Assembly: GCA_022661535.1 (NCBI GenBank)
Contig: JAKULF010000017.1
Location: 434,001-498,000, forward strand
Length of the DNA stretch: 64,000 nucleotides
Direction of reading: 5' to 3'
Source: Eutypa lata
Lineage: Eukaryota; Ascomycota; Sordariomycetes; Xylariales; Diatrypaceae
The notes beneath the pieces are model-generated. The model was not told the origin of the DNA and ran no database searches. It saw nothing but the letters and a program-made list of their open reading frames with translations. The position numbers were made by a program, and so were the translations under genes. Positions 1 to 64,000 of the stretch are shown one piece after another (positions within the stretch are counted from its first letter, which is position 1; every line of letters begins with the position of its first letter).

Positions 1-2
1 GC

Positions 3-1212
3 ACCCTTGGAAACCTCCTGCTCAAGTTATACGAATTTTCCTCGGGATACATTTACATCGACGGCGAGAGCCTGCAGACCTTCGACGACACGTGGGTGCG
101 GAACAACATCACGGTAGTGCAGCAGACCAGCGTCCTCTTCGACGATGCTTTCTTCATGAATGTCGCTCTAGGGCACCCGTCCAACCCATCTAAAGTACCC
201 GTGGAAGACGTCGTGGCGGCCTGTGACTTCGCCATGCTACAATCGACGGTATCGAATCTCCCCCACGGCCTCGCCACGCGCATAGGACCGCACGGACACG
301 ACCTCAGCGGCGGACAGAAGCAGCGCGTGGCGCTCGCCAGGGCCCGGTTGCGCAACACGCCCGTTCTGATCTTGGACGAGGTCACGAGCGATCTCGACCC
401 GCTGGCGCGAAACGAGATCATGGAGAAGATCCGCCACTGGCGCCGGGGCAGCACGACCATAATCATCACACACGACGTGGCGCAGATCCGGAATGGCGAC
501 CGCGTCTACGTCATGGATGACGGGTGCGTCGTGCAGCAGGGTCTGCGGGAACATCTGGCCGCGGACCATGATGACCCGTTTGCGCGGCTGGTGGCGCTGT
601 CTCCGACCCCGGCTCGGAAGACGAGAGCTGATGAGGGTTGGCTCACGGATGGTACTAGTGAAGATAGACATGAGCATGTCTTTGCGAGTATCATGGCAAA
701 TGGCTTTCTCAATTTCTCGAGACCTCTGAGTATTAAGTCCCAGCAGCACATTTGCTTATCAAGGGGTTGCTGCTCGATGAACGAGTCACAAAATCAGAGT
801 GTGCAGTCGTTCGGGAGTATCTCTGAAGCTAAAGCCCGTCTGCAGCATACGTTCTGTGAACAGCAACATCCCGCAATTCGAGCACACGACTCACCAGATG
901 GATTCGGGCTTACTTAGGAAGTTAAGCGAACCATTGATAGTGTGAGCAAGTTGGTAACAAGATGGATTAAAAACTTCATTGCAGATTCTAGCAGCAGGAA
1001 GTTCGATAGCCCGCAATCGGACAGCAAGATCGAATTACAACACATTGAAGAACACAGCGAGATAAACCATGGCTCTTCGACTCATACGAGCCATCATGGA
1101 CATCAGGACACTACTATTACTACTACTGCAACTAGAACTATCCACCATCCCTCCCACACCGGCGAACGGAACAAATCAAAGAAATCACCAGCCAAATCCA
1201 GAACTAGCAGAA

Positions 1213-1243
<31 letters not shown>

Positions 1244-3668
1244 CGAAGCAGAAACCATATCTCTAACAAAGATCTACGCGACGATCTGGCCGAGCCTCGC
1301 GCGCCGGGAACGTATATTCCTCATCCTCGGCCTCCTGATGTGTGTCCTCGTCGCAGCCTGCGTCCCCACCTTCTCCATCGTGTTCGCGAACCTGCTCGCA
1401 GCGCTATACCAGCCGGACGCCGACGCGCGCCTCGCCTCCGGCCGCAGGTGGTCACTGTACCTGCTGCTGGTCGCTATCGTCGGGTCCCTCGCCACCGCAG
1501 CCGGACACTACCTCCTGGATCGCGCGGGCCAGGCCTGGGTCGATGCCCTGCGCCTTCGCGCCTTCGGAGGCGTGCTGAGACAGCCCTTGGCGTGGTTTTC
1601 CACCCGCAGTCACCATAGTCACTACCAACACGATCACGACCATCACCACAGTCCCATTAGCCGCAGCCCCCTTCCGACGCAAGAACACGCTCATTCCGGT
1701 ACTCTCTACTGTAATTCCCGCTTCGACTCCAATTCCCACTCGCACTACCACCCGGCAACGCGGACGCCAAACTGCATAGTGCAAGCCTCGCTCCTCGACC
1801 GCCCCGCCGACGAAGTCCGCCAGCTCGTGAGCAAATTCGGCCCACCCCTCCTGATCGCGACCCTGGTCGCGGCGTCCTCGATCGGCTGGGCCTTAACCCT
1901 TTCCTGGCGCCTGACCCTCGTCGGTCTCGCAAGCGCGTCGTGCTTCGCCTCCGCGGCCGGCGCCCACGCCACCGCCGCGCAGAAGGCCGCCGCGCGCAGC
2001 GATGTCGCGGCCGCTGGAACGGGGGCCGTTGCGTGTGGGGCGCTGGCGCCTCTGTCGAGGTTGAAGGTCGTGCGCGCGCTGGTGCTGGAGCGGTTCTTTA
2101 TCCGGAGGTACGAGGGCTCCGCGAGGGGTACCTTCAAGGTGGGTGTCAAGGGGGCCGTGGAGACCGCGGCCCTGTTTGCTGTCTGGCAGGCTGCGGGCTG
2201 GTTCATGATGGCGGTTGCGTTTTGGTATGCGGGGGTCTTGCTGAGGGATTTCGGCGTATCTGATCTTGGCTATCATGATGATGATCGCCGCGGGGAAGGG
2301 GCTGCTGCGAACACTACTATGATTACGGCGGGCAGCGTGCTGCAGGTTGTGAACCTGCTCGTGCTGGGCCTGAGCGCCTCCTCGAATATGCTGCATTCGG
2401 TGCCGGGGGTCGCGGCTGCGAAGGCGGCTGCGGCGCAGTTGCTGTATTATGCGGAGTTGAAGGTTGATGGTGGGGAGCAGAAGGGTTTTGATGGCGGTGA
2501 TGGCAACCATGGTGGTGATGGTGATACGACCAGTAATACGCTTATCGTCAATCCTCTACCCATTCGCATGAACGGGTTGAGCTTCCGGTATCCTTCGAAC
2601 CCGACCGTCAAGGTACTGCGCGACATCACATTAAGCATCGAAGCCGGCACTTCGACCGCGATCGTCGGGCCTTCGGGCTGTGGGAAAAGCACGCTCATCT
2701 CGTTGCTTTTGGGACTCTACATGCCGGATCAATCAACTTCATCATCATCATCATCATCATCGCTATTACCCTCACCCAGAAACCGCAATGAGAACGATAG
2801 CAACACAACGCCAACGCCAACACCAACCACATCCAACTCCAACTCCAATTCCTCTGCTTCCTCTTCCCGCCCCCTCAAAACCACCTTCTATCCCATAACT
2901 CCACGACCACGACCACGACCGCGACGACAACGTCGACCACACCCATCACCGCCCCTAACATTCGCCAACATCTCCTCGCACAACATCGACCTCCCCTCCC
3001 TGCGCGCGCAGCAATCCTACGTACCCCAAGCCCCAATTCTCTTCCCCTGCTCCATCGGATCCAACATCCTCTACGGACTCCCGTCGTCCTCGCCGCTACG
3101 CACCGCGCGGAACCTAGTGCGCGCCGCCCGCGCCGCGGGGATCCACGATTACGTCTGTAGTCTGCCCGAGGGGTACCGGACGAAAGTCGGGGACGGAGGG
3201 GCGGTCGCCCTGAGTGGTGGGCAGGCCCAGCGGGTTTGCATCGCGAGGGCGCTGGCCAGACGGCCGAGGTTGTTGGTTTTGGATGAGCCGACTGGGGCGT
3301 TGGATAGGGGGGGTGGTGGGGGGGTGGCGAGGTTCCTGCGGGAGTTGGTGAATGGGGGAGGTGGTATTAGTGAGATGGGGGATGAGGGAGATGATGATAA
3401 TGATGGTGGTGATGGCGGTGATGGTGATGCTGATAGTGAACCTTATTGCGCGCTGGATGGTTATAGTCAGAGTAATAGTGATGGTGGAAGAAGCATGACG
3501 ACGACTATGGGTGCCGCGCCGGCTGTTGTTGTCGTCACGCATGACAGGGAATTGATGCGGGCGGCGGATCGCATTGTAGTCATGGATAAGGGACGCATTG
3601 TAGAGGTTGGTGGGTATAGAGAGTTGATCGCGAAACGGGGGAGGTTTGCTGAACTTGTCAGGGATTAA
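3..3668 (+). CDS. STE6-like ABC exporter (5'-partial)
   Basis: Full-length-type ABC transporter of the a-factor/peptide exporter class, cut by the window edge just after the first Walker A. NBD1 shows the signature LSGGQKQRVALARA, Walker B VLILDEVTSDLD and H-loop ITHD (to about 610). A linker follows, then a second membrane domain (about 1290-2450) and NBD2 with Walker A GPSGCGKST (about 2668), signature ALSGGQAQRVCIARALA, Walker B LLVLDEPTGALD and VVVVTHD. The tandem-NBD order fits STE6-type pumps that export lipidated pheromone or peptides. Oddities: an in-frame TAG at 915-917 in the linker, and long low-complexity inserts (Ser, His, Pro/Arg, Gly/Asp runs) in the second membrane domain and inside NBD2. 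The TAG is removed without frame loss if 817-990 (GTATCT...TTCTAG) is an intron, but I cannot prove that, so pseudogenisation is the alternative. The family call is firm; the substrate is inferred. Confidence 0.8.
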
Positions 3669-4404
3669 CTAAGATAAAGAGGGTTTGAATTTGGCGGATG
3701 TCTGGATTATTTCTTTTGGGCTTGCTGGCTGGCTAGCTGGCTGTATATAGTAGAGACGTCGTGGGCTTGAGCTGTTTAAATACCCTGTACAGTACCTCAT
3801 ATAATGGATGGTCGAATCTTCGCTGTCTATTCAATAAAGACCGTAGCTCTCGTAAGGGCTTGACTATACATCGATGTTGTGATAATGATTCAAGTCAGTT
3901 AGTTGGGCCACTGAAATTATGTACTTCTCTGAATAAGTCAATCCCACTAGTGTTCAAGTACCAATATACAAGCTCGTCCTATGCCTCTACGATTACTAAA
4001 AACAAACATCAAAGGTCACTTCGGTGTTGTTGGATATTGATACATGTTTTTCAAAGATATTAGACGGCAGAAATATATCTAGATATCATATACGTTTGAA
4101 CGTAGAACGTAGAAGAAGATGTACTATACTTAAGAAGCTAACAAATATATTACATCTGATATCATGACCGTAACCTCAAACTCCCTATTCTGCATGACGG
4201 CATTTCCAATTTACGCCATAATCAGACCCATCAAGCTATTGTTGGTTGGTGGTACATACTGTCATCGACTAATGGTACCAGCCACTCCCACCAAACGCCT
4301 CGAAACGCCGTTGTCCTTGTCCAAAAATACCCAAACATGTCTTGTGTCGTTACAGTAGCCTTGTATAATGTTCTCGTCGAACAGGCTATCACTTATAAAA
4401 GATC
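3669..4404. other. intergenic, no gene seen
   Basis: AT-leaning sequence between the 3' end of the ABC exporter and the 3' end of the minus-strand small gene, so the two genes converge here. Short open frames occur but have no splice context or recognisable protein character. No RNA gene was recognised. Confidence 0.5.
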
Positions 4405-4942
4405 TCAATGCTCCCTTGCTCTTTTCATGGCTTCCTGAAACCTCACATTGGCGGGTGTAGGTGGGTGCGCCGAGGCTCTGGAGGTAGATCCGATCTTCAT
4501 CAGATTCGTGCTGTCACCATAGGCGTAGTCCATGGCATCGAACGTAGCAGCCCCATCGCGGGCAAGGATTGTCTCACCCCTTGAGGCAAGTCGGGAGCCA
4601 ACGTAGTAGGTTGCTGTATTATCATAAGAATAGTTCGTTAGTGTGTTTTTCTTAAAGGGTAGCAGGTTGGTTTCGTATTAGACGACAGAGATGGCTTGAA
4701 GATAGATTGATATAAAGCTGAAGATGACCGAAAAAGACTAACCTAGTCCTGCGGCAGCGATGACTGGTACCGTTCTGTTGAGGGTGGCATTAGCATTCCT
4801 ATTACCCGAATAGAAGGACGACTGGTAGTAGTGTTTACCTTGCTGATCGAGGTAAGCCCCTCGACGTACTTCTCGCTGCCCGGGAAACCTCAGGGGGAAA
4901 GTCGAATTGAGGGAGGGCAAGGCCGTATGAGTTAGTCGTCAT
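4405..4942 (-). CDS. small conserved-looking protein, about 120 aa, function unknown
   Basis: Three-exon model: 4942-4889, 4842-4743 and 4613-4405. The 46-nt first intron (GT..CAG) and the 129-nt second intron (GTTAGT..ATACAG) keep one frame of 121 codons ending in TGA. The joined frame has a middle segment with HYYQSSFYSGNRNANATLNR, a short hydrophobic stretch (VPVIAAAGLATYYVG) that could be one membrane span, and a charged C-terminus (QEAMKRAREH). The clean phase match across both introns is the main support. The first intron has a weak donor, so the N-terminus is the least certain part. A small single-span, possibly mitochondrial protein is conceivable, but I do not recognise the family. 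Confidence 0.5.
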
Positions 4943-6566
4943 GGTGTTTCGTTTCGGTAGTAATTCTTAATTGATGTCTAGGTGGTTTGCTTGATATCGT
5001 GGTGTCTTGCAGTTAGAACAACTGGTCTTTAATAATATGTATGCAGTTGATCCTTCAATACACTCTTAGCGCTAGTTCTTCTTGTGGTAGATGTTATTGA
5101 AGATGATGAACCCTGTTTATAGTATACACTAAAAGTTAAGATGCTGCCTTGAATCCTTCCCGGACGAAAGCTTGTATTATATATATGTATAATTACATGA
5201 AACTAGTAGTTGCACATGTCCATTTCTCGAAACAATCCCCGCGCAAACAGTCCGGCATGCATTCGAATGAGGGGTGGTTCACGAAGAGTTTCAGGGTCGA
5301 TGTGTTCGACAGTGGAATGATATCGCTCGGGTGCGGCAGGTCCTCATCGCACGATATCCAGATCGTGGGGTGATCGATGGGTCGGTGGAGACACAGATGT
5401 TGTCTACCCCGATATGAGCCATTACACCCTCTCTAATTGGACGGGACGGGGAGCTTGGAGGGGCATGTAACCTCTATGTATGTAGATGTGTTGCATATGA
5501 AGTTTCCACTTTCAATCGGCCGATATCATATGGTTTTTATATGCGAGCACCCGCGACGGGTTTGAACGGGCTCTCCCCCAAAGACCAAATGTCTCTGTTC
5601 CGCACTGAACCGCCCGCGCTACCCCTCTACAAATCCATTATAGCTGTGTGCGACTTTCGATACCTCGGCACATCGAACGTCATCTACGTAGATATGCGTA
5701 TATACGACGTGGGCAATAGTTAAATAGTCTTTGCATTGAGGCGGGGAGACTTAACCGAGCCCGTCCGTCTGCCAAGGATGTACATTCCCAGTTCATAAGA
5801 GCTGGTAATATATTATTCCGCGACCATACGTCACACGCTGTGTAGAATAAAATCCTAACTACATAGCGAATTAATTCTCTTTAGAGAACTTGATACATAT
5901 GCTGCTGACTAATGCTGTGGTAAGGATAATAGTCTCAAGATTGTTGGATTAGGGGTAGTATTAGGAACTGTGACCGGATAGACATCTATGATCCATCAAC
6001 ACAGACTCACATACTTAAATGTCTACTATAGATCATATGTTGAGTCTATGGAACCTTATATACGTAGGATACTTGATGGACATGAACTCCCTTTAAAGCT
6101 ACGTCGGTAGATAGACCGATCATCACTAAACCCGAATGGTTTAAGTAAAAATGAAGGTCCGCATGTCCACTACTGAAGCAACAGAATAAATCTTCGTATG
6201 CCAATACTGTCGATACTTATACGGTATATGGCATGAAAAGGAAGCAAAAGTTAAAAAAATGAAAAAAGTAGAAAGAGCTCGCATTAAAGTCTCATGTACT
6301 ATGTTACCTACTTGGACTAACATGGCCTCGACTATCAAGGGTTTAGGTATGGCGTCCTAGTAGTGTGCCTTAAAGTTGACATCATGGTCGCTTTTAGAGA
6401 TGATATCAGGATGGGATGATTCATGCAATTTTCACCATTTATCAAGGGTTCTTGTTCGACTATCTTGACTACCTAGGAGATCTGGTTGATCAACAGCGCT
6501 GGCAATATTTGTTCTTGACTCTAGAGCACCATTAGCACCAATCTACTCAAGCTAGGCTATTGTAAC
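4943..6566. other. intergenic, no gene seen
   Basis: About 1.6 kb between the start of the small minus-strand gene and the 3' end of the AA9 gene. It is AT-leaning, and short open frames are present on both strands. None shows a signal peptide, domain motif or splice-linked extension. Nothing further is supported. Confidence 0.5.
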
Positions 6567-7536
6567 TTACTCTCCCCAAACCGGAGGTCCCGGCACCTTG
6601 TAACTCTGTTTAACTATAGTTAGAATTGAATTCCTGACGAGACATAGTACGTATCTTACCGTCGTATTCTTTAGTTCATCGGAGTAGATGTCGATGTTGA
6701 TCGAAGGATCTATTCCAGTTAGGTTTCTCTCCCTCATGACACAGCCTCCAAACACTCACCGTCTGCCTCGTAGGCGCCAGGGAACCTGGCATAGTATTCC
6801 TCTGGAGGTACAGCTGAACCCGTGCCGGTAATGTTCAGGTGAGCACACTCTGGATAGAACTGGGGATCTAAAATGCTGATATTAGTCCTTTCGATAGACT
6901 TGGTGGGAGTCTCAAGGTTGCCATACTGTTTGCGACGTGGATACTCATGATCTCATGCCTCACGACATATAAGCCAGGCTTGATTGTGCTTGGTATCGTC
7001 ACAGGCCATAGATCAGGCGAACCATCCCAATTCTGGAACTGCTTCTGATACCACATCCCCCCCTCCAAGTTGCCCTCGAGGAGACCTGCCTCCCAAATCT
7101 TGAAGAAATCGAGCTGGTTCACGTCGGCATCTTCACAGGGTCCATCACACTCGGCCAGCCAGACTGACATAGGTCCGACAGGGTGTAACCAGTACCAGTA
7201 AACGGCGGCGAGCTCTTGTCCTGCTTCGATAGGAATGTATGACGACGCCGGCGTCCCTGGGTCGTTGCAGGCTAACCCGGTCTCGTTGACGAAGAATATC
7301 GGGTCGATGCTATCCCAGACTCTCTGCACCATCCAGTCCTGTCCCACCTGTTCTTCTTTAGGTTCGTCGGGGTCATAGCTACACGCGAATTAGCATCTCG
7401 TTCATACGCCATGTCAGACATTGGTAGCTTACCCTCTGTACCAAGTGTCACCGACTGTGTAATTGGCCAGACCGCCATGGGCACTGGTGAAACTGACCAA
7501 GGAAGTCCACGCGATGAAGGCAAGTGCTACAGCCAT
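6567..7536 (-). CDS. AA9 lytic polysaccharide monooxygenase (secreted)
   Basis: Copper-dependent oxidative cleavage of cellulose or hemicellulose outside the cell. Five exons (7536-7433, 7378-6927, 6867-6760, 6709-6660, 6605-6567) with canonical GT..AG introns of 50-59 nt give exactly 251 codons. An 18-20 residue signal peptide (MAVALAFIAWTSLVSFTSA) ends just before HGGLANYTVGD, so the mature chain would begin with the His1 of the copper brace. The second brace His lies in YWLHPVGPMSVWLAE. The axial region RHEIMSIHVAN...QFYPEC carries the conserved His/Gln and the Tyr. The chain ends PGPPVWGE, typical of an AA9 catalytic domain without CBM1 or a long tail. About 250 aa is normal for the family. 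It is divergent from the CE15 esterase gene. Regioselectivity and substrate cannot be read from the sequence. Confidence 0.93.
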
Positions 7537-8595
7537 CTTAACCACACGATACCGTCTTCTCAGAAAGTGCTAGATTTCGACTATTCGAGTCTGGACTACC
7601 TCGAGCATAACCGCCAGCGTGAATCTGGATGCTTACGACCAAGGCTCGCTTCATATGCCAAGCATCGAGGCGAATCAATCCGGGGCGGATGATAAAAAGG
7701 AAGCAGGTACTCGAAGCGCACGTATAGTATCTAGCAACTCCATCTTCGAGGCGTACCCCCTTTGTGTGTGCGTGTGTGAAACATTGCGGGTCTTTATTTC
7801 CTTAACTAGTAATTCGGAGAATAGCTTATAGTGCGGTCGAATGGGATCCCCAGTTACTGTCGGCTATTTATGGTTCTAGGTGCCCATAGTAAGCGTTCGG
7901 CACTTGGGCTAATGACTGGTGTAGGATACCGGCTAGCAGGCCAGCAGAAGTCTTAATAGATCGATACGGTTTTCGCCTGTATGCGATGGCGCTGTAGGGC
8001 TTTCTTTCTAGGGCCACGTGCCGCATATTCAGAGTAGCCTTTTGTTATATTAACGAATAACATCATTGCCTAAGCTAGAAGCTACTTTGTAGGGAGTGTA
8101 TGGACAAGTTTTCTCGTCCCCATGTTGCTTTGAATACTTGCCAGACCATCTTCTCGCCCCAGTGGTGGGTTAGAGACCTGCCAAGGAACCTGGGGGATTC
8201 AGGGGTATATTTGCCGGACCCATAGACGCCACCCCCCCACGTACTGTAATTACCCCCATCCCAAGTAAGTACCTTCTCAGGGCCTCAGTAACAATACGAT
8301 GTCACGAAAACGTAACTTATACCTATTCAATCACTTGTCATGAGCATGGTAGTCAGCTTGTGACCCTGCTTCGATGATGATTCACACTTCAGAAACTTGA
8401 CTTCTAGGCATTCCGTCTTCAAAAACAGACCTACGCTATAACTATGAAGCGAAGAACAGATCACTAGTCGAACGACAAATCGTCACAATTCCCCGCACAA
8501 ACAGGGGTTGTGCACCACATATCCCCAAGCAGCCTTTGGAGTCCTCATATTAATAACAGGCTCGACTATAAGGTACCGGAACGTCGACCTCAACA

Positions 8596-8610
8596 TTAGC
8601 CGTATTAGCC
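8596..8610 (-). promoter_or_regulatory. tandem GGCTAA boxes (candidate XlnR/Xyr1 site)
   Basis: On the minus strand the sequence reads GGCTAATACGGCTAA: two GGCTAA cores separated by 3 bp, about 400 bp upstream of the CE15 ATG. XlnR/Xyr1-type Zn2Cys6 activators bind GGCTAA-like cores. Such short motifs also arise by chance, so this is only a candidate. Confidence 0.35.
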
Positions 8611-8887
8611 TATCTCACACCCAATTACGGAGCAGGTGATGTAACCTCACATCACGTAATGAAGGCGCGTGTAAAGTGCCAAGAATACCCATATTGGGGC
8701 GCTTGTTCTGGGCCAGACAGAGAAACCCAGCTTCGTGGATGGCTATTGGTTGGACAACGCCTTCATTTTTGGGACGAAAGGGCGAGTGATGTCGTAAATA
8801 GCAACCAAGGCAGAATACGACGAGCGGAACATAAAAGGACGATCCGGGATGTGGCTAATCTAGTTCCGTCGGTCTGGATGGGGCACT

Positions 8888-8894
8888 TATAAAA
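8888..8894 (+). promoter_or_regulatory. TATA box of the CE15 gene
   Basis: TATAAAA about 110 bp upstream of the CE15 ATG at 9006, followed by a pyrimidine-rich stretch. The position suits a highly inducible fungal secreted-enzyme gene. Confidence 0.5.
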
Positions 8895-9005
8895 CCGCCT
8901 TGCCCGCTCCATGGCTTGCGTGATCCACGATCGTCAACTGCTCGCCTCTTTGTCATAGCCGTTCCTCGAAATCTAACATAGTGTTTGTCGTCACGTCACG
9001 TCACC

Positions 9006-10193
9006 ATGGCTCGTCGTCTGGCTACCGCGCTCCTTGTGGGCGCTACGGCCTCCGCCCTTCCCTTCGGCGAGATCTACTCGCGCCAGAACAGCAGCGACTG
9101 CGCTGTCCAGGACTCGTACGCAGCCGTAGACAACGCGAAGCTGCCCGACCCCTTCACGTTCTACGACGGCACCCCGGTCACCACCAAGGAGGAGTTTACC
9201 TGCCGCCAGGCTGAGATCAGCAAGATCCTGCAGCAGTACGAGCTCGGCGACTACCCTCCCCCGCCGGACTCGATCCAGGCTACGCTGTCGGGCACCTCGC
9301 TATCGATCGCCATCACCGTCGGAAGCAAGTCGGCGACGATCAGCGCCTCGTTCCGCAAGCCTGGCACCAGCCCCGGCCCCGCTGTCATCGGCATTGGCGG
9401 TTCGTCCCTGCCGATCCCGAGCACCATCGGCAGCATCACCTTCCCCAACGACGCGTTCGCGGCGCAGAACGGTGGAGGTTCGCGTGGTCAGGGTGCCTTC
9501 TACACCCTCTTCGGCAACACGCACTCGGCTGGTGCGTTGACCGCCTGGGCCTGGGGTGTCGACCGTGTCGTCGACGGTCTCGAGCAGCTCGGCGCCGCGA
9601 CCACTGGCATCGATGTCACCAAGCTGGGTGTGACGGGTTGCTCCCGTAACGGCAAGGGCGCTTTTGTCGTCGGCGCGCTCGTCGACCGCATTGCCTTGAC
9701 TCTGCCCCAGGAGTCCGGCTCCGGTGGTGCGGCCTGCTGGCGTATCTCCGACTCGGAGGAGGGCAAGGGCAAGAACATCCAGACGGCCCACCAGATCGTC
9801 ACCGAGAACGTCTGGTTCAGCCCGCGGTTCAACGACTTTGTCCAGGCGACCAACACGCTCCCCGCCGACCACCATCTCCTGGCTGCTCTGGTTGCTCCCC
9901 GTGGTCTCCTGCCCCTCGAGAACGACATCGACTGGCTCGGCCCCGTCAGCACGACTGGTTGCATGCAGGCTGGTCAGCTCGTCTACCAGGCTCTTGGTGT
10001 GCCCACCAACATGGGTTACTCTCTCCTCGGTGGACACAGCCATTGCCAGTTCCCGAGCTCTCAGCAGTCTTACCTCACCGCTTACATCGACTACTTCCTT
10101 AACGGTGGCACCACCGTACCGCCGAAGGTTAGCGAGGGTCCTAGCGTTCCCCAGGCTGACTGGGTTGACTGGGAGATTCCCACCCTCGCTTAG
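9006..10193 (+). CDS. CE15 4-O-methyl-glucuronoyl methylesterase (glucuronoyl esterase)
   Basis: Secreted serine esterase that cleaves ester links between glucuronoxylan and lignin. Single exon of 395 aa. I prefer ATG 9006 (context CACCATGGC) over an in-frame ATG-proximal start at 8985 because it puts a signal peptide (MARRLATALLVGATASALP) right at the N-terminus. The CE15 core follows. FTCRQAEISKILQQYELGDYP is the N-terminal block. The nucleophile motif is GCSRNGKGA. The acidic residue is in LPQESGSGG and the catalytic His is in GGHSHCQF. No CBM1 is seen. GC-rich coding sequence with strong third-position C/G bias suggests high expression. It is divergent from the AA9 gene and probably co-regulated with it. 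Length and motifs match the Cip2-like family. Confidence 0.93.
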   Translation: MARRLATALLVGATASALPFGEIYSRQNSSDCAVQDSYAAVDNAKLPDPFTFYDGTPVTTKEEFTCRQAEISKILQQYELGDYPPPPDSIQATLSGTSLSIAITVGSKSATISASFRKPGTSPGPAVIGIGGSSLPIPSTIGSITFPNDAFAAQNGGGSRGQGAFYTLFGNTHSAGALTAWAWGVDRVVDGLEQLGAATTGIDVTKLGVTGCSRNGKGAFVVGALVDRIALTLPQESGSGGAACWRISDSEEGKGKNIQTAHQIVTENVWFSPRFNDFVQATNTLPADHHLLAALVAPRGLLPLENDIDWLGPVSTTGCMQAGQLVYQALGVPTNMGYSLLGGHSHCQFPSSQQSYLTAYIDYFLNGGTTVPPKVSEGPSVPQADWVDWEIPTLA

Positions 10194-10575
10194 ATGATGT
10201 TATAACAGGTGTCGTCCAAGTCAATATAGGGGTCCGTGTTAAGTGTACATAGTTCAGACTTTCTCATTCTGTCAATACCAAAAATAACATCCTCCTTGCG
10301 TCAAACGGGAGATTGTACATAGATAATGAATGAACGTATCCCCGTATTAGATGCCTTCTGGATTGACTGTGATGATGCAGGCTTCTAACATGCGATATGG
10401 TGCTTCGGTGACGAGAGTAGGAAAGGTCAAGCTAGGAAATTCAACGTTGAATAAATATGAGATCAGGATAGTCGGTCATAACTTCATCGTATACTTGAAT
10501 AATAATCATCATCAATACTATATAACTCATATTCCCGCTACATTCTTCATTATGAGGACTAACCAGATAGCCTGA

Positions 10576-11591
10576 TTAGGTCTTCAGCCATGCCTTGATG
10601 GTATCCTCCAGAGACTCGTCCTTGAGACCAAGTAACGCATTTCCGCTCACATTTCCGCGACCAGCGCCATCTTTATAGATGCGCTCCCTCAGGAGGTTGC
10701 TGAAACCACTGAAATCCCCCTTGCTAATCTTGTCCGCTCCAATCTTCCCTTCCTCCGCAGCGCTAGCTTTCTGAACGTTCCACTTCTCACCGGTCTCCTT
10801 CTCTACGATTTCGAGGACCTGATTCTGTGTGAAGACAGGCGAGCCAATATCCAAGTACTTGTTGGCCGTCTTCTCCTCGTTAGCCAGGACAGCCGCGACT
10901 GCCTTGCCTATGAACGACAAGTTAGAGGCTTGGACCAGCTCGTTTCCTGAGTCGTAGATAGTTGCAGACTTTGTCTCCTTGTTCACCCCGATCGAGCCAT
11001 GTTTGAGCCCCTTTTATGAATTATTAGCTTTCATAGGACAAACTTCGCATTACAGCGCTGGCTGATTTTTCTTACCCAATCGAAAAAGAGACCGGACGAA
11101 ATACCCGTCCAGGTAAATCCCGGATTGGCCTTGGATTTCTCGTCCAGATAGTCCACGGTCTTGACTTTGCCTTGAAGGACCTTTCCGATCACAGTGCCTT
11201 CGACGGTTCTTGTGTTGACTCCAAACTCGGAAGGGATGAAGCGCTTCACTCCAGCTTCGACAGCTGCATCAATCAAGGGATTCTGGCTTCCGACTGCTAC
11301 AGTTGCAATGGCAGAGACTACAGCCTCCTGGCCCTCGAGAGCCGCCTTGAGCGATTCCACCGATGCATAATCGACCTTCTTCACGACCACCTCTGCAGGG
11401 AACGTGGCTGTGGAGTCCTGGCGACTAAACACCGTTACCTTATAGCCAGCTTTCAGAAGCTCGTCGACAGTGGCCTTCCCGACGTTTCCGGACCCCTAAT
11501 ATAACCGAGGTTAGCCAACAGGCCGCGGTGGAGACGGTAATTATATTATATGTGCACTCACCCCAACGACCACAACGTTCTTGATCGCCAT
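10576..11591 (-). CDS. NmrA-like / isoflavone reductase-like NAD(P)-binding oxidoreductase
   Basis: Three exons (11591-11562, 11495-11076, 11010-10576) give 294 aa. The N-terminal Rossmann motif is VVVGGSGNVGKATVDELL, split by intron 1 right at the glycine-rich loop. A VTVFSR nucleotide-binding strand follows, then VDYASVESLKAALEGQEAVVSAI and AGVKRFIPSEFGVNT, all typical of the NmrA/isoflavone-reductase (PCBER-like) subgroup of atypical SDRs. The C-terminal half has YLDIGSPVFTQNQVLEIVEKETGEKW, the usual substrate-domain pattern. Proteins of this kind are cytosolic redox enzymes or redox sensors, often of unknown substrate. The gene lies between the CE15 gene and a gene-poor stretch leading to the first RIP block. 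The fold call is firm; the specific reaction cannot be given. Confidence 0.88.
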
Positions 11592-13093
11592 GATTTCGTT
11601 GCTGCTGTTTTTTGACTGATTACGTGGAGTATGACTCGGACCTATAGCTTTCAATACCTTCCCTTCTGAAGATAAGTAGCGACTGTGTCATACAGGACAA
11701 CCGATGGTAGGTCTTGGTATAGATATAGGCAGTACAATGTGCGGGGTCTCCCACAATGCCGTGGAGTAGTATGAGCTAGACATGATTTCTAATCATCAGT
11801 CATAATCACGTCATATGAGGCCATTCACCATAGTAAATGCAAAAAAATGTGCTTTAGAACCAAATAGCGCGATGGGGAGTTGTAAGAGGTTGGTAATTGC
11901 GAGGGCGATCGATAGATTCATGAATCTTATAGTCGGCAATAGTGGGATAGGTCAGCGAAGCCCCTGAATAGAGAGATTACTTAATACGTGCTAGTGCCCA
12001 AAATTCACCAGAAACTCCGAGTGATGGTATAATTCAATACTAAAGTCACATAGTCAAGCTATGGTAAACTCCTACGATTCTTAATCGCGCTATGAGGCTG
12101 ACCAGACGTAGAGGTGCTAAGACTATTCTCTTGAAGAGGAAATGTATTACAAATATTGGATCCATAAGCGCCTGGGATGTCTTTAGTCATGCTCGTCATA
12201 AAGTGCATCATATCAAGCAGAAGAACAAAAGACTCGAGGCATCATGGAGCTTATCGCCGGTAATTCAGAATGGGACGAATGTTTGTGCTCAATGTCACCG
12301 GATAGATAAAATGTGCATTTATAGTACACTGGAAGTATTACGCGATGATCGCCTCCTGATACTTGGCTGGAATTTGGGCATAATCGTCACACTACCTAGC
12401 AACATTACAGATACGTATGAACCCCAAGTGAAGGTAAAGAGCTATACTTAAGCACAAAATCAATGGAGATACTAAGCCACAGTATAATCTTACGAAGTCT
12501 ACGTAGCGTCTTTTGTCTTTGGCTTCATGTTGAGGGCAAATCTATGGTGGATATGCTGATGAATATTAGACGACGTCCTAACTCCGTCTCGTTTACTTCA
12601 TCCGGTGAGTATGGTTCCTTTTAAATACTGAAAATGATATTGTGAGTTGGTGTCCAGGAAATCAAACCGGGAAGAAAGTATTCAAGGGGTCGAGAAACGA
12701 ATACTGACCGCCCAAAAGATGATACTATGTACATCTGGGTGATTCTACACCGTATCTGACATGCCTAATTTTCTGCGTATCGCCTAGATGTATCCTGACT
12801 TCCTTTTTTATGTCTCCTGCAATGAAGATATATACCGAGTGGCACTGACCACCGATTCCTTTTTGCACTGTCTGCCCCTAGTCTAGTAGCTAGCTGCCAC
12901 CTAACTGCTTCGCCTATGGTTATTACTGCCTGGTTATCACCGCTACCACCTTCTTTCCTAGACCATAATAAGCTGTTTTGACCTTTGACCTGCGTTAACC
13001 TGACTTGACCTACTCAGCGACACTGTCTAGGTTTGTTCGACGAGGCTGCCACCACTAATGTACTAGGTCTCCCGCAACCTGGTGATTATTACG
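11592..13093. other. intergenic, no supported gene
   Basis: About 1.5 kb upstream of the NmrA-like gene. One ATG-initiated frame of 119 codons (12092-12451) is present, but it has no recognisable domain, signal peptide or splice context. It may be chance or an old relic. Base composition is normal up to the TIR at 13096, so RIP does not reach this flank. Confidence 0.4.
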
Positions 13094-13095
13094 TA

Positions 13096-13200
13096 AGGCA
13101 AACCCCCCCCTCACGGACCACCCCCCTCACGGCCCACTTACACAAATATCTTTAAAAATAAATAACAAATCGAATAAAATCCTTACAAATAAGCGGTTTA
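13096..13200 (+). repeat. left terminal inverted repeat (largely RIP-free)
   Basis: Begins AGGCAAACCCCCCCC and contains two CCCCCCTCACGG blocks. Its outer half escaped C-to-T change, unlike its partner at 14470-14575. Confidence 0.7.
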
Positions 13201-14469
13201 AAGATTTAAATAACTTAATGAATTTTATATATAAAAATAATTTAATAAAAAATTTAATATTTAAAGTTAAATTTATATTAATATTTATATAAAATATATA
13301 TTATAAAATATATTATATTATAATTAATTAAATAAATTATATTATTTATATTTTATTATATATATTAATTATATTATAAAATAAAAACGTTATATAAATA
13401 TTATAATTATAAATATACGTATAATAAGAAATTAAAATTAAAACTTTACGTTTTTATATATATAAATTAATAAACTTTAAAAGTATATTAAATATTAAAA
13501 TTAAATTATAAAGTATAATATTATTATAACTTTAAGTTAATATTAATTAAGCATTTATAAATAATATATAATATAATATATAATAATAATTATTTTATTT
13601 TATTATTAAAGTTAATTTTTAAATTATATTATATATATTTCTTTAATATATTTCGTTTATATTAAATATTTAAAATATATTATAATACGTATAATATAAA
13701 ATAAAAATTATATTAATTATAAATATAACATCATAATATTAAAATAAAAAAGCTTTTATTTTTTACATTTTTATTTAATCAATTATATTAAAAAACGTTA
13801 AAGAAATTTCGAAAAAATAAGTGCATTTTTCAAAATGAATAAATATTCATTTAATATATATTAAACATTTTAATATTTTAACTCGTAATTAATTAAAGAA
13901 AATATATATAAATATACTTTCTTTTTAAATATAAACTTTAATATTAATATTAAAATATAAAGATAATAAATAATATATTATTATAAAGCTTTATATATTT
14001 AACGTTATTTTAAAAGTTTAACTTTTTATTAATACATTATATATAATATTTATTTAAACGTTAAAAATTAATTTAATTAATTAAAGTTTAAAAATAATTT
14101 ATTTTAATTATAAAAGTGATTTAATATTATAATGCATTTATCCGTATATTTATATTTAATTTTTTTAATTTATTATTAAAGTTTAAAACTTAAGTTAAAA
14201 TATTTTAAAAATTAAAAATTAAAAATTAATTTATATAATTTTTAATTATTTTTAAGTAATTATTTTAATATTCGTTATATTATTATATAATAATATAAAA
14301 TATAAAATTAATATATTATATTTAAAAAGTATTTTATTTAATTAAATATATAATATAATATTTATTTATATATTTTATATATATATATATAAATATCTTT
14401 TTTATTAATTAAAAAAGTATTCTTTTAAAAAGAATTTCGTTAATAAATATAATAATAAACTTAATATCG

Positions 14470-14575
14470 TTAACCGCTTATTTTTTTAAATTTTATTCGA
14501 TTTATTATTTATTTTTAAATATATTTATATTAATAAATCGTAAAAAAAAATAATTCGTAAAAAAAGAATTTATTT
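14470..14575 (-). repeat. right terminal inverted repeat (heavily RIP-mutated)
   Basis: Starts TAACCGCTTATTT, continues ATTTTATTCGATTTATTATTT and ends before TA at 14576. Relative to the left arm nearly every G became A and most C became T, while CpG-flanked bases survive. Confidence 0.7.
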
Positions 14576-14577
14576 TA

Positions 14578-16110
14578 ATTTTTATAAATAATAATTTATA
14601 AAGTTTATCGCGTTTAAAAATAATAACGAAGTTATAATTAAATATAATATAAATCGATTAATTAATAATTATAAATATAAATAAATATTATAAAAAATAA
14701 TTAATATAAATATAAAAAAAAAATCGATAATAAATATTACTTTATATATTCGTTATTAAATAAAGTTAATATAATTCTTTTAAAAACGCAAAAACTTTAA
14801 ATCGAATTAATTATATAATACGAATTAAGTATTCTTTAAGTCGTTTTTAATAAAAAATAAACTTTATTTATATTTAAACGATAAATAAAAAAATTAATAT
14901 ATTTTATATATTATTTTTATATTTTACTTATATCGTTATTTATATATAAGCATTTAAAAGCTTAAAACTTTTTTTCTTTATTTTTTAAATTTATTATTAT
15001 TATTTTAAAATAAATATAATATAATATAATAACTTATATATATAAATAATAACTTTTAATATTTAATTTTATAAATTAAAAAAAATAAATTTATTATTAA
15101 ATTTAAAAGTATATAAATATTTTTATTAAAATTATAATTTAAAAAATAAAAAAATATTTATTAAATAATAATATTTATTATATAATTAAAGCTTTATTTA
15201 ATTATTATATCGTTAATTATTAAATTAAATATAAAATTTTAAAAAATATTATTTAATATTATTATAATAACTTTTTTATTAACGGAAAAAAAACGAAGTT
15301 ATTATTAATTATTTAATAACGAAATTATTAATAAAATCGAAAAATTATTATAAAAATATAACTTTAAAACTTAATGATTATTATAAATTATTTTTTTAAA
15401 TATTATTAATATTAAATTTTTTAATTAAACTTTTTTATTTTTTAAAAAAATTATATAATAAGTTTTAAATTATTATAATTTATTTTATATAAATTAAAAA
15501 AATAAAAATACATTATAATAACGAAATATATTTTCGCTTTTAATTTAAAAAAAAATCATAATAATATAAAACTTTAAAAAGTAATATTATTTAAATTATA
15601 TTTATTATTAAATAAAGTTTAATAATAATAATAACGTTTATTTAAACATTTAAATTATTATTAATTATAATTTTAAAAATAAATTTATTTAATATAACTT
15701 TAATAATAATAATAATATTATAATTTTTAAAATTTATTATAAATTAATAATTTAAACGTAATAATAATTTTATTTTTAAAAAAAATAACGCTTTAAATTA
15801 TAATTATAAATTAATAAATAATATTATTATTTAATAAAAAAAACGTATTAATTTAAAATATTTTAAAAATTATTTTAATAATTTTAATTTAATTTTTATT
15901 AAAAACGCTTAAAAAGCATTAAAAAAATAAATTTAATAATAAATTATATAAAACTTATATATTTTAAAATTAAAAATTTAAAAAAATTAAATAATTTTTA
16001 AATAAAAATTTATAAACGAATAAATAATAATATTATTATTATATTTACGAAATATAATTTATTTAAAAAGTTAAATGTTAAGTTATTAATATAAAAATTT
16101 ACGTCGATAA
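14578..16110 (+). mobile_element. RIP-degraded sequence, probable DDE transposase relic
   Basis: Continuous A+T block right of the TIR element, ending sharply near 16110 where normal composition returns. Near 14605-14700 the conceptual translation retains IIKYNINRLINNYKY, which resembles an N-terminal helix-turn-helix of pogo/Fot-like transposases (A..YGVNRSTL..R) once transition damage is allowed for. The remaining 1.4 kb is about the length of such a transposase gene. Every frame is full of stops. No second pair of inverted repeats was found, so element limits are unknown. It could be the coding part of a related element, or unrelated repeat DNA. Confidence 0.35.
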
Positions 16111-17243
16111 AAGTGTTGTTTTAAGTGATGTTAAAGGGGTGCGGAAACAGTGCGAATTATAAAAGTGTATCAATTATTTTGTCCACCGCTTGATGTTGTA
16201 CGAGGGGAACACAACTTTCAGGACAAGGCAGACCCCGCAGGCATACGGAACCGAGTTAAAAGAATTAATCGTCGTTCATTACCGAACAACATGAAGCTTG
16301 GTATGAGCTACGCCCGATGTGGTTATAGCAACATCGAGCCCCCTGCACTTGTTAGGCTACGTTTTAGTGTCTCCGCAGATGGAAAAACCGCCGAGTCGGC
16401 TTAACTATCAACGCAACGTAACTGATGGGATAATAGGGAAGCACAGAAGGCCGAAGGTGTTTAGTTCAAAAGTGATATCTACGTGTCTAGTTTAGAATTT
16501 CACTAACCGGGCTTGTGCATTTACATACTCACTGGAGGTCCTACTGAGAAAAAGAAAGATCGAGGCCTAATTCCAGGAGACTTTCTATCCCTCATGGCAT
16601 TGGTTTTCGCGTTCGGGTTACAGTTCTCAAAAGATATCTTAGACGCGAGATGAACAGGGCTATGAGCTGACCCCAGTCGTGTTATTCCCCCTTTCTTATT
16701 TTGATCTAGCTTACTGTATACTGTATATTGTACACTTCAACCATTGAATTCCTCGCAGCACCTTATTGATGGCGTTTCTGGTGCGACTCATGTTCGAAGA
16801 TATTCCCCTTTGGTATCTTGTATGCATGTTCAGAATCCCGAATCACTGCTAAAGATCCAACTTGTTGCACGGTCTAGGCGCTGAACGGTGGCGCTCGTTT
16901 CCCGCCAAGATCACCAAATGCCCCTGTCTGCCCTGTAAACCCAACGTGCCGGGGCCCTAATTTTTAATCCTGCGCTATTCATGCAGCAACGGTCGGCCCC
17001 CCTTTTCCACCCCTACGTACTGTGGCCAATGAATAAACGATCGATATCGATAACACGAGCTGCGCATGGCTAGTGAGTCCTACGGTTGAAACCAACAACA
17101 ACATCGATAGACGAGCCGAGCCCCCGCTGTTTTTTTGGGGTCCTTCAAAACTTCACAAGAGTTCCTGTTGCGGCTTAACCCAATCTACTCGAATATATCT
17201 GGGGTTTGTCAATCCTTTCAGTCTGTGAGGATCGTAAAGCTTC
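16111..17243. other. intergenic, P450 upstream region
   Basis: Normal-composition sequence between the RIP block and the P450 ATG. One 84-codon open frame (16150-16404) shows no protein character. No TATA box or operator is convincing. Confidence 0.4.
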
Positions 17244-19186
17244 ATGGCGGGACTCAATCTGCTTGGCGTGTCGCCGCACCTTTTTCTATTGGTATCCGTT
17301 ACCTATGTCTTGTATCTTGTCATTTACAGACTCTGTTTCCACCCATTGCGGAAGGTGCCCGGGCCATGGTTTGCAACCGTGACCTACTGGTATGAGTTCT
17401 ATTACGATGTCATCTGCGACGGGAACTACGTTAAGCAGTATCCGCGACTTCATGAAAAATACGGTTAGTTAAATGAGTTAGACTTCGGCGCTCTTTGGAA
17501 ACTTGGCTGATGGTTACTAGGACCAATTGTTAGAGTCAGCCCCGACCGGGTGCACGTTGACAATGTCGATTACTTCCGCGAGTGAGTTTAGACGTACCTA
17601 GGATCTTATATGAGATGTAGCTAAATAACAACTCCAGAGTCTACCGTCTCGGATCGAAGTATTATAAAGATCCGGACTACTATCCAAGAGGAGGTGGCGT
17701 GGAGAACTCCATAATCATGTTGATCGATCCCGAAGTACACAAAGACCGCTATGCCGTCGTCAAACCGTTGTTTTCAGCCAAGGGTGTCGAACCACTCGCA
17801 CCTGTGGCCTTGAAAAACATGTCGCGCTTGATGGAGAAGATGAAGGTATCCTTCGAAAAGGGGTCACCGGTGGATATGACCAGGCTTATCCGGCTTCTTA
17901 CGGTATGGATCAACTGCTCACGTTGTTTCACTGTGGTTTCCTGCTAACATGAGTCTCATAGATTGACACTATTATGGTACTCCTATTTGACAAGAACATG
18001 AACCTCCTCGAGTCAGAAGAGGAAGAGCCGCAATTCGCTGGCACAATGAAGATGTTTGCGGATAACTTCCTGGTGATGAAGCATTTTCCAATCCTGGCGA
18101 GGTTGTCGGTTATGATGCCTGAAAGCTTGGCTGATAAGCTCGTCCCTGGTTACGTACCGTTTCGTAAGGTAAGTTGACTCTAGGAAGCTCGACTAGGCGT
18201 GGGAAGACTCCGTTCCCGCTAACACGTTATCCAGCAAAGTTCGAAGTGGATCCATGATATCGAGAGCCGGCAGAAGCATGACAACCTTGATGCGGTTGAG
18301 GGTGGAAGAAGCACTTACTTCGATCTCCTCTTAAGCGCAAACAAGTCAAGGGGATATCGAGCTTTTAGCGAGGAAGTTCTCGTTGATGAAGCGCTGGCCA
18401 TGTGCTTCGCGGGAACAGACACCACGAGCTTCGCCCTCAGTCTTGGCACCTACCACCTCTTATCAAACCCGTCTAAGCTAAAGATACTGCGAGAAGAGCT
18501 CGATGCCGTTCCCGTCAATGCTAATGGAATGCTTGAATATCGTGACGTCCGCAACCTACCATATCTGGTAAGTGATAATCTTATGGAACCATTGATATAT
18601 TGATCGGACAATGCTTAATACTAACTCGTTTGCTCACAGACCGCTATTATCAAGGAGATCCTCAGGATTTCACCACCGGTCCCTGGAATTATTCCTCGTA
18701 GAGTCCCTGCGGGCGGTTCAACTGTTGCAGGTTATTATCTTGCCCCGGGAGTAAGAACGATACCTTTCATTTCTAGTTACGTTGTGACATCCCACTGACC
18801 GCGTCTCTCGCAGACCACCGTTTCGTCGTCCATTGGCATGATCACCCACGACCCCGCCCTATTTTCCGAGCCTGATACCTTCCTCCCGGAAAGATGGTTA
18901 GGAGATGAAAGCAAAGATCTAGAGAAATGGTTCCTTGTGTTTAGCAGGGGATCTCGAGGATGCTTGGGTCAAAAGTGAGTATCCGTGGATGTTATTAATA
19001 TATCTTCATTTGCTAACTGTTTGCAGCGTCGCCTTTCTCGAGTTCTACGTATGCTTCGCCAACCTGTTCAGGCGCTTCAACATGAGTTTATACAAAACTA
19101 ACGAGACTACTGTACAATGGAAGGAGAGCGCTGCGGCTCGGCTGTGTAATAATGTCAAAGTTACCGTTGATTCACTCAGAGAGTAG
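17244..19186 (+). CDS. cytochrome P450 monooxygenase, CYP58/trichodiene-oxygenase-like
   Basis: Heme-thiolate oxygenase, membrane-anchored by the N-terminal helix LFLLVSVTYVLYLVIYRLCF, followed by the proline hinge VPGPW. About seven introns are visible; splicing joins HEKYG to PIVRVSPDRVHVD (TACG|GTTAGT...TACTAG|GA). The I-helix is AGTDTTSFAL, the ExxR helix is KEILRIS, and the PERF-like segment is FLPERWLG. The heme loop is FSRGSRGCLGQN with the Cys ligand. The N-terminal block (KQYPRLHEKYGPIVRVSPDRVHV) is characteristic of trichodiene-oxygenase-like P450s in secondary metabolism. All key residues are intact, so it is probably functional. It lies about 4 kb from the Kex2-repeat precursor and may be the cluster oxygenase; membership is inferred from proximity only. 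Confidence 0.9.
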
Positions 19187-19630
19187 GTAGTCAAGGTAGA
19201 TAGAGAAGGACTTTTGAGCATTGGGTATAGTGTAAACAATTTCAGTAAATCATAAGTAAGGGCCTCTTCTGCAAAGCAATTACAGACACTGGATTCGTTG
19301 TTATCACGGTTATCATTCTTTGTCTAGGCAGTGTACCCCTTAATTATTTAGAAGGCGCCACGCTGGCACTAGTTCTATGTGGTCTTCTTTGTTCTCAATA
19401 GATATTGCGACCGGCAACCGTCCACATATCCTCGAACAAACGAGCACTTGTTTTGCGCTATCATTCATACAAGTTGCTTTGTTTTTTTACCATGAAATAT
19501 TTTAAATACCATTCTTGCCCATCATAATACAATTTTGGCGTCCGACATTCCACTAGTGCTTGACTCAGAGCACTCGCAGCTTTCGACACCTAGCTCCGAA
19601 ATATATACGTCAAAGCTGAACTTCGCCACA

Positions 19631-21394
19631 ATGGCCGAAACAACTGGAAAATCGTCTGTGGCGGAACAGCATGTAGTAAAGGGCTACAAATACAATAATG
19701 TTATGATTATGGACGAGGTAGAAGACCTGGAATACTACGAACCTGGAGGTCTTGCTCCGTTGGATGTCGGAGACACTATTGGCGGTAGATTTTATGTCTT
19801 CTGGAAGCTCGGCTACGGTGGCATCGCTACAGTTTGGCTATGTTGGGAGGAGGCCACGGAGCAATGGAGAGCCATTAAAGTGAATGCTGCGCGCTATTCC
19901 TCAGAAGACTGCCCGGACCTCGTAGCTATCCAACATATGAAGGAACAGGGTGTTAGCCGAGAGCAACTTGAAGCCAACCATATCATTATGCCATATGAGA
20001 CCTTCTGGGAAGAGACGCCCAATGGTAGGCATCTATGTTCGGTCCTACCAGTACTCGGGCCTAAGCTCATTGAATGGAGGTCGGAGGTGTTAAGTACGGA
20101 CACTGAGCGCGTGGACAATCTCTGCTATCAAGTTGTGGAGGGACTCAGCTTCATGCATAGCAAGGGACTATGTCATGGGGATTTCCGGCCCTCGAACATT
20201 CTGATGAAGCTGAAACCTGGCTGCTTTGATAACGTCTCAAGAGATGACATGTGGGAACTCCTAGGAGGGTACCTTCTCGAAACCGCAGACGTGTGGACGA
20301 CAACCAACGAAAGGAGCGAACACGCACCCAAAGAAGTGGTGACCTCAGCAGCGTGGCAACGTTTCCAAGAATTTGTCATGGATGATGTCGCCATTGTCGA
20401 CTTTGGAGAAGCGTACAAAGCCAGCGAGCCCCCAAAGGAGTTCGGAATACCGCCAGTTAATGCCAGCCCAGAAGTTATTTTCGAGAAAGGACAGGTTGGA
20501 TTTAGAAGTGATGTATGGTCCTTGGCTACAGCACTCCTCGAGGTTAGACTAGATAGGCACGGGCGTAATACGGCTCCCGACGCTATACGGTGCATGGAGC
20601 GTTTCATTGGTCCCGTCCCGCATTACTATCGGTCGGAGGCGAGGAAAATCCTGCTAGATGATGACTGGGATATTCCCGACGAGGAAGGCGACGAGGAAGA
20701 TAAAAGCTATGGTTCAGCGTCCAAGTCGCTACAGCCTCTTACAGGACCTCTCGATCTTCCCATTGATGACGAGGAGGAAAGAGACTTCAAGGCAACCGGT
20801 TTCACCCATCTACTTGAAAAGAGGCTAGGAACGGAGCAGCGAGCCTGGGGATCCGAGCCTGATCCAGACGATCCAACCGGTGAGGAACGGAGAGCAGCAC
20901 GGATCCGCTACCATTTGTCAAGAGACGAAGTTCTCAATTTCGCTGACCTTCTTAAACAAATGTTTAAGTATATGCCCGAAGAGAGGATAAGCGCTTCTCA
21001 GGCACTGTCCCATAGATGGTTCAGAAAGCAACATCATTCGAAGGTGAGTAATTTCCCGGGCTGTATATATCCCTAGTTATCTAGAACGTTTCGAAGGCCC
21101 TTTTTATATAAAAGGGACCTCTCATAGGAAACGGATCAGGGCTCCTGAACCATCATCAAGGTCTATAAAAAAAGATAAGGAAATAGCTGACCCGAGATGT
21201 TATAGTATGACCTGCTGCCATCTTTCATCTATTGGACGGCTCCGGCATTTGTTGCTCTCCTGGCATTCCTGCTTTGGTTCATGTGGAATCGATCCCGACA
21301 AGCATCGTTTGAGAAGTCCATGGCAGAACAGGGTTACATCCCGTGGACTAAGGCTTCTAAAGTGATAGTTTTTTACTTTCATGACTACATATAG
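19631..21394 (+). CDS. SRPK-like Ser/Thr protein kinase, possibly tail-anchored
   Basis: The kinase begins at ATG 19631 (MAETTGKSS); frame upstream is open but has no ATG. N-lobe: VGDTIGGRFYVFWKLGYGGIATVWL, with the Lys in WRAIKVNAA. The catalytic loop is CHGDFRPSNIL (HGD in place of HRD, common in fungal SRPK-like kinases). DFG is present as VDFGEA. An acidic insert (DDDWDIPDEEGDEEDKS) precedes the C-lobe end. Exon 1 ends at 21043 before GTGAGT. A 162-nt intron with a CTGAC branch site and TTATAG acceptor joins in frame to 21206-21394, which encodes a strongly hydrophobic helix (FIYWTAPAFVALLAFLLWFMW) and a short tail. If the intron is skipped, the kinase stops 11 codons later. The kinase call is firm; the tail anchor is inferred. 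Confidence 0.82.
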
Positions 21395-23051
21395 CTGCTC
21401 TTTACCTATTTTCGAATACCGATAGATGGGATTCATAGTAGCCCACATATGAACATACTAAACATATATGAAGCTTAATCGTTATAAGACAATATAGCAT
21501 GCTACCCCCTTTAGTTAAGCTTGCCTGCCTTGTCTTGATAAATCTCTCATTTGAAGTAATTATTTTTGCAGCGAAGGACCCCAAGGCTATGTAGCCGGGC
21601 ATAAATTACGATACATGCAAGACGGCAGAGAAGCTGCGTAAACCTTTGACACTGTTAACCTATTTTCATACGAGAAGAAAAATAGGGAGAGACAAGGCGG
21701 ATGCTTGTAGTTATGTTTGCGGTAGTCCTTGGTTTCTCTTTATGTATGCCTTACTAAGGGTTACTTTTCTTTATTCTTTAAGGACCAAGAAAGGCAACTA
21801 GATATAGCATCATATAGGATTCAGCTCAACTCCTTGATTCGAACTACCAATGGCAGTCCATTATATAGATACATAAGATAATATGCTTAAACTATCTAGC
21901 GCACCCAAATATGAACATCCAAATTCGAGACGAGCCCCCAATCGTGGTCGGCGCCAGGAGAACTCATTTAAGTACTCGCCGCCGATTCCATTAGAGACCG
22001 ACACATCTCTCCAGTGGGATAAGGGGGATCCAATGCCTCATGGAGGTCCGTTACCCTTTGAACATGGGACAGAAAAAGTAGTCAAAGCTATTAGAAGTTA
22101 TGGGTCGGGAAACCGTGAAAGCCCAAGAGTTTGTCCTCCATAAATTCTACCTATATGGTTAATAAATGGGCAGTAGGGAAGATTAACAATGCTAGGTTAT
22201 GTGGAGCAACGGGGAGGTCCTTGATCTAGAAGATTATAAGCCTGAAGTCCTCGAAGCTCATAATAGTTTCGCCTCCCATATTGCCAAAGAATTGGGGTTT
22301 ACTCATATATGGATCCGGTAACACAGAATACCCACTTCGTTTTCTTATAATAACTAGCTAATGGTATGAAGTAAAAAGGTCCATGGCGTAGAGACAAGGC
22401 GCAACCAGACAACCGGTATGAGGACCAGTGGGACAAAAAAATCACAAGATCATATAACAGTCTTCCTAGGTATAAAACAGGACTGGATAATTGTTGGAGG
22501 ACATATTTTCATGCTTCGCTCGGATGGCGATCAGACACTAGAGCTCATGCCAGAAGATCAAATGAAGCCAGACGAAAGAACGGGCAGGCGCCGGCGTGTT
22601 AAAGAACTATGGAAATGGGATGAGAAGGGTACAGTCCAACAACAGCATAGAAACAAACAGCTGAAAGGTATGAGTTGGCGGAAATAATTGACTATAGAAC
22701 GTTATATAAGGGGGAGGGGAAACATGTACGTTGATTAGTGTTGCAAGTATGATTAGATATAAGGAACATGATCCAAAATTGACTTGGAGATGGAAACAAA
22801 AAGGGATGTAAGCATAGGGGAAATAGTATATACTCCCATATACCCCCATAGTACATAACATTTCCCACAAATAACAGTATTACAGCTATGCGGAGAGACT
22901 CCTTTGTCCCAAGTCAATATATCTCCGTTGTCTCCTATTCACCATGTGCCCCACAACAATAGATCTATTTAAGAATAAGCTTTTACTGTCTATCAACCAA
23001 AAGATAACCCATGCTCTGCTCTAACTACTTACTAGATTATCGTCCGGAACA
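21395..23051. pseudogene. gene-poor stretch with ORF fragments of a possible degraded gene
   Basis: Two plus-strand fragments look protein-like. 21883-22143 (86 codons, Arg/Pro-rich, including PMPHGGPLPFEHGTEK) and 22418-22687 (89 codons; WIIVGGHIFML...PEDQMKPDERTG...VKELWKWDEKG) lie in different frames, with stops between them. The second fragment resembles the C-terminus of a family of fungal hypothetical proteins ending in a charged helix. The fragments could be exons of one gene or remnants of a decayed one. I could not build a convincing splice model. The rest of the stretch shows nothing. Confidence 0.25.
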
Positions 23052-23261
23052 CTAATCCTCTCGAACCAATTCTCGTTTACCCCAGGCATTAGCGCGGTAT
23101 ATGGCGTCCTGTTCAACTGACTCTCGTTTTCCCCAAGCACCCCTGCGGTACAGGGAACTCTCCTCGGCTGGGCCTCGCTTAGATGTATCCTCCTTTGGTG
23201 CAGGAGCGCTCAAAACTGAACATGCGGAGGCAAGCACAACGAGAATCGTATAGGTCCTCAT
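23052..23261 (-). CDS. secreted Kex2-processed repeat peptide precursor (candidate dikaritin-type RiPP precursor)
   Basis: Single-exon gene of 69 aa. A clear signal peptide (MRTYTILVVLASACSVLSA) is followed by a short Pro/acidic spacer and a first dibasic site (SKR). Two repeat units then end in the same core pattern, SLYRRGAWG-KR and AIYRANAWG-KR, separated by an acidic Glu/Asp spacer. Cleavage after Lys-Arg in the secretory pathway would release two similar peptides with one Tyr and one Trp each and a Gly before KR. This leader/spacer/core/KR plan is that of dikaritin precursors (ustiloxin, phomopsin, asperipin type) and also of fungal alpha-pheromone precursors. The usual pheromone Cys pair (WC...GQ.CW) is absent. 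UstYa genes 1.2 and 9.8 kb away favour the RiPP reading. The final product is unknown. Confidence 0.75.
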   Translation of the reverse strand: MRTYTILVVLASACSVLSAPAPKEDTSKRGPAEESSLYRRGAWGKRESVEQDAIYRANAWGKRELVRED

Positions 23262-24414
23262 AGTTACAAAGGAACTAGGAGTAATTCAAGTTGATGTTTT
23301 GATTGTGATTCTTGTTTATTCGAGCTGATCGTTGACTGTAGGATACAGAGCTTTGTCTGATTGATAATCGAAGAGAGGGTATCGAGCGTACTTTATACCT
23401 GTATCTCTACTTTCATCTCGGCTAGGATAGGCACTGCAGCTCTTGTATATTCTTGAGGATAAACTTAAGTGCATTGCGGAAGGTGCAAGTATAAGGTTAG
23501 AGGCATCGGACTGGCCACCTGATTGGCAAACAGGCCGGGGATCGTTTCTTAGTTATCTCATTATTGCTGCACATGCAAGGCATCTTGACCTTGAAATCTC
23601 GAAAAAGCTAATTGCATTAGACTAAATAGCTATTTGTACAAGAAATCAAGCCTTCTTTGGAAGTACCTAGCATTACCAACCCACTACATATCCATCACGA
23701 CTATACCTAGGTACGAGCAATATACACCTATGTTACTACCTAAAACTTAACCAGCACTTCTAACATAATATATATTATATGTAAAAGAAATTGGGGGGGG
23801 GGGGGCTTGCACCCGCCCCTCTCCCCCCCTTTTCTTCCCCTGGCCGGAATCTTAACCTTAACCTTGACACTCAACCTTAACTAACTAACCTTGACCCTAA
23901 CTGCGTTGCGCGCCGATGGCAGTATTTAGGCTCAAGAACTGGCCGTAAAATGGGATGCAAACCCGCCAAAAAAGGTTAATGTTTGGTGCAATTAGGATTA
24001 GGTTTTTCTTTAAAACCTCTTGTGTGACATTGTTCATTCCGATCCTTGTGAGGTTAGAGACTCATCACCGTTTGAGTAATTATCACGTTTACTAAAGCAT
24101 ATTGTTTACGAAAAGAAGATTGCATTTGTCTGATAATATTCACCGTATCATTATGTAATGGATGATAAGAAGTTGTCGTATGATACGTCGTTGCATCTCA
24201 CTCTTGCTTTAGTTACGCTTATCAGGACTTATACGAAAACTCCTCGTCTCCTTCCTTGCAGCGGGCAATTGGATTATAACGATGCAGGTGACATTTTAAA
24301 CTTATTTTATCATTCTTGTAGCTTATTATAGAAGCGACATAAAGTCTTCCAAATTTCATTATCTTGCCCTTATTATACAAGGAGTTCAATAGGGAGGTTC
24401 CCCTTTCCTCCAAA
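23262..24414. other. intergenic between precursor and UstYa gene, with G-tract and telomere-like repeats
   Basis: The precursor and UstYa relic are transcribed divergently from this 1.15-kb stretch. It holds a 13-G run at about 23792-23804, a C-rich segment, and at about 23848-23900 irregular CTTAACC/CCTTGACC units reminiscent of degenerate CCCTAA telomere repeats. A 60-codon frame (23443-23625) shows no protein character. Confidence 0.45.
23392..23397 (-). promoter_or_regulatory. TATA box of the precursor gene
   Basis: Minus-strand TATAAA about 130 bp upstream of the precursor ATG, followed by an A/C-rich leader (TCACAATCAAAACATCAAC) typical of strongly expressed fungal genes. This supports the short ORF as a real gene. 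Confidence 0.5.
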
Positions 24415-25115
24415 ATGTCAGATAACCTCAGCGAACCACTAATAGAGAAAGATGAGGCTGAATGGCTCGAGTCAAAACGTACCACACGGAGAAGAGGCTA
24501 TATTGCTTGGACTGTACTACAAGCTGTCACGACATGCTTAATTCCCACAGCCTACTATCTGGGATATCAGAAAGGAGTCGAAGTAGTTCCGAACTTGTCA
24601 ACACACCGTAGGTGGCTCTTACTCCGACTAAAAGGCTTACTAACAGCATATAACTAGCAATTTCACACGAGGGTTACAGTATGAGACTGCAGCAACTTGA
24701 CGACGACTTCGATATCAAAGATCCTGCGAACATGAAGTATAAAGGGCTCCCCAGGCCTGAACTCGACGAGGCATGGGACAATCTTATCAACCATATGAAC
24801 ATTCGCGTTCAACCAGAAGAGGCAAGACAATCAAACTTCACTTCCGTGGAACTCAATGATGGCTCGGGTGATTTATTCGGAATGCCTGCTGTATTCCACA
24901 GCCTCCACTGTTTGAAAACGCTACGCCGCATTCAATTCCCAGAAAGTTATCCAGACAGCTGGGAGAGGTACAAGCCGCCATTTCCCGGCGGTATCAACGA
25001 CCACGTCGACCACTGTATTGATAAGTACGTCATTTTTAATTCGAAGAGAAGTGTCGGTTGGAACTGGCTGACACGTTTTTGAAAGTCTTCGTCAAGCTGT
25101 AATGTGTCAAGGCAA

Positions 25116-25123
25116 CCTATCAC
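25116..25123 (+). repeat. 8-bp target site duplication, left copy
   Basis: CCTATCAC immediately left of the TIR; pairs with CCTATTAC at 28407-28414, with one CpA-to-TpA difference. Confidence 0.8.
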
Positions 25124-28100
25124 CAGGCTGGCAAGTAACGCAATATACGTTACCGGCCGGCTATGTAAATTGCATTACTTATAATGCATTGGCACCTTTG
25201 ATTTGGTAAATTACGATAAACGAAAATGAATATATTATATAATATATTATATTCGTTATATAAATAAAAAATATAATAAATATTAAAATAAAATTATAAA
25301 TAAATTATAAATAAATATTATAATTTATTTTTTAATATTTTAATTTATTTTAATTATTTATTTTTATAAATTTTAATTTTGTTTTTAAAATAATTTTTTT
25401 TATATTTATTAATTCGTTAATTTATATTATTATTTATTTATATAATTCGTCGTCGTTTATCTTTATAATTTTAATAACTTTATTTTTTTAAATTTATAAT
25501 ATAAATATATAATTAAATTCGATAATTAAGTTAATTTTATATTAAAATTAAAAAATTTAATACATTTTAATTATTATAATATTTAAACGAAATTAAAATT
25601 TAATAATTATTTTTTAATTATCGAAAATAAACGTTTATATTTAATAAATATTAATTATATCGTAAAAAAATTAAAAATTATTTTTATAAATTATAAATAT
25701 TTAAATATTTTATCTTTTTAATATTATATTAAATTAATAACGCATTTATTTATAAATTTTAAATAATTATATTAAATAACGTATTTATTAAAATCGTTAT
25801 TAAATATATATTCGTTTAAATCGAAAAAATTATTAATAATTTCGTAATTTTATTTTTATTTATTAAAATATTTATTAAAAACGTTATTATATTTTTTTAA
25901 CTTATTAATTAATAATATAATTTTTTTTATAATTTTTCTTTTATAATATATATTATATTAAACTTATTTAATTATATCTTTTATTTTATTTATTTAATTA
26001 TTACGATTTAATTAAGTTTTTTTAAATTAACGTTATTAAAATATAAAATATAATATAATTATAACGTAATAAATAAATATTTTATTAAATTAATTATAAT
26101 ATTTATTTAATTTTAATTAAATTATATTAATATTAATTAAAAAAATTAAAAAAATTAAAAACTTTATTAATTTTTAATTTATAATTTTTAAACTTTATTA
26201 ATAATTATTTAAAAATAAAAAATATATTTTATATATTATTATAAAAATTAATAAATTCGTTTTTCTTTTTATAACGTTAATTATTTTTTTCGAATCTTTT
26301 AATAATATATTTAAATAAAATTAATATTTTTACCGTAATATTTAAAACGTATTAATTATAATTCGTTAATTAATAATTATTTTTAAAAATAATAATTTTT
26401 TTTTACGTTTTTTTTAATTAATTTAATTTTAATATATTTTCGTTAATTTATTTATTTTAAAAATTATAAATAAATAATCGAAATATAAAATAAAAAATAA
26501 TTATACGCTTAATTATATAATATTAAAAAAATTATTATATTTCGTTATTAATAATAATATTAAATAATTTAAAAAAGAATTATATATAAAATACTTTTTA
26601 AATAAATTATATTTAATATAATTTATTAATTAATTTATTAAAATAATAAATATAAATTATAATATTATAAAACTTATTAATTAACTTTTTTTTAATTATA
26701 ATTTATATTTAACTTTATTTATAATATTATAATTTTTAATTTTAACTTTAAATATTTTTACGTTTTTATTAAATAAAAACGTTTTTATAATAAAATTAAA
26801 AATATAATTAAAATAATAATTATATTAAAATTTATTATTAAACTTTAAAATATCGTTAATATATTATATAATTATATCGTTAATTATTATATTATTAAAA
26901 ACGAAATAATTAATTTTATTATAAAAAATATTAAAAAAATTAATAATATAAATAACTTTTTCGTTTATATTTTTACTTAAATAACGTAAAATAACTATTA
27001 TAATATTAAAAATTAATTTAAAATTATAATTACGACTTTATAACGTTATATATAAATCGACAAAACGATATTTATAACTTAAACTTTTTTTTCTTCGTAT
27101 AATAATAATATATTTATTTATTATATAAAATTATTTAATATTATAATAATAACTTTTAATAATTTTAAAATAATTTTAATAAAATAATTATTCGAAATTT
27201 TAAAAAAAATAATAAATATTATATAATAAATAACGATTATTTAATCGTTATTTATTAAAAACAAAATATATTAAATTAAAATAAATTTTTAAAATTTAAA
27301 TAATGATTTTTTTATTTATATTAAAAAATTAACAATTAAAATATTAATTATAATATAAAATATATAAATAATTTAATTTTAAATATAAAAATTTAAAAAT
27401 TTAAAAATTTAATATAATTTTTTTTTTAATAATTTAAAAATAATAATTTTAATTAATAATTTAATTAAATAATAACTTTTTAAACTTTTATTTATTAAAG
27501 CTTTTAATAAAAATATTCGTAATTATTTATTCGTAAGAGTTTTTAAAATTTAATTTAAAATAATTAATAAAATTTAATAATTAAAAAAGTTTTCAAAATA
27601 ATATATAAAATTTAATTTTTTTTATTTTATTAACTTCGTTAAACCTTTTAACGTAAATATAATATAAGATTTAAATAAAGATTTAATATAATTTTAAATG
27701 CTTTAATAAATAAAATTATAAATCGAATATAAATTACGTTTAAAATACGATTTATATACTTATAATTAATCGTTACTTTTAAATATATTATATTTAAACT
27801 TTTAACTTTAAGCTTTATTAAACTTAATCTTTTATAAATAAAAATAACTTAAAAATTTTATAAATAAATAAATTTCGAAAATAAAATTATTTAAAATAAA
27901 AATTAAAAAAAAAATTAATATAAATATAATATTTAATTTTTAATTATTAAAAATAACATTATTAATATTAAAGTTTAAAGTTATTATAAAATAAAATAAT
28001 TTAAATAAAATATTAAAATAAATAATTAAAATTTTTATTAATATTTATTAATTTATTAATATAAATAAATAAATAAATTAATAAATAAATTATAACTTAT

Positions 28101-28406
28101 TTAAACTTTAAACTTTTAAAATATCGAAAATTTCTTAATTATTTTTATAATCTTTTATTTTTAATTCGTATTTATAATTATAATATTAATTATTTATTTA
28201 TAACATTATATAAATATATAATCTTTATTAATAATAAATTAATTAAATTACATTTAATATTTATATATAAACATTAAGGTTAATATTAATACATTACGTT
28301 ATAATAACTATAATATCGAAAAAAATTAATATTAATAAATTACTTAAAGTAATAAATACCAATCGATATTCATACGGTGACTTATGTTACGTTACTTGCC
28401 AGCCTG
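25124..28406. mobile_element. hAT-like DNA transposon, RIP-degraded, inserted in a UstYa gene
   Basis: Bounded by perfect 17-bp TIRs starting CAGGCTGGCAAG: left 25124-25140, right 28390-28406 inverted. Flanking 8-bp sequences are CCTATCAC (25116-25123) and CCTATTAC (28407-28414). They differ by one C-to-T in a CpA context, as RIP would produce. An 8-bp duplication plus CAG-type termini indicates the hAT superfamily. The first ~85 bp keep normal composition; the rest is A+T with isolated CpG, and no transposase frame survives. The 3.28-kb length suits an autonomous hAT element. Confidence 0.85.
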
Positions 28407-28414
28407 CCTATTAC
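28407..28414 (+). repeat. 8-bp target site duplication, right copy
   Basis: CCTATTAC immediately right of the inverted TIR; matches the left copy at seven of eight bases. Confidence 0.8.
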
Positions 28415-28590
28415 TATATAGCTATACATGGCTCCCTGGCAAGGAAAAGCCAATGCCTATAGCTGGAATGGATCATATCTGCATTGATTGGGATAACATG
28501 ATGAAATGGGCCGCTGGACGCAGCTTTTCGCTCGATGACAAGTTGTTAACACATCCCGATTCAAGTAAGTACTCGATCATCAGTAAATAG

Positions 28591-29463
28591 GTTTATTGGA
28601 CAGCAGCTAAATTAAACTAGATAGCCCGTGGTCCCCGGATGGATAAGATTTCGTCCGTACCACTAAGGCGTTGATATAGGCATTACTCATGATACATATG
28701 TAAATTAATGCACATGATTTCTGGGCACAATTAAGTTTATGCTATATAAATAACTGTTGATATTATTGATAAAAAGTTAGTTAGATCCTAATATTTAAAG
28801 AATCTGGTGGCTGGATTCAGAAGGCGGTCTGTCCATGAGTCTTAGTGACAAGGCAGATATATTGAGCCCAAGAAGGATAGTAATGTAAGTATGCAGAGTA
28901 TTACGACCTGGGCATCATATACAGTAGGCCACTTTTTATTGTACTAATCCAACGTTTACGAAGTTCAAGTTAGGCTGAGAATACTTAGAAGCACAGGAGA
29001 TCCTTTAATTATGCGGATATTTCAAGTTCTGCTTATTGATGTCGTTCCCCCCACTTGTCCTATTGTACTCAGTACCACTACTTAACGTTACTCTAAAGAC
29101 TCGTAAGGATTTAAACGTAACTTCAATAAGCATGCAACTAGGTGGGCCACCCCCTGGAAAGAATAATCACAAGTGCAATGCTAGCCCAGACCGATGAAGT
29201 GAATTTTCCCATATCAACCCATCCTCCTGTTCCTTAGAATTACGACCGCTGTACGGAAATTACAAGTCATTCTGCCTTGAGAATTAAAAACAATATAATT
29301 CTATGAGAACATAAACTTTTCAGATATCCATAAGAAACTATCCCCCTATTCATATGGACATGATATAGAAGACGTACGTTGGGGCTCCTATCTTTTTGAT
29401 CTGTATCAGTTACTATAATCGCAACATCTATATCACATCTGCAGTCGTAACATCTGAGGTTAA
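28591..29463. other. intergenic, no gene seen
   Basis: About 0.9 kb between the end of the broken UstYa gene and the 3' end of the receptor gene. Composition is normal to AT-leaning. No supported feature. Confidence 0.5.
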
Positions 29464-30865
29464 TTAGAGTGCTTGCACATATCGTAAATCTTTCATGACG
29501 TATGTTTCAGTTCTGAATTTGGCCTGCTGATTGTGGGGGTCGGTTATAGGAAGAACTAGTTCCGAGTTGCTGAAACTGTTGTTATTTTCTGTGTAGGCGA
29601 TGTTGTAGCCATGGCTGACGTGAATGGTATTTTCGCTGGTCTTATGGAATTGTGGTCTTGAATTGTAACAGAACAGGGACTTCGCAATATCGACAAAGGT
29701 ATCCCAGGAATACCCCCTAAAGAGGATCTGAAGGGATGGTAGACAGGCAGCGAGGATACTAACGCCGCATTCAACCACCCCCCAGTATAACCATTCAGTT
29801 ATAACAACTATTTGACTTGGAATCAACCTCGGAGCAGGTACGTATAATGGAAATACTTACAGACTGGATCATCTGCTGGGTTATAACCCCCTATCGAGAT
29901 TCTTGCCATTATAAAAAGCCTTGCCAAAGATGTTGCCGTCGCGCTAGGTAATGTAAGCACGTGGGTATTGTAAACTAAGATTAAATTGGGACGTACACGA
30001 TCCCTAGTAAGAAGACAGCGCTAATGGCGACCTTCTTACCTGTAGACAGGTTCAACCGCCAAATCTAGCCATGTCATGGTTAGTAACGGCCAAGCTATCT
30101 GTAGAAAGGATAGACTGACCCATGGGACCGGAAGACAGATGATGATAACATCTAAAGCGAAGTCCGTAATGCTGAAAGAAAGCGACCGATCCATACTTCC
30201 TTGGCAGTGACTGACGAGATCCATGGTTGAGCCCCATATTGCGAAAAAGTTGGTCTTGCAGACGAATAAAAACATGACCAAATACGCTGCCGACCATAAA
30301 GAAACTAGTACTATCAAGGTAACGAGTATTCTGTGAGTGGCAGATTTGCTGTTAACAGCAAACACTCGCTTATAAAAAAACAAGAAACTTGCTTTGACGC
30401 ATCCCAGGGCGACTGATGCTATCAAATTACAAGCCCACCTGATCTAGCTTCGGCTTAACTAGTGTGAACTAATACAAGATAGCATGACGAATAGGCACTT
30501 ACCTTGTACGCCATGGAAATCTGCTTATCTGCTTAGTCTTCATCTCGAGGGGGTTGCCGGCGAAATCGGAGGGGATCTGAGTGCGATAACCTATCACTTG
30601 CTGAGACACCCCGTAAATCACTGACACTCTAATCCCAACGGTTAGTATCTATTGCACCTAGTCAATTTTTATGCTTGGAATGCACGGGATGAAGTGACCT
30701 CACTGTAGCAGGAAGAATCAGCCAGTCATCTGGCCCCAAACGCTGCTTTTGCTTCTTTCGAGCCCGCAGCCTCAAAATGAGGGCAGCGATGTCTATGACA
30801 CGTAGCATGGCAGCTGCAGCAATAGTATGGCCTGCTGTGTGGTAGTATTTCTGATCGGCGTCCAT
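29464..30865 (-). CDS. PTH11-like integral membrane protein (rhodopsin-domain family)
   Basis: Seven-TM fungal receptor-like protein in several exons. The N-terminus MDADQKYYHTAGHTIAAAAMLRVIDIAALILRLRAR is followed by RLGPDDWLILPAT, the family's hallmark DDW before TM2. Next come YGVSQQVIGYRTQIPSDFAGNP and the ALGCVKASFLFFYKRVF helix. Then TM segments LVTLIVLVSLWSAAYLVMFLFVC and FALDVIIICLPVPWVSLSF follow, and after splicing KKVAISAVFLLGIV and WLYWGVVECGVSILAACLPSL. The cytosolic tail ends at 29464. Introns are inferred at about 30480-30425, 30060-30030, 29990-29940 and 29860-29825. Such proteins sense surface or host cues, or are accessory membrane proteins of metabolite clusters. Reading order is complete, with no stop inside exons. 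Exact exon borders are approximate. Confidence 0.78.
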
Positions 30866-33041
30866 TGTTACGAGAAATTACTACAGAGACGATTGGATAT
30901 TCGGAAGACTGCGGCGAGGGAAGGGTGGAATTGCTAATTCAAGTTGGGTGGAGGCAATGAAGAACGAACTAGAAAATATAAAACTCTTGGATGAGATAAG
31001 GAACACGTTTGATAATATGACTGTCTAAAATGTCAATAGGTTAAACAAGACATTCGACACTACTTCTTATTGTTTCAGTTGTAGGCGTGGGTGGCTTATT
31101 GTCAGCGAAAAAGTCGGTATCACATATATGCATAAGATAGGGGTTTAAGGCTTGTTGGGTTTCCTGCTTTGAGCTGAAATTTTGCTTACGGCGATCCAGA
31201 AGCTATGCTAAGCTGCATTGCATTGTCAGGAAGCAACCCATAGAAGTATGATAATGCGAGTGGTCGCATCCCAACAAGGCATGTTAATGATGATTGCCTG
31301 GCTCCAAAGCAGGATAAGCAAAGTGATGTCGTGTGGTGGCATTCTGACTAATTACGGAATATGCATGGCGCTTAGTGAGTTCGGTATGGCTTGCCTCTGG
31401 CGTAATACAAATACCACACTATAAGACCGCAGCATTGCCGTGATTCTATCCTTCATCGTCCAGCTGCTACACACTTTTTCTCTTTCCATAAGCACATGTT
31501 GTGCCTAGGAAGTGGACAGTAAGGCAGATTTCTGCTTACTTCTTCTACTTGGCACGTGAAGTGACCATCTATTCGTCCATGTCAAATGCAGTGCCACTAA
31601 ATTTATTTCCATACTACTACCGTAAATATTCCAGCCTGACACAGATGCGTTGCATTGTGACACCTCAGCTAATGCCACAATGCGTGTCCAACCAATACCC
31701 AAACCATCACCCATGCTGAATATACTATATTCAGGCTGTGATAATTGATCATGTTGCGAGTTGGTGACTCTCCCTGTTTTACCACTTCGCTGGATAGAAC
31801 CTTTTTACTTTCGTCAAGCGATACTAGAAGGCAATTTTAACCAATGAAGGCTCTATCATGGATATTTACCTAAATGAGGCTGGGGGCCGTTTGATTCAAA
31901 GCTCCCAGCTCTCCACTTTGGTAGCACCTCGAGGTCTAACGTCGCCTTCGGTAATAACAGTGTCACTATTGGCCAAATGTTACAGGCTACTGACATAAGA
32001 TGGTCACTGTGTGCTCCCATACTATATAACGAATGTCTGTGCAATATATAGAATGAATATCTGCTATTCCTCAGTAGATGTGTGTCCCGGCCCCCTATAC
32101 TAACCCCTTCCACGAGCCACGAAAGCAAAAACGTGGTACAAGTTGCCGTCTCTTTCATGATTGCATGTATACAGTGGATGGACCTCAACCATCTCCTAAA
32201 ACACCCGCGCCACGCCCTCCACACCCTCAGGCTGTACCGCCTCGCTGTCAGCGGATCGGTAGACTTGAACAGGCTCCCCAGGAGACAGCTGCGTATTTCG
32301 TGTGGCTATAAACAATTAGCATGCGACACTACAATCATGTTTTAGGGATGCATGCCTTGTGGCAGAGCCAACCCTGGGCAAGCGGCAGCGGCAAAGACTG
32401 CAAGGGAAAGGCTGAAGAAGCGCATTTTGAACGTCGGGTATAGTTTCAAGATGGATGGATCGGAATATATCGTGTCCTCGTATATTGTAACTAGGCTTTG
32501 GTCAAATCTGTGCTGAGATTTCGTGCCTAGTTGATACTTCGACGGTTTTTGGAATTCTTTGCGTTCTTATAGTCCTCTGCATTTTCTTTTTTCTAATGCA
32601 CTGTGCGGGGAAATTCGTCCTCGCATAGGTGTGACACCCCTACGTTGACCTCTTGACAAGTCACCTTACATATCATCCGCGATGAAACCTTACACGACTG
32701 ATATATTGCATATATGACGGTAGGCTGGCTCTCTAAATTCAAGGATGATCTGCTCTATTAAAAGCAACTTTTAAATGAATTTTCGGAGAGGCGGTGAGTG
32801 GATGACGTTCTATATTCGCGCAGTGGTTGATAGAGCCTTGCGTAGGTTATATGTCTCCTGGTCGGCATCCCCAAGCCCCCCAGACTTGATTATTTGACGC
32901 AAGTCCCCCACAAGTAAGACCAGCCGAACTTTTTTTTTGTGTGGATTAGAAAGTTCCATCCTGCTCGACATTCCGTACCTTCGTAGCCTTCTCCTGAAAA
33001 CGTTGGTCTCTGTTTCGGGTACGCTGTACTCCGCAAAGGAA
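30866..33041. other. intergenic, no supported gene
   Basis: About 2.2 kb between two divergently oriented genes (receptor and second UstYa). Several frames of 68-122 codons overlap one another on both strands (e.g. 31856-32224, 32082-32345), without domain motifs or splice logic. They look like chance ORFs or old relics. Confidence 0.4.
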
Positions 33042-34077
33042 ATGAAGCTCGATAACGAGGCCTCAGCCAGAGGCAGTACCTCTATTGATTGCGAAGAATC
33101 TATGCAGTTATTGGGTACTCTCTCTACCTCCGCCTCTACCAGAGACTATAGAAAACTTCATATTCTGATTGGAGTGTATACCTTCGCACTACATCTTATC
33201 GTATTGCTCCTTTTACTAGTGATGGAGAGAGGTCAAGCTAGTCCAGATATTGGCATGATCCCAACTGAGAGGCGAACTTGGTGTAAGTCGGGTGGTATGA
33301 AGTCCAAGTCCTCTTCCGCTACTGATATACCCTTCAGCTCCGGTCCATGACTTCATTGAATACGAAGTTAATGGAGAACATGCCACAAACCATACTGTGT
33401 ACAGCAAGTATTCAGGGCCTCCCTCGACAGAGCAAGAGAAAGCATGGCAGGAACTAATCAGGCGTAAGTAATTCTCTTTTCGCCACTGCTCTAAAAGCAC
33501 TAACGTCGTCCATAGCTGTATATTTTAACGCGAGTTGCGAGGAGCTTGAGAGAGCCGGGGAGACGATAGAGGATGCTGCTCAGTTAACGCAGGGGGGCTT
33601 CTTGGCTGGCATCGGAGTTTACCATGAACTCCATTGCTTAGTAAGTGCACAAGTATTGCTATCTTCAAAATGCCGATGGAACATCTTGATTAAAGACTGT
33701 CTAGCGCCAATTACGGTATTATATATACAAAGACAGATATTATCCGGGCATCGATAGGGATCAAGAAGCGTATCTGCAAGGACACCTTGGTATGGACCCA
33801 GAGTGTTTAACCCAACTGAAGGATTGCAACTGCAAGTGCTTACAACTAACTGGTCACAGATCATTGTCTGGAGAGTCTCCGGTTGACGATAATGTGCTAC
33901 AGTAATCCCAGTTTTTACTCGTTTGTATGGGACAAGCCAACAGCAAAAAACCCCTCGACGAAATCCAACTCGAAATCAGTCTGCGTAAAATGGAGTAGTG
34001 TAGAGAATTGGGGTCTATCCAGAATGGTTTCGACTGATCCAGATTTGCGTCGGCCTCCAAACAATCGTCTTTCTTAG
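33042..34077 (+). CDS. UstYa/DUF3328-family RiPP oxidase, intact
   Basis: Five exons (33042-33282, 33338-33463, 33516-33640, 33705-33789, 33860-34077) give exactly 265 codons, with all junctions in phase. The N-terminal cytosolic segment and TM helix (LHILIGVYTFALHLIVLLLLLVM) precede the lumenal domain. The first HxxHC is HELHC (end of exon 3). The linker YIYKDRYYPGIDRDQEAYLQ is typical of the family. The second motif DHC is created across the last intron (CTTG|GTATGG...CACAG|AT), with a CTAAC branch site. ESLRLTIMC and YSFVWDKP...KSVCVKWSSVENW form the C-terminal block. UstYa proteins act on Kex2-released core peptides in the secretory pathway, forming ether or C-C crosslinks. This intact copy contrasts with the broken one 8 kb upstream. 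Confidence 0.9.
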
Positions 34078-34997
34078 CAAAAAGGTTCGAATCGTGGTAT
34101 CCATAGATGTGTTGAGGTTGCTTTATTAGCGGCAAAAGGCTTAGCAGCACGGTGCAATGGGGCTCACTGGTAGCTTAGGGTGATTTTTGAGACTTTTATT
34201 ATTGCGTTCCTTATCTATCATACGGAGCTCCGACAGCTTCACTGTATACATAGATTCTCATGCTCATACAGCATCGGACACATACACCACTTAATACGAT
34301 TCATCCATTCTTGTCACTGTAGCTTACGTCTATTGCTGAAGTAACCTTAACTATGAGCTGACCATTGCTGCAACAGCAATCACGGCTTTTCTTTTACGTA
34401 TTTTCGAATTTAAAATTTGAGTAACTCTCAGAATGTAGGGTCAGGTCAGGTATTGCCAGGAAGCTTGGTTCTGTATTCGTATCTAGGTCAGGATCCTAGG
34501 CTAGATATAACCTCATACACCTTGTTGCTGCCTTATCATTGATGTCTTGGCTCCCAGCTCCTTAGAGCCCCTTTGTCCCCTTTGACCCTTTCAGGAAACC
34601 TTGCAACCACCTTGACATTACATCCTATTACCCTAGATGCTGATAGTAACTTTATAAATTATTATGTAATTATTAAAAAAAAAAAAAAAGCTGCAAGCAT
34701 AAAAGTAACAGCCTCAAGTTATTCTTATCAGTGGCTTAGTTAGTATTCAGTTGCTGAGGCTGGTGTTGTAAGGTGCACAGACCATGCAATGCAACATCAT
34801 CCACGTGCTACACTCTCAGGATCGATCACCACTTTCTCTAAAAGCACCAAGCCTTCTTCATACCCTCCTTTATACGGCAGTGAGAGTCAATTGCCACCAA
34901 TTGGCTTACCTACTGATTTGGCGTGGTGTGGAAGACAGGCGAATGCCGACTACCGAATGCCCTGAAGTTAGTGGTTTCGCGACGTTCCTTACCAGGA
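34078..34997. other. intergenic, no gene seen
   Basis: Upstream region of the ATPase gene, with a 14-A run near 34676-34689. A minus-strand frame overlapping the second UstYa gene is a shadow. Nothing else is supported. Confidence 0.5.
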
Positions 34998-37610
34998 ATG
35001 TTGAGCTTCAATGTGGGGGCCAGGACTGCCAACAGATTATTGGCAGTCCCCAGGATATTTCCCGGCAGCAAAAGGATGAGTAGCACAAGGATATGGGACC
35101 TTATACGAACTTTAAACAAGAATTGGGACTCTTCAACATCTTCTGATGTTACTTTACGCTCTCGAGAATCCAAGTACTCTAAGCTACTGGACTTGATGAA
35201 CGGTGATGCTGCCGATGAGCAGATGGGCGCCGGGCCTCCACATCTAGAACTGGTTCAAAGTTTCAAGAATGCCCCGATATTTACAGCAGCAGTTGAGAAA
35301 TTCGTGCATTCCGCGTTGCCGACGGATGAGAAGACTTCGGAGCTAGTGCCCAAGTATGGATTGATTGGTTCGCGTTGCGATCTCGGTAGCAAGACAGCTT
35401 CCAAGGAGGACCGCCTCGTCTTGGGTAATTTTGGAATTCCTTGGTCTGCTTTTATCTGCGGATCCCGTGGATCAGGAAAGAGCCACACACTACGCTGTCT
35501 CCTGGAGAATGCTCTCCTTGCTAACAATAACGCCGGTGATCCGCTATCTGGCATGGTTATGCACTTCGACAACTACACAAGCCGGAACACTGCCCAGGTT
35601 TGCGAGGCGGCTTACCTGTGCTCCTCTGGTATCCCGGTGACCGTCCTTGTGTCGCCGTCCAACCTATTGGAGATGAAACGCTTGTATGGCAACCTGCCCG
35701 GTCTGAGGCCAGATGACCCGAAGCCCAAAGTCGTCCCCTTGTATCTCGAAGAGCATCAGCTGGATGTTTTTAGAATACTGAAGTTTCTTGGCATCATCGA
35801 TGGAAATAAATCTCCTCCATTATACATGACAGTCGTGAGGGAAATCGTCCGTGAGATGAGCATGGAAGGAACAGCTTTCACCTACAAGAAGTTCCGCGAG
35901 CGTCTTGCCGATGTGGAATGGTTTGGAAAATATCGGCGAGGCGAACAAGAGACGAGTCTGAACGTCCGGCTTCAGTTTTTGGATAGCTTTATTGCTGCCT
36001 CAGAGTCACGAATCATGCAGTCGATGGGACCGACCCAGTCACCGGAGAATATCTGGGCGTTTAAGCCGGGCTCCTTGACCATCGTCGATCTGAATGACCC
36101 TATTATCCACTCCGAGGAGGCCTGCGCTTTGTTCTCGGTCTGCCTTTCCATTTTCGTCAAGAACCAGCAACAGTGCGGGCGGATCGTGGCGTTAGACGAG
36201 GCAAACAAGGTAACTTTATATACCCAATCAATATATAGCTTGTTACGGACCTAGGAGTATTAGAGTGATGGAGAGAGAGAGAGAGAGAGCTAACCAGCCC
36301 GTGACTAGTTTCTACGCTACTCTGTCGAGGCGAACCTTCTCACGAAAGAACTAATTTCTATCATCCGCCACCCAGAGAACACTGGGACACACGTGGTAGT
36401 TGCGGCGGAGAAACTTGCGCTTTCACCGAAGTTAATCTCCCTGGCGAACGCGACCTTCGTCCACCGGCTGCCCTCCCCAAACTCGTACTCGATTCTCATG
36501 GAACACCTCTCCGGGGCCAACAGGAAAGACTCCGACAGAGACGATAAGTCGCTCTTCGCCAGGATTACTGCTCTCCCCACAGGGCGGGCGCTTCTATTCT
36601 GCCCGACGGCGCAGATGGATGTCGTTGACAGTCTGCCTGCCCCTAGTGATGGCAATGGCGGCGGAACCAGGCGGGTCAGTCAGCTCAACGACGGCTATAT
36701 CGATATCAATATTCGCAAACACTTGAACGTGGACCGCGGGAAGAGCATCCTGGATACAGATGAGTCCACCAAAATCCATACGCCACAGCAGCCGGTGTCC
36801 AATGATGTAGCAATGTTCTCCTTGGGGCAGGCTTCAAAAGACGACGTGGGAACCAAAGAGAAGAGGAAACAGTGGCGATCAAGAGAACCAGAGATAATAT
36901 CGACGGTTTGCAGACTGAACCAAAACACACCCTACGACGTCCAGACTTCTGCGGGCAAAGAAGAGTTCTGGGACGCCATTGGCACTAGGTCTCCCCTCAT
37001 TCAAGGCAGCATCGAAGGGAAAGAACGCCATGCCCTTTTTCAGGACATTTCTGAGGGGGCATATCAACTTGCGTATGAAAAGTTCAAAAAATATGGCTGG
37101 CGGAACTTTTCATCGCTACTGAAACCGATACGGCAGCAGTTTTTCAACGAACTAGAGCGCAAATGCGGGCTGAAATTTCAATCAATACAGAGAAACGAGA
37201 AGTTCAACGGTATTTTGACCTCGTATATTGATAACTATTTGGTAAGATGCTTTCAGTGTGATGAATATCTGTCTAACTTATCCTTGTGCCCCTTCTGGTC
37301 CTGACCGGCAGCAAGTAAATTTTGACTAATTTGTTTCTTTTTGTTACAGTGGCAACTTTATGAAGCTCGCCGAAAAGAGAGCAAAGGAGTAGCGGAGGAG
37401 ACGCAAATAAGGAATGAAGAGTTGCAAAGAATGTTTAGGGAAACTAACAGGCATAGGGATGTGCACGATAGACAACAACAACAACAACAACTTGGATCTC
37501 AAGACATTGCGCTGTCTAAGGCGATAGAGAAGGCTCGAAATACTAACAGCACCCGTTTTCCGTCAAGGAGACCACCATTAGCTGGAAACAAAGACCGTCG
37601 TAGGCCATAA
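34998..37610 (+). CDS. HerA/VirB4-like P-loop ATPase, fungal-specific, about 801 aa
   Basis: Three exons (34998-36209, 36309-37241, 37350-37610), both introns phase 0. The frame is open further upstream without an ATG; a second candidate start lies at 35076 (MSSTRIWDL). Walker A is FICGSRGSGKSHTLRCLLE, and Walker B GRIVALDEANK lies just before intron 1. FLRYSVEANLLTKELISIIRHPENTGTHVVVAAE and the following sensor-like segment resemble the HerA-type ordering of motifs. The C-terminal part holds EFWDAIGTRSPLIQG and a charged coiled coil with a Gln run (RQQQQQQLG). Related hypothetical ATPases occur in many filamentous fungi; their role is not known to me. Intron 1 holds a GA microsatellite. Nucleotide binding is well supported, the biological role is not. 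Confidence 0.75.
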
Positions 37611-38602
37611 CATTATATGGAATTCACAGGTGGCCCTAGCAAAGGAAAGAGGATAAAGGTATAGTGAGTTTTGAGATTGGCGGTGGAGGTAACGATCTGC
37701 TATAATACAGCCCCGGCGTGTATATTTCGGAATCATCTCGATATTATAGAGCAAGCGTCTGCGGGGTCAGACAAAGATTGTTAACTACATACTTATCATC
37801 TTAACATAAATGAATGGGATACATTTGCAGTTGTAGAGCCAGATGCCATGTACAAGACGGTTTTAAGAATAAGATGAGATTCACACAATGAGCAATGACT
37901 GTTACAACATCACGGATACAGTGACACTCCTGCCTCGTGTTGTTCCATATCACTAATAGCCATGCACGATTACATATAGGTAGGCAGTTATGCTTAGAAT
38001 TTGACCTTGAGCAAGCAGGACCTATGGTACTTTCTCTCAGTTGTTATGTGTACGTGTATCATCGATTCACCCACCTTCTTGCTCTTCATCGTCGCAACAA
38101 CATCGTCACAACAACAACAACAACACACTAGGTTGAAAATGTTTTATTAACTCGACACATACATATGATTTAGTACTAAGATTGCACATTCAAACTACCA
38201 ATAACATAATATCTCTTAGCCGTCAGATATCATTCTCCTCTTTCAAGGCGATATCCACGAAAGTTACTGATCAATCAATCTGTCCCTAGAATCTTGATAC
38301 TTTACCTTTGCAGCCAGTTTTTTTTCCATCATTACCTTTTGCTAATTGCTTATCTTCTCGGGTAACCTCTTGATATCTGTTTCTCCACACGTGCCTAAGA
38401 AGCGTACGTCTCGGGGTCCATCTCGGGGTGCCTCCCACGAAGTCAAATCTCGAAGTACAATGCGTCACCTCCCCTTCTCAAACTAATTGTCCTTGCTGAC
38501 TCCCAAAGATCTGTATCGCCATTCTAGTCTAAGGATTGCTCGAGCTTACTGGCTAAGTCACACACTGCTCAAGGCAGGAACCTTCAAACCCTCATCAAGA
38601 AA
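37611..38602. other. intergenic, no gene seen
   Basis: About 1 kb with an ACA/ACAAC-rich stretch near 38095-38128. Two 60-64 codon frames have no protein features. No supported feature. Confidence 0.45.
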
Positions 38603-39218
38603 ATGGGTACGGTCAAAATCCATGCTAGAACCTCTTTTGCTGTATCAACATTGACTTATTTTATCTACAGATTCTAATGGAAAGAAGGAGGATGAGGGCA
38701 CGAGTGCCAGCTCAAGAGAGCAAGCACTCCAAGAAATTCAACGATGTAGGGAACAAGGGCGCAGCTTGGGCGAAATATGGCACAACGCAGTTACGAAGCT
38801 GAAAAATTCCGATCCCAACGACGGTCACGCGAAGCTGACCAGGCAGATAGTGGCAAGTGAGTTCTAAGCGATGGCCCTAATATGGCCTCACTATTTTAAT
38901 CTGACAATGCAATACTTAGGGATGCTACTAGACGGAATCGAGGATGTCGCCGTGCCGATAATCATAAAGAAGTACAGAGCCAAAGCCGAAGCCAAAGCCA
39001 GCCCCAAGTCCCCTGTCGCAGCGGGAGCGACGCCAAAGAGCCCGGATGTCAGCACCCCCTCTCCTACCGCAAGACGATCGAGCCTCAACCCAGCCGCGGG
39101 CAGCTTCACTCCTCGTAGCGCCTCTGGTGGTACGACATTCAACCCCACAGCTGCGGATTTTAGCCCTTGGATTCAGCCCAAGAAGCTGGATCGGAAAGAA
39201 GACCATGGGAAGGAATGA
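38603..39218 (+). CDS. small hypothetical protein, 162 aa
   Basis: Three exons: 38603-38606 (just ATGG), 38671-38856 and 38920-39218. Introns of 64 and 63 nt (GTACGG..CTACAG, GTGAGT..ACTTAG) keep phase exactly. The N-terminal half is a hydrophilic helical segment (REQALQEIQRCREQGRSLGEIWHNAVTKL). The C-terminal half is Ala/Ser/Pro-rich with SPKS/PTARRSS motifs that look like phosphorylation sites, ending WIQPKKLDRKEDHGKE. A mini first exon of four coding bases is unusual but common enough in fungi. I do not recognise the family. The phase match and composition support a real gene. Confidence 0.55.
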
Positions 39219-42200
39219 ATGCCCTGGTACGTGGCTGAGCTAAATTCCGGAGGAATACCCGACAAGTTCTTTGATAGTCCAGTTGCTCGCCTACATAAGG
39301 ACATGGGTTCTGTCTCTGTGCCATAGGAGACCGGAGCTGAAGAGCCTCTTTCGAAGGCTCAATACGTCACTTGTGTGCACCGAAATAGAGATTTGGGGTG
39401 CATGGCTTTGCGTTACATCTAGGCAGCGCTATGTAGCTAAGTAGTAGCACTCGAGGTAATAGCCTGCGAGCTAGCGGGAAACCACATTGTTATTGAAACT
39501 TGATAGCCGACACAATCCCAAGAGCTAGGGTAGTGGCTTGTTTTTTGTGTTATGTGAGGTTGTGTACCTGGCGACTATGAGATGAGATGAGATGAGATGT
39601 TGAGATCCGGCAATACCCTAGTTAGGGGGATGTCAAGTGAAGCGCCTTCTGCCTATAAGAACAGAACATTGGTGTGTCAGGACGATTCCAGAGAAGCAGA
39701 TTGGTGGTCTGTAATGCAAGCCGGGCTGTCAGGGGTAAATGTGTCGACATGATTGTTTCCTTTTGGGGATGGACGGAACTACAACTGATGCTTCGAGGAG
39801 TAGCCAATGGGAAGGTTCATAATGAACTGTCATAAGGTCGAGAGAAAACCTGGTAAGTGCTCAGACAAGTTGAAACTCTCCTTGATTGGCAGTTACATGC
39901 TGACAACCGAACCTGCAGGAAAGTTTCAATCGCATATACTCTCTCCTATGTCGGTTTTATCACATCGATGGGTTTGGGATATAGGGAATAAACTTGTAGA
40001 CCTATCAGAACGAGTGCCGGGTGAGGGGTTTTGCTCTATCGGTTAGAGTAGCTGCGCAATGCGGGCACATGCTCTAGAAATTCCATCACCCCCTCCCTCA
40101 CTCACAAACCAGTTCGCGGATCTAATGCACTATCACAGTGGTACTAGATCTCGTTTCATTTTCAGGACGGCATTGAAACATCGGGCATCCGTCTCATCCA
40201 CCAACGAATTAGAGCTACGAGATCCAAGCAGCTCTCCTTTCAGACTTGCAGGAGTTGTTACTACCAATACGACGACGACGGACGTCTTTGTGGAAGCTCG
40301 GGATTAATGAATCGACGTAGTCGAGGATATACAGAATAGGGACTTTTGTGTTGGGACACAAAAGATGTATGCAGTGTGAGTATGACCCGCGACCTGTTAG
40401 CTACGTACATACATGCATACATAAGAGTCAGTCATAGGCCGCGTCAACAGTCAGATATTTCGTGATGCACGAAATAGTAGAAGAAATCTGCTCCCCCTCC
40501 CCCTCCCCCATCCCCCGCTGGCTGGCATATTGCGGGATGACGCCGTAGAGGATCTTCCCTGCTGAGCAACATGAGCAGCGAGAAATATTCGTTCCACGAC
40601 CGGGGGATTCCCGCTACACGACCTCCTCCTCTAGTGCAGGAAACCAACCCAACCATACACACACGTCCCCACGCGACCAGCTTGCTTTGGAATTCTCAAT
40701 AAGGGATACCAACCCGCTGCACTGTCAGCTATTGCAACACAAAGAGGACGACAGGACATGCGTGGGTGTTGGTGCATCGAGTTGGATGCTACGCTGGTGG
40801 GTGGATGGTGTGGGTGAGTGTGTCCCCACTGAACATTTCTCGGATTCTTCCCGATTCTCCCTTGGATGGATGGATGAATGGATGAATGGAAGGAAGTTAA
40901 CTAGTTAGGTTGTTGGACTGCAGCTGCAGGGGTTCGTCTAGGTATGTATGTATGTATGTATGTATGTACTATGTATGTAAGTGAGGTTGCAGCAACATGC
41001 GAGGTTCGTAAAGCTGAATCGATGTTTACTGGTTGACTTAGCCTTCCTAAACATAACGTGCTTCATACCTTCTAGTTAATATTTGCTTGAAACTCCTGCG
41101 TCGATAGAAGGGAAGCTTGTCAACTACCTACTTAACTAGGAGGTACGATGTAAAGTGGTTGGGTATCAGATCAAATAGATGGGTAGAGGGGTGCCGGGCA
41201 TTGCACAACGAAGCTCAAACTTTGTGAGTTAATCAATATAGGTGTGTTTATATGTATATACTACCTCCTTAAATATGATATAATATCCAAAGGGAAATTC
41301 TAGTTGCTTTGGAAATCCTCAAAATCTTACATGCATGGAATTGATGATGATGAATTGAAGTCATCGTTCACCGGTTCAGGGGTTAACTATTGACTTTGGT
41401 TGGTGGGGTATGTATTGTATGTAGTTATGTATAGGTAATAAAGGTATTGTTAAGAGCTAGCACCTGCAGTACCTGAAATATGGGGCACTAGGGGTCCAGT
41501 CAGGGCTTTCCTTTCGGTACATGCAGCCTAAGCAAGCCCCCAACGACATTACCGGGCGGGACATCCGTAGATTCCTATCGATCAGAGACCTCGGGGAGGG
41601 GATGTTTTACAGGCTGACATGGCGGACGGCACTTGCTTATCACATTAGTCGGGGTATTTCTTGATTCTAATTCTGATTCTCGTGGGCTTGTGGCTTGTTC
41701 TAAATAAGATTTCTGTTGTTCTTACCATCAACTAATAGGTACCTAAGTTACCGATGCTACCCCAAATAAACGCCCTCATCCGAAAGATACGAGAGAAGAT
41801 GCATTCTACTTACCCAAGTAGGCATCTTGCCGGACTCCTCTATATATTATACGTATTATACAATATATTAGACGACATATCGAGGTGGATAGCGCTGAAA
41901 GCTGAAAGTACTATTCTCTCATATTTACCTATATATGGTCTTATATTATGTTTTGTTTTGTTATGTTATGTAACCCTATTTATCAACCCGTCTGATAAGG
42001 CTTTTCGGGGGGCTGTGAGTAGATTCATTTTGCTGAGCTGACCTCCTACTTTGTTTAGCATGCATTGCAACCCTACATTTCGAAGCTCATGTCTTTTCTG
42101 GAAGAAACGATATGGTCCCTAACCAGCCTACCAACCTTTCTACCCACCTACCTTACGTACGAGGTATGTAGTAGAGAGATTGTCCCAAGTAGAAGATAAC

Positions 42201-43768
42201 TCGACATACTTTATACTCTAACTAGAAACTTATCGCGACGTAACTAATTCTTGAGCTGCTCTAAGAAGCTTGCCCCGCGTTCCTGAATAGGAATCTCCTT
42301 AATTCTATGGGGCGACGATCTTCTGGAAGGCGATTCGACCCGGATTAAACTATAGACGGCGCACCACGGTGACGGGTTCGCAATCAGCTTGCATGCATAC
42401 CTAGTTAGTGTTCTCTGCATGGTGGTTCCGTAATTGGTTCCAGGCCCAGCCGGCCTTCTGTCCCTTTTATGGCTTTGTTCGGTACGCCAAGGTATGACCT
42501 ACTTAGGTATTTAGGTATCCCCCACCTTGATAAATCAACTCAACTTAATCCGTCCGATGAGTGAATCACTATGTGTGAGTATCTACCTATGACAGTTACT
42601 TGTTGGTGTGTTCTTCTATTGTGGATATCGGTCATGTAGAGAGGTACATATAGGTAGTTGGAAGATAGTAAACATGGCTCTGACTCTTTAACAGCCTGTC
42701 CTAGCTTAAGTGCGTAGGTAGGTAGTAGTAACTAATGAGTGAGGAAGAAAAGGAGGATTGACTGGGTGCCTAGGTCAGATGTGGCTTCAGTCATCGGAAA
42801 CTCTGCGTTATACATATTTAGATAATCTACCGACCAATCCTTATTAACTTTGCTTACCTACATCTCTTACCTCGTCTCAGCTCAATCAAGTTGCTGAGAT
42901 CTAATACCGTCCCCTGCGTGCATATATCACTTAATGATAGGTCTCGACGCTAGATCTTGAAAAGCAATACCTGCAGCCACAGAGCTTCAATGTGAGACCC
43001 TCCCCGCACCCATTTCTCAATATTCCATGTGCCACCCCGTCAAAATACGCGATACTCTTCGGTCAAATATACTAACTTGTTGATCTCAGCTATGGGAACT
43101 TCCGTACTACTGGAGATGCTCCATTCCTCTTGTTGTAGTACAACATAGGCAGTCATATATGTACCACATCGACTCGAGGCCGCCCAGTTCTAGATAGGAC
43201 TGCTGATATCCAAGTCTAGAAAGGCGATCTCCTTTCTTGTTACACCAAAAGAAAAGTTTGCGGTCCGGCCCTTACAGCACAAGCTGGTCTTATGCGTCGT
43301 TCTTTGCTTACGACCGATACCTAGTTAAAATTCTGCGACACCGTTTTTTCCCATGGCTTTACTAGCCACAATCCCTTGACTGCACCCTCATAATCAAGTT
43401 ATTTCAAGGTTGTCCACCAATATCATTACAGATCTTCAACGTATACCTATATCAAATACATAAACCCTTATTACCCATCTTCAAGTTCAGAAAGAACCAT
43501 ATCAACTTTCAGCTTGGCAACAGCCCACTTTTAACTACGATCTCCTATCAGTTGGATCTCGGCGCTCGCCGAATCCTTCCGAGCTCTCACTATTGGAAAA
43601 GGTGGGGGTAGAAGGTGTTCCAAAGAAGGATTAGGTGAAGAAGATAACGAGGAGCAGCATCGAACTAACTAAGAAACACGCGCTCTCAGTTAAATTGCGG
43701 CGTATTCTAACCCAAGCCTTAAGGAAGTAAACTTCGGTCATCAACTTCATTCCACCTACATACACACA
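39219..43768. other. long gene-poor interval with simple repeats
   Basis: About 4.5 kb upstream of the 1202-aa gene. It contains GAGAT repeats (about 39581-39600), GGATGGATGAAT repeats (about 40863-40891), a TATG microsatellite (about 40940-40980) and a C-rich tract (40490-40520). One ATG frame at 41754-42041 (95 aa) has two hydrophobic stretches (LLYILYVLYNIL, IYGLILCFVLLCYVTLFI); its status is uncertain. The segment about 43480-43768 may be a long 5' leader. Confidence 0.4.
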
Positions 43769-46700
43769 ATGTCTGGACGTAGCGCCCACGTGCGCAAGAA
43801 AATCAACGATCCGAAGACGGCCGACAAGGCCCCATCGGGACTAGGAAGAGGACGGGCAAACTCGTCGGGGAGCGGCCGGACCTCGAGTCGCGAGGATTAT
43901 GCGACCCACGACAACCCGTTATCCCCGGGCACAGGGTATGGGACCACCAACGCGAGATTGCTGAAGTTCTCGGAGCCCATCCGAGAATCCGACTTCTCCA
44001 ACTACCGCCCCGATGTAGCCAGCTTTAGCAACCCCAGCAGCGGGAGCCAGAGTGGTGGTAGCGATGCGGGCAAGGGCGATGCCCAGATTCCTCGGTACCA
44101 GGGGCCGATGCCGGATTTTGCCTACGCGCGAGTGAGGAAGCCCGTGTTGAAGACGGAAGACGTGTCCGGGATTGAACGGTCCGGCTTTCGCAGCGCCGTG
44201 GACAAGAAAAGCGAGGAGGTGCGCAGAGGAATCACTAAGGCGTTCTCCTTTGGGAGTAAGAAGAAGAAAAAAGACGAAGCAGATCTCAGGTCGCCGTCGT
44301 CCATAGGCTCTAGGCAGTATGAGGATTTTAGTATGGGCTACGACATGGACGAGAGGCCATCACTTAACAGACAGTTGACACACCCGTCGCCGACAACCGC
44401 AGACATGGAGCAGTACTATATGGGACCGCCGCCGCCATCGACTAAGTTGCCTGCGATACCACAACCCAGTGCGCCACCCATCAAGCGATGGATCGGTGCA
44501 GGGCGACCGGTGCAACGTTGGAACAAGCTGCGGAAAGATCCCGAGCTCTGGGACCCCAATGGTGACGTCTTGGTGTACTTCGGACACAAGGGGCAGACCC
44601 CGCGTCCAAATCCATCCTTCCGTCTGTCTTCTCACATCATCGAGGCAACCGAGTCTCGCTTTCTCATCACCCTTCTCCGCGAGGGCTCAACGGATGACGA
44701 GGATATACACATGCAGATGCCCCCATCACCCATCGACGCTTCTCCGATGGGCCATCGTCGTGTCTCAAATCATCTCGGTCCTGGTTATAATCAGATGGGT
44801 CAACCTACGCCTCCAATTTCCGACGATACAAGTCTCGCTGAGGCGGATGGTCAGATCTCGTATGAAATGTACTTCCCAACTCCCTCCAACATGGACAGGA
44901 TCGACGCACACCGCCACGCGATCACGACGAGGAACGTCTTCGCCCTTCTGTATCACGCTTCTCTAGTCGGCTTATCCCTGTACCAGGCGCTTTCCGACCT
45001 GCTCGGCCGCCTTGAATCCTACATGCCACAGGAGGCCGACAACGTCGGTACTATTCTCAACTACCTATCAGCTCGGGGGATCGACGACCCTCGAAACAAC
45101 CCGGAGACAGCTGTTTCGATTCTCGCGTGGTCCGAGACCCCCGAGGTGCGCTGGGAGGAAGGGTGGACAGAGGCCTTTGTCCATTGCGCCGGCATGTACC
45201 CCCGGCTCGAACTATGCGCCGACTACAAGAGCCTCACGCCGATCACGAGAGCCCTGCTAGAGCGATCCTGCCTCGAGACGCAGCTCCGCGTGCAAGCGGC
45301 CGAGGGCCGGCTCACCGAGTTCGCGTACCCGGATCTGTGGCCCCCCTCGGGACCGGTATCAAGCAGCCCCAGCCGAGCGGCAGCCGACCGCCTGCAGAAG
45401 TTCTTCGTCGCGCACTACGCCGCCGTCTTCGGAGCGTGGCCCCCGCCGCAGCAACAATCGCAGATGGCCAGCGCGCGGACGGCAGAAGGCGAGGAGCTGT
45501 GGCTGACGCGGACCGTGGCCCTGAAGCTGGCTAGGGACTTCGGCGCGCTCTACGATTACCTCGTCAACCGGGACGTCGTCTGGGACGAGTCCGAGTTCCG
45601 CAGTGGTCGGAAGTGGATATTGGTGTCCAAGACGGATAGGTCGTTCGACGCCGATACGACGGACCTCCCGATCACGGACCTGCTTATCGAGTTTGATAAC
45701 CGCCAGCGCTTCCCGCACATTCCGCACCCCTACCCGCTCGTGCCCGAGTCCATCGTGCCTTCTACTAACAACCACAACAACTCCTCCGCACGATCCCTAA
45801 CAGGCCGCGAGAAGGGCAAGAAAAGCGACAAGGCCACTCCGATTCCCACCACCAGCACAGCCCCCTCGATCATGAGCGACGAGCGCACGCTCGAGCGCCG
45901 CGTCCAGCTCGCCTACACGGAAGCGACCAACATCTACACGCTGGGGTCGGAGTTCACGCACACGGAGCTGATCGACGCGTTCGTCAAGTTCGAGAAGACG
46001 GACCACCACCAGGTGCAGAACGCGCACGTCGACCCGTTCGCCGCGCGCCGCGGCCGCTGGTGCCTCATCTACGGCGTCCTGCAGACCCTCGCCAGCGTCT
46101 CGGTCGACGCCCCCTGCGTGCGCTACCGCGGCCCCGACGTCGCGTACCACCTGTCGCCGCGGCTGAGGGGGAGCGGCGCCCTCCTCAACGCTAAGATCCC
46201 GCCTTGGAAGACCGCTGGTGCGCATGCTGCGCAGACGGCGGCGCCGGGCCCGGATGCCGTGCATGAGTTGTCGCATTGTTGGACCGCGCCTGTGGGGTGG
46301 CGGCGTGCTGCGGAGGGGGGAGAGGGGGGGAGGGGGGTTGCGTCGAGTAGTTATATGAATCGTGAGGGAGAGGGTGGTGGTGATGGTGATAGAGATGGTG
46401 GGAGGGATGCTGTGCTGCGGATGATGCGCTCGCAAGTGCAAAGGTTCCCTGGTCCGCCTCAGTCGCAGTTACAGATACACACACAAATGTCGTCTTCGTC
46501 GACATCATCATCACATTTCCGGACGCAGCAGAACCGTTCGGGACACCATTTCACATCATCACCATCGTCGCCACCACTACCACCGTCACCATGGAACAAT
46601 GCCAACGCCTACTCCCCCACGCACGGCCCCTTCCCAGCAGGAGGGGCGTGGAACGCGCGCAACTTCAAGCCGCCGTCCTCGGCAATCAGCATAAGCGCGC

Positions 46701-47377
46701 GATCGGACGACACGACAGCGACGGGGTTCAGCAGCAGCAACAACAGAGGGGGCAACAACCGCGTCGCGAGCGGAAGCGTGAGCGGGGACACGAAGCCGAG
46801 GAGCGTGCGGAGCTACGCGACGTTCGGGCACGGGCGGAGCGCCCACCCTCATCTCAACCAGCATCCCCCTCTCTCCTTCGCTCTTTCCACCACCACCACC
46901 GCCACTTCTTCATCATCGGTTCCAGACGACGGCAACACGGCTGTGGACGATGCGGAGTGGCCCGTCCGGACGCACAGTTTCGTCTACGACCGCGATTCCA
47001 TGCCGCCGCCGGCGCCGCCCCCGAATCGACCGCTGCCGCTGCCGCTGCCGCTGGCTATGGGCGCCCGCTCTAGTAGCGCGGCTGCCTCTTCGTCGCTGAC
47101 TTCTATGATGGCCGCCGCGGCGAATAGGGGCATTGCGGTTGCTAATGCAGATACGGATGATGATGTCGATGATGATGATGATGATGATGGTGAGGGCGAT
47201 GACGCATCACGACCGCTACCGTCGGCAAGTCCTCGAATGGATGGTCTGTTAGATGTGGATCACAGAGATGCGAGGTCGCCACTTATCCATAGGAGGATGA
47301 GCTCCGATGCCTTGGGTCATGTCATCAGGGATTTGGGGGGTATGGGTATCACGCCTCCTCGGAGCTATGAGGATTGA
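43769..47377 (+). CDS. large conserved fungal protein (DUF8004-like), 1202 aa
   Basis: Single-exon gene; ATG at 43769 follows an ACACACA leader. The N-terminal ~240 residues are Ser/Gly-rich, with a basic cluster KKKKKDEAD. A conserved core starts near residue 245 (IKRWIGAGRPVQRWNKLRKDPELWDPNGDVLVYFGHK). It runs through the helical block HAITTRNVFALLYHASLVGLSLYQALSDLLGRLE and the region ILAWSETPEVRWEEGWTEAFVHCAGMYPRLE. This order matches a widespread filamentous-fungal family of unknown function (I believe DUF8004; name not verified). A second conserved block is RRVQLAYTEATNIYTLGSEFTHTELIDAFVKFE. The C-terminal ~350 residues are low complexity, with Ser/Pro-rich and Asp runs. A housekeeping or scaffold role is likely from conservation; no enzymatic motif is seen. 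Confidence 0.8.
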   Translation: MSGRSAHVRKKINDPKTADKAPSGLGRGRANSSGSGRTSSREDYATHDNPLSPGTGYGTTNARLLKFSEPIRESDFSNYRPDVASFSNPSSGSQSGGSDAGKGDAQIPRYQGPMPDFAYARVRKPVLKTEDVSGIERSGFRSAVDKKSEEVRRGITKAFSFGSKKKKKDEADLRSPSSIGSRQYEDFSMGYDMDERPSLNRQLTHPSPTTADMEQYYMGPPPPSTKLPAIPQPSAPPIKRWIGAGRPVQRWNKLRKDPELWDPNGDVLVYFGHKGQTPRPNPSFRLSSHIIEATESRFLITLLREGSTDDEDIHMQMPPSPIDASPMGHRRVSNHLGPGYNQMGQPTPPISDDTSLAEADGQISYEMYFPTPSNMDRIDAHRHAITTRNVFALLYHASLVGLSLYQALSDLLGRLESYMPQEADNVGTILNYLSARGIDDPRNNPETAVSILAWSETPEVRWEEGWTEAFVHCAGMYPRLELCADYKSLTPITRALLERSCLETQLRVQAAEGRLTEFAYPDLWPPSGPVSSSPSRAAADRLQKFFVAHYAAVFGAWPPPQQQSQMASARTAEGEELWLTRTVALKLARDFGALYDYLVNRDVVWDESEFRSGRKWILVSKTDRSFDADTTDLPITDLLIEFDNRQRFPHIPHPYPLVPESIVPSTNNHNNSSARSLTGREKGKKSDKATPIPTTSTAPSIMSDERTLERRVQLAYTEATNIYTLGSEFTHTELIDAFVKFEKTDHHQVQNAHVDPFAARRGRWCLIYGVLQTLASVSVDAPCVRYRGPDVAYHLSPRLRGSGALLNAKIPPWKTAGAHAAQTAAPGPDAVHELSHCWTAPVGWRRAAEGGEGGRGVASSSYMNREGEGGGDGDRDGGRDAVLRMMRSQVQRFPGPPQSQLQIHTQMSSSSTSSSHFRTQQNRSGHHFTSSPSSPPLPPSPWNNANAYSPTHGPFPAGGAWNARNFKPPSSAISISARSDDTTATGFSSSNNRGGNNRVASGSVSGDTKPRSVRSYATFGHGRSAHPHLNQHPPLSFALSTTTTATSSSSVPDDGNTAVDDAEWPVRTHSFVYDRDSMPPPAPPPNRPLPLPLPLAMGARSSSAAASSSLTSMMAAAANRGIAVANADTDDDVDDDDDDDGEGDDASRPLPSASPRMDGLLDVDHRDARSPLIHRRMSSDALGHVIRDLGGMGITPPRSYED

Positions 47378-48932
47378 ATTAAGGATGGCGGACGGGAATC
47401 GATATGGTGATTGATTTGGCTGTTGTGGGAGACAATGAAAGATTATGAGAAGAAAAAATTTATATATATAAAGACCAATGTTAGATATTATAGCTGAAAC
47501 AGGCTATTATAGCTGAGGCAGGACGCCGGCGCTAGGGGGTTGTTTGTGGGGAGTCTTTTTTTTTAATTTTTAAACTCGTGAAGCTTCAGTTATAGAATGG
47601 GAGATCGAGATTGGACAATTAGTTTAGCAGGGTGTTGTGGATGGCTATATATTTTTTGGATGTAGAAACTTCTATGCATGTATGTATGTATGTAGCTAGC
47701 GATCTATTATGTATCATCTTAACAACCCGTTGTCAATGCCTAGTGAGTTGCGCTGCTATTAGTGATGTGCCGTTGCGTTTTTCAATGGAATTACGCTCGG
47801 AGTTGATTGGTGACATTCAGTACCTATATATAACTACTCTTCTGATATGACATCAAGTCGGATATTGAAACATTGTTATTTCAAAAGGTTACTGTACTAT
47901 GCGAATGATGAGTTTATACCGGAGCTTGTGGTTCTTTAAAGACATATCATAATCTTTTCATTTGGTTATATATATATACTGATTCCATGGAATGATATAG
48001 GAGTCCAGGTCTAAGTTGGTGAGTGTGCTCATACCAAATTAGATTTCTTAAGCAGCACTTCAAAAGGGATAAATTGAAGAAGATTTCTAGAGCAGCAGTA
48101 TACTTTATCCCATAGCTGCACTGCAACGGACCTGAAGTTTTTACCTCTCTCAAACACTGATGGTTAATCTGTGCCCGTTTGCGCTTCTGGAAACCTTTCC
48201 ACGAACTATAAAATGACCTGGTTGGCAGTGGCGAGGAGAAACCCAGTATATTATCACAAAGCAGAGTTGCTCCAACATCTTAAAGTATTATGTTGAGAGT
48301 ATTGATTGCTTTGCATCTTTGTTTAGAAGCCATAGCGCTTTCGCATGTACATTGTAGCATAGTATTTAATTAAGACAAAGGGATCAGAGACCACCGGTTT
48401 CGGATATTCCAGCAGCCTCCGCACTGAGGGTCCAAGGTGGTTTAGGTGATGGATACTATATAGTTCAAATACCGATTACTGGTAAAATAGCTAACGAACG
48501 AAATAGGGTTTTCCTTTTCTGAATGCATTCGTGACGGTGGTTATCTAGTGATGGCAATATTTCAAGGCTGTGCGAAATTCCGGAATCGTCTGTGAAACAA
48601 AGAGCGAGATAGTTGAAGGGTAGACGGAACAAAGAGACCAGCTGAATCCGGAACTATGTTCATTGGGTTTGAGAGGAGACCAAAATATAGACATCCTCCG
48701 TGCTTCTGACATTCTTCATCTAAAACCCACGACTATTCTAAATTTCCCTTTAGTTCCGCAGGTCAGTCAGTTAATGACTTTCGGTTGACCGCTTGAGCAA
48801 GTTCGGTCTGCTAAACCTTCATTACATCTCACTTGACAGGGATTTGTTTGAGAAGACCCTACATCATCTTGCCCAGGTTCAAGCAAACCTTTTCCACTCA
48901 ATCATAAAAACTTAAAGTCGCAATTAAGGAAG
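47378..48932. other. intergenic, no gene seen
   Basis: AT-leaning 1.55 kb between two plus-strand genes, with GTAT microsatellite at about 47677-47694. A 68-codon minus-strand frame has no features. The 3' region of the 1202-aa gene and the promoter of the next gene must lie here. Confidence 0.45.
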
Positions 48933-50741
48933 ATGGCTACAAGCCCTAGTCAATCCCCTAATCCAGGGGAAACTTCTGAAGACAGGGTGCGGTATTGGCT
49001 CACCAAGGGCGGTTATCCATACAAAGCTCCGACGGCAACTCCTCCAGATTCGAATACCACCACTCCCAACCCAAACACGACCCCTCCCAACACAAATACC
49101 ATCCCCACGCCGGGGACCACTCCCAGGCCGGAGACCACTCCTAAGCCGCCAGTGACCATTCCCCAGCCGCCTCCCCAGCCGCCTCCTCAGCCGCCTCCTC
49201 AGCCGCCTCCTCAGCCGCCTCCTCAGCCGCCTCCTCAGCCGCCTCCCAAGCCACCAGTGACCATTCCCCAGCCGCCTCCCAAGCCGCCAGTGACCATTCC
49301 CCAGCCGCCTCCCAAGCCGCCAGTGACCATTCCCCAGCCGCCTCCCCAACCACCTCCTCAGCCGCCTCCCCAACCGCCTCCTCAGCCGCCTGTCCAGCCG
49401 GGTACCGCTCCTCCTCTTCGCCCCAAAGAGCCTGACCCTCCCAAGCCAATTGACGTTATTTCAATCGCTTCGAGTTCGAGTCACGGAGGTGCCCCATCCA
49501 CCATATCGTCGAATGGCAGCTACTTCGAGGGTGAATATAGGCCCAATGAGCGGGGTGATACAAAGCGTATGTATGAAAATTATCAGATTCGTATGGGAGA
49601 CGGTTGGACAGTGAACGACGAAAGCTTTTCCCGCCAGCCCATGTTTAAGCGCCGCAAGATTGACGCTCCTTACTCGCATCTAATCAATCATACCTTCCGA
49701 TCTACGAGCGGCCTCAACGGACTCCAACTTGCACGCAATGTGCCTATCAGCCTCTCAGCGATGGATACCGCCTGTGAGCATGTGTGGAAATGTCTACACA
49801 ACGACGTGAGACAGCATGTTCTAGTTCCGCCGCCCAATGGGCCTTGCCTCTGGAGTGAGAATCAACAGGACAGGGATGCGATGTACGCGAAGATAGCCCT
49901 GCCAGAACACCTCAACAAGACAAGTAAAGAGTATCGGTTCTTTACTAACATGAAGGCTCAACCGTGGATTGTCTGGCCCTTGTGGGTAGAGGATACTTTC
50001 GGAAAGGACTACATCACTGTGCTCATATACTCCGAGCAGACCAACCCGAGAGCAAAGCCCGCTCGGTTCGATCAAGTCGTCTATTACACAATTATTGATC
50101 CTCGCAGAGCCCAGTACGGCACCAGGAAAAAGGGTGACCCGACCACCGTACCATTAAAACGCAACTTCTTGAGGCCCCGCACCCGACGGGTCGAAGATGC
50201 CCTTCGGGATTTCCTGACACGCGCTGGCTACAACCTCGACAAGGTGTTCTTGGCCAAGACTATCCGCAACTACGTCACCAAGACCAGCGTTGCGTTGACG
50301 GAAGACAAGATCGAGAGCCCGATGAGAATCACGAACTGCAGCCCCATGCCGGCGGACGAGGTGACCTCGGCGGAGCGGTGTTTCGCGACGGTCAAGGAGC
50401 TGCTCGAGCGCATCGTGAAATGGCACCTGACGCCGGCTTCCCACAAGCAACCCCAGAAAGTGTTCCGCCACCTGCGCCGGTGGATCAACCCGTACCAGTT
50501 CCGCATCGAGATGACGGGCATCAACGCCTGGGTCCTGATGGCCACCCTCGACTACAACGCCCGCATCACCGTCGAGCTCATGCCGGATGACGATATTTAT
50601 GTCGCGCTGGATGGGAAACGCAAGCGCTTTGTGCCGTATGACCTTGCCGGTCCGACCGATCAGCCGCCGCTTGCACCAGTAGATTGGAAACTCCCTGGTG
50701 TGGCGGCACCTCCACAAGCTGCTGTTGCCGCCACGAGCTAG
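48933..50741 (+). CDS. proline-rich repeat protein of unknown function, 602 aa
   Basis: Single-exon gene starting at ATG 48933. Residues 1-65 are Thr/Pro/Asn-rich. Residues about 66-155 are perfect or near-perfect repeats: an 11-residue unit KPPVTIPQPPP (33 bp, four copies) interspersed with QPPP units (12 bp). After a Ser-rich spacer, a globular C-terminal domain of about 400 residues follows, without repeats. It contains DRDAMYAKIALPEHLNKTSKEYRFF, WIVWPLWVEDTFGKDYITVLIYS and YYTIIDPRRAQYGTRKK. No signal peptide or membrane segment. The C-terminal domain, with short beta-like stretches, is somewhat reminiscent of a protease-like or Ulp1-type layout, but I see no certain catalytic triad, so no function is assigned. 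Confidence 0.72.
   Translation: MATSPSQSPNPGETSEDRVRYWLTKGGYPYKAPTATPPDSNTTTPNPNTTPPNTNTIPTPGTTPRPETTPKPPVTIPQPPPQPPPQPPPQPPPQPPPQPPPQPPPKPPVTIPQPPPKPPVTIPQPPPKPPVTIPQPPPQPPPQPPPQPPPQPPVQPGTAPPLRPKEPDPPKPIDVISIASSSSHGGAPSTISSNGSYFEGEYRPNERGDTKRMYENYQIRMGDGWTVNDESFSRQPMFKRRKIDAPYSHLINHTFRSTSGLNGLQLARNVPISLSAMDTACEHVWKCLHNDVRQHVLVPPPNGPCLWSENQQDRDAMYAKIALPEHLNKTSKEYRFFTNMKAQPWIVWPLWVEDTFGKDYITVLIYSEQTNPRAKPARFDQVVYYTIIDPRRAQYGTRKKGDPTTVPLKRNFLRPRTRRVEDALRDFLTRAGYNLDKVFLAKTIRNYVTKTSVALTEDKIESPMRITNCSPMPADEVTSAERCFATVKELLERIVKWHLTPASHKQPQKVFRHLRRWINPYQFRIEMTGINAWVLMATLDYNARITVELMPDDDIYVALDGKRKRFVPYDLAGPTDQPPLAPVDWKLPGVAAPPQAAVAATS
49144..49400 (+). repeat. coding minisatellite, 12-bp and 33-bp units
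   Basis: CAGCCGCCTCCT-type 12-bp units, and four copies of a 33-bp unit containing GTGACCATTCCCCAGCCGCC. Units are multiples of three, so length changes keep the frame of the proline-rich protein. Confidence 0.85.
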
Positions 50742-51291
50742 TGACGACAACAACAACAACAGAAGCATCAGAAAATCGCTATTGAGACATTGCCTAATCA
50801 AGGGAGGTATATCTTGCTCAAGTCCACAGTCAAGGTCCTGCTAGCAATCATAATAACATGTACATAAACGGAGGATAAAGGTTCTCGGATGGATGTTAGG
50901 CCCCCCTTTTTATTTGGGGAGTTCAGGGACTGTTGTTTTAGCATTGATATCTACTACTTGCTTTATTTGTTCTCGAATGAGATATAATCACAGTCTTGTC
51001 GGGTAAATTAGCATTACTTCAAATTATTGAAATCCACAGCACACTTGCGATGTGTGAAACGTAAGGTCATGTGTCGTGCTCAATCATTGTTTTCTGGGTT
51101 TAAGATTCTCAGTTATCCCTTGAATAAATAATACAATTACCATGTTCAGGTGATCAAAACCTTTCTGTTAGTGTGGGGGAGGGAAGGGTAGGGGAGAGAA
51201 AAGGAGGGAAGGTAGTGGATAGTGAGTCGTTGTATTAAGTAGACTGGGCCTATCTCGCAGGGAGAAATATCAAAAGTCATCATTTGTCCCC
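50742..51291. other. intergenic between convergent genes
   Basis: About 550 bp between two converging genes. Holds an ACAACA run just after the stop and a GGGGGAGGGAAGG-type purine tract near 51175-51215. No gene. Confidence 0.5.
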
Positions 51292-52290
51292 TTATGGAAC
51301 GCTAGGTAACTCATATATGACTTCTCGAGTCATTGCTTCATGAGCATTATAACTTGGAGTAGATCTATAATCCGGCAACTCCATGGCCCCTCCTTTATTA
51401 TGTCCTTCCCGTTCTAATAGGTTATGATATGAGCGCGTATGATGTGAACTACTGAACTGTAGATCCTGAAGTCCTATAGGAGGTTCGAGCATCGCTTTGC
51501 GTTTACGCCGGAAGCACCATGCACCAGCAGCAATCAATATAGCGGCAAGACCAGCCAAGGAGACTCCAACTCCTATTCCAATCCTTGCTGACGAATTCAG
51601 CCCCATAGTAGGTGTCATCATAGGCGTCGGGATCGCTGTCTTTATTACTCCCGTGGGTAATGACGTTTGTCGACCGGATCCTGAAATTCTAGAGAGTGAG
51701 TCAATTATAGATCCGGTTGATGTAGTTGAAGCTGAGCTAGTCACTGATGTTGTGCTAGTAGTCGAAGGAATAGCACCAATGGTTGTAACGACTGTGGGCG
51801 AACCTAGTAATTACCTAGAGCATTAGCAGATAGAACTGGCTGTATGTCAATGGAGGGGCTAACCTTGGAAGCTCAAGACATTCACGAGCTTCTCGCAATC
51901 AACGTTGTTGGTGTTCTCATCAATACAATAGTATACATCGTTCTTGGTTTTATCGCACTTAGAGATCCCAGTCCCACCCGCGATCAGGTCAAAGTTTGGC
52001 TCTTTGGGGTTGATGCAGAATAGGGGGCAAGAGGAGCTCCGCCATTTTTGGTCAGTACAGCTACCCCGAACATAGAGCGTGGCACCGTTTTTGATAATTT
52101 CGTCTCCTGTTGCCATGCAGATGTTGTTAGAGAGACACGCATAGCCTTGACCACAGCAGGTGGATTCTGCACTGGTATCTGAGCAGGGCGTGTCTTGCGG
52201 AGCGACGGATCCGTCCGGATAATAACAGATGCCATATGAAGAGAGAGGGAAAAGAAGGATCAACAATGTGCTTGAAAGGCCGCCTGGCAT
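51292..52290 (-). CDS. Cys-rich extracellular protein with Ser/Thr stalk and single TM (WSC/Mid2-like architecture)
   Basis: Two exons (52290-51864, 51803-51292), 312 aa. Signal peptide MPGGLSSTLLILLFPLSSYG; ATG 52290 is preferred over an upstream in-frame start because it begins the signal sequence. The ectodomain has about a dozen Cys (ICYYPDGSVAPQDTPC, CCGQGYACLSNNIC, CPLFCINP), the arrangement seen in many fungal cell-surface proteins. A Ser/Thr-rich, probably O-mannosylated stalk follows (PSTTSTTSVTSSASTTSTGS), then the TM helix IGIGVGVSLAGLAAILIAAGAWCF and a basic RRKRK stop-transfer. The cytosolic tail is about 75 residues with YHNLLE and YELPSVP. The architecture suggests a wall-sensing or adhesion role; function is inferred only. 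The gene sits 0.5 kb from the LTR retrotransposon. Confidence 0.75.
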
Positions 52291-52814
52291 TGTAAAGACT
52301 CTTTGTAGGGGATAATTATAATCGGATACACAGCCATGAAGAAACGGGTAGGTGCTCGGTGAAGATGGGTAGTGCAAATTGCATAAAGATTTGGGCTTGT
52401 ATGGCACTTAATACCTTCTAGTTACAACATATGGCTATCTCCCGAAACCAATCAATCCAATAATACATGAACTCATTGGTCCAACAACTTCGGAACATAT
52501 ATATCTCTTAGCGCCGACGTGCATATACCAAGTCCAGTGCATGATCCCGATGGGCATGGGCAGGTGGTGCCTGTTACCCAAGTATTTGGTATCGTATTGT
52601 AGGTTGATATTGTTTCAACTGATACCTTCATTTCTAGCCCGGTGGTTCTCCCAAAGGGATTCCGTGCTCTTACCATAAGAAATGACAGTCACTACGGTCG
52701 TATTAGAAGTGGAAAAAAGGAATGAGGCAAGTTATAAGAGAACAGTAAGCGAATTCATCACGTTGGATACATGAAGTCGAGGGACCCTAAATGCTGTACC
52801 GAAGATTTACATAT
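52291..52814 (-). other. gene flank with a possible truncated ORF
   Basis: Upstream of the membrane-protein gene. A minus-strand frame (52676-52473, 67 codons) contains CPCPSGSCTGLGIC and may be a fragment of another Cys-rich surface protein. Upstream in the same orientation NTTVVTVISYG is readable in another frame. It may be a relic cut off by the retrotransposon insertion at 52815. Weak evidence. Confidence 0.25.
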
Positions 52815-53078
52815 TCTAGGATTTTATAAATTAGTTTTCTATAAATAATTAACTTTATTTAACTACTTTGTTAATCTTAAGGATTTATATATTTAAATAA
52901 CGTATATATTTAACGATAACTTTATATAAATATAAATATAATAAATAATTAATGCATTTTATAATTAATATATATAAAACTTTTAAGTTTTTTAAATTTA
53001 AATTATTTTATAATTAAAAAATTATTAATAATTATATTATAATTATTATAAATTCTTTATATTTTATTAAATTTTATA
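52815..53078 (+). repeat. 5' LTR (264 bp)
   Basis: Aligns base for base with 59243-59506; most differences are C/T or G/A. Inner end is fully A+T. Confidence 0.8.
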
Positions 53079-53235
53079 AATTATAAGTTTTAATTTATAT
53101 TTATAATAATTTATTTAATTAAATTATTTTATAATTACTTTTAATAATTATAATATTTATTATTTATTATTTTATTTAATTATTATACGTTTAATGCTTT
53201 AAAAATTATTATTATTTTTAATTTTATTTAATATA

Positions 53236-54394
53236 ATTATTTTTATTAACTTTTAAAATATAATGTTTATATATTAATTTTATATATTTATAATTATATT
53301 TTAATAATATAAATATATAAATATTTAAATATAAATAATTATAAAGTAATTTATTTATATATAATTTATAACTTTAAATACTTTAAATATTTTTTTTAAA
53401 AAATTTATTTTTTTATAATAATTATTATTTAAGTTATAATATTAATATTTTATTTATTAATACGCTTTTATAATTTAAAAAATAAAATTATCGTAAAAAT
53501 TCTTTAATAATATTATTTTACTTTATTTATTCGTTTAATTATCGTTTTTTTTTCGTATTCGTTTTTTTAAAAACGCTTTTATATTAACGACGTTTTTATA
53601 CTTTTAAATTCGTTTTTTTTTATTTCATATAATAACGATTTTATTATTTCGAAAACATTATTTTTTTTTTCGTATTTTTTAAAATATAACTTATATTATT
53701 AATATTTCGTTTTTTCGATTAAATTAAATCGATATTTATTTTATTCGTTAATTAAATTAAATCGATAAATATTTTATTTTTAATTAATTATATTAATTTT
53801 ATTTTTTTTAATTATAATTAAATCGTTTTATTTTATTTCGTTATTATTTCGATTATTATTCGATTATAACTTAAGTCGATTCGATTATAATTAAATTAAA
53901 TATTTTATTCGTTATAATTTTTTTTTCGATTATATTTTATTTAATTTAATTTTTTTCGTTACGTTATATAATTACTTTTATATTAATATTATCGATGTAA
54001 TTACGTCGATTTTATTACTTCGTTAATTATTTTATTAATTATTTTAATTTTTCGCGTTAAGCGCGCTTTAAACGTTACGTTTAAAAGCTTTCGTAATAAA
54101 ACGCTTTTAAATGTAATTTATTATATATAATTAAATTATTTTTAAATCTTTTAATATTATTAAATTATTATTATATTAACTTTTAAAATATAATATTTAT
54201 ATATCGATTTTATATATTTATAATTATATTTTAATAATATAAATATATAAATATTTAAATATAAATAATTATAAAATAATTTATTTATATATAATTTATA
54301 ACTTTAAATAATTTAAACATTTTTTTTTTTTTAAAAATTTATTTTTTTATAATAATTATTAATTAAGTTATAATATTAACATTTTATTTATTAA
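53236..54394. repeat. internal direct repeat pair inside the LTR element
   Basis: About 225 bp at 53236-53460 recur at about 54166-54394 (shared run through AACTTTTAAAATATAAT to ATTTTATTTATTAA). The 705-bp segment between is unusually rich in surviving CpG (TCGAT, TTCGTT, GCGCGC). This could be a small nested LTR-type element or a tandem duplication. Confidence 0.5.
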
Positions 54395-57300
54395 GAATTT
54401 TTTTAATATTATATTTTTAAATTTATTTATTTATTTATTTACTTTTTTATATTATATAATAATTTTAATTATTAATAAAATTAAAATTATTTTTTTAAAA
54501 AAGTTTAATAATTATAATTTATAAATATTAAAAATCGAATTAATTTTTATAAAAAATAATTTAAAAGTTATTATAAATAATTAATTTAATAAATTTATTA
54601 AATAATAAAAAAAAATATTAAAGTTATTATATAACTTAATTTTAAAAAAAGTTTTTTATAATATATTAAAAACTTAATTTTTATTAAAAATATATAAATT
54701 AAACTTTAATAAATTTATAAACTTAAAACTTTTAATTTTAAATTTTTTATTTTAAAGGAATTTTTTAACGTTTATTTTAATAATTTTAATATTATAAAGT
54801 AATATTTTAATAAAATTAAATTATTTTATAATAAATTTAAATTTAAAAATTTAATTTTTTTTAATAAAATAATTATAATTTAAATATTAAATTTATTTAT
54901 TAAAAAATATAATATTATAATATAAATTATAACTTAAGTTTTTAAAGATAATTTTAAAGCTTATACGTTTAATAATTTAATTTCGTTATTTATTAACGAA
55001 TTTTAAACTTTAAAATATAAAGAAAATTAAATTAATGCTTTAAGTAATAAAAGAAATTAACGTAATAATAAATATTAAACTTATTATATATATTATAAAA
55101 GTATTAATTATATTAATAAAAATTATTTTTATTTTTATTTAAATAAAATATTTAAAAAATAAAAAAATAAAAAAAATAAAATAACGAAAAACTTAAAGAA
55201 AAATAAAGTAATAAATAATTAAAAAAATAATAATAATAATATTTTTAAATAATAATAATAATTAAAGTTAATTATATTTTTAAAGCGTAAAAAACGCGAA
55301 TAAAAGTAAATTAATTTATTTAATTTTTTTATTAAAAATTTAAATAATAATAATTATATTAATATTAATATTATAAAACTTAATTAAAAGTTATTTATAA
55401 AGTTTACGAAGTTTATAAAATTTAAAAAACTTTTTTTTTATATTTATATTAAATAAAAATATAAAAGTTAATTATTTTAAAATAAGCGTTATAATTAATT
55501 AACTTAACGAAATATATATTATTAATAAAAATTTAAATTATTTAAATTTAAAAAAATTTAAAAGGTTAATTATATTAAATTTAATAATAAATATAAAAAT
55601 AATAATATATATTATAATTAATAAAAATTACCTTTTTAATTATCGTATAATAAATCGTATAATTAAATAAAAATAAATTAAATTATTTATAATAATTAAT
55701 ATTAATAACTTTAAGTTAAAATATATTAATATAAAAAGATTTTATATTATAAAAAACGTATTATTTATATTTAAGTTAAAAATTAACTTACTTTTAATTA
55801 ATAAGTTAAAAAGATATTATATTTTTATAAATAAAAATATAAACTTAAAGCTTTTTAATAAGTTTAATAAATAATTAATTATTAAAAGCTATTATTAAAA
55901 AAAGTTATATTATATATTTTTTAAAATAAAAAGAAATAATAAAAGTTATTTTAATATATTAATAATTATTAAAAAGTAATTTATAAAAATAAATTTATTA
56001 AAAACTTAATATAATAAATTAAAGTATATATTACTTAAGTTATTAATTAAATCCTTAATAATTAAACGATTAAAAATAAATAAAATTAATTTTATAATTT
56101 ATAAAAAATAAAAATACGAAATATATTTATAAATTATATAACGACGATATATTTATAAAAATATTATAAATTAAATAAAATATATAATTTTATAAAAAAT
56201 ATATAATAATATAAAAAAGTTATTATTTTTAATATATAATCGTTATAAATATTATATAACTTTTTTAAATAAAAAGTTAAAGTTTTTAAAAATTAAATTA
56301 TTAAAGGTTAAATTAAAAGTATTAAAAGTTTTTAATATTTATAAGTTAAAAGTCGAAAATTAATATAATATTAAAATTAAAGAATTTTTTATTAATAATA
56401 ATATTAAATATATTAATATTAAGTTCGAAATTATTTTAAATAATAATAAATTATTTATTATAAAATATTTATTTATATTAAAGAATTTAATAATTTTATA
56501 AAACGTATAAATTTAAGTTTAATAAATAAAATAAAAGCATTTTTTATAATTTTAAAGTTTTTTAATTATTTATAAAAAAAGCGTTATTAATAATAACGTA
56601 TTTATATAATAAAATATTTTATAAATTATTTAATTATAAAATATCGTTCGAAATATATTATAAATATATTATTTATATAAATTACTTAATTAATTAAAAG
56701 TTTATAATATATTATAATATTAATTAATATAAAATTAAACTTAAATTATATATTAAAAAAAAAGTAATTATAAGTTTTAATATTTAAAGTTTTATATTAT
56801 AAAATTTAAAATTTATAAAAAAAAAGCTTTATAATTTAAAAATATAAATATATTAAATGATTAATATATATAATTAAATGCTTTAAGTATTATTATAAAA
56901 ATCAATTTTAAAGTTAATAACTTAAAAGTTAACGTTAAAAGCTTAAATTTTAAAAATAAAGTTTTTAAAAAGTTTATATTTTATAATTAAAATAAAGAAA
57001 ATAATTTTAATTATAAGTTTATAAATATATAATTAAAATAAAGATATAATATTAAATTAATTATAAAAAAAGTAATTATTTTTAAACTTAAATTATAAAA
57101 CAATAAAAGTAAATTATTTAAAATTTTTAAATTTAATAAATTTATAATTTAATAATTAATAATAATATTTAATAATGTATTAATATAATAATAAATTAAT
57201 ATTAATAATAATACTTTAAATTAAAATGTTATAAAGTATATAAAAGTTAATATAAATTAATTATTATTTATAATAAAAGATATATTTTTATTTACGATAT

Positions 57301-59242
57301 TAATTAATATAAATTTAAAGAATAAAAAAATAACTTTTATATTATTAATAATTATAATTATTAAACTTTTTATTTTTAAGCGTATTTTATAAGCTTTTAA
57401 TTAAAAGTTTATAATATTAAAGTTAAAAAATTAAAAAGTTTAAATATTTATATAATTATTAATTTATTATTAAGTAAAATTATTATAAAAATTTAATAAT
57501 GATTTAAAATAAAGTTTATTATTAATATATTAAATAATTAATATAAAATAAATTATACGTTATAAAATAAAGTTTATTATTTAAAAATATATATAATAAT
57601 TAAAAGTTAATTATTTAAAAACCTTTAATATAATCGTTAAATTTAAAACTTAACATTTTATATTAATTATAATAAAAAATAAAAAATAAAGTATAATATA
57701 ATTTAACGTATAAAACGTATTTATATATTTTAATATAAATTAAAAAATTTATATATAATTTTTTAAAAGTTAATATTTTAAAGTTATTAAATAAAATAAA
57801 GTAATTAAGTTAAATAAAGCTTTATACGGTTTAAAATAATTATTTAAATTATAATATAAATATTTAATTAAAGTATTTAAAATATAAGAATTTATTATAT
57901 TTTTATATAATAAAAAAGTTTTTATTAATAATTAAATTATTATTATAATTATTTATTATATAAACGATTTATTTATAATTAACTTTATAAAAGCTATTAT
58001 AAATTAATTAATTAAAGTTTTTATAAATAAAATAAAACTTAATAAAATAAACTTTATAATTATTTATTTAAAAAATAATATAAAAATATATTATATTATT
58101 AAAATTTTTAAAATTTAATAAAAACGTTATATTAAAAAGTTATTATAACGATTTAATATATATAATAATAAAGAAATTATTTATATTAATATTTATATTA
58201 ATTTTAAAATTAAATTAATAAAATTTAAAAGTTAAATTTTAAACGATAAAATTAATAAATATTAATAATAAATAAAATTATTATTATATTTAACTTTAAA
58301 AATTAAACTTAATATTACTTTTAATATATATTTATTAATTAAATTTATAATTAATTTAAATTTAAATTATTTTATTTAATTAAATAAATTATAAAAGTAT
58401 TTTTTTTAATATTTTAATTTAAAAATTATATATAATTATAAAAGCGATTTAATTTTAAAAATATATTTAAATTTCGATTAAACGAATAATTTAAATTAAA
58501 AAAAATTAATAAAGATATATATTATTAACTTAAAAAATTAAATATTATAAATTTTAAAAGTTATAATATTTAATAATTATAAAATTAAATATATAACATT
58601 ATAAAAAGTTTTTAAAAAAGTTATATATTTAAATAATATATTTTAATATTTAAATAATATTTTAAATTTAAGTTATAATATTAAGTTATTTATTATATTT
58701 TATAATAATATTAATATTATAAAAATTAATAAAAAGTTTAAATTTTATAAAAAAATAAAATATATAAATTTATTATTTTATTATAATAAATTTATTATAA
58801 TTAATAAATAAATTATTATATATTATATTAATAATATTAATTAATTAATAAATTATTTAATTAAGTTATTTTTAAAATCTTTATTTATTAAATTAATAAA
58901 AGATTTAAAAATAATTAATATTTAATTAATAATAATTATTTTTATTTTATAAAAAGTTTTAATTATATATATAATAAAATAACTTTTTTTAATAATAAAT
59001 TTTATTATTTATTAAATTAAAAAAAAGTAATTTTTTTATTTATTTATATTAAATAAATATAATTTTTAAAATAAATTATTAAATATTATTTTATATAATA
59101 AACGTAACCTTTAAAAATAAATTATTAAATTAAATTTTATAATAAATATAATTAAAAGATAAATTATTATAATATCTTTATATATAATTTTATAAACTTT
59201 TTTATAACTTTTTACGATTAAGGTTATTATTTTAAAAAAAAG

Positions 59243-59506
59243 TTTAAGATTTTATAAATTAATTTTTTATAAATAATTAACTTTATTTAATTATTTTATT
59301 AATTTTAAAGATTTATATATTTAAATAACATATATATTTAACGATAACTTTATATAAATACGAATATAATAAGTAATTAATACGTTTTATAATTAATATA
59401 TATAAAACCTTTAAATTTTTTAAATTTAAGTTATTTTATAATTAAAAAATTATTAACAATTATATTATAATTGCTATAAATTCCCTACGTTCCATTAAAT
59501 CCTACA
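59243..59506 (+). repeat. 3' LTR (264 bp)
   Basis: Same length as the 5' LTR. Its outer 30 bp keep unmutated bases (CCCTACGTTCCATTAAATCC). Confidence 0.8.
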
Positions 59507-60283
59507 CATATATATACATAACACCGTTAAACAAGTTATTTATTACATTATCCTTATTAAATCAATACTTGTCTCTCTTTCAATCACCACGAAAAAAAGT
59601 TAGCTCTGGGGGTGTAAGGTGACAACGGTTGGTCAATTTATCGCCCCCTGCCCAATAACGTAGCTTTTATACCTTACTGGTTTTACGGGGGGTGGCACAT
59701 TATGTAAAACCAACAGTCTCACAGGATACTATTTTATCATGTGAAGGAATGTTTCACATTTATGCCTTGCACTAGATAAGTATCTTCTAGCCGTCATATT
59801 AGACATGACCAAGCTATGAGCCAGTTGTGTGGTGTTGTGCAGTGCTTTACATATATCTGTGTACGATAAAAATAGGCAACCTTACACGCCAAGATGGTTC
59901 ACGCCAGCCCCTGGCGCTAAATATGCCATTGAAACAACCATAATTGTATGTATGTTGGTTGGATTTGCGGTTTTCATTGGACGATATGCTAGAACCATGA
60001 TTATATCTTGCAATGTAACCTCAGGTCGGGTTGGCTAGGCTCTCTTGGATCGGCCCGAGTCTTCGGCTTTTATTCCAATTGACACTTAAAGCATAACCTT
60101 GGAACTCATTCCCAATTTATCTGCCTTTACTTATGCCACTTTCGAAGGGGGTTCCTAACACGTCTAGGTATTCCTGTGCACAAATTAATCTCTGGGCTGA
60201 ATTATCGAAGATTGCATCCATACCTTTCCACAAACAGCTATTCCTCAGCTAGTATCATAGTCATATTTAATACTACCGTCATA
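59507..60283. other. intergenic, GH47 upstream region with a hairpin
   Basis: Between the 3' LTR and the mannosidase ATG. Contains an inverted repeat GGTTTTAC/GTAAAACC (about 59679-59712) with an 18-nt loop holding GGGGGGTGG, possibly a transposon end or footprint. No gene: a 69-codon frame at 59829-60038 is unsupported. Confidence 0.4.
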
Positions 60284-62337
60284 ATGGGCTCCCGGCGACG
60301 GTTTCTCTTAGCAACGTGTCTCATTATTCTTCTGTCATTCTTTCTCTTTTCCTGGACCTTTGATACCCAAATATCTGACGTTATTTCAGTATCGCATAAG
60401 CCCTTTTCTCACCCTATACCAGATCCGAAGGTCATTGATGATGCAGAATACTTCTGGAGAAAACTGCCTACTCGGTATCCTGTCGAATCTATCAGACCGT
60501 TACCAACTCAGAAGCCACTAGCTTTGCCTAAAGTACAGGCAACTTTCGACAAAGAATCCCCGGAGAGTCGTCGATTGAGATTGAAACGACAAACTGCTGT
60601 CAGAAATACTTTTGAGCGATGTTGGGTTTCCTACAAAAAGATTGCCTTGCCACACGATGAGATGACCCCTATTACTGGACACTCAAAAGACAATTTTGGG
60701 GGATGGGGCGCGACCTTGGTTGACAGTCTAGATACCCTGTGGATTATGGGCCTGTCAGAAGAGCTCGAGGAGGCTATAGATGCGGCCACTAGGATCAGCT
60801 TTGAAGCAAGCTCGCTCAAGGAAGTGAAGTGAGTGATGCATGCAACTACTTATTCCCCCTTTCACCTTTCCTAGCATAGTGTTATGGGACTGTTTTCTTT
60901 AATTACAAGCATCTCATTGTTACAAGACACAAGGTGGAACTCGGTAGTTGTTGCAAAACAAGTACATGTCAGAATTAGCTAACTGGAGCAATTCCAGTGT
61001 TTTTGAGACGACGATTCGGTACTTGGGCGGCTTTCTCGCAGCGTATGACCTTACTAGCGATCAAAGGCTACTCCGTAAGGCAAGGGAAGTTGGCGATATG
61101 CTCTACGTTGCTTTCGATACCCCAAATCGGATGCCCATCACTCGCTGGGACTTTGAGAGTGCTACCGAAGGTAAAGAGCAAACCGCGGGCGACTGGACCC
61201 TAGTTGCTGAGATCGGCTCTTTATGCATGGAATTCACCCGTCTGTCGTTGGTCACGGGGAATCCGAAATGGTTTGATGCGACTGAGAGGATCCGAGAGGT
61301 GTTCGAAGCACAACAAGGTTCCACGTCGCTGCCAGGTGAGTGAAGACGTAGTGAAGGTGTACGACTAGGGACTTTGCAATCATATACTAACTAGACGACC
61401 AACTATAGGCATGTGGCCCATTAGCGTCAATCCTAAAGATGAAAAATTCAATCTCGATACAACGTTCGGACTAGGCGCCATGGCCGATTCAGTGTTCGAA
61501 TATTTGCCCAAAATGACCGCTCTCGTCGGTGGTCTAATCCCCAGTTATGAGGCAATGTATACTTACGCCATAGACACTGCCATGACACACAACCTCTTCC
61601 GCCCCATAACACCAGATGGTGCGGACATTCTTCTATCGGGGACCATACATGTCAAGGGCAAAGACGGACAATCAGTGCCAGAGCTCGAAGTCCAGGGCCA
61701 GCACCTAGTATGCTTCGCAGGGGGCATGTTAGCTCTCGGTGGAAAGCTGGTCCGCAATGAGACGCAAATAGAAGTGGCCAAAAAGCTAACAGATGGCTGC
61801 ATCTGGACATATGCGAACATGCCTCTCGGGATTATGCCAGAGACTTTCACAATGGTTCCTTGCAAGTCTCAGGGAACCGAGTGCGCCTGGGACGAAGCCG
61901 CCTGGAAGCGCGGCGTACTTGAGCGAGCCGGCGAAGACAACATACATAACCTAGAGCGTGCAGACCAGTTGATTGCTGAGCGTCGGCTACCACGGGGGTT
62001 TACCTCAGTCCCGGATACCCGCTATATCCTTCGGCCCGAAGCTATTGAAAGCATATTCATTCTATATCGTGCGACGGGGCGACGAGAGCTGCTTGACTCG
62101 GCCTGGGCGATGTTCCAGGCCATCGAGAAACATACCCGTACCGAACTCGCGAACTCGGCATTAGCCGACGTTACCGTCACAGATGGTGAGCCACACCAAT
62201 TGGACTCGATGGAAAGCTTCTGGCTTGGCGAGACGCTCAAGTACTTCTATCTGATCTTCAGTGAGCCAGATCATATCTCCCTGGATGAGTACGTGTTTAA
62301 TACTGAGGCACATCCGTTTAGGAGGGTAACACCGTGA
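60284..62337 (+). CDS. GH47 alpha-1,2-mannosidase (class I), type II membrane protein
   Basis: Trims alpha-1,2-linked mannose from N-glycans in the ER/Golgi. Three exons (60284-60828, 60998-61335, 61409-62337) give 603 aa. A short basic N-terminus precedes the signal anchor FLLATCLIILLSFFLFSW. A stem of about 70 residues is followed by the GH47 domain: GHSKDNFGGWGATLVDSLDTLWIMGL, EVNVFETTIRYLGGFLAAYD (rebuilt exactly across intron 1), GDWTLVAEIGSLCMEFTRLS and STSLPGMWP across intron 2. RPEAIESIFILYRATG, DSMESFWLGETLKYFYL and the terminal NTEAHPFRR, with its Ca-binding Thr-Glu, complete the domain. All acidic catalytic-region motifs appear intact. MNS1-like rather than EDEM-like by length. Upstream starts (60176) are less likely because ATG 60284 precedes the anchor directly. 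Confidence 0.93.
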
Positions 62338-62497
62338 TATATCATGGGAGAGGTTATATGGGAGTTCTCCTGATAGAAAATGATGCAAAATTAAAATTAT
62401 TAAATGAAAGAACACTAGGATTCGGTATCAATTTCACACGTATTGCCAATAAAGTTAGTATCCTATCACGACATGTGACCTCACGAACGTTCCCACT

Positions 62498-63399
62498 TCA
62501 ATCAAGAAGCCTAGCAATATTCACATCATCCCAAAGGGGACAGAGCCAGTTATCCAACCTGTCGTTCTCTGCCACCGCGTCATTGTATCTCCGAAGGCTC
62601 TTGATATCATCCGACTTCCAGTACTCCTTCCTATGGGGCCCAAAATCGTACTTGCGCCAAGGATTGTCCTCGCTGTCGTCGACCACAAGTCCACACCTCA
62701 AGACATTGTCACCGACAATGAGGCCGCCCGGGCGCAAAAGCCGTCTGGGCTGACCCGGCTGTGACTTCTCCATGATAGCAGAAAGATAAGACGGATATCC
62801 CGATTTCTGGGCATCGATGAAGATGATATCGTAGGGCTCCTCGGGCTCGAGCTTTGGTAGGCTGTAGATGATTCATTTACGTAGGTTAGCGATTGATTGG
62901 TAAAGTAGCAGGATATACATGATCGACGACCTACTTCTCGAGGGCGTCTCCTTAGATGACCTCGACGTTGTTCACGCCGTGGTTCGCATAGCACACCCTA
63001 GCCTGGTTCGCAAACCCGGCGTCGAACTCCAAGCCTGTGACTTTACCATCCGGTCCCACGGCATGGCTCCACACGAGACTGGAAAGGCCAACGTAGACGT
63101 CGACTTCCAGTACTAATGTCTACGAATTAGCATATTCATTAAAAGTCTTGTCGGTAAGTATGGAGATGAACGTGAGGATACCTACCCCTCTTTGCCCCTA
63201 CTATCCTGGCAAGGAAGGCCATAGCCTGAGCCTGTGAGATCGAGACCATGTAGATGGCTGTCTTGGGCTGCGTTTCGCCTACATGCGCGTGGTAGTCGAT
63301 GATGTGCTGGGGGATGCGCGAGGTTTGGGCCTCGGCATAATAGCTCACACGTTCTCCAACTATGTCGTTGGGGTACAAAATAGGGGTTGTTTCTTTCAT
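62498..63399 (-). pseudogene. SAM-dependent O-methyltransferase (caffeoyl-CoA OMT-like) with an in-frame stop
   Basis: Class I OMT of the CCoAOMT/COMT fold. Start at 63399 (MKETTPILYPNDIVGERVSYYAE). After intron 1 (GTAGGT..ATTAG) the SAM motif reads VLEVDVYVGLSSLVWSHAVGPDGKV, then GLEFDAGFANQARVCYANHG. VNNVEVI is then followed by TAA (62952-62954), where the family continues GDALE. The frame resumes with GDALE, an intron, and LEPEEPYDIIFIDAQKSGYPSYL to LLRPGGLIVGDNVLRCGLV, ending at 62498. The stop lies inside a well-conserved strand and cannot be an intron boundary easily. SAM-loop Gly is also Asp (LEVD). Two lesions in conserved sites suggest a decaying gene, unless the base at 62952-62954 is a sequencing error. 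Confidence 0.75.
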
Positions 63400-64000
63400 G
63401 TTAGATAATGATAAAATACTTGTCGATTTGATTTATCACTCTAAGTTTTACTTCAGAGTTATCCGGCTCTGGGAAGCCTCGACCATATACGTAGGAGGCT
63501 TTTCAATACTATGACATCACCAGATCGACAGCAAAAATGCACATTCCTTGAGAACGCCCCCAATTATGAAAGAATTTCAACCTTGATATTTAACCGGCCC
63601 TCGCAGGTATGTGGACGGTAATACCGAGCTAGTTTTCAGGTTTTAAATAAGCCAGAAGTCGAACTACGCAAGGTAGACAACATAGCAGAACTAAGACGAA
63701 TAGCAGCACTGGGTTATGTATGAAGTCCTCACCCATTAAATGTTTGTGATCTTATTCTGTACATAGTCGACTTGAATAGTTTTATCATACCTGTATTTAT
63801 TCTTCCCTATTTGTTTCGAACACAGGAGTACCCTAGAGTTATACCGTGCGGGTTTGCCAACGGCCCCAGATACAAAGCCCCCACGTGTGGACATATTTGT
63901 ATCAACGTTCCACAGGAGATGCCGTGATCCGGATATTGAACGTAAAGCACGATATGTGATAATTACACACCGATACCAAGTGCCACCTACTAGAATCCAG
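63400..64000. other. right edge, no gene seen
   Basis: 600 bp upstream of the OMT start. No coding signal, repeat or RNA gene recognised. Confidence 0.5.

Follow-up and report, generated by a model that had tools for sequence, protein, structure and literature searches.

We identified an intact gene for a predicted secreted, two-repeat peptide precursor that lies divergently beside a UstYa-type gene, U1, which is split by a transposon. Both genes are in a 64-kb stretch of the Eutypa lata genome, positions 434001-498000 of contig JAKULF010000017.1, which we call the window. From the layout and sequence of the two genes, we consider the pair to be probably a dikaritin-type RiPP locus in which the predicted oxidation (cross-linking) step has been lost in this strain. 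The features discussed below are as follows.

17244-19186, + strand: cytochrome P450 gene, multi-exon (profile match, heme motif)
23055-23261, - strand: precursor gene, 69 aa, in an ORF at 23052-23261 (ORF reading, repeat detector, codon comparison)
23073-23123, - strand: repeat 2 of the precursor, ESVEQDAIYRANAWGKR (read from sequence)
23124-23174, - strand: repeat 1 of the precursor, GPAEESSLYRRGAWGKR (read from sequence)
24415-25123, + strand: 5' part of U1, exons 24415-24607, 24658-25024 and from 25086 on, with a hydrophobic helix and both HxxHC motifs
25116-25123, no strand: left copy of an 8-bp target duplication, CCTATCAC (read beside the insert)
25124-28406, no strand: hAT-like transposon of 3,283 bp and about 8% GC, with perfect 17-bp terminal inverted repeats and RIP-like composition
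28407-28414, no strand: right copy of the 8-bp target duplication, CCTATTAC, with one C/T difference from the left copy
28415-28566, + strand: separated C-terminal coding piece of U1, with a near-invariant W, P, C, W, W, R block and matches to the relative P0003
33042-34077, + strand: U2, a second UstYa gene, 264 aa, full length, in five exons (33042-33282, 33338-33463, 33516-33640, 33705-33789 and 33860-34077)

The precursor opens with a hydrophobic segment of about 19 residues, a predicted signal peptide, followed by three KR sites that bound two similar 17-residue units, both ending in AWG-KR. This agrees with an earlier note on the window, which had described a 69-residue secreted precursor with two KR-bounded cores. 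Repeat 1 contains an internal RR, a possible further Kex2 cut site, and the C-terminal tail, ELVRED, resembles the beginning of another repeat (ESVEQD), apparently what is left of a third unit. With the repeats in register, 13 positions carry the same residue, and the synonymous codons differ at six of these 13, as conservation at the protein level would predict. Two features by which a dikaritin-type locus can be recognized are thus present in the precursor: an ER signal peptide, predicted by a crude hydrophobicity rule and by reading the sequence, and Tyr-containing repeated cores between Kex2 (KR) sites, here in two units.

A detector that combines a signal peptide rule (crude hydrophobicity) with a repeat rule, and that was designed with the precursor as its target, returned the precursor as its sole match in the window and had no matches in 60 simulated 64-kb windows. 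Without the signal peptide rule, the looser form of the detector has a simulated background of 0.025 matches per 64 kb. Applied to the real window, this form picks up two arginine-rich frames as well (9130-9537, + strand; 48927-49460, - strand), and so it is not specific by itself. The precursor is the single match in the 54.5-Mb, 29-contig genome, where no second copy was found, and in the protein database it falls in its own cluster alone (three member sequences on 10 contigs). Searches of plasmids gave four chance-level matches (E 8-10), and searches of viral contigs with the precursor or with the second exon of U1 gave pattern matches and no confirmed relative.

U1 is transcribed away from the precursor, 1,153 bp from it. 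Its 5' part matches the UstYa profile (PF11807) with 99.2 bits against a cut-off of 25, over profile positions 49-186 of 220, and the C-terminal end of the profile is missing. The curated profile score and the two HxxHC motifs (HSLHC and HVDHC) place the protein in the UstYa family. The modelled introns are 50 and 61 bp, and the transposon lies inside the third modelled exon. If read straight through, U1 would yield a product of 227 residues, with a stop at about 25208.

The missing end of U1 can be found beyond the insert, at about 28405-28566. When the genome was searched with P0003, a relative from Xylariaceae sp. FL0594, three colinear pieces were recovered at the U1 locus, corresponding to residues 1-66 (39% identity), 67-189 (74%) and 199-252 (52%), the last about 3.4 kb downstream. 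This query returned no comparable second relative of U1 in the genome, the best match elsewhere reaching 77 bits at 32% identity versus 221 bits for the best U1 piece. In addition, an ORF at 28384-28587 is 60% identical to P0002 over 50 residues. The C-terminal block of about 50 conserved residues, absent from the 5' part of U1, is present in six of ten close relatives (P0002, P0003, P0004, P0006, P0009 and P0011). P0010, a 202-residue record from Colletotrichum truncatum, also lacks the block, and the other three (P0007, P0008 and P0005, the last being the record of the window itself) are single-frame pieces that stop short of it. The alignment of 42 of the 118 proteins found as relatives of U1 and U2 shows how strongly the cut-off block is conserved: W207 is found in all 42 (in the short record P0010 as its final residue), P214, C224 and W233 in 41 each, R237 in 40 and W227 in 39. 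In a structure model of P0003 (mean pLDDT 74.5) the lost region forms two strands and a helix with block means of 71-92, and is predicted to belong to the fold. No solved structure for UstYa was found by sequence, and a fold search with the P0003 model gave 13 matches, the best with an E value of 2.7.

Neither part of U1 contains a stop or a frameshift, which suggests that the break is recent or that a truncated protein is kept. We infer that the 227-residue read-through product is inactive. The 5' part, since it keeps both HxxHC motifs, could nevertheless have some residual function. An intact oxidase gene adjacent to the precursor is a further mark of a dikaritin-type locus, and here that gene carries a transposon.

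By its ends, its flanks and its composition, the insert in U1 is a RIP-degraded hAT-like transposon. One 17-mer forms both ends, at 25124-25140 and, as a perfect inverted copy, at 28390-28406; these are its two matches in the window at up to three mismatches, versus 0.06 expected. Genome-wide, 64 occurrences of the 17-bp end were counted at no more than one mismatch, the window's two among them, versus zero for the reversed control. The comparison covered 17 apparent pairs, which account for 34 of the 64 ends and leave 28 apart from those in the window. Of the 17 paired copies, 13 are flanked by an 8-bp duplication that has no more than one mismatch, L042 and L043 having the same flanks reversed and representing one event, while the remaining four pairs (L035, L038, L039 and L044) have three to eight flank mismatches. 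Averaged over all 17 pairs, identity of the 8-bp flanks is 0.79 versus 0.29 when shuffled, and at other lengths from 2 to 10 it is 0.10-0.32. The combination of an 8-bp target duplication with terminal inverted repeats, by which hAT elements are recognized, is therefore found in 13 of 17 pairs as well as in the window's copy.

An 8-bp target duplication, short inverted ends and many short copies alongside longer ones are the usual pattern of hAT-superfamily DNA transposons, and the element shares all three. It differs in that its long copies here are RIP-degraded and in that no transposase frame is legible in the long copy L048, where none of at least 100 residues was found. Internal GC is 6-12% in the three long copies and in the window's copy, and the dinucleotide ratios of all four are of the RIP type. 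The RIP signature is absent from both flanks of U1, from the surrounding genes and from the four short copies tested (of 14). An AT-rich island at 13050-16150 was considered as another copy of this transposon and rejected, as it does not contain the inverted end.

The UstYa profile has 37 matches in the 54.5-Mb genome, distributed over 19 loci. A UstYa locus would be expected within 1.2 kb by chance at about 0.001 per precursor, so the adjacency of the precursor and U1 is unlikely to be accidental. We also applied the looser detector to 10-kb stretches at 16 of the 18 other UstYa loci and to a 5-kb stretch at a seventeenth (L065); the scan leaves aside locus C24 and one half of the C6 cluster, and simulation is its only control. 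Five of the 16 loci gave matches, of which three were judged to be Kex2-repeat frames, with units ending in DYN[T/R]LG-KR (L049), YSIIVYSIG-KR (L050) and YYFYFS-KR (L064). The other two, an arginine-rich frame (L056) and a poly-lysine frame (L063), were dropped. L065 has repeats of DSDDVWLW-KK, and overlapping and arginine-rich frames match there too. By this judgement Kex2-repeat frames occur at four of 17 other scanned UstYa loci, versus 0.025 per 64 kb in simulation.

By eye, a signal-like first exon was recognizable at L049 and L050 only. Both of these loci share with the window's precursor acidic spacers and cores that end in G-KR, and the spacer and core of L050, EQDTYSIIVYSIG-KR, appear by eye to be built similarly to the window's EQDAIYRANAWG-KR. 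The pairing of precursor and UstYa gene therefore looks real. However, the repeat-linked UstYa frames at L049 and L050 have HQIHC and HQVHC as their first motif, versus HSLHC and HELHC in U1 and U2, and identity is 25-30%, so the subfamily of U1 is not one shown to act on Kex2 repeats.

U2 lies 9.8 kb from the precursor and matches PF11807 with 128.7 bits (cut-off 25) over profile positions 7-216. With its motifs HELHC and HLDHC it is likewise a member of the UstYa family. The earlier note had reported two UstYa genes with two HxxHC motifs in each protein. The motifs are as described, both genes match the profile and U2 is full length, but U1 is split by the transposon at 25124-28406. Relatives of U2 are numerous (101 at E 0.001, in many genera). 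Four of them (P0026, P0068, P0077 and P0088), 41-54% identical to U2, bear cyclochlorotine-O or cctO-type source names, a likeness to CctO-like UstYa proteins in which the names are not tests of function. The closest named relatives of both UstYa proteins include species of Xylariales, and the ITS region of the genome appears to be of Xylariales type. In Thozetella the contig carrying the U1 relative (913,486) differs in length from that carrying the U2 relative (317,649), which suggests that the two genes do not travel together there.

The cytochrome P450 gene is 3.9 kb from the precursor, on the side opposite U1 and U2, and these three spacings are those given before. Its identity also holds, with a 54.4-bit match of one exon to PF00067 and the heme motif FSRGSRGCLG at about 18940. 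The gene model is open through six introns and its last join is provisional; the best-scoring chain omits the heme segment, which is itself open. A kinase gene (19631-21076) separates the P450 gene from the precursor, and a gene for a fungal-rhodopsin-type membrane protein (pieces at 29467-29856 and 30039-30443, one of them above the cut-off) lies between U1 and U2. None of ten frames near the pair scored above the cut-off for further families in the profile search. Two weak matches below the cut-off are to HNH at 12068-12448 and to PAM2 at 38868-39215. Tyrosinase (PF00264) has 23 matches in the genome, none of them on the window's contig.

The precursor and its neighbor resemble the known dikaritin systems (ustiloxin, phomopsin and asperipin-2a) in having a predicted secreted precursor, KR-bounded Tyr repeats and an adjacent UstYa gene. 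A P450 is part of the ustiloxin cluster, and as in some dikaritin clusters, a P450 gene and a second UstYa gene are in the neighborhood of the window's precursor. In contrast to dikaritins, the precursor has only two repeats and a core ending in Ala-Trp-Gly rather than cores of the Y-x-I-x type, the adjacent UstYa gene is transposon-interrupted and the contig has no tyrosinase. Tyrosinase is not a general requirement; according to PMC7329392 it is needed for ustiloxin and phomopsin. Ustiloxin-like clusters have already been reported from Hypoxylaceae (PMC8403587).

The precursor also shares a signal-like N-terminus and dibasic-bounded repeats with the Kex2-processed repeat proteins (KEPs) described in PMC7329392 and PMC6339444. 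These are defined in the former by at least three tandem repeats of at least eight residues between Kex2 sites, and the latter also demands at least three repeats. With two repeats the window's precursor falls outside the definition of both surveys, and both would have missed it. In PMC7329392, DUF3328 (UstYa) genes are found near 22% of Kex2-repeat precursor genes, peaking at the directly adjacent position, and Tyr occurs more often in repeats of DUF3328-paired genes (65.6% vs 38.2%). The same paper records no annotated yeast alpha-factor gene with a DUF3328 neighbor, and only three annotated fungal pheromone genes with one. The Tyr...Ala-Trp-Gly core had been called unfamiliar, and it was not found in the main texts of these two surveys, nor did a full-text literature search for the core strings return a fungal match, judged by title and abstract. 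A literature search for transposon-broken ustiloxin-type clusters likewise found no record in the text it returned, only work on Trichoderma RiPPs in which the phrase "transposon insertion" does not occur.

The precursor may instead be an ordinary Kex2-processed linear secreted peptide, perhaps a signalling one, with the UstYa gene adjacent by chance, which we consider unlikely. Roughly 78% of Kex2-repeat genes have no DUF3328 neighbor (PMC7329392), the subfamily of U1 is unlike the repeat-linked UstYa frames of L049 and L050, and the precursor frame has stayed intact despite the broken U1. However, a UstYa locus this near is expected by chance at about 0.001 per precursor, Tyr is kept in the repeats, and the layout of spacer and core is, by eye, like that of the UstYa-linked L050. 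It seems very unlikely that the precursor, U1, U2 and the P450 act together as a full cluster, with U2 or a shortened U1 sufficient for oxidation. Such a cluster would draw on the full-length U2 and on the HxxHC motifs retained in the 5' part of U1, and its number of UstYa genes would have precedent, since repeat genes with DUF3328 neighbors have 1.7 of them on average and phomopsin has five (PMC7329392). Against this, U1 is without its C-terminal block, the kinase and rhodopsin-type genes intervene, U2 belongs to a broad subfamily (the 101 relatives, four with cctO-type names) and in Thozetella the contigs with the two UstYa relatives differ in length. Membership of U2 and the P450 in a precursor-U1 pathway, proposed in the earlier note, is thus unsupported by the gene order and by the relatives. 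From its dikaritin-like cluster we retain the repeat precursor beside a UstYa gene, with its low chance expectation and with repeat frames at four other UstYa loci, but not a working four-gene cluster, as U1 is split.

It is highly improbable that U1 still works, whether through removal of the transposon as a long intron or through activity of the shortened protein. The frame has no stop or frameshift on either side of the insert, splice-like GT and AG lie within the two inverted ends, and the P0010 record is similarly short. However, the intron would be 3.3 kb long with 8% GC, versus 50 and 61 bp for the other modelled introns of U1, and splicing at the GT and AG of the ends leaves, by hand count, 23 extra bases. 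This is not a multiple of three, which makes escape through a long intron unlikely. The read-through product, for its part, is without six near-invariant residues.

We therefore return to the reading of an intact precursor beside a disrupted oxidase gene. In the ancestral pair, as suggested by the named families, the precursor would enter the ER and Golgi Kex2 would cut after KR, freeing two cores ending in ...Y-R-x-x-A-W-G. U1, a membrane-anchored, lumen-facing UstYa oxidase for which the precursor would be the substrate, would then oxidize Tyr, perhaps joining it to Trp or a neighboring residue, before trimming by an exopeptidase. The oxidation step would have been lost in this strain upon entry of the element into U1, and the precursor's product is presumably now unmodified or not made. 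A more specific version, which we regard as distinctly unlikely, is a RiPP pathway in the course of losing its chemistry, where the transposon has removed the oxidase, the precursor is intact and bare linear Tyr...Ala-Trp-Gly peptides are secreted.

The locus adds a Tyr...Ala-Trp-Gly core type, not found in the texts searched, and a two-repeat precursor of a type the published repeat surveys would overlook, in a genome that holds several likely pairs of UstYa genes and repeat peptides. It also illustrates that a genome-mining candidate can look complete by its motifs although a transposon splits the key enzyme gene. If bare linear peptides are indeed secreted, the change would run opposite to the evolution from linear to cyclic forms that has been proposed for Kex2 repeat peptides, and the strain would be a natural knock-out to compare with relatives retaining the oxidase. 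Should an intact U1 be present in other strains or sister species, they would provide a natural comparison, with and without the enzyme, of UstYa chemistry on a secreted peptide.

The hAT-like transposon that splits the UstYa gene next to the precursor belongs to a family with 64 element ends across the genome, including those of copies L032–L048. GC content falls to 7–12% in the long copies (n = 3, 2.9–5.1 kb), whereas it is still 29–48% in the short ones (n = 14, 377–742 bp). It looks as if RIP on these copies is length-dependent; the dinucleotide ratios for the family come from three long and four short copies. Two copies, L042 on contig C11 and L043 on contig C6, have identical flanks in opposite orientation, which suggests that this stretch is duplicated between the two contigs.

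A second AT-rich island, with 9% GC and RIP-type composition, occupies window positions 13050–16150, and the P450 gene lies downstream of it. A search of the window for the terminal inverted repeats that bound the UstYa-gene insertion showed none in this island.

The C-terminal ELVRED of the precursor (window 23055–23072) resembles ESVEQD, the start of the repeat unit, as if the precursor once had a third repeat that has since been lost. Elsewhere in the window, a fungal glucuronoyl esterase gene adjoins an AA9-type polysaccharide monooxygenase frame (6868–10193), a neighbourhood of the wood-decay type. An ORF of 418 aa (34998–36251), in which a P-loop was read by eye, has weak HerA/DUF87-like and ORC-CDC6-like matches, all under the cut-off.

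Four loci elsewhere in this genome, on contigs other than that of the window, have probable Kex2-repeat frames close to UstYa genes, with cores DYN[T/R]LG (L049), YSIIVYSIG (L050), YYFYFS (L064) and DDVWLW (L065). By eye, the first exons look signal-like at L049 and L050, the two to which this observation applies. Each of the four is a candidate for a separate RiPP locus.
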